Shown here in pieces: positions 1 through 42,355 of a DNA stretch of 42,355 bases. The notes beneath the pieces were generated by a model. The model searched no databases. It had not been told where the DNA came from and saw nothing but the letters and a program-made list of their open reading frames with translations. This DNA comes from Candidatus Zhuqueibacterota bacterium. GTDB lineage: Bacteria; Zhuqueibacterota; Zhuqueibacteria; Residuimicrobiales; Residuimicrobiaceae. Where the stretch lies: positions 1-42,355 of the forward strand of contig CAUJEL010000116.1 in the NCBI GenBank assembly GCA_963169875.1. Direction: 5' to 3'. Made by a program: the position numbers and the translations under genes. Within the stretch, counting starts at the first letter, position 1, and every line of letters starts with the position of its first letter.

Positions 1-948
1 ATCCGGATTGATGATATGGCGGGCGCCGTTTTCGGCCAGCGTCGTGCCGTAGGAATTCGGCGCATCGCCCAGATCGAACGAGCAACTCTTTACCTCCACA
101 TACTCCTTTTTGCTGATATAGTCCTTGCCGTTTTTGCATTCGATGTTGAGGGCTACGGTATATTTTCCGGGCGCATTGTACTTGACCAGATGCGGCCCGG
201 CGCCGGTTGCCGATGCGGGGATGCCGCCGGGGAATTCCCACCACCACATGATCGCGCCGGTGGAGAGATCGGAAAACTTGACGGTCAACGGTGCACACCC
301 CTCGCGCGGTTCGCCCATGAAATCAGCTTCGCACCTGCAGTCCTGAACCTTGATGTATTTCAGTTTCTTTTCAATGTCGGAACCGATCTTGCACAATATT
401 TTCAATTCGACATCATACTCACCCGGTGTGGCGTAGAGGATATCGTGAGGGCCTTTGCCCGTCGCCGAAGCGGGATTTCCCCCTGGAAACGTCCACTGCC
501 ACGAGGCCGCGCCGGCTGACGTGTCCGTAAAACGGATTTTTTCTCCCGCGCAGAGCGTGGTGGGCGTGCCATAAAAATTGGCCTGGCAATCACAATTATT
601 GACGGTGATGTATTTGAATTTTTTCTCGCTGTCTTCACCCAGTTTGCATTTGATGACCAGTTCCACATCGTAGGTGCCGGGTGTGTTGTAGGTGACCGTA
701 TGCGGCCCCTTGCCGGAGGCGTTGGAAGGGAAACCGCCCGGGAAATACCATTTCCACTCCGCTGCATCGATGGAGAGATCGGTGAACACCACCTTCAGGG
801 GCGCGCAGCCGGAGGTCGGATCACCTTTAAAATTGGCCGTGCAATAGGTGCTCTGGCTGAACGACGTGAGAGGCAGAAAAAACATGATCAGCCCAACTGC
901 AAATGCAACGAAAAGTCTGCGGGGCAATGCTGCATGACAATGCTTCAT
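1..948 (-). CDS. Secreted PKD-repeat protein, partial (C-terminus beyond the left edge)
   Basis: The frame opens at an ATG at 948, behind a GGGAGGA ribosome site, and stays open for 316 codons to base 1, so the C-terminal part is missing. Residues 1-31 form a signal peptide ending near SFSQS. Three PKD-type Ig modules follow, at about 33-110, 115-190 and 195-285. Each repeats the pattern GCAPL..V.F.DLS, W.W.FPGG.P, GPH.V.Y..PG.Y and a cysteine pair, which shows internal duplication. After the third module comes DLGDAPNSYGT...NGARH, a linker that usually precedes GEVED-type domains in surface proteins. PKD modules are usually extracellular protein or carbohydrate binding units. The protein is therefore probably exported and surface-exposed; its ligand cannot be told. 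A T9SS tail may lie in the missing part. Confidence 0.88.
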   Translation of the reverse strand, partial: MKHCHAALPRRLFVAFAVGLIMFFLPLTSFSQSTYCTANFKGDPTSGCAPLKVVFTDLSIDAAEWKWYFPGGFPSNASGKGPHTVTYNTPGTYDVELVIKCKLGEDSEKKFKYITVNNCDCQANFYGTPTTLCAGEKIRFTDTSAGAASWQWTFPGGNPASATGKGPHDILYATPGEYDVELKILCKIGSDIEKKLKYIKVQDCRCEADFMGEPREGCAPLTVKFSDLSTGAIMWWWEFPGGIPASATGAGPHLVKYNAPGKYTVALNIECKNGKDYISKKEYVEVKSCSFDLGDAPNSYGTTLAENGARHIINPD

Positions 949-1356
949 GGGTTGGTCCTCCCGATTTTAAAGAAACTGCAATGATCTGCTTAAAAATGAA
1001 TCCTGGATCGCGCCGGCGCGGGCATAGAATGTCGTCAGATTAGGTTGCCGAGGCTTAACGGTTCGTTACCCGCCGGTGGTGATCATTTTGGCTCAAATGT
1101 GGGACTGAAAGGCATGTGAATGGAATAAACGTGATGGTATGGTGTGCCCGGGAATAATAATAGCGTATATGCAAATTAGCCATACTCATAGATACATGAT
1201 AATCGTGATAAAAATATTGAGAAAGCGCACAAAATGTGGTAATTATGCAAACAGGAGTATTTCACGTTTTTCCCGGGATCAAAATCCCCGCAGGACGGCG
1301 GGCGATGGCCACAACGCCCTGGCATCTTCCACCCTGTTGTTCAATGCAGCCATTTA
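949..1356. other. Non-coding stretch upstream of the PKD gene
   Basis: About 400 bases with no convincing gene. It must hold the promoter of the leftward PKD gene, but I see no convincing -35/-10 pair. A short hairpin, GGGAT-caaa-ATCCC, lies at 1275-1288; it has no T-run on either side, so a terminator is not supported. The part from 1140 to 1260 is AT-rich. If the TAG of the neighbouring M23-like gene is read through, that gene ends at 1357 and this stretch begins right after it. Confidence 0.5.
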
Positions 1357-1416
1357 TTAATAGTTCTTCATCGATTCCTTGATGCAGCCGGGATAGACGT
1401 GGCTGGCTTCATCATA

Positions 1417-2154
1417 CTAAGCCGTATTTCCCAAAAACGCTTCGATCTCGCTGATGTGCTGCGCCACTTTGGCTTGATAAACCAGGGTCGTGGCTTCATC
1501 AAAATAACAGAAGGGACAATAGGAAGTAACCGTCTTTATTTTATTGACCGAGATTTCGAAACGGCCGAGCGCAGGCGTCCACACGCCGGGATTCCCGAGC
1601 ACATCGCCGGCGCGGACGGTGTCGCCCGCAGCGACGCGCAGGTTCAACAAATGCGAGTAGATGATTTCCCATTTCTTGTCATCGCTGCATACCATGGCGA
1701 TCTCGTAATCCGCGCCGCTGGGATGCGGTCCAGCGCGTTCGATGACGCCGTTGGTGATGGCGCGAATGGACACCTCTCTGGGCAGGTGATATTCGAAGCA
1801 GGGCAGCTGACTGGAGGAATTAGTCAACGGATCGCCAAATTCGCGGAATACCTTACGCTCCGCATCCACGAAAGTAAAATCACCCGCCTGGTCGGTGCCG
1901 CGGTCCCAGGCTGCAAAGGTTACCCCCAAATTATGGATAAAGCCGGTCACCGGAGTACCAGGATCAGGATCAGGGTCGTTATCAATGACAGGCACATCGC
2001 CGGGATCGCTTTCGGTGGGTGGCTTTTTCTCCGGACACCCCAAAGAGAACAGCAGGCAACATAAAAAAAGGCCAATCCATGGGGCTGGCCTTATGCTCAA
2101 TATATGTTTTTTCCCGGCAAACAGCTTGGTGAGGATTTTCAATAAAGGATGCAT
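1417..2154 (-). CDS. Lipoprotein-like LytM/M23-domain protein, probably without zinc site
   Basis: The 245-residue product has a hydrophobic N-terminus ending in LFSLGC, a near-match to a lipobox, then a Pro/Asp-rich linker (about 47-66). From about residue 110 it resembles the LytM (peptidase M23) fold: ITNGVIERAG, then YSHL.NL.V..GD.V.AGDVLG.PG. M23 enzymes use an H-x3-D motif and a final H-x-H as zinc ligands. Here the last motif region reads GRFEISV and no clear H-x3-D is seen, so peptidoglycan cleavage is doubtful. A scaffold or regulator of another hydrolase is possible. The ATG at 2154 follows AAAGGAG. After the TAG stop the same frame continues for 19 protein-like codons to a TAA at 1357. 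Confidence 0.8.
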   Translation of the reverse strand: MHPLLKILTKLFAGKKHILSIRPAPWIGLFLCCLLFSLGCPEKKPPTESDPGDVPVIDNDPDPDPGTPVTGFIHNLGVTFAAWDRGTDQAGDFTFVDAERKVFREFGDPLTNSSSQLPCFEYHLPREVSIRAITNGVIERAGPHPSGADYEIAMVCSDDKKWEIIYSHLLNLRVAAGDTVRAGDVLGNPGVWTPALGRFEISVNKIKTVTSYCPFCYFDEATTLVYQAKVAQHISEIEAFLGNTA

Positions 2155-2417
2155 GAGAGGATTCTCCTTTCATATCAATGTATTATAACCAATACAGCCA
2201 ATAAAAGCAAGTCCATAATAAAAACTCCTTGTGCTGCATTCAATTTGCCGTTAACTTATATCATAGACATCTGCAACGAACCGCTTATGGACTCTTGGCA
2301 GGATGCCCTTGAACCAGAGATGAAAAACTGAAGGTATCGGAACGGGATCGTACATCAAGTACCCCGCAACACATCAAGCAATTAGTATTTTGCATCTCAA
2401 GTGAATCGGAGGGCACC

Positions 2418-4424
2418 ATGAAACCGAACACCTGGTTGTACCTGCATTGTCTCCTCATGACGGCGGCGTGCTTTGCAGCAGCCACAGAGCAGGCTGACCT
2501 GATCCTCTTCAATGGCAAAGTGATCACCGTCGATGCCCAGGATCATATCTATCAAGCCGTGGCAATAAATGGAGACAAAATAATCGCAGTTGGATCGAAC
2601 CTCACCATCAACGCCTTGGCCAAACCCAATTGCAAGTTCGTCGATCTGCAGGGAAAATGTGTGTCGCCCGGGTTGATCGATTCGCATTATCATCTGATGT
2701 ATTATGGCGCCCAGTTCTGGCCCGGTTATCTCAACATTCGTCATCCTGTGGTTACGTCAAAGGCAGAGTTTTTGCAGGTGGTTGGCGACTATGCCAGAAC
2801 GCTTGATTCCCTGGAATGGGTCTCTGCGAATCAAGGTTTCACGGTACATTCGGATGAAACGGTTGATCGTTATGATCTGGACACCGTTACTCCGAACAAT
2901 CCGGTCTATGCACGACACAGCAGCGGGCAATACAGTGTGGTGAACTCTTTGGCCCTGGATATCGCGGGCATCGACAGCAACACGGTCGCTCCCGTGGGAA
3001 GTCTGATCATGAAAGACAGCCACGGCCAGCCAACCGGGATATTATCCCACTACCCGGCTGAAAACATGGTCGGCCAACATGCAACCGGGTATGGTGACCG
3101 CACCGATGAACAGAAATTTGATGACATTGAACGCGGGCAGAATCTCTGCCTCGAAGCGGGGTACACCTCGATTCAGGACGTGATCATCGGCAATACCCGT
3201 GACATCTGGCTTTACAAACAATTCGCGGACAGCGGACAGCTCAAAGTGCGCCTCTATATGATGCTCTATCTCGATTATGAGCAACAGGCAGATTCATTGA
3301 TTAAAAAAGCCAAATTCACCAATTCCAAAATGGCGAAATTTATCGGCTGGAAGCTCGCGATGGATGGTGGATTGGCAGCCCGTACCATGCTGATGTACGA
3401 CAAAAGCCTTTATGCCTCTCAACTGTCTTATCCCTACCATTCCCAGGATGAACTGAACAGCATTGTGACAAAATTACACAACACCGGACTCCAGGTGGCC
3501 ATTCACGTCGGCGGTGATGAAGGCATTGACATGAGCATAACCGCATTTGAAGAAGCCATGAAAGCCTATCCGCGCCCCGATCCCCGGCATCGCATCGAAC
3601 ATGGACTCTTTCCCTCCGCAACAGCTCTGCAACGCATGAAAAGTGACAGTATCATTCTCTCAACCCAACCCCAATGGATCACCTGGTATGGCGACGGCTA
3701 CACCAAACTCACCGATGCCGCCACCATGTCGCTTCTGTTACCGCTGAAATCCATGCTCGGCATGGGAATCCATCTCGCCTTTGGTTGCGATGTGCCTGCT
3801 TCTCCGTATCAGGAACCCAAATGGGCCTTCAAAGGCGCCACCTTGCGCAAAAGCACGACCGGCACACCGTTCAATCTCGAAGAAAAACTCATCATGCCGG
3901 AGGCCTTGCGCATTCACACCATGGGATCCGCCTATGCCGCCTTCATGGAAGACTCCACAGGATCAATCGAAGTGGGCAAATATGCCGATCTCACCGTCTG
4001 GTCCCACGATTTATACAATATGAATGTCGATGACTCAAATGTGCTAGCATCCTTGATGACTATTGTCGGCGGGCAGATCATGTACGATGCGGGGACGCTT
4101 CCGGTGACACAGGTAGATGCATCGGGCAATCGCGTGCCCATACCTTCTGTGATCAAGCTGCGGCAAAATTATCCCAATCCTTTCAACGCGGAAACCCGCA
4201 TCGAATTTGAGATGCCCAAGGCAGCGATGGCCGAACTGGTGATTTATGATATGAAAGGTCAACGGGTGCGAACCCTCGCCCGACAGAGGTATGGACAAGG
4301 GGCTCATGCCCTGGTGTGGGATGGGCGCAATGAAACAGGGCAGTCCGTGCCAAGCGGGATGTACGTTTGCCAGATGCGGTCAGAAGGCATCCTGGCGCAC
4401 AAGAAATTAATGGTGTTGAGGTAA
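2418..4424 (+). CDS. Secreted YtcJ-type amidohydrolase with T9SS C-terminal tail
   Basis: The 668-residue protein begins with a signal peptide (about 1-24). Its amidohydrolase_3 fold shows DSHYHL (H90, H92 metal ligands), an HVGGDEG segment equivalent to the family's HAIGD, HRIEHG, and a late GCDVP aspartate. Enzymes of this family hydrolyse N-acyl or cyclic amide bonds, often of unknown substrate. From about 578 to the end comes a T9SS type A sorting domain with YPNPFN at 585-590 and the typical closing strands (WDGRNETG, VPSGMYVCQM). The enzyme is therefore probably exported across the outer membrane by T9SS. The start is set by a GGAGG ribosome site five bases before the ATG. It stands alone and converges on the next gene. 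A second family member without the tail lies at 19495-21189. Confidence 0.9.
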   Translation: MKPNTWLYLHCLLMTAACFAAATEQADLILFNGKVITVDAQDHIYQAVAINGDKIIAVGSNLTINALAKPNCKFVDLQGKCVSPGLIDSHYHLMYYGAQFWPGYLNIRHPVVTSKAEFLQVVGDYARTLDSLEWVSANQGFTVHSDETVDRYDLDTVTPNNPVYARHSSGQYSVVNSLALDIAGIDSNTVAPVGSLIMKDSHGQPTGILSHYPAENMVGQHATGYGDRTDEQKFDDIERGQNLCLEAGYTSIQDVIIGNTRDIWLYKQFADSGQLKVRLYMMLYLDYEQQADSLIKKAKFTNSKMAKFIGWKLAMDGGLAARTMLMYDKSLYASQLSYPYHSQDELNSIVTKLHNTGLQVAIHVGGDEGIDMSITAFEEAMKAYPRPDPRHRIEHGLFPSATALQRMKSDSIILSTQPQWITWYGDGYTKLTDAATMSLLLPLKSMLGMGIHLAFGCDVPASPYQEPKWAFKGATLRKSTTGTPFNLEEKLIMPEALRIHTMGSAYAAFMEDSTGSIEVGKYADLTVWSHDLYNMNVDDSNVLASLMTIVGGQIMYDAGTLPVTQVDASGNRVPIPSVIKLRQNYPNPFNAETRIEFEMPKAAMAELVIYDMKGQRVRTLARQRYGQGAHALVWDGRNETGQSVPSGMYVCQMRSEGILAHKKLMVLR

Positions 4425-4485
4425 AATCGATTCATACGAAGCGGCGTGCTGTGATAGCCCAGGCTGACAGGCGGATCGTCGAGGC

Positions 4486-4594
4486 TTCCCAGCCCTGGGA
4501 AGGGGTTCTTCAGGGGGTTCGGCCCTGTATGGCACCGTGTTGCGGGTGAAACCCTCGGAAAGATCCGCACCAGGGTATGGACCCCGGTGCGATC
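4486..4594. terminator. Hairpins between two convergent genes
   Basis: The short gap between the convergent amidohydrolase and VCBS genes holds two inverted repeats. One is TTCCCAG-cc-CTGGGAA at 4486-4501. The larger, at 4562-4594, pairs GATCCGCACCAGGGT with ACCCCGGTGCGATC around a four-base loop, with one bulge and one mismatch. Neither is followed by a T-run, so they are possible bidirectional transcription barriers rather than classic intrinsic terminators. Confidence 0.4.
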
Positions 4595-4612
4595 CAGGGG
4601 TATTCGCAACGA

Positions 4613-7600
4613 TCACTTCATCAACAACAAGCGGATGACCTGACAGGCATCCTCTGTCTTGAGCACCGCATGGTAGACGCCGCTGGGCACGGCAAGACCG
4701 GCGTCATTGCGGGCATCCCAGTACAGGGCATGATAGCCAGGCGTCATGAGGCCTTCCTGCAGCATTCTAACCCGTTGGCCTTTAACATTGTAAATACGCA
4801 CTGAGGTATTTTGCGCCGCAGGAATCTCCACCACGATCTGCGTGGCGGGATTGAACGGATTCGGATAATTCTGCCGCAGTCGCAGTGTTTTCGGCAGTTT
4901 TCCCCGCTCTTCACAAAGGCCGGTCACTGTCACCGCCACTTGCCACCGTATGAAGGTGCTATCCTCGCCATCGCTCACCCAGGCAATCACCTCGTAATCT
5001 TTTCCAGCCGGAACGGTTGGGATGAAACTCATTTCATGATCCAGCGATCTCTCGACGCCATTGACCAGCCAGCGAAAGAATAGCGAATCCCCATCCTCAT
5101 CCACAACCTCAGAGAGGCTGAAATCGAGGCTCTGATCATAGTATCCCGGGACCTGGGATTGGGGTGGATGGAACCCGAGGATTTGCGGTTGATGATTGGG
5201 TTCTTTCGCGTCGAACTGGACCAGGGCCGTATCGCTGAGCGTCACCTCCAGGCCTTTCACCAGAGCCGTGATCTTTCTCTCACCTGCAGAGGTGGCGGTC
5301 AGAGCCGCATGGATCCGGCCCGCCGCATCGGTCAGCGTGTCCGATTGAACCAGCTGTGCCTCGTTGCCCTGCACTGATAATTTCACGGTATACCCTGCGC
5401 CGCATGACAGCCCGGCGGGCGTTTTTAACGTCACCGTGATTAGCGCAGCGGTCTCGCCGTCCGCTGAAACCGGTGATGTGGCCGTCAGCGTCGAGGAATC
5501 CGGGTCCACCGCAGGGGCCGCAAAGGACCACCTCACGGGCGTCCCTTCGATTTCCTGGCCGTTCTGCACTACCGTGGCCTGGAGGATATTTTCCGGCCCC
5601 CAATAGGGGCCGGCGGTCCAGCGGACCGCAGCCACACCATCCGGACCGGTCATCACCTGGCGAATGACTTCTCCATCGAGGTGACCGTCTCCAGCCATTA
5701 CAGAAAACAAAACCGGTATGCCGTTTGCGGGCAGGTCGCTTTCATCGTAAACACTGACCGTAAAAGGCAGCGGGAATGCGGCGCCGGGGTGCATCGATTG
5801 AGCATCCCCTGAAGTTTGCTGGACTCTCAACCGGCGCATTTCACAGCGCGCCCGATAGACCTGATCTGCTCCCACTTGACGAAGGGCCAGCGTGTCGCCG
5901 CTTGAAAAGATCACACGCAGATCGCAGGTGGTCCTGTCGCCCAGACCAAAATGCAGCAAGCTGGGGCTCTGACTCATATAGCCATATTGGCTGTTGACTT
6001 CCTGATGGCCGATGATGGCGCTGTGCTCGCCATAGTGTCCCGCGCTGTAGAGGGTCACTTTGGAGCCGATGCCGCCATAGTCTCCCCGCGGTCCGATGCA
6101 CAATACTTTAAGGAAATGATTTCCGGCCTTCGAATCATTGCGCAGGAGATAATTCTGACTCTTGGCGCTGGTCAGATAGGCATCCAGATCGCCGTCATTA
6201 TCAACATCCGCAAAAGCGCCGCCGCGAAAATCAGCCGAGGCAACATCCACGCCCGATTCAGCCAATAACGCAAAGCCACCCGATCCATTGTTCAGATAAA
6301 GCTGCGGTTTTGTACCAAGCTCTTTCTCATTGTTGCGCAGCACAAACAGATCGAGATCCGCATCGTTATCGACATCGCCGCAAAAAACGGTGTAGCCGCT
6401 CACCTTGATATTAAGCGAGGAGGTACGATCCGAGAAATGCCCCGTGCCATCATTGATGAGCAAGACCAATTGCGGCAGCACATTGTTGGTCATGGCATAA
6501 TTGATGACAAAGAGATCGAGATCGCCATCATTGTCGATATCAGCAAGCGTGGCGCCGCTGGAGCGGCCGCCGATATCCGCGCCACGGTTCGCTGCATCTT
6601 CGCTGAAATGCCCGGTGCCATCGTTGATGAAAAGCCAATTAGGCGCGGCCAGAGTCGACTCCTGGCGTCGGCATACATACACATCCATATCACCGTCGTT
6701 GTCAATGTCACCGGTTGTCACACCCTGACGGCCGAAATGCGCGGTGTTTTCGACCTGGCCTTCGGCCCCGCATTGGCTCAGGGAAAAATGGCCAGCCCCA
6801 TCATTGAGATAGAGTTCATTTAAGGCGCCGACATTGGCAACGTACAGATCCAGATCACCATCCCGATCAGCATCGAACGCTGCGCTGCCATTGGTGGTAA
6901 CCGGAACATTTGAAATGCCATTGGAGGCTGTGGCGTCAACGAACAGGCCCTCACCATTGTTGAAGTACAGGGTGTTGACACCGCCGGGATCTCCGGACGC
7001 GAGCGGGACATTGGCAAAAAAGGCATCCGGAAAACCGTCTGCATTAAAATCCGCCGAAACCACTGCTTTGGTCAAACCACTGTTGCCGGTGCCGCGCAGG
7101 TCCGCTTCCTGATCAAAGGTGTTATTGCCATTGTTGATGTACAACAAATCCGGCATGGGACCATAAGTGGAACCATTGCTGACAAACAGATCGAGATACC
7201 CGTCTGCATCCACATCCGAAAAAGAGAGCCCCTGGCCATACCCGGACGCCGAAAAGCCACCGGCACCCGCAGATGTGGTGATGTCCGTAAAAAGATTCTT
7301 GCTGACAGGCGGAGGAGGTGGTGGCGGAGGCGGCGGTGGCGGCGGCACACTGCCATCCGGTCCATAGATGGTCAGGTTTGAATAACAAGGACCGACCATG
7401 CAGACGTAACCGTAAATCAAATTATCTTTACCGAGAAAGATGTAGCGGAATGGTTCGATTTGTCCTGAGAAGGGGAAGGTTGCGCGGTGCACGCCATCGA
7501 CATAGATATAGGCATTGGTTGTGGTCCAGATGATGCGGAACGTATAGGTCTCTAATGGATCCCAATCCATATCGCGCATAAGGTAATTCTCATGACGCGA

Positions 7601-8074
7601 ATCAATCCCGCACGGCTGGGTGAGAAGCTTGAACCCAATCAGTCCCTCTCCCGCTGAATACCTGGTATGCCGCTGGGTTCGCACATTGATCCAGGATGCG
7701 GTAGTTTCATAGACGCTTTTATCCGCCTCGGGACGCGACCACAAGTTGATGCAGTGCTGCTTGTCAGAATCCACTGCATCATTCTGAAACCACGGATCAA
7801 AATTGGTGACATCCACCTCCAGGGAACCCTCCAGCGGCAGATTGGCCGGCAGGGTGATGAACAACTGATTGTTCTTGGCGATGGTCTGCCAGCCCTTACC
7901 GGCCACAAAGACACCTCCGGTATTCTTCATGCTGCCCAGGGCGGTCGAGTTGGGATTATCGAGGAAATCATGATAAAGAACCTGGGTATGCCAGGGTTGA
8001 GCATGGAGGCTGGCGAATATCGTCAAGAACAATGCAACTATATAAAAAACGCGGCGGATGTAGTTCATCTGCAT
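4613..8074 (-). CDS. Secreted VCBS/FG-GAP repeat protein with ASPIC-UnbV, Ig-like domains and T9SS tail
   Basis: I start at the ATG at 8074 (MQMNYIRR), behind GGGAGA; the frame extends to a TTG at 8149 but the signal peptide fits the later start. Of 1153 residues, 1-25 are a signal peptide and about 30-245 look like a concanavalin-like sandwich. A run of 13 prolines follows near 250. Seven VCBS/FG-GAP blades with calcium-binding D.D.DG..D patterns (such as DIDNDGDLDLF) come next, then an ASPIC/UnbV-like segment (GSKVTLY ... LHFGLGD), two Big-1-like Ig domains, a further Ig-like domain, and a T9SS tail with YPNPFN near residue 1070. The propeller is probably an extracellular, calcium-stabilised binding module. 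Function is unknown; adhesion or polymer binding is the likely reading. The proline run should stall ribosomes without EF-P, which is encoded at 38292-38855. Confidence 0.88.
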   Translation of the reverse strand: MQMNYIRRVFYIVALFLTIFASLHAQPWHTQVLYHDFLDNPNSTALGSMKNTGGVFVAGKGWQTIAKNNQLFITLPANLPLEGSLEVDVTNFDPWFQNDAVDSDKQHCINLWSRPEADKSVYETTASWINVRTQRHTRYSAGEGLIGFKLLTQPCGIDSRHENYLMRDMDWDPLETYTFRIIWTTTNAYIYVDGVHRATFPFSGQIEPFRYIFLGKDNLIYGYVCMVGPCYSNLTIYGPDGSVPPPPPPPPPPPPPVSKNLFTDITTSAGAGGFSASGYGQGLSFSDVDADGYLDLFVSNGSTYGPMPDLLYINNGNNTFDQEADLRGTGNSGLTKAVVSADFNADGFPDAFFANVPLASGDPGGVNTLYFNNGEGLFVDATASNGISNVPVTTNGSAAFDADRDGDLDLYVANVGALNELYLNDGAGHFSLSQCGAEGQVENTAHFGRQGVTTGDIDNDGDMDVYVCRRQESTLAAPNWLFINDGTGHFSEDAANRGADIGGRSSGATLADIDNDGDLDLFVINYAMTNNVLPQLVLLINDGTGHFSDRTSSLNIKVSGYTVFCGDVDNDADLDLFVLRNNEKELGTKPQLYLNNGSGGFALLAESGVDVASADFRGGAFADVDNDGDLDAYLTSAKSQNYLLRNDSKAGNHFLKVLCIGPRGDYGGIGSKVTLYSAGHYGEHSAIIGHQEVNSQYGYMSQSPSLLHFGLGDRTTCDLRVIFSSGDTLALRQVGADQVYRARCEMRRLRVQQTSGDAQSMHPGAAFPLPFTVSVYDESDLPANGIPVLFSVMAGDGHLDGEVIRQVMTGPDGVAAVRWTAGPYWGPENILQATVVQNGQEIEGTPVRWSFAAPAVDPDSSTLTATSPVSADGETAALITVTLKTPAGLSCGAGYTVKLSVQGNEAQLVQSDTLTDAAGRIHAALTATSAGERKITALVKGLEVTLSDTALVQFDAKEPNHQPQILGFHPPQSQVPGYYDQSLDFSLSEVVDEDGDSLFFRWLVNGVERSLDHEMSFIPTVPAGKDYEVIAWVSDGEDSTFIRWQVAVTVTGLCEERGKLPKTLRLRQNYPNPFNPATQIVVEIPAAQNTSVRIYNVKGQRVRMLQEGLMTPGYHALYWDARNDAGLAVPSGVYHAVLKTEDACQVIRLLLMK

Positions 8075-8417
8075 GAGTCTGGATCTCCCTGTCTGTGATC
8101 GGATGAGAATAAAGCCTGCGCTCTGGCTGTCGTACACGCAGCACAGCAAAACATTTCATATAGCTAACAATACGCATAAAATCAGAGATTGCGTAAAACG
8201 ATGAAATATAGCTTCTGCGGCAGCCGTATAAAAAAGGGACAAGCCGGCACAAGGCTTGTCCCATTGATGAACGCTGACCTGATACGTTCGATGAATGCGA
8301 GATATGCACCACGCCGCATACTCACTGGCCCAGCAAGACAGTTGCGCGACGCGGCGAATCGCGCAAGTCTGAACCACCCCGTGAGGGGCTGAAGTTCAGC
8401 GCCGCTATTACAAATGC
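8075..8417. other. Non-coding stretch with terminator and a hairpin series
   Basis: This stretch separates the start of the VCBS gene from the end of the DUF4097 gene, both leftward. It holds a strong terminator (8230-8262). Between that and the DUF4097 stop are two more hairpins: TTGCGCGA/TCGCGCAA at 8342-8366, and CTGAAC/GTTCAG at 8369-8399 with an inner CCCC/GGGG pair. The promoter of the VCBS gene must lie between about 8080 and 8228. No gene is visible. Confidence 0.5.
8230..8262 (-). terminator. Intrinsic terminator after the envelope-stress-like operon
   Basis: Read leftwards, a perfect 10-base-pair stem, GGGACAAGCC/GGCTTGTCCC, with a seven-base loop is followed directly by six T (8235-8230). 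This is a textbook Rho-independent terminator for the operon ending with the DUF4097 gene. Confidence 0.88.
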
Positions 8418-9209
8418 CTATTCACCTCTCAGCTCAATATTCCCGTTCACGGTGCCCAGGTTGATCACACCTTGGCCCTCGCCGAGGACCCCATCAAGCG
8501 TGGTCATTGTGCGCGCGATGGCAGTGAATGTGAGATTATTTACCGAGATAGCGCCAACTGTTAAGGTGGCCGTCACAGTTGCCGACGTGGAAGGCGGAAT
8601 GGACAACAGGATTTTTCCATTCACAGCGCGGATATCGCAGCGGTCGTCCGGTTGCAGCACCATCTGAACATCGACATTGCCATTGGTGATGCCTGTGTTG
8701 ACCGAACCGCGGACATTCCGGAGCACGATATTGCCGTTGACCATCTCCAGATGGAGGCTTTTACCGAGATTATCCAGGTAAGCCTCGCCATTGACCATGG
8801 TGATCGTGACCGGATAGTTCTCCGGAATACGCACCTTGTAATCGATCCGATATTGGCGGCCGCGGGTATTTTCAGGTTGCTGGGTGCGGACTCTGATGCA
8901 GCCGCCATCCTGGTTTATGCTCACCTTAAGTTCCTGCATGTACTCGTCGGCATCCTCATAACTCTCGGACGAGACGCTTTTTTCACCCCAGATACGCACC
9001 GTTTTGGCACCGGGTATGCCGATCACTTCCACGGGGCCGTTGATGGCGTTGAGCTCGAGAGATATATATTCAGTGGCGGGAAATTCCCGGGAAAAATCGT
9101 CTGTGACGGTAAACCGCGTATTGTCGACATTTTCATAAGGATCTTCAATGCAACAGGCGCTGAAAAGCATCACGCCTGAGAGCAAAAGTACTGCAATGAG
9201 TGGTTTCAT
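8418..9209 (-). CDS. DUF4097-type putative lipoprotein
   Basis: A 263-residue protein with a signal sequence ending in LFSACC, a lipobox-like site. The rest is beta-strand rich with repeated short units (EMVNGNIVLRNVRGSV, TGITNGNVDV, RAVNGKILLSI, GTVNGNIELRG), typical of the DUF4097 beta-helix fold. Family members are often linked to anti-sigma or envelope-stress genes; their molecular role is not settled. Start: ATG at 9209 behind AAGGA. It is the last gene of a leftward operon, 13 bases after the FecR-domain gene and ahead of a strong terminator. It probably sits in the periplasm or on the outer membrane, anchored by lipid. Confidence 0.82.
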   Translation of the reverse strand: MKPLIAVLLLSGVMLFSACCIEDPYENVDNTRFTVTDDFSREFPATEYISLELNAINGPVEVIGIPGAKTVRIWGEKSVSSESYEDADEYMQELKVSINQDGGCIRVRTQQPENTRGRQYRIDYKVRIPENYPVTITMVNGEAYLDNLGKSLHLEMVNGNIVLRNVRGSVNTGITNGNVDVQMVLQPDDRCDIRAVNGKILLSIPPSTSATVTATLTVGAISVNNLTFTAIARTMTTLDGVLGEGQGVINLGTVNGNIELRGE

Positions 9210-9222
9210 ATCTTTATCCTTT

Positions 9223-9954
9223 TCATTGGATCATCCTGGATTGTTTGAGCCGCGCCACAGCGGTCTCAATCTCCTGCCGCCGTCCGGAGTGCGTTTGCGC
9301 ACCACAACCCTGTACTTCAAGTCGCTGCAGCGCCTGCTGGTAAGCTGCCAGCGCCTGACCGGTGTGATGGATGGCCTCAAAAGCACGGCCGAGATAAAAG
9401 TGTATCTCCCCGCAATCGTTCTGTTCCGGGTAATGGCGCAGGATCTTGTGACATTTGACGATGGTGTTGGTGTTAAAGGCATTCTCCAACAGTGTCGCGG
9501 CCCCATTGACTTCGGCACGCCAGCGGCGCGGGCGTTCTGCAGCGAGTGCAGTTTGAGCGGTTTTTTCTTCTCCGTGCACCGAGGTGATCTGGCCGAATCG
9601 TAACGGGGTTTTATCCTGCCGTTTTGGCAACTGTTCGATTTTTTGACTCACCAGCCACAAAAACATTTCCCGTTCGCTGAGGCGTTTGATATCGGATATA
9701 TCGAGAATAATATTGGCGCCGATGCGCAAGCGGCCGCCATCCTGCGTTTGAATGAGCACTTCACTATCTTCTGTGGTCAGAATGGTATCGAATGATTCCA
9801 GCGCCATGCCAACCTTCGCCTCCTGCCATGACTCGGACAGCCCAGGCCGCACCAGTACACAACCATGCTGCGACAAAATCCGGGCCGCAGGCTGCGCGAC
9901 AAGCTGTATGGCGAATACAAACAGAAGTAAAAAAACAACTCGCAGAATTTTCAT
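9223..9954 (-). CDS. FecR-domain periplasmic protein with helical C-terminus
   Basis: The start is the ATG at 9954 (MKILRVVF) behind GGAG; nine extra upstream codons to 9981 are unlikely. Of 243 residues, 1-20 form a signal peptide (AIQLVAQ). About 25-110 matches the FecR fold: a G..V.R......W..A..G..L...D.I.T...S...I...DG..L.IG..........I pattern. The C-terminal half (about 130-240) is helical and TPR-like (LGRAFEAIHHTGQALAAYQQAL). FecR domains outside iron signalling are common in envelope proteins encoded near CHASE2-domain sensors, as here. It may be a periplasmic binding partner for the CHASE2 protein or the two barrel proteins. The gene lies 33 bases after the transglutaminase-like gene, in the same operon. 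Confidence 0.82.
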   Translation of the reverse strand: MKILRVVFLLLFVFAIQLVAQPAARILSQHGCVLVRPGLSESWQEAKVGMALESFDTILTTEDSEVLIQTQDGGRLRIGANIILDISDIKRLSEREMFLWLVSQKIEQLPKRQDKTPLRFGQITSVHGEEKTAQTALAAERPRRWRAEVNGAATLLENAFNTNTIVKCHKILRHYPEQNDCGEIHFYLGRAFEAIHHTGQALAAYQQALQRLEVQGCGAQTHSGRRQEIETAVARLKQSRMIQ

Positions 9955-9987
9955 AAAAACACTCCGGGTTTCAGTCTGCAAAGACTG

Positions 9988-11571
9988 TTATTCGACATCG
10001 TGGATGGTCACCCATCCGTCGGCCAGTCCATTTCGCACAACCGCCTCGTTCAGGTACTGTGTGGCGCCCGACAACCAGGCATTTTCAAAACCGGTCTGCA
10101 GCAGCGTACATTCCAAAGGGATCCACAGCAACGACTCTCCGCGCTGATTTTCACGGATGACATAGCGCTTTTCGTTGGAGCTGATGGTCTCCGCCTGTTC
10201 CGGCGTCAGACCGGTCGAAAACAACAGGTAGAGATGCGCGGTGGATTTATCGGGATCCTTGACCTCGACGAACGCCGTGTGAATGCCGGCGCTCTCCAGG
10301 AAAGAAGCACACAACACCGTCAGATCGTCACAATCACCACCGCCGGATTGAAGTGTCTCCACGGGAGAGAGCACCCGCTCATCCTGATAGAAGGGGATAT
10401 TCGGATCATGGCGATAGCGCAACCCGTGCGCAGAGAGCTGATCAAAAAACGTCCTGGCAACATCCAGGGCATTGGTGCCAATGGAATCGTGGGATATCCA
10501 TGCCTGCATCTGCTGCATGATTTGCGCATCATCAGGAGTGACAAAGTACTTGAGCTTTTGCATATCGCCATCCCAGGCATTGCGATGATGGATGACCAGT
10601 TCAGCGCTCAGGGTCTTGCGCAGAGTATTGCCGGCGCGGCCTTCGACCATCAAGTCCAGTACAGCCGGTGCCCGGCCAGCGACCTTGAGCAGCTGCGGGC
10701 CAAAGATAACCGTGACCGGGATATCCCTGGTCTCATGGCGCTCGAGACGGATAAAACCGCTGTCCTTGTCCCTTGCCGTATATCCGTCGATGTGGCTGCG
10801 CACATTGACTTCGATGGGATAACCGGCGAGATTGCGGATGGTGACCAGAGCCAGGGGATAGGTATTATAGAATTGATAATAAGCCGGATAAAGATTCTCC
10901 ACAATAAGCCTGGTGCCCATGATCTGGTACATCTCCCGGCTTTTACCCCACATCACGGTCAAGCCGAGTCCGAATTCCGGGCCGCTATAGGCGCCTTTGC
11001 TTCGCCACTCCACAAAGTGATATTTGCCGTCGAACGTCAAAGCCAGCCAACTGGTGAAAAGAAGGTGTGAACCGGCGCAGACATAACCGCCATAGTTAAC
11101 CTGACTCGTTCCAGTCACCGTGACGTTGCCAGTTCGCTCCCGTTCCTGGACATCAAAATGACTCACCCAATAGGGTCCTGCACCGGCGCCGAGATAGGGT
11201 TGCAGGGAACCTCGAAGCCTGTCCGCGAAAGGATAGTGGCGTACGCCGAGGAGAATCGGCACCACCGCGGATACATCCGCATCACCTTCGTTTTCGGTCA
11301 AGAACTCGCTGTGGATGGTCGCCACCGAAGCGAGATCGAACTGCATGAACCAGTTGCGCTGAATGCGCGAATGATAGCTGAGCCAGAAACCGACGCCCGC
11401 CAGATCCACACTGCCGCCTGCGGGGGCTGTATCCAGATTGAAACGAAATGTCTGATCCGCCATGTTCCAGAAACTGAGCCGGAATCCGAGACCGTGGCTG
11501 CGGGAGATTCCCTGCGCATGCACATGCGTAGCCAAACCGGCGAGACAGATCAACAGTATAAATCGTTTCAT
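9988..11571 (-). CDS. Outer-membrane beta-barrel protein with transglutaminase-like domain
   Basis: Start at the ATG at 11571 (MKRFILL), behind AAGG with seven-base spacing; the in-frame extension to 11616 is a poor N-terminus. Of 527 residues, 1-19 are a signal peptide. About 25-210 is a small beta-barrel domain (LGFRLSFWN, LTFDGKYHFVEW, GLGLTVMWG) resembling the next protein upstream. About 215-330 is a beta-rich domain and about 340-500 a transglutaminase-like fold. C414 in GGGDCDDLTVLCASF and H446 in TAHLYLLF fit the Cys-His part of the triad; WIPLE marks the usual final strand. The Cys is in place, so it may be a protease or acyltransferase acting in the periplasm. A barrel fused to this domain is unusual. 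It is the second gene of the operon controlled from 12306-12321. Confidence 0.85.
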   Translation of the reverse strand: MKRFILLICLAGLATHVHAQGISRSHGLGFRLSFWNMADQTFRFNLDTAPAGGSVDLAGVGFWLSYHSRIQRNWFMQFDLASVATIHSEFLTENEGDADVSAVVPILLGVRHYPFADRLRGSLQPYLGAGAGPYWVSHFDVQERERTGNVTVTGTSQVNYGGYVCAGSHLLFTSWLALTFDGKYHFVEWRSKGAYSGPEFGLGLTVMWGKSREMYQIMGTRLIVENLYPAYYQFYNTYPLALVTIRNLAGYPIEVNVRSHIDGYTARDKDSGFIRLERHETRDIPVTVIFGPQLLKVAGRAPAVLDLMVEGRAGNTLRKTLSAELVIHHRNAWDGDMQKLKYFVTPDDAQIMQQMQAWISHDSIGTNALDVARTFFDQLSAHGLRYRHDPNIPFYQDERVLSPVETLQSGGGDCDDLTVLCASFLESAGIHTAFVEVKDPDKSTAHLYLLFSTGLTPEQAETISSNEKRYVIRENQRGESLLWIPLECTLLQTGFENAWLSGATQYLNEAVVRNGLADGWVTIHDVE

Positions 11572-11594
11572 AATCAGACCTTTGCAGTAAAACA

Positions 11595-12248
11595 TTACCG
11601 TTTGAAACGGCCCCACATGAATTGCAGGCCGATGCCGTATTCAAAATTGCTATAGTCATCATCCACATCAAAGCGCACAAAATGGTGCCGCGCATCGAAA
11701 TTGAGTGCCAGCCAGCTGGCCAGCTGATAATCCAACCCCGCCCCCAGGTACGCGCCCGGGTGTCCATCCCATTCGGTGGTCACTTTACTCTCGCCCCACG
11801 ATTCGTGGACAGAGGCCCTGGCGATGATATAGGGTCCGGTTCCGGCCGCGAGATAAGGGCGCGCCACACTGGCGCTGGCAAGCGGCAGCAGAACAAAACG
11901 AATGCCGATCGTCATGGGAATGATGGCACTGAAATCAAAATCGTCATCGTTGTACCAGCGGTTGACGCCGCGCACGGATCCGACGCTGCCAAAATTCAAC
12001 TCGAGAATCAGCCGCTCGGATGCGCGCGAGAGCAGATAGAGATGGCCGCCAGCGCCGCCGATGTCCACCCAGTCTTCTCCGTGGCATGAATGCGCCACGA
12101 CCCGGTTCTGCACCCCGGGCATCGCCCAATAGCTGCTGCGCAGGCCGATGCCCGCCGAGCGGATGAGCTCAGAGGCCCTGATCGTTGGTGCGGCTGAAAA
12201 CAGCCAGATGCTGAATATGGCTACGCACCATTTACCGCCTTGTTTCAT
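11595..12248 (-). CDS. Outer-membrane beta-barrel protein, first gene of putative sigma-54 operon
   Basis: A 217-residue protein with a signal peptide (about 1-26, ending RASE) and alternating strands that close on LQFMWG, a typical barrel end. It shares patterns with the barrel part of the next protein (IGLRSSYWAMPG versus LGFRLSFWNMAD; LNFDARHHFV versus LTFDGKYHFV), so the two probably arose by duplication. Two ATG codons are adjacent; the second (12248) has the better seven-base spacing to GGAGG. The gene is the first after a sigma-54-like promoter and ends 23 bases before the barrel-transglutaminase gene. Function unknown: a pore, or a structural envelope protein sensed or replaced under stress. 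Confidence 0.82.
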   Translation of the reverse strand: MKQGGKWCVAIFSIWLFSAAPTIRASELIRSAGIGLRSSYWAMPGVQNRVVAHSCHGEDWVDIGGAGGHLYLLSRASERLILELNFGSVGSVRGVNRWYNDDDFDFSAIIPMTIGIRFVLLPLASASVARPYLAAGTGPYIIARASVHESWGESKVTTEWDGHPGAYLGAGLDYQLASWLALNFDARHHFVRFDVDDDYSNFEYGIGLQFMWGRFKR

Positions 12249-12305
12249 CATATATCCTCCATGTTAGAATTCAGCGTGACGCAATGCCACGCTGCTGGAG
12301 GATAG

Positions 12306-12321
12306 ACAATAAACATGCCAA
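12306..12321 (-). promoter_or_regulatory. Putative sigma-54 promoter of the barrel/transglutaminase/FecR/DUF4097 operon
   Basis: Read leftwards the sequence is TTGGCATGTTTATTGT. The sigma-54 consensus is TTGGCACG-N4-TTGC: the -24 GG is present, spacing is exact, and the -12 element has GT instead of GC. The site lies about 60 bases before the start of the first barrel gene. The gene just upstream encodes a sigma-54 activator, which supports the call. Confidence 0.6.
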
Positions 12322-12414
12322 TCTTGCCGCATCAATTTTAATATTGTTTTTATTATTTTTATCTCAATAACCGCCACCTGTCTCAAGTGCCTTGAAGCGC
12401 GGAAAAATCGTAAT

Positions 12415-12431
12415 TGCGGAAATATTCCGCA
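12415..12431. promoter_or_regulatory. Perfect palindrome, candidate enhancer for the sigma-54 activator
   Basis: TGCGGAA-ATA-TTCCGCA is a perfect 7-3-7 inverted repeat about 100 bases upstream of the putative sigma-54 promoter, the usual place for an activator dimer site. A further half-site, GCGGAA, lies at 12399-12404. It falls between the activator gene and its presumed target operon. Binding by the adjacent activator is inferred. Confidence 0.5.
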
Positions 12432-12454
12432 GATCGATCGGCTGCAATATGAGG

Positions 12455-15043
12455 TCAGCGAATTTCATCGAGATGCTGTATCACCAGCTGCAAAGCAGCA
12501 TGATACTTCCGGGGCAAGCCCTTGCAGGGGAGCGATACGGAGGCCATGGTGTGCGTCTTTAAATTATCGACATAAGCCTGGAGTTTTTTGCGAACGCGCA
12601 TGACGGTTTCACTTTTTCCGGTACCAGCCAGGGCGCGGGCCGCGTCCTGAACAGAATATTTCTCAGCAACGAGGTATTCAAAGCATAGTCCGCGAAAATA
12701 TTCGGTGACAGTGCCGCGATCGCGTCCCCCCAGAGCCAGAGCGGTTTGGGCGATGGCCGTATGAGAAAATTCCAGGGTGCGCAATGAATGCAGTATCTGC
12801 TCTTCCAGGGAGAGGTAAACAGATGAATCCCTCTTTATTGCGAGCAGATTCCCGGGCAGATCCTCTTTTTCGATGAGGTCGCGGTTGCGGCCGCGTGCCA
12901 TCAATACCGCCCTGCGCAGGACATTATCCAGTTCACGGATATTACCAGGCCATGAATAATCCATAAGAATGATCAGCGCCTCTTCAGACAGGTTCATCGG
13001 CCGTTCTGAGTCAAGTTGAGTGAGAAAATGGCGGGCCAAAACCGTAATATCCATGGAGCGCTCGCGCAACGCGGGCAACGCGATGGTCATGCCGTTGAGG
13101 CGATAAAACAGATCCATGCGGAATTTTTCCTCCTCCACAAGCTGCTTCAAGTCGCGGTTGCTGGCGGCGATGATACGGACATCCACAGAAAAGGGCGTCT
13201 CGCCGCCCAATCGCTGAACCACCTTGTCCTGCAGGACCCGCAGCAGTTTGGCCTGAAATGCGGGCGACGTTTCGCTGATTTCATCCAGGAACAGCGTTCC
13301 GGTGTCAGCCAGTTCGAACAGGCCACGCCGCCGGGCGATCGCCCCGGTAAAGCTCCCCTTCTCATGGCCAAACAGCTCACTCTCCAGCAAGGTTTCCGCA
13401 AGCGCACCGCAGTTGACGGCCAGAAAGGGCGCTGCACTGCGCTTCCCGGCGCGATGAATGGCGCGCGCAACCATCTCCTTGCCAGTGCCGGTCTCTCCCT
13501 CAATGATCACGGAAATGTCCGATGGAGAGAGCAATTCAATGGTGTGCAGGACATCCGCCATGGGACTGTTGCTGCTGTAGACGATATCGTATTTTGATTC
13601 TTGCCGTTGCGAACCGGGCTGAAGTGCCGCCTGCAAATCTTCCAGACGGTTTTTCATCTCGGCAACAGCCCGCTCTTTTTCCAGCAAACGCTGTAGCGCC
13701 GGATCATCCGCAGACGCCGTATCGTCAAGCAGCCGGGATTGCAAGCTGTCGAGTTGACGTTGTGCTTCCTGCAAAGCTGCCGCTTTCACGCGGATTTCTT
13801 CCTGAAGGCATGCGTGTAATTCTTCCGTCCTGGCGCGCTGCAGCCCGGTCTTGTGGATGAGCAAAACAGAGCCTGACAGCACCATGGCGGCAAGCGGCGA
13901 AAAGAGCGGCCATATCCAGTGCCATTGGAACAGCACCTGCCCCAGCAGGACGGAGAGCAGAAGCGCGGCGATGAAGATCACTGCGCCGTGAAATGCAGAA
14001 AAACGCTGAAGGCAGAAAACCAAAGACAGGCAGAATAACACCAGGAGCAGCACCTGCAGCCACCGGGGCAATGGAACAAGTTCGCTGCCCTGCAACAGAT
14101 TGTCGACCGCGGTTAATTGCAGCAGTGCGGCCGGGAGCACAGGATTCAAGGCGGTGGTTTTGCTGACGGCAACGCCTGGCGCGGTGACGCCCACGAAGAC
14201 GATGCGGTTTTTGAGATCCAGGTTTTCGGGATGTTCGCGCAGTTGTTGCAGGGCCGCGACGAACCCCAGCCGTTGCAGGCGGCGGCCGCCAAAGTGGTTG
14301 AGTCGAAGCTGTCCCTTGGCATCGAGTGCGATGGCATGGCGGTTTCCATCGTCATCCTCGAAAACAAGCAGGCCGGGCTGAAGAAGGAAAGGATGGCCTC
14401 CCCAGTACTGCCGTGCAACTTCCGCGGCTAAAGACAATCGCATGGAATCCAGATCCATCGCCACCAGTGGCAGCCGCGACAGGGCGCTGCTGGCCGGCAC
14501 ATTGCTGAATCCGCAACCGCTCACTCTTTCGAGCAAGGCCGGGTGAGGCCATCCAGGGTCATCACCGGTAAAATAACCATTCGGATGCGAAGGCGGCGTG
14601 AATCGCGCAAAGGCCATGGGTAACATAACCGGTGTGCTGGTTTCGAGGTATTCGGCAAAGAGCCGGTCATATTCAGGATAATCGGGGCGTGGCTGTTCCA
14701 TGAGGATATCAAAGACCACGAGACGCGGCTGGTGACTGGAAAGGGCGTAAAGAAAATAGCCATAGTAATCGCGCGTGATCGGCCATCCACCCAGATCGCG
14801 GATATCCTCAGCGGAGATGTCGACAAACAAAAGGCGATCATCCAGCGTCCTTTCCCCGCGCACGCGCGCATAAAGTGCGGCACTCGCGTCCTCGGAAGCC
14901 GATTGCCAGGTATCCGGCCCGTATAGCGAGAGTGCGAAAACCAGGGTGATGAGTGCTGCGAGTTGCGGACCTGCTTTCATGCGTAGCGTCGGGCGCAGCT
15001 GGCCAACAGCCCAAGAAGTAACAGAGAGCAAACAGGACTGCAT
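12455..15043 (-). CDS. CHASE2-domain sensor fused to sigma-54 activator (AAA+)
   Basis: Of 862 residues, a first membrane segment (about 27-42) leads into an extracytoplasmic CHASE2 domain (about 45-320: LLFVDISAEDIRDLGGWPITR, VVFDILMEQPRPD, NRIVFVGVTAPG). Three membrane helices follow (about 327-346, 352-371, 378-397), then a coiled coil (400-478). The AAA+ domain covers about 485-715: Walker A GETGTGKE 516-523, the sigma-54 loop GSFTGA 563-568 (GAFTGA in most), Walker B LFLDE 584-588, and WPGNIREL near 708. The C-terminus (about 758-835) has helices that could be a helix-turn-helix. It should hydrolyse ATP to open sigma-54 promoters in response to an envelope signal. Most such activators are soluble; a membrane CHASE2 sensor fused directly to one is less usual. 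The start at 15043 has GAGGA before it. Confidence 0.9.
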   Translation of the reverse strand: MQSCLLSVTSWAVGQLRPTLRMKAGPQLAALITLVFALSLYGPDTWQSASEDASAALYARVRGERTLDDRLLFVDISAEDIRDLGGWPITRDYYGYFLYALSSHQPRLVVFDILMEQPRPDYPEYDRLFAEYLETSTPVMLPMAFARFTPPSHPNGYFTGDDPGWPHPALLERVSGCGFSNVPASSALSRLPLVAMDLDSMRLSLAAEVARQYWGGHPFLLQPGLLVFEDDDGNRHAIALDAKGQLRLNHFGGRRLQRLGFVAALQQLREHPENLDLKNRIVFVGVTAPGVAVSKTTALNPVLPAALLQLTAVDNLLQGSELVPLPRWLQVLLLVLFCLSLVFCLQRFSAFHGAVIFIAALLLSVLLGQVLFQWHWIWPLFSPLAAMVLSGSVLLIHKTGLQRARTEELHACLQEEIRVKAAALQEAQRQLDSLQSRLLDDTASADDPALQRLLEKERAVAEMKNRLEDLQAALQPGSQRQESKYDIVYSSNSPMADVLHTIELLSPSDISVIIEGETGTGKEMVARAIHRAGKRSAAPFLAVNCGALAETLLESELFGHEKGSFTGAIARRRGLFELADTGTLFLDEISETSPAFQAKLLRVLQDKVVQRLGGETPFSVDVRIIAASNRDLKQLVEEEKFRMDLFYRLNGMTIALPALRERSMDITVLARHFLTQLDSERPMNLSEEALIILMDYSWPGNIRELDNVLRRAVLMARGRNRDLIEKEDLPGNLLAIKRDSSVYLSLEEQILHSLRTLEFSHTAIAQTALALGGRDRGTVTEYFRGLCFEYLVAEKYSVQDAARALAGTGKSETVMRVRKKLQAYVDNLKTHTMASVSLPCKGLPRKYHAALQLVIQHLDEIR

Positions 15044-15468
15044 TGGGGTCCTCGGTCAATAAAATAACTGCTTATTTTAAAGATAGCCAATTAATACATA
15101 AAAGCAAGACTTTTCAGAGTCCTGGTGGATATGCCGGGTTAAATCATAGTGGCTAACCTGTCATGGGATGCCATCGATCGAGCGACTCTCCTGTGGAACG
15201 GCTCCGGCGAGTTGACACAAAATGATTACATAGGGTAATATAATTATGACATTTTTTTTCATATAGAAATTAGCAAGCTTCATTACGCTATATCAATATT
15301 TTTTAAAATTGTTAATTATGAAGTTATGAACAAGAATAATGTCGCAAAAGGATCAGGACGGTACAAAAATTGCAGAATGACTAAAGGTGCTCGATTCCAA
15401 TAAAATCACCGGAAGACTTGTTATCTAATGTGTGCAGTAGTTATTGAACTCTAACAAAGGAGCTAATG
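15044..15468. other. AT-rich divergent intergenic region
   Basis: This region separates the leftward CHASE2 gene from the rightward S74 gene and must hold both promoters. It is clearly more AT-rich than its surroundings from about 15205. A candidate rightward promoter is listed separately at 15212-15241. A weak leftward candidate is TTGCTT with TATCTT and a 16-base spacer close to the CHASE2 start. No gene is visible. Confidence 0.5.
15212..15241 (+). promoter_or_regulatory. Candidate promoter for the S74-domain gene
   Basis: A perfect TTGACA (15212-15217) and TAATAT (15236-15241) are 18 bases apart. The site lies about 225 bases before the S74 gene, so a long leader would follow. The match is to the general sigma-70 consensus; the preferences of this lineage are unknown. 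Confidence 0.35.
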
Positions 15469-17085
15469 ATGGATCGAATTTACAGCAGACTTCTTTCCGG
15501 CTCAAGCAAAATGTTCGCTCTCTGTTTCCTATTTGTTGCCGTGACCGCTTCTTTTGCCCAGATGCAGGTCAAGAATTCTCCGGGCACAGAAGTGTTCATG
15601 CAGGTGAGTCCGAATGGAAATGTCGGCGTCGGTACCACACTGACACCCAACAAGACCAATATTGCGGGCAATCTGGCCATCGGTGCCACTTTTTCAGCTT
15701 TGGCAGCACCCGCCAATGGCTTGACCGTCCAGGGAAACGTCGGCGTTGGCTTGACAGCGCCGGATGCCAAGGTGCGCATTGAAGGGACGTCTCTGGCAGC
15801 CTTGCCCATGCGCAGCTACATTTCTCATGCTGCTTTGGTTGCGAGCGATCAGGACATGCCGCAGAATACCGATGACAAGAGCAACATCATCTTCAGCGCC
15901 AATCTAATAAAGACCACTGCGCGAACCGTTGACGGCAACGCTCATCGCATCGCAATCCAGGGTGCCCTGACCCTGACACCTGGCCATGATGCACTTCAAG
16001 TCAGCGGGGGCTCCCTGGGCTATCAATCCGATTATCTGGGACTCATCGCCGGCACTGTCGGCAGCATTCAAGACGACGCAGCCGGGCAATTTCCGGCGGG
16101 TTATATCAGAACAGCAGGACTTTTCAGCAGTGCGCAAATTTCCGATGACGACTATGCCCTGAGAGTCACCGGTGGCGCGAAAAGCTATTTCAGCCATGCC
16201 ATTGGTATTGGAACCACCTATCCCACCGCCAATCTCACAGTTGTGGGCCATGCCGGGGTTTTTGATTTTCCGGATGGCGGTTGGTACGGAGGCAGCTTGC
16301 GCAATCGAGCTGGTATCCGTGTCGATATAATGGATGCAACCAATGACAGGGGGGTAATGGGCGTTTCAGCGGCTGTCATCCCGCCAGGAGATGCAAGCGC
16401 GACTTCGATTCACATAGGTACGCAGGGGCGTTTGCTCAATGGTTCCGGAACAGCGACCCTGGCGAGTGGAGATTTGGGCGCTGGGGCGGTCCATAACGAT
16501 CATATGGATGTATGGGGTGTATCTGGAAGAATTGATGCCAAAGGTATTATGGATCTCTACCCGTCAACGCTGGGATATATAGCGTCAAGCTATGGCCTGG
16601 TCGACAGAAATGGGGTCAGTGACGGCGGCCCATATCCAAAAGCATTCGCGGGCTTTTTCGATGGCGCAAAAAGCTATTTTGGCGGCTCTGTCGGCATAGG
16701 CGCCACAAATCCGGGCGCATATATGTTATTTGTGCAGGGTGATGGCTATGCCAGCGGCCAGTTCATCAGCGGATCTGATGAACGCTTCAAAAAAGACATC
16801 AAACCACTGGATAATGTTCTGGAGCGTATCGACCGCCTCCAGGGGGTCTCTTTCAATTGGCGGCAGGAGGCATTCTCCGAGCGGAATTTTAACGGCCGCA
16901 CTCAGATCGGTGTGATTGCACAGCAGTTGGAAAAAGAATTCCCGGAACTGGTAACCACCGATCAGGCGGGCTACAAGGGCGTGGCCTATGATAGAATTGG
17001 TGTCATTCTTCTTGAAGCGGTCAAAGAACTGCGCAAGGAAAATCAGGAAATGCAAAAAAAGATGCGGGCTGCTGGCATTGAGTGA
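15469..17085 (+). CDS. Secreted protein with C-terminal S74 intramolecular chaperone (self-cleaving)
   Basis: I prefer the second of two adjacent ATGs (15469), six bases after AAGGAG; 538 residues. A signal peptide ends near residue 31 (VTASFAQ). The middle is glycine-rich with recurring GNVGVGTTLTP, GVGLTAPDAKV, GIGTTYPTANL and GIGATNPGAYM units, each a beta-structured fibre-like motif. From about 435 to the end is a peptidase S74 domain: SDERFKKDI ... GVIAQQLEKEFPELV ... GVAYDRIGVILLEAVKEL, ending in a coiled coil. S436 and K441 match the Ser-Lys pair used for autocleavage, so the last 100 or so residues should be cut off after trimer folding. S74 domains are best known from phage tail fibres; here there are no phage genes and there is a signal peptide, so a bacterial surface fibre is likely. 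Confidence 0.88.
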   Translation: MDRIYSRLLSGSSKMFALCFLFVAVTASFAQMQVKNSPGTEVFMQVSPNGNVGVGTTLTPNKTNIAGNLAIGATFSALAAPANGLTVQGNVGVGLTAPDAKVRIEGTSLAALPMRSYISHAALVASDQDMPQNTDDKSNIIFSANLIKTTARTVDGNAHRIAIQGALTLTPGHDALQVSGGSLGYQSDYLGLIAGTVGSIQDDAAGQFPAGYIRTAGLFSSAQISDDDYALRVTGGAKSYFSHAIGIGTTYPTANLTVVGHAGVFDFPDGGWYGGSLRNRAGIRVDIMDATNDRGVMGVSAAVIPPGDASATSIHIGTQGRLLNGSGTATLASGDLGAGAVHNDHMDVWGVSGRIDAKGIMDLYPSTLGYIASSYGLVDRNGVSDGGPYPKAFAGFFDGAKSYFGGSVGIGATNPGAYMLFVQGDGYASGQFISGSDERFKKDIKPLDNVLERIDRLQGVSFNWRQEAFSERNFNGRTQIGVIAQQLEKEFPELVTTDQAGYKGVAYDRIGVILLEAVKELRKENQEMQKKMRAAGIE

Positions 17086-17185
17086 TTATTGCTGCGCAGC
17101 TTTTGCCACTTATGGCAAACTTAAAAATCAAAGTGCAGAAAAGAATACGCGCGAGTTTTCGCCCATTATTGCAACCATTAAAATC

Positions 17186-17207
17186 AGGGTGCGCTGAGGC
17201 GCACCCT
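17186..17207 (-). terminator. Terminator at the end of the two-component operon
   Basis: A perfect 9-base-pair stem, AGGGTGCGC/GCGCACCCT, with loop TGAG overlaps the response-regulator stop codon. Leftwards it is followed by GATTTTAA. It also lies downstream of the convergent S74 gene and could stop transcripts from both sides. Confidence 0.65.
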
Positions 17208-17889
17208 AGATCACATATTTATAGCCGATCCCGTGTACGGTTAATATATGACGCGGATGATCCGGATCGGTTTCGATCTTTTTGCGCAATTTGAGGATAT
17301 GATTGTCAATGGTGCGGCTGGTGGGCGCCGCATCATATCCCCAGACATCCTCCAGCAGCTGGTCGCGGCTGATGGTCTGACCGGCGTGCTCGTACAGATA
17401 CTTCACAATTTCAAATTCTTTGTGCGTCATCTCCACTTCGCCTTGCTGATCCCGCGCCGTGTAGTGGGCAAAATTGATTTCCAGACAGCCTATGTGCACG
17501 CTTTCCGCCGCGGAGGCGGCGCCGGCCGGCGAACGGCGCAGCACCGCCTTGACCCGCGCCAGCAATTCCCGCACGCTGAAGGGCTTGGTGATATAATCAT
17601 CCGCGCCCAGCTCCAGGCCGAGCACCTTGTCGATCTCCTGCCCGCGCGCTGTCAACATGATAATCGGCGTTTTAACGCCCCTGGCGCGAAGGTCGCGGCA
17701 AATGTCCAACCCCGATTTTTTCGGCAACATGACATCGAGCAGGATCAGCTGAAATTCCGGCGACAGGGCCATCTCCATGCCGGATTCGCCGTCAGCAGCC
17801 AACACCACTTCATGACCGTCAAACTCGAAATTATCTTTCAAGCCTTCGGCCATGTCGCGTTCATCTTCGACAATCAATATTTTTGCCAT
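17206..17889 (-). CDS. OmpR/PhoB-family response regulator
   Basis: The start is the ATG at 17889 (MAKILIVEDE) behind GAGGA; 227 residues. The receiver domain (1-120) has the acidic pair E8-D9, phosphoacceptor D52 in LLDVMLP, the switch Thr in MLTARG and the Lys in TKPFSV. The winged-helix DNA-binding domain (about 130-227) has MTHKEFEIVKYL and RTIDNHILKLRKKIE. It should be phosphorylated by the kinase encoded 13 bases upstream and then bind promoter DNA. Targets are unknown; the co-transcribed amidohydrolase is one candidate. Confidence 0.93.
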   Translation of the reverse strand: MAKILIVEDERDMAEGLKDNFEFDGHEVVLAADGESGMEMALSPEFQLILLDVMLPKKSGLDICRDLRARGVKTPIIMLTARGQEIDKVLGLELGADDYITKPFSVRELLARVKAVLRRSPAGAASAAESVHIGCLEINFAHYTARDQQGEVEMTHKEFEIVKYLYEHAGQTISRDQLLEDVWGYDAAPTSRTIDNHILKLRKKIETDPDHPRHILTVHGIGYKYVI

Positions 17890-17902
17890 ATCATCCTCAG
17901 AT

Positions 17903-19492
17903 TCACTCAGAGTTGTGTACGCTGACCACTGGAAGTACCAGTGAAAAAGTGCTGCCTTTGCCGACGAGGCTCTGCACCTCGACGCGTCCGCCATGGGCCG
18001 CCATGATATGCGCCACGAGCGCCAGCCCGATGCCGCTGCCCTTGGTGTTATGAACCAGGCTGCTCTCGACGCGATAAAATTTTTCGAATATCCTCTTCAG
18101 TTCTTTCTCCGGAATGCCGATTCCGAAATCCTCCACCTCGATGCGCACGGTATTTGCTTTTGTTAACACGCGCACGCTGATCTTTTTCTCCTCCCCGCTG
18201 AATTTCATGGCATTGTCCAGCAGGTTGATGAGCGCGCGCATCATGGCTTGACGGTCCATGAGAATGGCCGGAATTTCCGGTTCCACGCCGGATTGTACGG
18301 CAAAGCCCTTCTGCTCAAGATGAGAACGGTACATCTCCAGGGTCTCTTCCACCATCCGGCTCACATCTTCAGGGACCAGGTGAAAGGATATCTTGCCGGA
18401 CTCGATCCTGGAAAAATCCAGAATATTGTTGATCAATTGGGTGAGGCGGTTGCTCTCGTTCATGATGATGCGATAATATCGCTGCCTCTTGTCAGCCGTG
18501 CGCACGCGGCCCATCTCCAGGGTCTCCGCATACATGCGTATCAGCGCCAGCGGTGTGCGCAGCTCATGGGAGACATTGGCGACAAAATCGGTTTTTATGC
18601 GCGACAGCGCATACTCGCGTACCAGGGTGCGCGCCAGGAAAAAGAGCGTCACCAGGATCAGGGCATTGACCAGGCCGAGAAAGAGCAGGTTGCGGGCGGT
18701 TTGCCGATCTGCCATCGCCGCCAGCGTCATACCCTGCATTTTAATCGACACGCTGACTTGCGGCAAAATCCACAACGTCGCCTCTTTCTCATAGCCAGCG
18801 CTGGAGTCCGCTGCCGTGCGATAAAGAATGCGCCCGGTGTCCGTGTCCCGAATCAGAAATGAAAAGCGCGATGATTCGGCTTGCAGCAGTTTGTACGTCA
18901 CCATCTGTTGCACGAAGGCATCCAGATCCAGCCACAAGGATAGCGTCGCCAAGGAATTATTTTTGACATTTGCGCTCTGACTCTGCGGCAACATAAAAAA
19001 AATGCCGCCCGCTTCATCCGTCCGGTCCGAGCGTACGCGCACCGGGTAGAGCAATCCCTGTTGTGCGCGCCGTGCCAGGCGCAGCAGTTGGCTGGCCGAA
19101 TCGCGTTCGGTGTTTTCAATCAGTTCTTTTATCGACGAGATGCGCGAGGCAGGGATCTCAGGGTCGCTCACCCTGAATTTCCAGGAATCGTCCACTGCAT
19201 GAAAAAAGACGCCCTTGAGCACCGGATATTTTTGCAGCATGGCGGCCGCAGCGCGATCGAGAGAGGGGGATTGCAGGGCGCCGGGCAATTCCGTCGACCA
19301 GCCCGTGAACTGATCCCAGGCGTACTGGTTGACCGAAAAAAGGATGCCGTCCAGTTGCTGACCGTAAATGGACGCGATCATCTCCTTGTGGCTATTTCGC
19401 TGCATGATCTGGACTATCGTATAGGTCGCCAGCGGCAGGATCAGCAACAGGGCCAGCCAGATCATCCATCGATGCAGAGTGGATTCCCGCAT
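17903..19492 (-). CDS. Membrane sensor histidine kinase
   Basis: Start at the ATG at 19492, two bases after the stop of the amidohydrolase gene, so translation is probably coupled; 529 residues. A first membrane helix spans about 10-30. A long periplasmic domain (31-265) contains no familiar sensor motif. The second helix is about 268-290. The kinase core has H309 in NVSHELRTPLALI, an N box (LINLLDNAMKFSG), G1 (VEDFGIGIP), F (FEKFYRVES) and G2 (GSGIGLAL). It should autophosphorylate at H309 and pass the phosphate to the regulator encoded next. The ligand is unknown; a product or substrate of the upstream secreted amidohydrolase is an attractive guess. Confidence 0.92.
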   Translation of the reverse strand: MRESTLHRWMIWLALLLILPLATYTIVQIMQRNSHKEMIASIYGQQLDGILFSVNQYAWDQFTGWSTELPGALQSPSLDRAAAAMLQKYPVLKGVFFHAVDDSWKFRVSDPEIPASRISSIKELIENTERDSASQLLRLARRAQQGLLYPVRVRSDRTDEAGGIFFMLPQSQSANVKNNSLATLSLWLDLDAFVQQMVTYKLLQAESSRFSFLIRDTDTGRILYRTAADSSAGYEKEATLWILPQVSVSIKMQGMTLAAMADRQTARNLLFLGLVNALILVTLFFLARTLVREYALSRIKTDFVANVSHELRTPLALIRMYAETLEMGRVRTADKRQRYYRIIMNESNRLTQLINNILDFSRIESGKISFHLVPEDVSRMVEETLEMYRSHLEQKGFAVQSGVEPEIPAILMDRQAMMRALINLLDNAMKFSGEEKKISVRVLTKANTVRIEVEDFGIGIPEKELKRIFEKFYRVESSLVHNTKGSGIGLALVAHIMAAHGGRVEVQSLVGKGSTFSLVLPVVSVHNSE

Positions 19493-19494
19493 GA

Positions 19495-21189
19495 TCACCG
19501 GCCCGGCATTTTGGCCGTGGCGGGACGTTCGTACACCACCACGCCCCCCAGGATGGTGCAATCAACCTGCACATCCCATATTTTTTCGGGGGCGATGGTG
19601 AGAATATCGTCGGAGAGAACCACGAGATCAGCCAGATAACCTGTCTTGATCATGCCTTTGCAGTTTTCCTCATAGGTGGCATACGCGCAGTTGATGGTAT
19701 AGCACTCGATGGCCTCGGCCACGCTGATTTTCTCTTGCGGAATCCAGCCGCCCGGGTTCAGGCCATCCAGCGTGCGCCGCGTCACGGCGCCGTAAATGGT
19801 CCACAAGGGATTCATGGGCGCCACGGTCCAGTCGGTGCCAAAGCAGACTTTCACGCCCTGGTCCAGAAACGAGCGGAACGGATAAGCTTCACGGCAGCGA
19901 TCTCTGCCGATGCGCTTGTGGGCCCAGCGGCCGTCATCGATGGTATGATAGGGCTGCACCGATGCGATGACGCCCATCTCGGCAAAACGGGCGATGTCGG
20001 CGGCGGCAATATGCTGGGCATGTTCGAGACGAAAACGGCGGTCGCGCCGGGGATTCTCACGGACGCATTTTTCAAAGAGATCGAGCATATAGCGGTTGGC
20101 GCTGTCGCCAATGGCGTGGACGGAAAGCTGCAGGCCATTGAGATCCGCTTCCAGACACCATTTTTGCATGCGTCCGTCGAGAAGGAGATCCATGGGCAAC
20201 CCGTAGACATCATTTGTCCCGTCATAAGGAGCGAGAAAAAGGGCGGTCGATGATCCCAGGGAACCGTCGGCAAACGCTTTGAGGGCGCCGATCTGGATCA
20301 TGTCATTGCCAAACCGGGCGTGAATGCCGAGGGCTGCGAGCTGTTCATGTTGATGAATCGGCAAGCGGCAGTCTATGCGGGCGCTGAGTTCGCCATTTTC
20401 CAGGAGTTTTTGATAGATGGCCACATCCCGGCCTGAACTGATATCCTGAATACTGGTGACACCGCATTGTCGTGCCAATTCCAGTGCGGCGCGAGCTGCT
20501 TCCATCACTTCCGTTTCGCTGGCATCGGGAACCAGGGCATAGACGGCGTTCATGGCCTCATCCTTGAGAATACCGGTTGGCTCGCCGGTCGCCGGATCGC
20601 GGACAATGGCGCCTCCGGGCGGATCCGGGGAATTGCGATTGATGCCCGCGGCCTCGAGCGCCGCCGAATTGGCCAACGCCATGTGGCCATCCAGACGCGA
20701 CACAAAGACCGGCGTATCCTGCGTGATGGAATCGATCAGCGCCTTGTGGGGCAGACGCGCGCCCGGCCAGCTTTCGTGATCCCAGTCGCCGCCCGTGATC
20801 CAGCGGCCGGGATAGCGGCGCACATGCTCCTTGATGCGATCGATAAACGCCTGCTCATTCCTGGCCGGTCTCAGATCGATGCCCAAAAGTTGAAAGCCGC
20901 CGCTGATAAAATGAGCATGCCCATCAATAAATCCGGGCAGGAGCAATTTTCCGCGCAGATCCAGTTTTCGGGTATCCGGGCCAATCAGTGTCAGCACCTC
21001 CGCATCGCTGCCAACAGCCACGATGCGGTCTCCGCGGATGGCAACCGCCTGTGCGGTTGGTTGCGCCTTGTCGACCGTCCACACCTTTGCGTTGAGCAGG
21101 ACCAAGTCAGCGGACAAACCGGATGCAGTGGCGACGGCTGTGCAGATGGAATAAAAAACACACAAGGACCGGATCAGAGTTGTTCTCAT
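19495..21189 (-). CDS. Exported YtcJ-type amidohydrolase
   Basis: The 564-residue protein has a signal peptide (about 1-23) and the amidohydrolase_3 layout: DLVLLNAKVWTVD at the start of the mature part, GFIDGHAHF with the H-x-H metal site, VHAIGDSAN, RLEHAQHI, and FGTDWTVAP near the end with the aspartate. All key metal residues look intact. It lacks the T9SS tail of its relative at 2418-4424, so it probably stays in the periplasm. The substrate is unknown. It is the first gene of an operon with the kinase and regulator. The ribosome site is weak (AGAGAG). Confidence 0.9.
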   Translation of the reverse strand: MRTTLIRSLCVFYSICTAVATASGLSADLVLLNAKVWTVDKAQPTAQAVAIRGDRIVAVGSDAEVLTLIGPDTRKLDLRGKLLLPGFIDGHAHFISGGFQLLGIDLRPARNEQAFIDRIKEHVRRYPGRWITGGDWDHESWPGARLPHKALIDSITQDTPVFVSRLDGHMALANSAALEAAGINRNSPDPPGGAIVRDPATGEPTGILKDEAMNAVYALVPDASETEVMEAARAALELARQCGVTSIQDISSGRDVAIYQKLLENGELSARIDCRLPIHQHEQLAALGIHARFGNDMIQIGALKAFADGSLGSSTALFLAPYDGTNDVYGLPMDLLLDGRMQKWCLEADLNGLQLSVHAIGDSANRYMLDLFEKCVRENPRRDRRFRLEHAQHIAAADIARFAEMGVIASVQPYHTIDDGRWAHKRIGRDRCREAYPFRSFLDQGVKVCFGTDWTVAPMNPLWTIYGAVTRRTLDGLNPGGWIPQEKISVAEAIECYTINCAYATYEENCKGMIKTGYLADLVVLSDDILTIAPEKIWDVQVDCTILGGVVVYERPATAKMPGR

Positions 21190-21349
21190 GGTTTCAATTT
21201 CTCTCTTTGAGTGAATAAAAATTCGCGGAATTCCATTACAGATCCGTACATGTCAACAGCTTTTCATGCCATCGACTCCGGCACATTGTTAAGGGGAAGC
21301 AAGGTGATTTGTGCAATATACATAATCCAGATCAAGAAATCAAGCTGGC

Positions 21350-21379
21350 AAAAAAAAAGCTGGTTCCGCAGAGCCAGCT
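21350..21379 (-). terminator. Intrinsic terminator of the ferredoxin gene
   Basis: Read leftwards, AGCTGG and CCAGCT form a 6-base-pair stem around a ten-base loop, followed by nine T. It lies about 30 bases after the ferredoxin stop. Confidence 0.75.
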
Positions 21380-21411
21380 CGTAAAAATAAATTTTTGTGT
21401 ATTGCCGCAGG

Positions 21412-22010
<599 letters not shown>

Positions 22011-23258
22011 ATGATGAACTATGTCTGGCTTGGTCTGGTTGCCATCGCCTTTATTGTGGGCGCCCTTAAAGGCAACATCGATGCGGTCACCAAAGGAGCT
22101 CTGGATTCAGCCAGTACGGCGGTCAATATAGCCCTGGGGTTGATCGGTATCATGACCATGTGGCTGGGGGTCATGAAAATTGCCCAGGACGCAGGTCTGG
22201 TCAGAGTGCTGGCCCGGGCCATCAAACCCATCAGCAAGCGGCTTTTCCCCGACATTCCGGCGGAGCATCCGGCCATCGGCGCCATACTTTTGAATGTCTC
22301 GGCCAACTGGTTGGGATTGAGCAATGCAGCCACGCCCATGGGACTCAAGGCCATGGAAGAGCTGCAATCGCTCAACGACAAAAAAGACACCGCCAGCGAT
22401 GCCATGATCACTTTTCTGGCCTTGAATACCGGCAGCATCACGCTGATACCGATGACAGTGATTGCCGTGCGCGCCAGCATGGGATCGGCCAATCCCACAG
22501 AGATCATCGGCACAACGATTTTCGCCTCCACCATGGCCACGATTTTTGGCGTATTGGCCGCCAAAACATTTCTGACGTTGGAAGCGGGATGGCAGGTATT
22601 CAAAACCAGGGTGCTGGCGGCGTGGCGGGCCTTTGTGATCGCCGCCGCCATCATCGCCGCGATCATCATCGCCGTCCAGGCCGGAGTGATGGGGCTTTTG
22701 GCCGCGCAAATTCCGGCGGATACTTTCCGCAAGGCGGTCACCCTCATATCGACCTGGGCCATACCGATCTTGCTGTTCATCATTCCCATTTTCGGCTTGA
22801 TAAAAAAAGTTAAAGTATACGAAACTTTTGTCGAAGGCGCCAAAGAAGGATTCCAGGTGGCCGTACGCATCATACCGTTTCTGGTCGCCATCCTGGTCGC
22901 CATCGGCATGTTCCGCGCCTCCGGCGCCATGGACTTTTTTGTCTATCTCCTCACCCCCCTGACCAATCTGATCGGCATGCCCGCGGAAGTCCTGCCTGCT
23001 GCCCTGATGCGTCCGCTCTCCGGCAGCGGCTCATTGGGCATCATCACCGAGCTGTTAAAAGCGCATGGGCCGGATTCATTCATCGGCCGCATGGCATCAA
23101 CCATTTATGGCTGCTCGGAAACCACCTTCTACGTGGTGGCGGTTTATTTTGGCGCGGTGCAGATCAAAAAAATCAGAAGCGCGATCTGGGTGGGTTTGAT
23201 AGCTGATTTGGCGGGCATTCTCGGCACGGTGTTCATTTGCCGTTATTTATTTTTATAA
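22011..23258 (+). CDS. Fused SpmA-SpmB nucleoside-recognition (Gate) membrane protein
   Basis: The 415-residue integral membrane protein has two similar halves. Residues 1-200 match SpmA (GLIGIMTMWLGVMKIAQDAGL, AIGAILLNVSANWLGLSNAATPMGLKAM); about 235-415 match SpmB (EGAKEGFQVAVRIIPFLVAIL, MRPLSGSGSLGI, YGCSETTFYVVAVYFG). In Bacillus they are separate spore-maturation proteins; fused forms are common in non-sporulating bacteria. Their substrate is unknown, with a Gate-domain transport role inferred from nucleoside transporters. Two ATGs stand in tandem (22011, 22014); the ribosome site is weak. The gene stands alone, and no sporulation gene is near. Confidence 0.88.
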   Translation: MMNYVWLGLVAIAFIVGALKGNIDAVTKGALDSASTAVNIALGLIGIMTMWLGVMKIAQDAGLVRVLARAIKPISKRLFPDIPAEHPAIGAILLNVSANWLGLSNAATPMGLKAMEELQSLNDKKDTASDAMITFLALNTGSITLIPMTVIAVRASMGSANPTEIIGTTIFASTMATIFGVLAAKTFLTLEAGWQVFKTRVLAAWRAFVIAAAIIAAIIIAVQAGVMGLLAAQIPADTFRKAVTLISTWAIPILLFIIPIFGLIKKVKVYETFVEGAKEGFQVAVRIIPFLVAILVAIGMFRASGAMDFFVYLLTPLTNLIGMPAEVLPAALMRPLSGSGSLGIITELLKAHGPDSFIGRMASTIYGCSETTFYVVAVYFGAVQIKKIRSAIWVGLIADLAGILGTVFICRYLFL

Positions 23259-23424
23259 AAAATAAACCTTGGCATTTTAGCTAACTATTTGTATTTTCCT
23301 TGCGTAGATTGGTGCCGTTCAAAAAGTGTTTTCAAATATTGCCGGCTCTGAAGATACTCTTTGAACAGCGTCAGTACTTGGGTGCGGGGGTTGGGTTTGT
23401 CACTATTGGTGAGTACAAGGACGT

Positions 23425-24048
23425 ATGTATATACTCATAGCGTTGTTCGTCGGCTTTATCGCGGCCATCCCCATCGGCCCGATCAATGTCTTTGCCATCA
23501 CGCAGACGCTCAGACGGGATTTTCTGCATGGCTTTTTGGTGGGTCTGACCGCTGCTTTTCTGGATGTCGTCTTTTGCATGATCGCCATCACCGGCATGCA
23601 CGAATTGACGACCAGCATTGAAGAATTATTACCCACCATAAAAATTCTTGGCATCATCATCATCCTTCTTCTCGCCGGACGCCTGTTTTATCAAGCCAAA
23701 CACTGCAGCATTCACAAAAAAGAATCCCAGAGCAAAATGACCACCGCCCCCAGGCCCATCATCGGCGCTCTGCTTCTCTACATCGCCAATCCGGGGCTGT
23801 ATATGTTCTGGATTGCCGTGGGCGGAACCGTCACGGCACATAAACTCATTTCACCGCTGGAATGGAATGGCCTGATTTTCGCCCTCATGTGCGGCGCGGG
23901 GACCGCCATCTGGTATTTCCTGCTCTGCCGCTATGTATCAAAATATCATCATCAATTCGAGCAAAAAACCTTTGAAAAAATACTCGTGGTTACCGCGGTG
24001 ATCCTGGTTATGTTGGCGGTTTATACAGCCGTTACACTGATCATCTGA
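23425..24048 (+). CDS. LysE/RhtB-family exporter
   Basis: A 207-residue membrane protein with about six helices. The N-terminus IPIGPINVFAITQTLRRD carries the GP-N motif typical of LysE-family amino-acid exporters, and GALLLYIANPGLYMFWI fits the family's central motif. It probably exports an amino acid or related small molecule by proton exchange. The ATG at 23425 follows AAGG. It is followed after 35 bases by the papain-like protease gene on the same strand. Confidence 0.85.
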   Translation: MYILIALFVGFIAAIPIGPINVFAITQTLRRDFLHGFLVGLTAAFLDVVFCMIAITGMHELTTSIEELLPTIKILGIIIILLLAGRLFYQAKHCSIHKKESQSKMTTAPRPIIGALLLYIANPGLYMFWIAVGGTVTAHKLISPLEWNGLIFALMCGAGTAIWYFLLCRYVSKYHHQFEQKTFEKILVVTAVILVMLAVYTAVTLII

Positions 24049-24083
24049 TCCATCTTCGCACCATTCACCAAGGAGGACTCCGT

Positions 24084-24956
24084 ATGGCGATTAAAGCTTA
24101 TTCCATGGGCTGGTTGCCGGACTATCCCGACTTTCGTGATTACACGCCTGAACACGCCAATATCTATCCCATGTTAGAAAAAATGGGGCTGATGAAAAAA
24201 CGTAAAAAAACGATCCCCGCTCAGGTTGACCTGCGCGAATTCTGCTCACCGGTGGAAGATCAAGGGCAGCTGGGTTCGTGCACAGCCCAGGCCGGCGCCG
24301 GCATGGTCGAATATTTTGCCAAGCGCGCCAATGGCAAATACATGGATGTTTCACGGCTCTTCTTGTATAAAGTAACGCGGAATATGATGCAGCAGAAAGG
24401 CGACATTGGCGCCTTCATCCGCACCACCATGGGCGCCCTGGTGCTCTTCGGCGTTCCCCCGGAAGAGTATTGGCCCTACGAAGAAAAAGACTTCGACAAA
24501 GAACCTCCCGCCTTTTGCTACGCCTTTGCCCAGAATTATCAGGCCATCAATTATTACCGTCTCGATGCTGCCGGCATCTCCAAAACGGACCTCTTGAAAT
24601 CGATCAAAACCAATCTCGCTTCCGGTCTGCCCGCCATGTTCGGATTCACAGTCTTTAATTCGATTTATCAGGCCAGCGAGACCGGGCTCATCCCCTACCC
24701 CACCGCCGGCGAAAAAATCCTCGGCGGACATGCCATCATGGCCGTTGGCTATGATGACAAGCTGGAGATCGTGAACAGCAATCAAAATGGCATCAAATGC
24801 AAAGGCGCTCTGCTCATTCGCAATTCCTGGGGCAGCGAATGGGGGCAGGAAGGATTTGGCTACCTGCCCTATGAGTACGTTCTGAAAGGATTGGCCATCG
24901 ATTGGTGGTCGATTCTCAAGAGCGAGTGGGTCGAGACGGGGGAATTCAAGCCGTAA
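24084..24956 (+). CDS. Papain-family (C1A-like) cysteine protease without signal peptide
   Basis: A 290-residue protein with the full papain catalytic set: Q60 and C66 in DQGQLGSCTAQ, H216 in GGHAIMAVGYDD and N247 in RNSWGSEWGQEGFGYLPYEY. The Gln-Cys spacing equals papain's. There is no signal peptide and the 45 residues before the fold are too short for a classic inhibitory propeptide, so it is probably cytoplasmic or exported by another route. The ribosome site AAGGAGG is strong. Substrate unknown. Confidence 0.9.
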   Translation: MAIKAYSMGWLPDYPDFRDYTPEHANIYPMLEKMGLMKKRKKTIPAQVDLREFCSPVEDQGQLGSCTAQAGAGMVEYFAKRANGKYMDVSRLFLYKVTRNMMQQKGDIGAFIRTTMGALVLFGVPPEEYWPYEEKDFDKEPPAFCYAFAQNYQAINYYRLDAAGISKTDLLKSIKTNLASGLPAMFGFTVFNSIYQASETGLIPYPTAGEKILGGHAIMAVGYDDKLEIVNSNQNGIKCKGALLIRNSWGSEWGQEGFGYLPYEYVLKGLAIDWWSILKSEWVETGEFKP

Positions 24957-25090
24957 TAATATTCTGGTGTGCAGAAAGTATCTTTTAGCCAAGCGACACT
25001 CAGGCGCGCTGCCCGCAGGTCCATCACAGACAGGCAATTCCGGTCGCTGGCCCTAAAAGATTCTTGCAGAATGACATGGGTGGGGATACC

Positions 25091-25115
25091 GGGGGGCATC
25101 GGGGTGATCCCCCCC
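25091..25115. terminator. G/C hairpin between convergent genes
   Basis: GGGGGG (25091-25096) faces a run of seven C (25109-25115) around a loop that also holds ATC/GAT. It lies between the convergent protease and DUF5683 genes. There is no T-run, so the terminator call is weak. Confidence 0.3.
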
Positions 25116-25131
25116 TCTTAACCTCATTTTC

Positions 25132-25869
25132 TCACAACCTGACCTGCAGGGAAAAACTAACTTTGGGTTGAATCATCCCGTCTCCCAAACGCATATCCCA
25201 ATCCAGGCGTTGCGCCAGTTTGCTGTTGTGCCGGTGCACGCTCCAGACCGCGTCAATGGCGCTGATCAGATGGTTGGCAAAAATGGCGCCCAGCACAAAG
25301 GTCGCGCGGTTATCGGCGCGCGCTGCGGAGAGCCGCATCTGGTCGAAGCGGACGCGATGCGCATCCGATTCCCATTTCCAATAATTGGCATCCACGTCTT
25401 TATAGTAATCCGCCAGATTGCGCTGCCGCAGTTTGGCGGCATTGTAGGCGTCGATATCGGCATAATTGCTGATATCGATATAATAGGTCTCTGTTTTGCC
25501 CGCTGGATCGACGCCGGCATGCGCAACGGCATAGCTGTGATATTCATCCTCGCGCCACTCGCGATAGGTGATAAATCCGGCATAACCCAGCCACAAGGCA
25601 ATTTCCGTCCCCATGAACAGCTCTGATTTGCGCGCAGCGCCGCAATAGCGTTCGCCCAAGCCCGGCAGCAGCAGCGACATCAAAAAGGCTTTGCCTTTGG
25701 ATTTGGGTTCACTAAAAGTCTGCAGCGGCAGCGCCGGCGCTGCTGCCACCTCTGCAATCAGCGCTGGACGGACCGGAAAAAAATGCTCCAGCACCAGGCC
25801 GGTTTCACCGGCCTGGGTGGAAATCAGACTCATAAGGAGGATAATTATTGAAAACTGCACGCTCTTCAT
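25132..25869 (-). CDS. DUF5683-type envelope protein, second tandem copy
   Basis: A 245-residue protein with a signal peptide (about 1-20). Its core GKAFLMSLLLPGLGERYCGAARKSELFMGTEIALWLGY has the P-G-x-G-x-x-Y signature and two hydrophobic helices of the DUF5683 family. It ends with a helical pair (ATFVLGAIFANHLISAIDAVWSVHRHN) and a beta-strand tail SFSLQVRL. The neighbour upstream has the same plan, so they are tandem paralogues. It starts six bases after that gene's stop, without a strong ribosome site, suggesting coupling. Membrane-associated; role unknown. Last gene of the T9SS-linked run. Confidence 0.8.
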   Translation of the reverse strand: MKSVQFSIIILLMSLISTQAGETGLVLEHFFPVRPALIAEVAAAPALPLQTFSEPKSKGKAFLMSLLLPGLGERYCGAARKSELFMGTEIALWLGYAGFITYREWREDEYHSYAVAHAGVDPAGKTETYYIDISNYADIDAYNAAKLRQRNLADYYKDVDANYWKWESDAHRVRFDQMRLSAARADNRATFVLGAIFANHLISAIDAVWSVHRHNSKLAQRLDWDMRLGDGMIQPKVSFSLQVRL

Positions 25870-25875
25870 GTTTGT

Positions 25876-26685
25876 TTACCAATCCACGCGAAGGGTTAGG
25901 GCGGTATAAGTGCGCGACTCCATCCTCTTGGGTTCGAAATACAGCGTCGCTTCCGCAATGCTTTTATTATTACGATTGACCGTGTAGGCGGCATCCAGGG
26001 CACTGACAATGTGATTCAGGATGGCGGCTGTGACGCTGGTTGTGGCGCTCTTGAAAGCTTTATTGCTGGCATCCCGCCGTGTTTCGTAATAGAGCCGCTT
26101 GGTGGATGGATTGTCGCGCCAATACGGGATGTCTTTGGCGATGAGGCTGGCATCGGTGTCAGACCAGCCATAATTGAATTGATCGTATTTGCCGATCATC
26201 TCATAATACTGCTGATCCTTCTGCTCGTGCAGGCCGTGACTGAAGGCATCGTGTTCCCAGTTTCGCAATGCAGTCAAGTCGTTACGGGAAATGCCGGATT
26301 GGTGGGCGATCCAATCCCAATACTTGTCTTCACTCCAATAGGTGTCCGCGTAGGTTTCAAATTCGTCTTCGATATCCCGGCCATCCCTGGTGTACTTGGA
26401 GTAGAAGTACCAGCTGGCCGCTTCGATGGCGAGAAAACCAACGGATTTCAGATACGAACCCGCATAGAGCTGGCCCGATCCCGGAATCACCGAGGAGAAT
26501 ATGAGCGCCTTGCCGACCGATTTCGGCATCACCTCTTCGTAATACTCCCCGTCTTCTCCCTCTTCATAAATCGTGTCCTGAAGAGAAAAAGCCGTCCGGG
26601 GCGTCTCGCGCATGAACGTCTCCCAATCTGTCGCGCCGGCGCTGCCCACGGCAATGAGCACGGCAAAAAGCAGGATTTTTTTCAT
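25876..26685 (-). CDS. DUF5683-type envelope protein, first tandem copy
   Basis: A 269-residue protein with a signal peptide (about 1-18, GSAGATD). The core GKALIFSSVIPGSGQLYAGSYLKSVGFLAIEAASWYFY matches DUF5683. A charged, aromatic-rich middle (DIEDEFETYADTYWSEDKYWDW) resembles the corresponding part of its tandem copy (EDEYHSYAVAHAG...). The end has AILNHIVSALDAAYTVNRNN and a beta tail. The start has AAAGGAG six bases before the ATG. Neighbours are PorV-like and barrel proteins, so an accessory role in the outer membrane or periplasm is plausible. Confidence 0.8.
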   Translation of the reverse strand: MKKILLFAVLIAVGSAGATDWETFMRETPRTAFSLQDTIYEEGEDGEYYEEVMPKSVGKALIFSSVIPGSGQLYAGSYLKSVGFLAIEAASWYFYSKYTRDGRDIEDEFETYADTYWSEDKYWDWIAHQSGISRNDLTALRNWEHDAFSHGLHEQKDQQYYEMIGKYDQFNYGWSDTDASLIAKDIPYWRDNPSTKRLYYETRRDASNKAFKSATTSVTAAILNHIVSALDAAYTVNRNNKSIAEATLYFEPKRMESRTYTALTLRVDW

Positions 26686-26779
26686 CTGTCACTCCTTTCG
26701 GTTCGATGGGTTGTTGGTTGCGGTGATGTGGGTTGGTAGCAACAGATCAACAGCCTCCCTCTCGCGAAATTGATATAGA

Positions 26780-29700
26780 TTATTCAATGAAATCAAATAA
26801 AAGCATGGCATAATAGCGCCATTCATGGCCGTACCTGACACCGGCATTCTCCACGCGATCCATGCCATAGGCCGCCTCAAGCTGCAAGGCAGTCGGAAAT
26901 CCATAAAATGAAAATGCCTGCACCCGCAGGGTGAGTCCTGCATCCTTCTTGAACTGGTCAAGGTCCACCTTGTCTTCATTAAAGGCATTGCCATAATCGA
27001 AGAAGGCGCCGGCATAGAGGTGATTGCCGGTGACATGAAAAATGCGTTTCTGCCAGCTGCGCAGAATCGGCAGCCGGTAGCTGAAACGGCCCATGAGCAA
27101 CTTGCGGCCTTCGATGGAATAATAGGGATAGCCCCGCAAGCCCGGAAGGCCTCCGGCAAAAAAGTTGAAGAAATCATCGACCGGCCGGTCGATCCAGCCG
27201 GCGTGGATATGCGAAGCCAGCGCATGCTGCCGCGCCCACGGCGCTGGCAGATAGAGATTCCAGTTCATCTCGAGCCGGTTATAGTTGTAGTGGTTGTATA
27301 TTTCCTGCGGTGTGCCATAGCTGTTGTCCGTGGCATAATCCTTGAAAAATTGATTGAATTCCAGGGAATAGCGCACATCCAGCTTCTGGCCCACCCGCGG
27401 ATTGATCTCCGACGTGGAGCTGCGTGCGACCTGATCCAGATTCCAGGTGACCACGAACTGGTTGCCAATATAGTAGGTGTTCTGCGGTGACACCCATTTG
27501 ATACCCTTGAAGAAAAAGTCGTCAATTTTGCTGATGTAGCGGCTGTGCACAAAGGCGCCGCGGAGCGTCTGGCCGTCGGCGGGACTGAACTGGGCGCCAA
27601 GATCGGCTTCGAGGATATTGAATCCCAGACCGACCCTGGTTTTTTCCGGATAATCCTCGATGACCTCAATATCACGATCCACATGCCGTGTGAATGCGTA
27701 TAGTTCCAGAAACAGGGTGGGCTTGAAGCGGCGCACCTCAAAGATCGCAAAGGCATCGAGGTCCATTTTGCTGTTGAGACTGGCGCCGCCGAACATGGAA
27801 TAGCGTTCGAGAATGTCGCTGGCATAAAAATAGGTGCCCAGTTTCAGGGTTTTGTAATCCATCATCACCCGGGGCAAAAAGCTCACCTGTCCATAGGTCA
27901 TCTCATAAGGTTCAGCCTGCAAGGCCGGCAATTGCGCATCATCGTAGCCGGCCATTTTTTGCAGCTCTGCCGGGACTGCCACCATCTCCAACCCCATCCT
28001 GCTGGCATTATTGGCAGGCGCATAAACCGCCTGTTCCTCTGCCACAGGCTGGGGTTTATCCAGGCTGGCGATTTTATAGCCGTCATACTGAAAATCAGCA
28101 TACACCAGACTGCCCTGCTGCGAAGCACCCGGCATGAAGGCGCCGCCGGTCACATTGGTCCACAGCTGCAGGTTCCGGCCATCGGCTTCGATGCTGTAGA
28201 TATTAAAGATGCCCGTTTTGTCCCAGGCAAAATAAATTTGTTTGCCATCCGCAGCGTAGAACGGATCGCGGGCGTCGCCGCTGCCGCTCACGAGCGTGTC
28301 AACCCGGCTGGTCTCGAGATCGAGCAGCAGCAGATCGCGGCCATGGCGCCGCGCCTGGGAAAATACGACCTGCTTGCCGTCCGGCGAAAAACGGGGCGAA
28401 GAGACCGCTTCTCCCTGCGTAAATGCCGTCAGCGAACGCATGTTCTGGCCGGAACCGTCGAGCAGCATCAGATTGTCGGTCCCATCTTTTTGCACCACAC
28501 AGACAATATTCTGGCCATCGCGGGAGATGTCCGGATCGTAGCTGCGCAAATTTGTGGTGAGACGTTTTTCCTGGCGCTTGGCGACCTCGAGCCGGTAGAT
28601 ATCAAAATAATGCGAGCCATGTTCACCGCGCTTGTTGCGGCTATAATAGAGGAAACGGCCATCACTGCTCCAGGAGAGCTGGCTGTTGACGCCGGATTTG
28701 AGCATCTCTTTTTTACCGCTCGCCACGTCGAGAAGCCAGAGATGGGTGAGGCTCAGATAATCGCCCGATTCACTGCCGCAATAGGCCAATTTGCTGCCAT
28801 CCGGCGACCACACCGCAAAAGTGTTGCCGATCCCTTTGGGCGTCACTATTTTGCCCTGAACGCGGTGCGCATCGATGACCGCCAGGCGCTGCTGGTAATA
28901 GGCGTTCATCTCCTGCTGCCAGCGGGCATAGAGTTCTTCGCCGCTGAGGCCGGTCGCCTCTCGCAAGGCCGACTCGGCGGTGAAGCTGAACGGTTTGGCA
29001 AGATTTGCACTCAGCTTATTCAGCGTCGCCTCGCCCCACTGGTTGACGATATAACGCGTCAGGGCATATCCGGCATTATAGGTTCTTTCATTGCCGAGAC
29101 TGTTTTTGCCAAACACACCCATTTCGGAATAAGTCAGAGCCTTGCCTGCCATGAGCGCGGAGCGGATGAGCATGTCGCGATGGCTGTCCCAGAGATCGTA
29201 ATTGAGTCCCTGGGTCTGAAATTGGGCCATGCCCTCGGCCAGCCACATGGGCATCACCGTCATGGGAATGGGATAGGAGGCGATCACATTGGGATAACCA
29301 TAGAGCACGTCTTCGCGCTTCTCCGGTTCGTAACCGAACATCTGCAAATAGAAGGCGGGCAGTTTGCGCGGCATCTTGCGCGCGGCGCCCAGGGAGATCA
29401 TGTGACTGAACTCGTGGGTGACCACATTGCGCAGCCAGTCGTGGGTGCCGCGCAGGATGAAGGTCATCTGTGGCGCCCAGATTTCCACCTTGTTGTCATA
29501 ATAAAAAGCAGCGCCGTTGGAATTATCGTCGTGATCCTTGATGATGAAATGAATGATGCCATCGGGACGGTGGTTATAGAGCGTTGTGATGGGATCGTAG
29601 ATATCCTCGGCGATTTGTGCGACCACACGGGCGCTGCGTTCGGCGCCTTCATGAAAATGGATTTGAAAGTGTTCGGTCTTGTACGTGTACCAGCGCAGTT

Positions 29701-29797
29701 CGGGATGATTGATCTGTTCATCCTGCGCCTGCACGGCCATGGCAATAACCATCACCAGAAATAGAAACCGTTTTAAAAGTTGTCCCATCCTTATCAT
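26780..29797 (-). CDS. Peptidase-MA-like domain, TolB-type propeller and beta-barrel fusion protein
   Basis: A 1005-residue protein in three parts. After a signal peptide (1-24), residues 30-290 resemble a gluzincin (peptidase MA) domain: HEFSH at 128-132 and E188 in WLAEGMAQF give a complete zinc site. About 315-590 is a TolB-like propeller with repeated WSPDGSKLAY, WSSDGRFLYYS, FSPDGKQVVFS and YAADGKQIYFA units. About 640-1005 is beta-strand rich like BamA/TamA or other outer-membrane barrels (GGLPGLRGYPYYSIEGRKL), ending YYAMLLFDFIE. It may be a surface- or periplasm-facing protease anchored by its own barrel. Two ATGs are possible (29797 and 29788); the second sits better behind GGGA. It lies 39 bases after the PorV/PorQ-like gene. 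Confidence 0.85.
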   Translation of the reverse strand: MIRMGQLLKRFLFLVMVIAMAVQAQDEQINHPELRWYTYKTEHFQIHFHEGAERSARVVAQIAEDIYDPITTLYNHRPDGIIHFIIKDHDDNSNGAAFYYDNKVEIWAPQMTFILRGTHDWLRNVVTHEFSHMISLGAARKMPRKLPAFYLQMFGYEPEKREDVLYGYPNVIASYPIPMTVMPMWLAEGMAQFQTQGLNYDLWDSHRDMLIRSALMAGKALTYSEMGVFGKNSLGNERTYNAGYALTRYIVNQWGEATLNKLSANLAKPFSFTAESALREATGLSGEELYARWQQEMNAYYQQRLAVIDAHRVQGKIVTPKGIGNTFAVWSPDGSKLAYCGSESGDYLSLTHLWLLDVASGKKEMLKSGVNSQLSWSSDGRFLYYSRNKRGEHGSHYFDIYRLEVAKRQEKRLTTNLRSYDPDISRDGQNIVCVVQKDGTDNLMLLDGSGQNMRSLTAFTQGEAVSSPRFSPDGKQVVFSQARRHGRDLLLLDLETSRVDTLVSGSGDARDPFYAADGKQIYFAWDKTGIFNIYSIEADGRNLQLWTNVTGGAFMPGASQQGSLVYADFQYDGYKIASLDKPQPVAEEQAVYAPANNASRMGLEMVAVPAELQKMAGYDDAQLPALQAEPYEMTYGQVSFLPRVMMDYKTLKLGTYFYASDILERYSMFGGASLNSKMDLDAFAIFEVRRFKPTLFLELYAFTRHVDRDIEVIEDYPEKTRVGLGFNILEADLGAQFSPADGQTLRGAFVHSRYISKIDDFFFKGIKWVSPQNTYYIGNQFVVTWNLDQVARSSTSEINPRVGQKLDVRYSLEFNQFFKDYATDNSYGTPQEIYNHYNYNRLEMNWNLYLPAPWARQHALASHIHAGWIDRPVDDFFNFFAGGLPGLRGYPYYSIEGRKLLMGRFSYRLPILRSWQKRIFHVTGNHLYAGAFFDYGNAFNEDKVDLDQFKKDAGLTLRVQAFSFYGFPTALQLEAAYGMDRVENAGVRYGHEWRYYAMLLFDFIE

Positions 29798-29836
29798 TTC
29801 CCAGGGTATTTCATTTGTCGAAATGCGAATTTGGCG

Positions 29837-31096
29837 TTAAAAATAATTATTGCTGAATCTGATGACATAGGTATCATACTCAGTGATGTTCATTAATAAA
29901 CGATCAGGTTGATATTCTGAATGGTGCTTTTCGAAGGAGAGGTTGGCGAGAACGCGTGCCAGCCAGGAACGCTCCATATTCATCAGACGCAAGCCGATGC
30001 GAACCGGCTGCAAAAAATTGATGCCATAACCGCTGGTACGCAGACGTCCGGGATAATCGGCACTTTCAAGTAACCCGCGGCGAATGAAATAAATATCAGC
30101 CAGCCCGATCTCATATCCCTTTTTGCCAATCAGTTGCCGGCTTGATTTGCCGGACAGAACATGCTTCCAGAAATTGATATCATGCAGGCCGGTATGATAA
30201 AACGATTGGCCCAATTCATCGCTCTGCACGAGAAAGTCTTCCACTTCGTGCGCCCAGCCAAAATTGACCAGCGTCAGGTCGCGATATTGCACACCCGCCT
30301 GGAGGTTAAGCCCCAGATTGAGCGTGCGCGGCAGCGGGTCGCCGGGGAGTTCAGCCAGGTATTTTAATTTCCCGCCGATATTGTTGCGGGTGTAATAGAT
30401 GCCCGGATCGAGCCAATAGCGCCACTGCGTCAGGTATCTCCTGCCGCGGTGGGTCCAGCGTTGCGTCAGATCTGCGATGGGGAGCTGCACAATGATGCCG
30501 AAATCATGTGCATCTATCTCCGCTGTATACGGTTGCAGCCGGCCGTCGGCGCCAGGTGCTATTTGCGACTGTATATGCTTGAAGGTATATCCAATGCTGG
30601 CTCTGAGATAATACTGCAGTGCCAGCGACAGGGTGGTACCCTGAGCTTTCTCCCAGGTATCAATGATCGCTTTGATGTCCGGGCTGCTTTCATCGGTCAC
30701 ATATACCTTGCCCATATCCAGCTTGACATCATTAAAGGCCAGGCCAATGGCCAGTTGCACATTGCGGATGGGTCTGGTACGGAATCCCAATGTGGCGCCA
30801 CGCACCGTGTAAGACCAGGCGTAGCGATCTTCAGAACCATACTTGATCGGATCCGGGTAATATTCGCTGCCAAAAGCATTCGATCTTGCGAACAGGCCAG
30901 CGCTGGCCGGATTCATGATGGAGGCCATCGGCGAGATATGAGTCGTTGCGCCATACGCCGTCCCCATGGCGTTAGCCTGTGGTGATGGCGACTGCAAAAG
31001 AAACGGGACCGCCGCAAGGTAATAAGTTTGGGCGGACGCTATTGAGCAGAGGGAAAACACCCAACAGACCAGACTATTTTTCAATAGACTATTCAT
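29837..31096 (-). CDS. PorV/PorQ-type outer-membrane protein
   Basis: A 419-residue protein with a signal peptide (about 1-22, SIASAQ). AVPFLLQSPSPQANAMGTAYGATTHISPMASIMNPASAGLF matches the start of the PorV/PorQ family (a FadL-like barrel fold). The rest is strand-rich and ends FSNNYF with a terminal aromatic. PorV binds T9SS cargo at the outer membrane and helps remove the sorting tail; PorQ has a related role. It follows the T9SS-tailed M6-like gene after 41 bases and precedes the MA/TolB/barrel gene, so cargo handling is likely. Start: ATG at 31096 with GGGGAGA. Confidence 0.85.
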   Translation of the reverse strand: MNSLLKNSLVCWVFSLCSIASAQTYYLAAVPFLLQSPSPQANAMGTAYGATTHISPMASIMNPASAGLFARSNAFGSEYYPDPIKYGSEDRYAWSYTVRGATLGFRTRPIRNVQLAIGLAFNDVKLDMGKVYVTDESSPDIKAIIDTWEKAQGTTLSLALQYYLRASIGYTFKHIQSQIAPGADGRLQPYTAEIDAHDFGIIVQLPIADLTQRWTHRGRRYLTQWRYWLDPGIYYTRNNIGGKLKYLAELPGDPLPRTLNLGLNLQAGVQYRDLTLVNFGWAHEVEDFLVQSDELGQSFYHTGLHDINFWKHVLSGKSSRQLIGKKGYEIGLADIYFIRRGLLESADYPGRLRTSGYGINFLQPVRIGLRLMNMERSWLARVLANLSFEKHHSEYQPDRLLMNITEYDTYVIRFSNNYF

Positions 31097-31137
31097 GATG
31101 AAGCTCTCCCCAATCTGTGGCCGTTGCCGGAAACATG

Positions 31138-34100
31138 TTATTTGGTCACCGCTATTTTAATGATCTGAAAAGCCGTACCATCCGCTGCCCTGGCCTGCAC
31201 CTTGGCCAGATATACACCGCTCTGCACTGCATCAACATTCCAAAGCAGTTCATGGTCCCCTGCAGCCAACTGCATGGCCTTCAACTCGCCGGCGTAATTG
31301 GCGGCCAGGTCAAAGATGCGCACTGCTACTTCTTCGCAGTCCCTGTTGAGCGTGAAACGGATCACTGCCGTGCCGGAACTGACGGGATTGGGATAGCAGA
31401 AGACGCTTTTGGCCGGCATCAATTCGGAGGTGCCGGGCGGGGTCGTGATTTCGGATGGTTGCAGATAAAAAGTCCGGCCATCGCCGCCATACTGGCCCCA
31501 TACCTGGTATTCACGGGCTGAGACGCCCAGATTCCACACCATGAGGTCGCCATCCCGGTTGATGGCAGCCATATTGAGGGTTCCCTGTCCCTGCAAATCC
31601 GCGAGCACAGGTATGGTGGCAAGCGCTGAGCCGCTGCTGACTGGAAACCGTTCCAGGCGTATGCCGACCTGATCCCAGGCGGTGATGCGGCCATCGGGGG
31701 CGGGCGCAATGACCATGGCGGATTCCCCCTCTTTTTTCCAGGCGAAAACAGCGCCCATGACCGTCGCTGCGGAATCAGCCGCGTAGGTCGTCACAGGAAA
31801 ATTCAGCACCGAGGCACCGGATGCCTCAAAGGCATAAAACCCCTCGCGGCTGTTGCAGAGGATTTCCGGAAGGCCATCCTGATCGAGGTCTCCGAGTGCG
31901 GGGGCGGTTATATCATGCAGCAGTTGCAGCGGCTGGTGCTGGTATTTGAGCTGACCATCCGCGGAGAAGATTTGCAGGGCGCCATTCGCGGCAACCACAG
32001 CCACTTCCAGCTGCGCGTCGCCATCAAAATCAGCCACCAGGGGGGTCGCTGAAGCAGCCGTAACCGCTGCGCGCCAGACAATGGCATCATTCGCCAGATC
32101 ACAGGCATAGAGGGTTTGGTCTGCTGCGAGAGCGATCACTTGTGCAGCGCCCTGCGGGAACCAGGCGAGATGGTTGATGCGGCTGCTGCCCAGCGTCAGG
32201 GATTTTGTCTTCTGCAACGGCGTTCCGGCGCCAGCACAAGCGAATATTTCCACGGTACCATTGCTGGCACCGGTCACCAGGGCCGGGGCAGTGGCGTTTC
32301 CCGGCTGCGGCAGGATCATGGCGGCGGTGCGTTGCGCGCCCTCATGCATTGTGTATTCCGCGGACACGCCCGTGGCAAGCAGGTGGTATCGCATGATGCC
32401 TTGCTCATCATCGACGGCGATGACCTCGAGAAAATTGTCGCCATCGAGGTTGGCGCATAACAGGGGAACAGAAGAGCCCTTGAGCGGCTGCATCTCATAA
32501 CCGCTGAAAGGAGACACTGTGCTGCCGTTTCCTTTCCAGGCGAAGACCTGGCCGGCGGGGGTGGCGGCGAACAGGGCGCCCGGCGCGCCGTTGCTGCCGG
32601 GCACGGCGAGCAGAGCGGCCGGTGAAAAATTCAACCCGGCAGCTTCATAGCGCGGGAATCCCTCGGCCAGCAGATCCGAATAAATCGACACGGTCATGAC
32701 CGAATCGAGTCGGGAAAAATCATTCAGGGTGATGAACGTTTTGGCGCCGCCGTGCGCATCGCTGTTGGGAATGGAGTAAGCGGAAAAGGCGACCTGATTC
32801 GATTCATTCACATAGGTATGGGATTCGTTTCCGGCCCAATAGGGATCCCAGTAATCTCCGTTTTCCGTGCCATATCCCAGATCGAACATGTCATAGACAT
32901 AGCCGATATCCTGAGCGCCATCGCACTCGACCAGGTCGACGCCACGGTGCTCGCGGTTGTTATTGATGGCATTATCCGCGAGTCGGGCGGCGATGACGTT
33001 TTCGTCGATGTGCCAGATCAGCAGACCCGAACCAGGCAAGCCGTAATCGTATTCGTCGATGCTGGTGATAACACCGATGCCGGCAGATGCCACCACGCGG
33101 CCGGTTGAATCGAACTCGGCCCGGTTGCCGGCGCGGTCGCGGCCGATGGTGACTTTATCCCGATTGGGATCGCGCTGGCGGTTCTCGATGAGGAAATATT
33201 CGTTGGCGCTGATGGGGACTTTGATGATGTGCGGCGCGGAAACAGCAGCGGCAGCGCCAATGCGCACCTGGGCGGCATTTTGCACCACCACAGGTTCTTC
33301 CCATCCCATGTAAACCTTTTCCCAGGCGCTCGGTTGTGCCGGGATAAAACCCTGAAAATTATAGGAGCCCTGATCCATCAAGCCCCAGCGGCCGATGCCG
33401 GCTCGTCCGCTTTCGGTGTCGAAAAGACTCGGCATGCCGATTTGACTGCCGAACAGCAGCGTCATCGAACCGAGCAGACCCAAATCGATGTTTTCCTGAT
33501 TCTGTGTTTCCGGCAGAATAATGCCTTCACGCACATGGACGTCGCCGGGACAAGGGATGCCTTTATAGTCCTTGTTGCCGGGCTCCAAAGCCGTGTGCAG
33601 GGCTGTAAAATCGATATAAACGGACTGGATGTCAAAGGGGCTGGTATCGAAGTCAAAAGCAAAGTCTTGTCCCACGCCGGCATGGAAAACCATGAGGTAG
33701 TGATATTTCGAAAAATCGATGGCCGGATCCGCGGCGGCCGCCAGGACCGCATCCCGCAATAACTCAGCGCGGCGTTGCTCCTGCAGGGTTTCATTCTCCA
33801 TGCCGCTGTAGTACACCATGTCGTGTCCGAGCTGATAAGCGGCTTCTTCGGCGGCAGGGAAAACATCCGCCCGCAGATCGACTTTACCCGATGAGACGCG
33901 CACAAAATAGTTACGAAGCGCTTGAATCTGTTCCTGGAAATAGCTGCGATTGTGGGGTGGCCGGTCGAGACTGTACTCTGATTGTGTGCCCAGGTCAAAG
34001 CGCCCATTGCCTGTGGTGGTTTTGACATCGTCGGCGATAAATTCCACACGCAAAGCCAGGATTTGCAGGGGGGCATTTTCAATTGCATCGAGCACCGAAA

Positions 34101-34218
34101 AAGTTTCCGCAGACTGCGTTTGCCGGATTCCCGGCAGGCGCTTTGGCGATGCGGACAGCAGCGTTCCAATTCCCAGACACAGCAGGCAAGCGGCAATGAA
34201 AGTCAATCGTCTCGGCAT
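31138..34218 (-). CDS. M6-like secreted protein with lost zinc motif, propeller and T9SS tail
   Basis: The start is the ATG at 34218 (MPRRLTF), seven bases after GGA; the frame reaches a TTG four codons earlier. It has 1026 residues: a signal peptide (about 1-24), then an M6 (immune-inhibitor-A-like) fold. Where M6 enzymes read HEFGH-x-x-GLPDLYDT, this protein has SMTLLFGSQIGMPSLFDTESG at 251-271, with IGRWGLMDQGS and AWEKVYMGW afterwards. Neither histidine nor the glutamate of the zinc site remains, so it is probably not a protease. About 530-920 looks like an FG-GAP/PQQ-type propeller. The tail (938-1026) has CYPNPV and the final T9SS strands. It probably is a surface-displayed binding protein. 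Confidence 0.85.
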   Translation of the reverse strand: MPRRLTFIAACLLCLGIGTLLSASPKRLPGIRQTQSAETFSVLDAIENAPLQILALRVEFIADDVKTTTGNGRFDLGTQSEYSLDRPPHNRSYFQEQIQALRNYFVRVSSGKVDLRADVFPAAEEAAYQLGHDMVYYSGMENETLQEQRRAELLRDAVLAAAADPAIDFSKYHYLMVFHAGVGQDFAFDFDTSPFDIQSVYIDFTALHTALEPGNKDYKGIPCPGDVHVREGIILPETQNQENIDLGLLGSMTLLFGSQIGMPSLFDTESGRAGIGRWGLMDQGSYNFQGFIPAQPSAWEKVYMGWEEPVVVQNAAQVRIGAAAAVSAPHIIKVPISANEYFLIENRQRDPNRDKVTIGRDRAGNRAEFDSTGRVVASAGIGVITSIDEYDYGLPGSGLLIWHIDENVIAARLADNAINNNREHRGVDLVECDGAQDIGYVYDMFDLGYGTENGDYWDPYWAGNESHTYVNESNQVAFSAYSIPNSDAHGGAKTFITLNDFSRLDSVMTVSIYSDLLAEGFPRYEAAGLNFSPAALLAVPGSNGAPGALFAATPAGQVFAWKGNGSTVSPFSGYEMQPLKGSSVPLLCANLDGDNFLEVIAVDDEQGIMRYHLLATGVSAEYTMHEGAQRTAAMILPQPGNATAPALVTGASNGTVEIFACAGAGTPLQKTKSLTLGSSRINHLAWFPQGAAQVIALAADQTLYACDLANDAIVWRAAVTAASATPLVADFDGDAQLEVAVVAANGALQIFSADGQLKYQHQPLQLLHDITAPALGDLDQDGLPEILCNSREGFYAFEASGASVLNFPVTTYAADSAATVMGAVFAWKKEGESAMVIAPAPDGRITAWDQVGIRLERFPVSSGSALATIPVLADLQGQGTLNMAAINRDGDLMVWNLGVSAREYQVWGQYGGDGRTFYLQPSEITTPPGTSELMPAKSVFCYPNPVSSGTAVIRFTLNRDCEEVAVRIFDLAANYAGELKAMQLAAGDHELLWNVDAVQSGVYLAKVQARAADGTAFQIIKIAVTK

Positions 34219-34270
34219 GAAAAAATCCAATCCAAATGAGTGGTCAAAACGACAAGGGGTCTTATACTGA

Positions 34271-34304
34271 GAAGGGCAAAAGCCCAGGATGGCTTTTGCC
34301 CTTC
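34271..34304. terminator. Perfect 14-bp hairpin between PorV-like and M6-like genes
   Basis: GAAGGGCAAAAGCC (34271-34284), a six-base loop and GGCTTTTGCCCTTC (34291-34304) form an uninterrupted stem. It follows the PorV-like stop, but no T-run follows leftwards. It may be a partial terminator or a processing/stability element that lowers expression of the downstream genes relative to PorV. Confidence 0.5.
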
Positions 34305-34322
34305 GACGGACTTGCAGAAAAC

Positions 34323-35417
34323 TTAAAAACCAATGCTCAAAGAGAAGCGCATGGTGTTGGCCAATGGATGTCCCTCATCCGCTGAGATATAGCTGAAATC
34401 AAAGCGATAGAGGCTATATTGGATGCCGGCGCCAAGGCTCAGGAAAGTGACCTTGCCGGGCTCATCCCAGTAGTATCCTGCGCGCAGGGCAAACATGTCA
34501 CTGTACCAGTATTCCGCGCCGCCGCTGATGATACCATTGAACATGGTTTCGTATTCGGTTTCGGTTTTATCGTCGTTGGTTTGGGTCGTTTTTGCAACTT
34601 TGATCGTCCAGGGTGAAGTGAAAATGGCTTTGTAGAACGGATCCGAAGTGCCATCCTTATGACGATTGACCATCATTTTATTCATATCACCGACGAGCGT
34701 CAGCTTGTTGTATTTATCATTGAGCAGACGATAGGCGAATCCGATTTTCAAATTTGTTGGCAGCGGATCGGCCTGGGCGGCATCGATGTAGGTGATTTTC
34801 GGGCCCATGTTGGAGAGGTTGGCACCCAGGCTGAGGCGTGGGGCAAAAGGCATCTTGTACAGCGTGGAAATGTCGAACGCAAAGGCGCTGGCGCGGCCGT
34901 CGCCCTTTTCTTCGCCGGCGCCAAAGGGAGCCAGATTGGAATAAATGTAACGCAGGCCGAGTCCGACCCCCAAATGTTCACTCAACTGGGTGCCGTAGGT
35001 GGCGGATGCAGCGAATTCATAGCTGGAGAATTCTCCGACGGGATCCGGACTGTCTTCCAGTGTCTGGAATTGTTTGCCCAGATTCAGGTAGGTCACGTTG
35101 ATGCCGATCGTGCCCAGTCCCTCAAAATGCTGCTTGTAAGCGGCAAATTCGATAAAGAGATCATTGCCGAATTGAGGCAGCCAATTGGCGTGCATGAGGG
35201 TGACTTCCCGGCCGCGCTGAAAAGCCAGGCCAGCAGGATTGTAGTAAACCGCAGTGGCGTCATCAGCCAAACCGACAAAGGCTTCACCCATGCCTGCAGG
35301 CCGGGCGCCTGGGGAGATCAGCAGAAAGAGAACCGCTGATTCGCTCACCGCAAATGCGGAAGCAAAAGAAAAAAGGATCACAGCGGCAACGACTGCGGTT
35401 TTAAAAACGTTCTTCAT
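34323..35417 (-). CDS. PorV-type T9SS outer-membrane protein
   Basis: A 364-residue protein with a signal peptide (about 1-23). Its N-terminal stretch, LLISPGARPAGMGEAFVGLADDATAVYYNPAGLAF, is the PorV/UPF0164 hallmark. The rest is a 14-strand-type barrel ending FSLSIGF. PorV is the shuttle that takes T9SS cargo from the translocon to the attachment or sortase complex; the T9SS-tailed protein encoded next is a natural client. The ATG at 35417 has a very strong AGGAGG site five bases upstream. The leader is long and structured (35418-35996), which suggests regulation at the RNA level. Confidence 0.9.
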   Translation of the reverse strand: MKNVFKTAVVAAVILFSFASAFAVSESAVLFLLISPGARPAGMGEAFVGLADDATAVYYNPAGLAFQRGREVTLMHANWLPQFGNDLFIEFAAYKQHFEGLGTIGINVTYLNLGKQFQTLEDSPDPVGEFSSYEFAASATYGTQLSEHLGVGLGLRYIYSNLAPFGAGEEKGDGRASAFAFDISTLYKMPFAPRLSLGANLSNMGPKITYIDAAQADPLPTNLKIGFAYRLLNDKYNKLTLVGDMNKMMVNRHKDGTSDPFYKAIFTSPWTIKVAKTTQTNDDKTETEYETMFNGIISGGAEYWYSDMFALRAGYYWDEPGKVTFLSLGAGIQYSLYRFDFSYISADEGHPLANTMRFSLSIGF

Positions 35418-35456
35418 TGGTTCCTCCTTTATGATAGCACTTGCACTGACATCCGT

Positions 35457-35517
35457 AAAAAAAAATCCGAATGCGTGGCTTGCATTGATTACGCTTCTTA
35501 GCCATCGACATTCGGAT
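35457..35517 (-). promoter_or_regulatory. Terminator-shaped hairpin 40 bases before the PorV-type start (attenuator candidate)
   Basis: Read leftwards, ATCCGAATG's complement arms (35509-35517 and 35465-35473) form a 9-bp outer stem. An inner TGGCT/AGCCA stem lies inside the loop, and nine T (35465-35457) follow directly. This is the shape of an intrinsic terminator, but it lies inside the leader of a gene on the same strand. A CGGATG at 35450-35455 could compete for the upstream CATCCG, allowing an alternative fold. Regulation by attenuation is inferred. Confidence 0.5.
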
Positions 35518-35532
35518 GAAATAGAGACAAAG

Positions 35533-35632
35533 AAGCCTATGCAAATTCGTTAAAGTGGCCAAAGCCAAATGCGTACAAATACATTTTGGATTTGTAGAAC
35601 AATAAAAATCTTTAACGAAGGTGTATAGGCTT
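35533..35632. repeat. 100-nt imperfect inverted repeat (23-nt arms)
   Basis: Arm 35533-35555 and arm 35610-35632 match at 20 of 23 positions when one is reversed and complemented: AAGCCTAT, five bases with three mismatches, then TTCGTTAAAG. The 54-base loop contains further pairing (ACAAAT/ATTTGT). It could be part of a leader RNA or a small MITE-like element; no target-site duplication is obvious. Confidence 0.6.
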
Positions 35633-35956
35633 ACTCCTGAAAAACCAAATTTATTTTGTGCTCAAAGTTAGTAACGAAAAAAGACAATTGCAAGAATTTT
35701 TTTCAAAATTCTCTCTTTCAACTCTACAATAACCGTACCAAAATATCCCCATGGACTGGCTGACTGAACGGTTATTCTTAGTTTTTGATTAATAATGAGT
35801 TGTAACTTCTTCTTCACATGGGCAAGATGTTGCGGTCAGTCAATGAATGTCGCAAAAGCGTACACATGATGCAATTTGATGACCATTTTGCGCCATGCCC
35901 TGTCATCCTGACATTTAAACGCTCGCATACCGGCCAGAGTTCCAAAATTGCGCCGT

Positions 35957-35985
35957 AAAACCAGTCCCGATGAGCGCGACTGGTT
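35957..35985 (-). terminator. Terminator after gcvH
   Basis: AACCAGTC (35959-35966) and GACTGGTT (35978-35985) form an 8-bp stem; leftwards it runs into TTTT. It lies 12 bases after the gcvH stop and closes the housekeeping run. Confidence 0.7.
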
Positions 35986-35996
35986 CACCATTGTTG

Positions 35997-36374
35997 TCAG
36001 CTGATTTTGGTTTTATAAGCAGCAGCGTCCATCAAGGATTTGAGTTCCTCGGGATTGGACATCTTCACCTTGATCATCCAGCCGTCGCCATAGGGATCTT
36101 TATTGACGGTTTCCGGCGCATCAGCCAGCAGCGGATTGACCTCCGCAACGGTTCCGGAGACCGCCGCGAACAAATCGGATACCGCTTTCACCGCTTCGAT
36201 CGTTCCGAAGGATTCGTTCTGGGCGACCACGGAGCCCGCCTCGGGCAATTCCACAAAGACCACATCGCCCAACTCGCCCTGGGCGTAATCGGTCACGCCG
36301 ATGGTGGCTTCATCACCGTTCACGGCGACCCATTCATGTTCTTCAGTATACAACAAATCGCTCGGTACTTTCAT
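35997..36374 (-). CDS. gcvH: Glycine cleavage system H protein
   Basis: The 125-residue product has the normal length. K63 in ESFGTIEAVKAVSDLFA is the lipoylated lysine that carries the aminomethyl group between the P, T and L proteins of the glycine cleavage complex. EEHEWV and GVTDYAQGELGDVVFVELP are further family landmarks. The other gcv genes are not in this window. It follows accC after 17 bases, so it sits with another swinging-arm carrier protein gene (accB). H-like proteins can also serve in lipoate relay. Confidence 0.95.
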   Translation of the reverse strand: MKVPSDLLYTEEHEWVAVNGDEATIGVTDYAQGELGDVVFVELPEAGSVVAQNESFGTIEAVKAVSDLFAAVSGTVAEVNPLLADAPETVNKDPYGDGWMIKVKMSNPEELKSLMDAAAYKTKIS

Positions 36375-36391
36375 AGCATGCCTCCGCTGGT

Positions 36392-37732
36392 TTAGAAAAT
36401 GGTTTGTTCGATATATTTGGTGTTGAATCTTCCGGAACGAAAATTTTCCTCGTTGAGTATTTTTTTGTGCAGTGGAATCGTAGTGGCGATGCCTTCGACC
36501 ACAAATTCGTCCAGCGCCCGCAGCATCCGTGTGATGGCCTCTTCGCGCGTGGTTCCATGCACGATCAGTTTGGCGATGAGGGAATCATAATTGGGCGGAA
36601 TAACATATTGGGCGTAAGCATGGGTATCGACGCGAACGCCCAAACCGCCCGGGACATGAAAGGAGGAGATCCTTCCCGGACAGGGGCGAAAATCACGACT
36701 GGGATCTTCTGCATTGATACGGCATTCAATGGCGTGCCCGCGCATCTTCCAGAAGCGCAAATCAGCGCGCAAACGCGCGCCCGCGGCCATACGTATCTGT
36801 TCTTCGACCAAATCCAAACCATACACCATTTCCGTGACCGGATGTTCGACCTGAATACGCGTATTCATCTCCATAAAGTAGTAATGGCCGCGTTCATCCA
36901 GCAGAAACTCGACGGTGCCCGCGCTGTTATAGCGCACCCGTTTGGCGCCTTTCACAGCGGCCGCACTCATGTCACGGCGCAATTTACTGGATACCGCGGG
37001 TGACGGTGATTCTTCAATCAGTTTCTGATGTTTGCGCTGGATCGAACATTCACGCTCCCCCAGTGCGACCACGTTGCCGTGATTGTCGCCCAGCAGCTGC
37101 ACTTCAATGTGCCGCGGGTTTTCGAAAAATTTCTCCAGATACAGAGCCGGATTGTTAAAGGCAGCCTGTGCCTCGGTCTGAGCCGTATTATAAGCGTTGG
37201 CCAACTCCTGTGGGGATCGCACCACGCGCATGCCCCGTCCACCGCCGCCGGCCACTGCCTTGATGATCACCGGGTAGCCGATCTTTGCGGCGATATCCGC
37301 CGCGGCTTTGACGCTGTGAACCACACCGTCCGAACCAGGGATGACCGGGACGCCGGCGCTGCGCATGGTGTCCTTGGCTCTCGCCTTGTCTCCCATCAGC
37401 GTGATCACCTCCGGCGTAGGCCCGATGAAGGCGAGGCCGCACGAATTGCAGATTTCCGCGAAATGGGCGTTTTCCGCCAAAAAGCCGTAGCCCGGATGAA
37501 TCGCCTCGGCGTTGGTGATCTCCGCGGCGCTGATGATATGTGGTATGTTCAGATAGCTCTTGGAGCTGTTGGCCGGGCCGATACAGACCGCTTCGTCGGC
37601 AAAACGGACGTGCAGACTGTTGGCATCGGCTTCACTGTAAACCGCTACGGTGGCAATGCCCAATTCCTTGCAAGCCCGGATGATGCGCAAAGCGATTTCG
37701 CCGCGATTGGCTATGAGTATTTTCTTAAACAA
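36392..37732 (-). CDS. accC: Acetyl-CoA carboxylase biotin carboxylase subunit
   Basis: ATP-grasp enzyme that carboxylates biotin on AccB in the first step of fatty-acid synthesis. [14 protein letters not shown] is the glycine-rich ATP loop, HIEVQLLGD and [18 protein letters not shown] hold catalytic residues. I choose the TTG at 37732, giving [12 protein letters not shown] and 446 residues, the usual N-terminus and length, with AAGGA four bases before. A GTG at 37783 overlapping the accB stop would add 17 atypical residues. Translationally adjacent to accB. Confidence 0.95.
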
Positions 37733-37779
37733 AGGATTCCTTGCATTTGGTCCAAAATTGACAACAACTCGACTGGCGT

Positions 37780-38265
37780 TCACTTGGTTGCTTCAACAAG
37801 AAACAACGTCTGATTGTACTCCACGGGTTGCCCATTGTCGGCAACAATCTTGACGATTTTGCCATTCACTTCGGCCTCAATCTCGTTCATCAATTTCATG
37901 GCCTCAATAATGCAGAGCACCTTTCCGGGCGAAATATTTTCCCCTTCACGGATGTAGGGGTCTGCATCCGGCGACGGGGCGCGGTAAAAGGTGCCCACCA
38001 TGGGCGCTTTGATTTCCAGCAAATTATCCGAGCGTCCTGATTTGTCGCCCGCATCAACAACCGGTGCAGCGGGGGCGCTGATATGCCCCTCCGCTTTGGG
38101 TGTCGATGTCGTGACAATTTCGATGCCGCTGTGTTTGGCTGAACTTCCCCCGGTCGCCGTCTTGCTGATACGAATTTTTCGCCCCCACCAATAGGTTATC
38201 TCCAGCTCGCCAATGATGCTTTCTTCGACGATTTTGACAAGCTCTCTGATTTCTTTCGCCCGCAT
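37780..38265 (-). CDS. accB: Biotin carboxyl carrier protein of acetyl-CoA carboxylase
   Basis: A 161-residue protein with the N-terminal helix ([16 protein letters not shown]), a flexible Pro/Ala linker (about 55-80) and the biotinyl domain, K124 in [12 protein letters not shown] being the biotin site. It carries carboxybiotin from AccC to the carboxyltransferase, whose genes are not here. The ATG at 38265 has AGGAG upstream. It lies 26 bases after efp, an order seen in many bacteria. Confidence 0.96.
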
Positions 38266-38291
38266 GTGATCTCCTGTTACAGATTAATGGG

Positions 38292-38855
38292 CTATCCTCT
38301 GACACGCTCGATATAGGTCGCCGTGCGCGTATCCACTTTTAGTACTTCTCCTTCTTCAACGAAAAGAGGAACCAGCACCACACCGCCGGTCTCAAGAACC
38401 GCTTTTTTGGTGGCGCCGGAAACCGTGTCTCCGCGAAGACCGGGTTCGGTTGAACTCACTTTAAGATTGACAAAATTGGGCAATTCAACACCCAGGGGCT
38501 GTTCATCATGCAACAGCACAGTGACTTTTTCGCCCTCCTTGAGAAAATCGGTTCCAGAAGCGATCATCTCAACAGAGACCGTCAGCTGCTCATAGGTATC
38601 ATTGTCCATCAGCATGAGATTTTCGCCATCGAGGTAGAGAAATTGCATGGCGCGTCGCTCCAGTTCAGCCTCCTGCACCTTATCCCCGGAACGAAACGTC
38701 CTTTCGAGTACGCGGGAGGTCTTGAGATTACGCAGCTTGGTGCGTACGTAGGCGCCGCCACGTCCCATTTTAAAATGCTGAAATTCTACAATGCTGTATA
38801 ATTCACCTTCCAATACAAAGACAAAACCATTTTTAAAATCAGCAGTCGAAGCCAT
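38292..38855 (-). CDS. efp: Elongation factor P
   Basis: The 187-residue product has three barrel domains: KOW-like (1-65), OB (about 66-128) and C-terminal (about 130-187, with STEPGLRGDT and VPLFVEEGE). EF-P binds stalled ribosomes and helps form Pro-Pro bonds. The loop that is modified in many bacteria reads KMGRGGAYVRTKL: R32 stands where E. coli has K34. Lysine-modifying enzymes therefore cannot act; arginine rhamnosylation by EarP or no modification are the options. It is the gene before accB. Confidence 0.96.
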   Translation of the reverse strand: MASTADFKNGFVFVLEGELYSIVEFQHFKMGRGGAYVRTKLRNLKTSRVLERTFRSGDKVQEAELERRAMQFLYLDGENLMLMDNDTYEQLTVSVEMIASGTDFLKEGEKVTVLLHDEQPLGVELPNFVNLKVSSTEPGLRGDTVSGATKKAVLETGGVVLVPLFVEEGEVLKVDTRTATYIERVRG

Positions 38856-38873
38856 AATGATAACATCCTTATT

Positions 38874-40343
38874 CTACAATCTATTCTTTAATTGAGCCAA
38901 TTCTTCCCGCAAAAGGGACGTCACGGTCCTGGGATTGGCGCGGCCGGAGGTGGCCTTCATGACCAGTCCCATGAGAAATCCGAGCACTTTTTCATTGCCC
39001 TGCAGATAAGCAGAAACATCCTTTTGTTGCGCCTGCAGGACGGTCTGGATGACGCTTTGCAGAGAGTCATGATCGTCGATCTGGCTCAAGCCGCCTTCGG
39101 CCACCAGATCGTGTGGTGATTTGCCGGTCTGCAAAACCTGTTCGAAAATCTGCTTCGCCATGCCCGAATTGATCTCGGAGCGGGTCAGCATGCCGAGCAG
39201 ATCAGCGAGAAGCGCAGGGGTCATTTTAAGATCGGTTACCCCCTCCCCCCGCTCCTTGCAGGCGCGCAGCACCTCACCCATAACCCAGTTGCTGGCGAGC
39301 TTTTTGTCGTCGACGCGGTCCGCCACCTGCTCATAATAGTGCGCCACGTCCGCGTCTTCGGTCAAAACAGCCGCATCATAAGCCGGTAAAAAAAACGCCT
39401 CCTGATAGCGCACTTTTTTCGCCTGCGGCAATTCCGGCAGATCGCGCCGCTGCGCTTCAATCCAGTTTGTCTCTATCTCCACCGGCAACAGATCCGGTTC
39501 CGGGAAATAGCGATAATCGTGTGCAAATTCCTTGCTGCGCATGGGCGTGGCGATGTTGCGATTTGCATCCCACAACAACGTCTCCTGTTGCACCGCCTGG
39601 CCCGCGGTCAAAAGGGCACATTGACGTTCATATTCAAAAGCCAGGGCGCGCTCAACATGCCGGAATGAGTTCATGTTTTTCAACTCGGTCTTGGTGCCGA
39701 GTCCAAAAGTGCCGCGAACGCGCACCGAAATATTGGCATCGCAGCGCAAGCTGCCCTCTTCCATGTTGCCATCGCAAATTTCAAGATAACGCACCAGCTG
39801 CCGCAAATAGGCCAGGAAGGCAGCTGCTTCCTCGGGCGCCGTCAGATCCGGCTCCGTGACCAGTTCCAGCAACGGCACACCGCAGCGATTCAAATCCACC
39901 AGGGACTCATCATCCCCGACATAGGCTTCCTGGTGCATGCTTTTGCCGGCATCTTCCTCAAGATGGATGCGGCGAATGCGCACCGGACGTTTCCCCCCGG
40001 AAGCCGTTTCGACCGTGATCATCCCGTTCTCGCAAAAGGGTTGTTCGAACTGGGAAATCTGATACCCTTTGGGCAGATCGGGATAAAAATAGTTTTTGCG
40101 CGCAAAGACCGATCTCGGATTGATTTCGCATCCCGTAGCCAGGGCCAGACGCGCGGCGTAATCGACGGCTTTGCGGTTTAAGACCGGCAAGGCCCCTGGC
40201 AAGCCGAGACAGACCGGGCACACCTGCGCGTTGGCCTCCGAACCGAATCGCGCCCTGCAACCGCAAAATATCTTGCTGACAGTTGACAGTTGAATGTGCA
40301 CTTCCAGGCCGATAACCGGCTCATATTCGATGTGGTTCGACAC
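38874..40343 (-). CDS. gatB: Asp/Glu-tRNA amidotransferase subunit B
   Basis: I start at a GTG at 40343 (MSNHIEYEPVIGLEVHIQL), four bases after the gatA stop and behind AGGTGA; upstream codons to 40436 lie inside gatA and are not GatB-like. The 489 residues include the cradle and kinase-like domain (FCGC ... VCPVC cysteines, LPKGYQISQFEQP, EDAGKS, LVDLNRCGVPLLELVTEPD) and the C-terminal YqeY-like helical domain. It phosphorylates Asp- or Glu-tRNA for amidation. gatC is not in this window. Confidence 0.95.
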   Translation of the reverse strand: MSNHIEYEPVIGLEVHIQLSTVSKIFCGCRARFGSEANAQVCPVCLGLPGALPVLNRKAVDYAARLALATGCEINPRSVFARKNYFYPDLPKGYQISQFEQPFCENGMITVETASGGKRPVRIRRIHLEEDAGKSMHQEAYVGDDESLVDLNRCGVPLLELVTEPDLTAPEEAAAFLAYLRQLVRYLEICDGNMEEGSLRCDANISVRVRGTFGLGTKTELKNMNSFRHVERALAFEYERQCALLTAGQAVQQETLLWDANRNIATPMRSKEFAHDYRYFPEPDLLPVEIETNWIEAQRRDLPELPQAKKVRYQEAFFLPAYDAAVLTEDADVAHYYEQVADRVDDKKLASNWVMGEVLRACKERGEGVTDLKMTPALLADLLGMLTRSEINSGMAKQIFEQVLQTGKSPHDLVAEGGLSQIDDHDSLQSVIQTVLQAQQKDVSAYLQGNEKVLGFLMGLVMKATSGRANPRTVTSLLREELAQLKNRL

Positions 40344-40347
40344 CGGA

Positions 40348-41811
40348 TCACCTCTCCTCAAGCCGCAGAACTTGTCTGGTTGGCGCATGATGCAGCTGCA
40401 GCTGTTTGGCCACGCGCAACAGGGTCCCTTCAGCAAAAGGCTGGCCGATCAATTGCGCGCCGATGGGCAAACCTTGGGGATCCTGGCCGCAGGGTATTGA
40501 CAGCGCCGGCAATCCTGTGAGGTTCACCGACACCGTGTACACATCCGAAAGATACATGGTGAGCGGATCCGAGGCTTTTTCGCCGATGCGGAAGGCCGTG
40601 GTCGGACAGGTCGGCGTCAGCAACAGGTCGCAATGCTGCCAGGCACCATCAAAATCGTCACGCAGCCGAGTGCGCACCTGCTGTGCTTTCGCATAATAGG
40701 CCTCGTAATAGCCGCTGGAAAGAACATAGGTCCCGAGCATGATGCGTCGTTTGACCTCGGCGCCAAAAGCCTGTGACCGGGTCTGCACATACATCTCTTC
40801 CAAAGAACGGGCCGCATCCGCGCGCGCGCCATAGTGCGCGCCATCATACCGCGCCAGATTGGCGGAAGCTTCCGCGTTGGCGAGTATATAATAAGTGGCA
40901 ATACTGTACTCGGTGTGCGGCAAAGAGACCGGCACCGGAATCGCCTGCATGTCTCGCAAAAATTCGCTCGTCTTTTGCAGCGCCTGGCGCACCGTCTCAT
41001 CCAATCCTTCACCATAATACTCTTGAGGAATGCCGATTCGCAGTCCTTTTAACGGCTTATCCAGATCTGCGCAAAAATCAGGCACGTCCACTGCGGCGCT
41101 GGTAGAATCACCGGGATCGCGCCCTGCCAGCACATTCATGAGCAGGGCAGCATCATCCACTGAACGGGTCAGCGGGCCGATCTGATCCAGAGAAGAAGCA
41201 AAAGCCACCAGACCATAGCGGCTGACGCGGCCGTAAGTTGGTTTAAGTCCGATCACACCGCAGAAAGAGGCCGGCTGACGTATGGAACCGCCGGTATCAC
41301 TGCCCAGGGCAGCGGTGCAAAAATCAGCGGCAACCGCCACGGCAGAGCCGCCTGAGGAGCCACCGGGCACGCGATCGTTATCGAGCGGATTTCGCACCAA
41401 ACCGAAGGCGGAATTTTCAGTGGAAGACCCCATGGCAAATTCATCCATGTTGGTCTTGCCAATGAAAATGGCATCTTCGGCCGCCAGTTTTTTCAGCACC
41501 GTAGCGGTGTACGGCGACTGAAAGTGCTCCAGGATATGTGAACCGCATGTGGTGGCGCCATAATCAAGGACCATATTGTCTTTTATGGCCATGATCATGC
41601 CGGCAAGCCTGCCCGCTGTGCCCTTTTTCTGTTTGCCGTCGATCTCCACAGCCTGAGCGCGTGCGCGTTCCGCGAATAATGAAATAAAGGCGTTCAGATG
41701 AGCGCCTTCATGAATACGGTCAAGATAATATTCGGTCAGTTCAGCACAGCTCGTTGCGCCTGCGGCCAATTTTCCCTGGATCGATTGCAGGTCAGTGAAA
41801 GAATGGATCAA
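40348..41811 (-). CDS. gatA: Asp/Glu-tRNA amidotransferase subunit A
   Basis: A 487-residue amidase-signature protein. K77, S152 and S176 form the Ser-cisSer-Lys triad (MAIKDNM, GGSSGGS, GSDTGGSIR). It releases ammonia from glutamine for GatB. The start is a TTG at 41811 with AGAGGT eight bases before; no ATG gives a family-like N-terminus. It follows the TatA-like gene after 39 bases and is translationally close to gatB. Confidence 0.95.
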   Translation of the reverse strand: MIHSFTDLQSIQGKLAAGATSCAELTEYYLDRIHEGAHLNAFISLFAERARAQAVEIDGKQKKGTAGRLAGMIMAIKDNMVLDYGATTCGSHILEHFQSPYTATVLKKLAAEDAIFIGKTNMDEFAMGSSTENSAFGLVRNPLDNDRVPGGSSGGSAVAVAADFCTAALGSDTGGSIRQPASFCGVIGLKPTYGRVSRYGLVAFASSLDQIGPLTRSVDDAALLMNVLAGRDPGDSTSAAVDVPDFCADLDKPLKGLRIGIPQEYYGEGLDETVRQALQKTSEFLRDMQAIPVPVSLPHTEYSIATYYILANAEASANLARYDGAHYGARADAARSLEEMYVQTRSQAFGAEVKRRIMLGTYVLSSGYYEAYYAKAQQVRTRLRDDFDGAWQHCDLLLTPTCPTTAFRIGEKASDPLTMYLSDVYTVSVNLTGLPALSIPCGQDPQGLPIGAQLIGQPFAEGTLLRVAKQLQLHHAPTRQVLRLEER

Positions 41812-41850
41812 ATTGAGATACCTCTGCCATCGTAACTGAAATGATGGGCA

Positions 41851-42051
41851 CTAGTTCTTCTTCTCTTCGCTCGGCGGAATTTCAGCGGTCTTGCCGCTGT
41901 CCTTGACAGATTCATCCATATCGCGCGCAGCGTGTTTGAACTCTTTGATGCCCTGTCCCAGGCCTTTGGCCAATTCGGGAATTTTTTTTGCGCCAAACAG
42001 CAGGACCAGGACCAGTATGATAAGTACCCACTCTGTAGGACCGATACCCAT
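41851..42051 (-). CDS. tatA: TatA/E-type twin-arginine translocase subunit, second copy
   Basis: 66 residues: a short N-terminus, one membrane helix (WVLIILVLVLLFG), the FGAKKIPEL hinge and an amphipathic helix, then a charged tail. TatA forms the pore for folded proteins. The ATG at 42051 follows GGAGG. A similar gene precedes it and tatC is not seen here. Confidence 0.92.
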   Translation of the reverse strand: MGIGPTEWVLIILVLVLLFGAKKIPELAKGLGQGIKEFKHAARDMDESVKDSGKTAEIPPSEEKKN

Positions 42052-42077
42052 GTGACAACCTCCATCGTGATGGTTGA

Positions 42078-42260
42078 TTAAAGACGTTTGAAATCGTCCG
42101 TGATATCTAATTCTTTTTTTACATCATCGGCGGCTTTTTTGAGTTCACGCATACCTTTGCCAAGGCCGCGCGCCAATTCCGGCAACCGTTTGGAACCGAA
42201 TAAAACCAAAACGAGAACCAGTATAACCAGCATCTCGTCCATACCAACGCCGGGCAGCAT
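42078..42260 (-). CDS. tatA: TatA/E-type twin-arginine translocase subunit, first copy
   Basis: I prefer the ATG at 42260 (MLPGVGMDEM, 60 residues) behind AGGTGG; a GTG lies three codons earlier and a second ATG at 42242. One membrane helix (MLVILVLVLVLFGSKRLPEL) and an amphipathic helix (LARGLGKGMRELKKAADDV). Related to the following gene, 26 bases away. The two may be division of labour between TatA and TatE or TatB-like roles. Confidence 0.92.
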   Translation of the reverse strand: MLPGVGMDEMLVILVLVLVLFGSKRLPELARGLGKGMRELKKAADDVKKELDITDDFKRL

Positions 42261-42292
42261 ACTTTCCACCTACCTGATAACCACACCACAGA

Positions 42293-42321
42293 AATATAAT
42301 TTTCTGGCTGATCATTTGCAA
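42293..42321 (-). promoter_or_regulatory. Candidate promoter of the tatA-tatA-gatA-gatB run
   Basis: Read leftwards: TTGCAA (42321-42316), a 17-base spacer and TATATT (42298-42293). Matches to the sigma-70 consensus are 4/6 and 5/6. It would place transcription start about 25 bases before the first TatA start. Confidence 0.42.
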
Positions 42322-42355
42322 GCAAATTGTTCAGGCATACCCGCGAAAGATGTAG

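Follow-up and report, generated by a model that had tools for sequence, protein, structure and literature searches.

The window, by which we mean the whole 42,355-nucleotide stretch of DNA that was analyzed, carries a gene for a sigma-54 activator and, beyond a short gap on the same strand, four tightly packed genes (11595-12251, 9988-11616, 9223-9981, and 8418-9209) that we refer to as the target operon. The features of this locus are as follows.

8418 to 9209, minus strand: operon gene 4, a DUF4097 lipoprotein (Pfam DUF4097, 6e-9), with a site of its own where it is located elsewhere
9223 to 9981, minus strand: exported protein with FecR/retention-module-like and TPR parts; likely start, ATG at 9954
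9988 to 11616, minus strand: protein with beta-barrel and transglutaminase-like parts; likely start, ATG at 11571
11595 to 12251, minus strand: operon gene 1, an outer-membrane beta-barrel protein (Pfam OMP_b-brl, subthreshold), also the first gene in relatives
12255 to 12260, minus strand: ribosome-binding site GGAGGA, read directly, preceding the ATG at 12251/12248
12304 to 12321, minus strand: sigma-54 promoter, -24/-12, TTGGCATG TTTA TTGTCT, read directly; TGGCA-N6-TTGC is kept in relatives
12398 to 12404, minus strand: third half-site TTCCGCG, at a distance of 17 bp from the dyad's right half (17 to 19 bp in most relatives), from the site alignment
12415 to 12431, no strand assigned: enhancer dyad TGCGGAA-ATA-TTCCGCA, the sole perfect copy in the genome, kept in ~35 distinct loci
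12455 to 15043, minus strand: sigma-54 activator gene, 862 amino acids
12458 to 12811, minus strand: C-terminal domain of the activator (residues ~745 to 862), presumed to bind DNA and not of the Fis type
12827 to 13573, minus strand: AAA+ sigma-54-interaction domain and lid of the activator (residues 491 to 739; Pfam PF00158, PF25601)
14027 to 14944, minus strand: CHASE2 domain of the activator (residues 34 to 339; Pfam PF05226), expected to be a periplasmic sensor

The preliminary description had placed a -24/-12 element on the minus strand, a perfect dyad about 100 bp upstream of it, and a sigma-54 activator gene just behind, and each of these was found: the promoter at 12321-12304, the dyad at 12415-12431 (its start 110 bp upstream of the promoter start), and the activator gene, with its CHASE2 and AAA+ domains, on the minus strand at 12455-15043. 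The TTCCGCG half-site at 12404-12398 had been overlooked. The activator is composed of CHASE2, transmembrane segments, a coiled coil, an AAA+ domain with a GSFTGA loop, and an unusual C-terminal domain; the transmembrane and coiled-coil segments were assigned by eye from the sequence. Pfam matched CHASE2 (5.9e-31; 108 bits for PF05226 against a cut-off of 26.3), Sigma54_activat (PF00158, 1.1e-66), and the AAA lid. Nineteen orthologues could be aligned over the full length, and their loops read GAFTGA or GSFTGA; many genomes in the class encode such full-length orthologues (31 to 46% identity). One orthologue, in Candidatus Chrysopegis kryptomonas (L087:4362-6998), is seemingly broken into several reading frames. 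The genome also has a complete rpoN gene, encoding a 470-amino-acid protein with all three Sigma54 domains (AID, CBD, and DBD). Upstream of the activator gene itself, no dyad or strong sigma-54 site that would point to autoregulation was seen in 12 loci.

Read on the minus strand, 12321-12304 is TTGGCATGTTTATTGTCT, with GG-N10-GT where the consensus has GG-N10-GC, and it is thus one base off the -24/-12 pattern (GG-N10-GC, with TGGCA and TTGC boxes). Transcription is predicted to start near 12294. Judged from a single genome, the case is weak, because sigma-54-like matches occur at chance frequency and dyads of this size are common. At two or fewer mismatches, the window held 23 matches to the -24/-12 pattern compared to 31.6 expected. 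The exact palindrome TGCGGAA-ATA-TTCCGCA was found once in the 5.0-Mb genome, and simple arithmetic gives ~300 expected occurrences for 7-bp dyads of whatever sequence around a 3-bp spacer. The -24/-12 element alone and the dyad alone, both at chance level, were therefore rejected as evidence. When we looked for a wider regulon in the same genome, a loose pattern matched in five places, and the dyad was present only at this locus. Elsewhere in that genome (L173:1500-1610), a good sigma-54 promoter (TGGCATTGCTTTTGCA) without a dyad stands before a small exported-protein open reading frame.

The dyad and the promoter are significant because they are conserved in relatives. The same genes lie downstream of the activator in most relatives, and most of the first-examined gaps between activator and operon contain the dyad, a third TTCCGCA half-site, and a TGGCA-N6-TTGC promoter. 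In all, the palindrome, the third half-site, and a sigma-54 promoter precede the same outer-membrane genes, with the palindrome phased to the promoter, at ~35 distinct loci of KSB1/Calditrichota relatives. The site alignment gave a promoter consensus of TGGCAT-N5-TTGC and showed that GCGG and CCGC are almost invariant in the dyad; the two halves covary in L045, L046, and L048, where GGGA is paired with TCCC. The third half-site lies 17 to 19 bp further on in relatives and 29 bp further on in L051. In matches to the same sequences at zero to three mismatches, the real dyad was found 12 to 38 times, a reversed dyad 0 to 1 times, and a half-swapped dyad 0 to 7 times. What had been described as a palindromic enhancer is a conserved dyad, and the enhancer is more precisely the dyad plus the third half-site. 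Of the outcomes that would have contradicted the preliminary reading, the two that were checked, a genome lacking rpoN and a palindrome not conserved in relatives, were not observed, and the reading is supported.

A strict composite pattern yielded 24 matches in 20 of 63 genomes, and the reversed control yielded none. Across the phylum, the strict pattern was found in 22 of 82 genomes, all 22 of which have the activator, and in 0 of 49 activator-less genomes (Fisher, 3.8e-12); the transglutaminase operon and the activator co-occurred in a 26/0/2/35 distribution (p, 1e-15), and both tests treat as independent genomes that are in fact related. The strict pattern was not matched in 11 activator genomes, and relaxed sites were present in most of those examined (e.g., L003, L047, L050, L058, and L069). 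One further genome, G079, was examined after the motif and pattern had been fixed. It has three dispersed sites, one each before a TonB receptor gene, the operon encoding the barrel-transglutaminase and FecR proteins, and the DUF4097 gene.

The dyad of the window starts ~23 bp past the stop codon of the activator gene, and in several relatives the distance is within ~25 bp. This arrangement would also be expected if the dyad were a short terminator hairpin of the activator gene whose likeness to an enhancer is incidental. However, the dyad lacks a T-run, its base sequence is conserved beyond mere pairing, and it is accompanied by a third direct half-site and by helical phasing (see below). Moreover, in L035, L047, L049, L056, L063, and L134 the operon is unlinked from the activator, and the site still precedes the operon. 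A TonB-dependent receptor heads the operon in L052, L057, L060, and L072, and the site there precedes the receptor; in G004, the relocated DUF4097 gene carries its own site. Since the dyad is equally conserved at unlinked operons, we rejected the terminator reading, which we regard as extremely improbable. The view of a complete local circuit also needs refinement. The activator, enhancer, promoter, and four-gene operon are all at this locus, as had been claimed, but the regulon to which they belong is held together by sequence, and relocation of its operons leaves that link intact. Comparison across relatives shows that, as sequence elements, the activator gene, the dyad with its third half-site, and the -24/-12 promoter make up a single conserved module marking a recurrent set of outer-membrane genes: those for the beta-barrel protein, the barrel-transglutaminase protein, the FecR/TPR protein, the DUF4097 lipoprotein, and, in some species, a TonB-dependent receptor. 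Dyad sites upstream of a target promoter, as for an enhancer-binding protein, are likewise apparent from this comparison.

The distance between palindrome and promoter takes discrete values. Measured start to start, it is 91, 101 to 104, 110 to 115, or 123 to 124 bp, and no values lie between. The periodicity of these spacings peaks near 11 bp, and 20,000 uniform draws yielded no equally periodic set, although related loci are not independent in this comparison. This quantized spacing matches the DNA helical repeat. In L051, the third half-site is likewise shifted, by 11 bp. The spacing of 110 bp in the window is the worst phased. Shared ancestry offers another explanation of the ladder, namely, that many species inherited a few ancestral spacings and the helix face was not under selection. 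Related loci do often share the 101- to 104-bp spacing, and the spacing classes cluster on the gene tree more than in shuffles. Nonetheless, the tree of the transglutaminase protein requires at least eight rung changes, each ending on another rung. When only one value was taken per inferred shift (from a list of shifts drawn up by hand from the tree), the spacings still fitted whole turns counted from 102 bp (p, ~3e-4), and all three of the new sites in G079 fall on a rung. We therefore consider inheritance of a few spacings an unlikely source of the ladder and favor a helix-face requirement. IHF-like sites were found in the loop at only 5 of 35 loci and so are no general part of it. A short, stiff loop is thus the simplest reason for the phasing, as such a loop without an added bending protein would demand strict helical phase.

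The C-terminal domain of the activator is the presumed reader of these sites. The Fis-type helix-turn-helix (PF02954), which is usual but not obligatory in enhancer-binding proteins, was absent among the families listed for 19 of these C-terminal domains, and no Pfam or NCBIfam family scored above its cut-off. AlphaFold predicted the 118 C-terminal residues with high confidence (pLDDT, 93.5) as six helices, which in the model may form two helix-turn-helix-like pairs. A fold search of the domain gave no PDB match at an E value of ≤0.001 and nothing meaningful; because the search method handles helical bundles poorly, the lack of a match does not prove that the fold is new. The domain occurs once per activator genome and otherwise only in paralogues of a few genomes (L177:5853-8642, L178:2961-5771, L188:1490-4339, and L189:7538-10027), which are followed by sigma-54 promoters with other palindromes. 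Two of these paralogues carry a Cache-like sensor instead of CHASE2. The palindrome beside the paralogue is TCCCACGAATTCGTGGGA in L177, TTCCCAC-N6-GTGGGAA in L188, and GCTGTGGAA-N4-TTCCACAGC in L189, each with a sigma-54 promoter, and several of the promoters associated with paralogues stand before TonB-receptor genes. The paralogues and their own palindromes probably represent a wider family of similar circuits. That paralogues with related domains adjoin different dyads is consistent with DNA recognition by the C-terminal domain. These distinct palindromes, together with the location of the domain and its helical fold, lead us to infer that the domain binds the dyad; the inference does not draw on homology to a known domain, and the domain may represent an undescribed DNA-binding family.

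Formally, a different regulator, either an activator or a repressor, could occupy the dyad while the CHASE2 activator acts from solution or through other sites. In favor of such a regulator, the C-terminal domain belongs to no annotated DNA-binding family. Yet the sites are confined to genomes that bear the activator, where the activator domain is found just once apart from the few paralogues, and paralogues with related C-terminal domains adjoin different palindromes upstream of sigma-54 promoters. Phasing to the promoter, furthermore, is a requirement of an enhancer-binding protein. We judge it quite improbable that another regulator occupies the dyad.

The products of the target operon point to the cell surface. 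Transglut_core was matched in 12 of 12 relatives of the 9988-11616 protein and OMP_b-brl in 8; the Cys of GDCDD and the His of AHLY are invariant, and the named close relatives are KSB1/Calditrichaeota metagenome-assembled genomes. Against the LapG model, the transglutaminase-like protein scored 15.6 bits compared to a cut-off of 320, and 4u65, listed as a putative cystine protease, was a further weak match. Among members of the FecR/TPR-like family, TPR_2 was matched in 12 of 26 and FecR (PF04773) in 3 of 26 at an E value of ≤0.1 (best, 0.05; subthreshold), and retention_LapA matched weakly in 17 of 26 (14.8 bits against a cut-off of 50). The AlphaFold model of this protein (pLDDT, 91.6) gave its best fold match (E, 1.3e-3) with 5ix9, a domain for anchoring at the cell surface. 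These weak matches, below every cut-off, suggest that the transglutaminase-like and FecR/TPR-like proteins (9223-11616) are a Lap-like surface proteolysis pair. Like the LapG protease and the LapA retention module of the Lap system for adhesin release, the pair combines, in conserved association, a transglutaminase-like cysteine protease with a retention-module-like beta-domain, the likeness resting on weak NCBIfam and fold matches. Unlike in that system, no profile match exceeds its curated cut-off and the protease is fused to a beta-barrel; a giant adhesin or LapD-type protein was not identified for the present system.

Loci of Ignavibacteria, Bacteroidota, and Chlorobi hold more distant orthologues of the activator, which keep its domain order and lie near transglutaminase and FecR-like genes. 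In Bacteroidota and Chlorobi (L081:6867-7010 and L083:6810-6960), TTCCCGCA half-sites in tandem stand directly after the orthologous activator and ahead of a sigma-54 promoter, and the next genes there encode lipoproteins, not barrels. The most widely persisting core consists of the activator, the transglutaminase-like protein, and the FecR/TPR protein.

We conclude that the locus very probably belongs to a sigma-54 regulon for exterior components of the cell, controlled by a membrane-spanning enhancer-binding protein. On the comparative evidence, the circuit is real; direct binding by the C-terminal domain, the signal, the loop geometry, and the function of the targets in the envelope we infer. 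In the proposed mechanism, CHASE2 would sense the periplasmic state of the surface system, probably via its FecR-like partner. The activator would oligomerize through its AAA+ domain, with the C-terminal domain gripping the dyad and the third half-site, and the short intervening DNA (~75 to 110 bp) would loop. The AAA+ ring, held on a set helix face, could then remodel the sigma-54 closed complex so that transcription proceeds from near 12294, and the AAA+ part would thereby activate synthesis of the surface system through sigma-54. We advance more tentatively the possibility that the locus combines a new DNA-binding family, replacing Fis in a membrane-spanning enhancer-binding protein, with a helically quantized regulon and Lap-like surface proteolysis under a CHASE2-FecR pair.

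Several known systems resemble parts of this circuit. NtrC/NifA-type circuits share the AAA+ activator, the upstream dyad, the -24/-12 promoter, and an activator gene adjoining its target; they differ in that here the sensor is a CHASE2 membrane domain, the C-terminal domain is not Fis, and the site is TGCGGAA-N3-TTCCGCA with a third half-site and a phased ladder. A reconstruction of sigma-54 regulons in Clostridiales found upstream activator sites mostly 100 to 250 bp upstream (PMC6615313); the phylum and targets of the present regulon are outside the coverage of that survey. CHASE2 has been described in a histidine kinase with a LysM-FecR protein (PMC5192318) and in an adenylate cyclase with a FecR-domain outer-membrane protein and a TPR protein (PMC9239204). 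As in those loci, the CHASE2 sensor gene adjoins a gene for a FecR-like and TPR exported protein; in contrast, the polypeptide that carries the sensor here has a sigma-54 AAA+ activator as its output part instead of a kinase or a cyclase, and the FecR-like and TPR parts are fused in one protein. Francke et al. 2011 (PMC3162934) proposed that sigma-54 controls the exterior of bacteria, and the outer-membrane and surface proteins targeted here agree with that proposal; their survey mentions neither CHASE nor transglutaminase. In the literature searched, which covers only a minority of subscription journals, no enhancer-binding protein with a CHASE2 domain was described. The present regulon defines, for an uncultured phylum, an envelope regulon that can be read from sequence alone and ties the CHASE2-FecR sensor pair to a sigma-54 output. 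In addition, the natural spacing series of 91, 102, 113, and 124 bp makes the helix-face dependence of enhancer action directly testable.

Other genes flank the locus. Divergent from the activator, 15466-17085 encodes a product whose C-terminal domain is an endosialidase chaperone (Peptidase_S74), followed at 17206-17994 by an OmpR-family response regulator whose longest open reading frame extends the N terminus by ~35 residues. On the other side, the FG-GAP/UnbV protein (4613-8149) and the amidohydrolase (2418-4424) both have terminal type IX secretion sorting tails (Por_Secre_tail).
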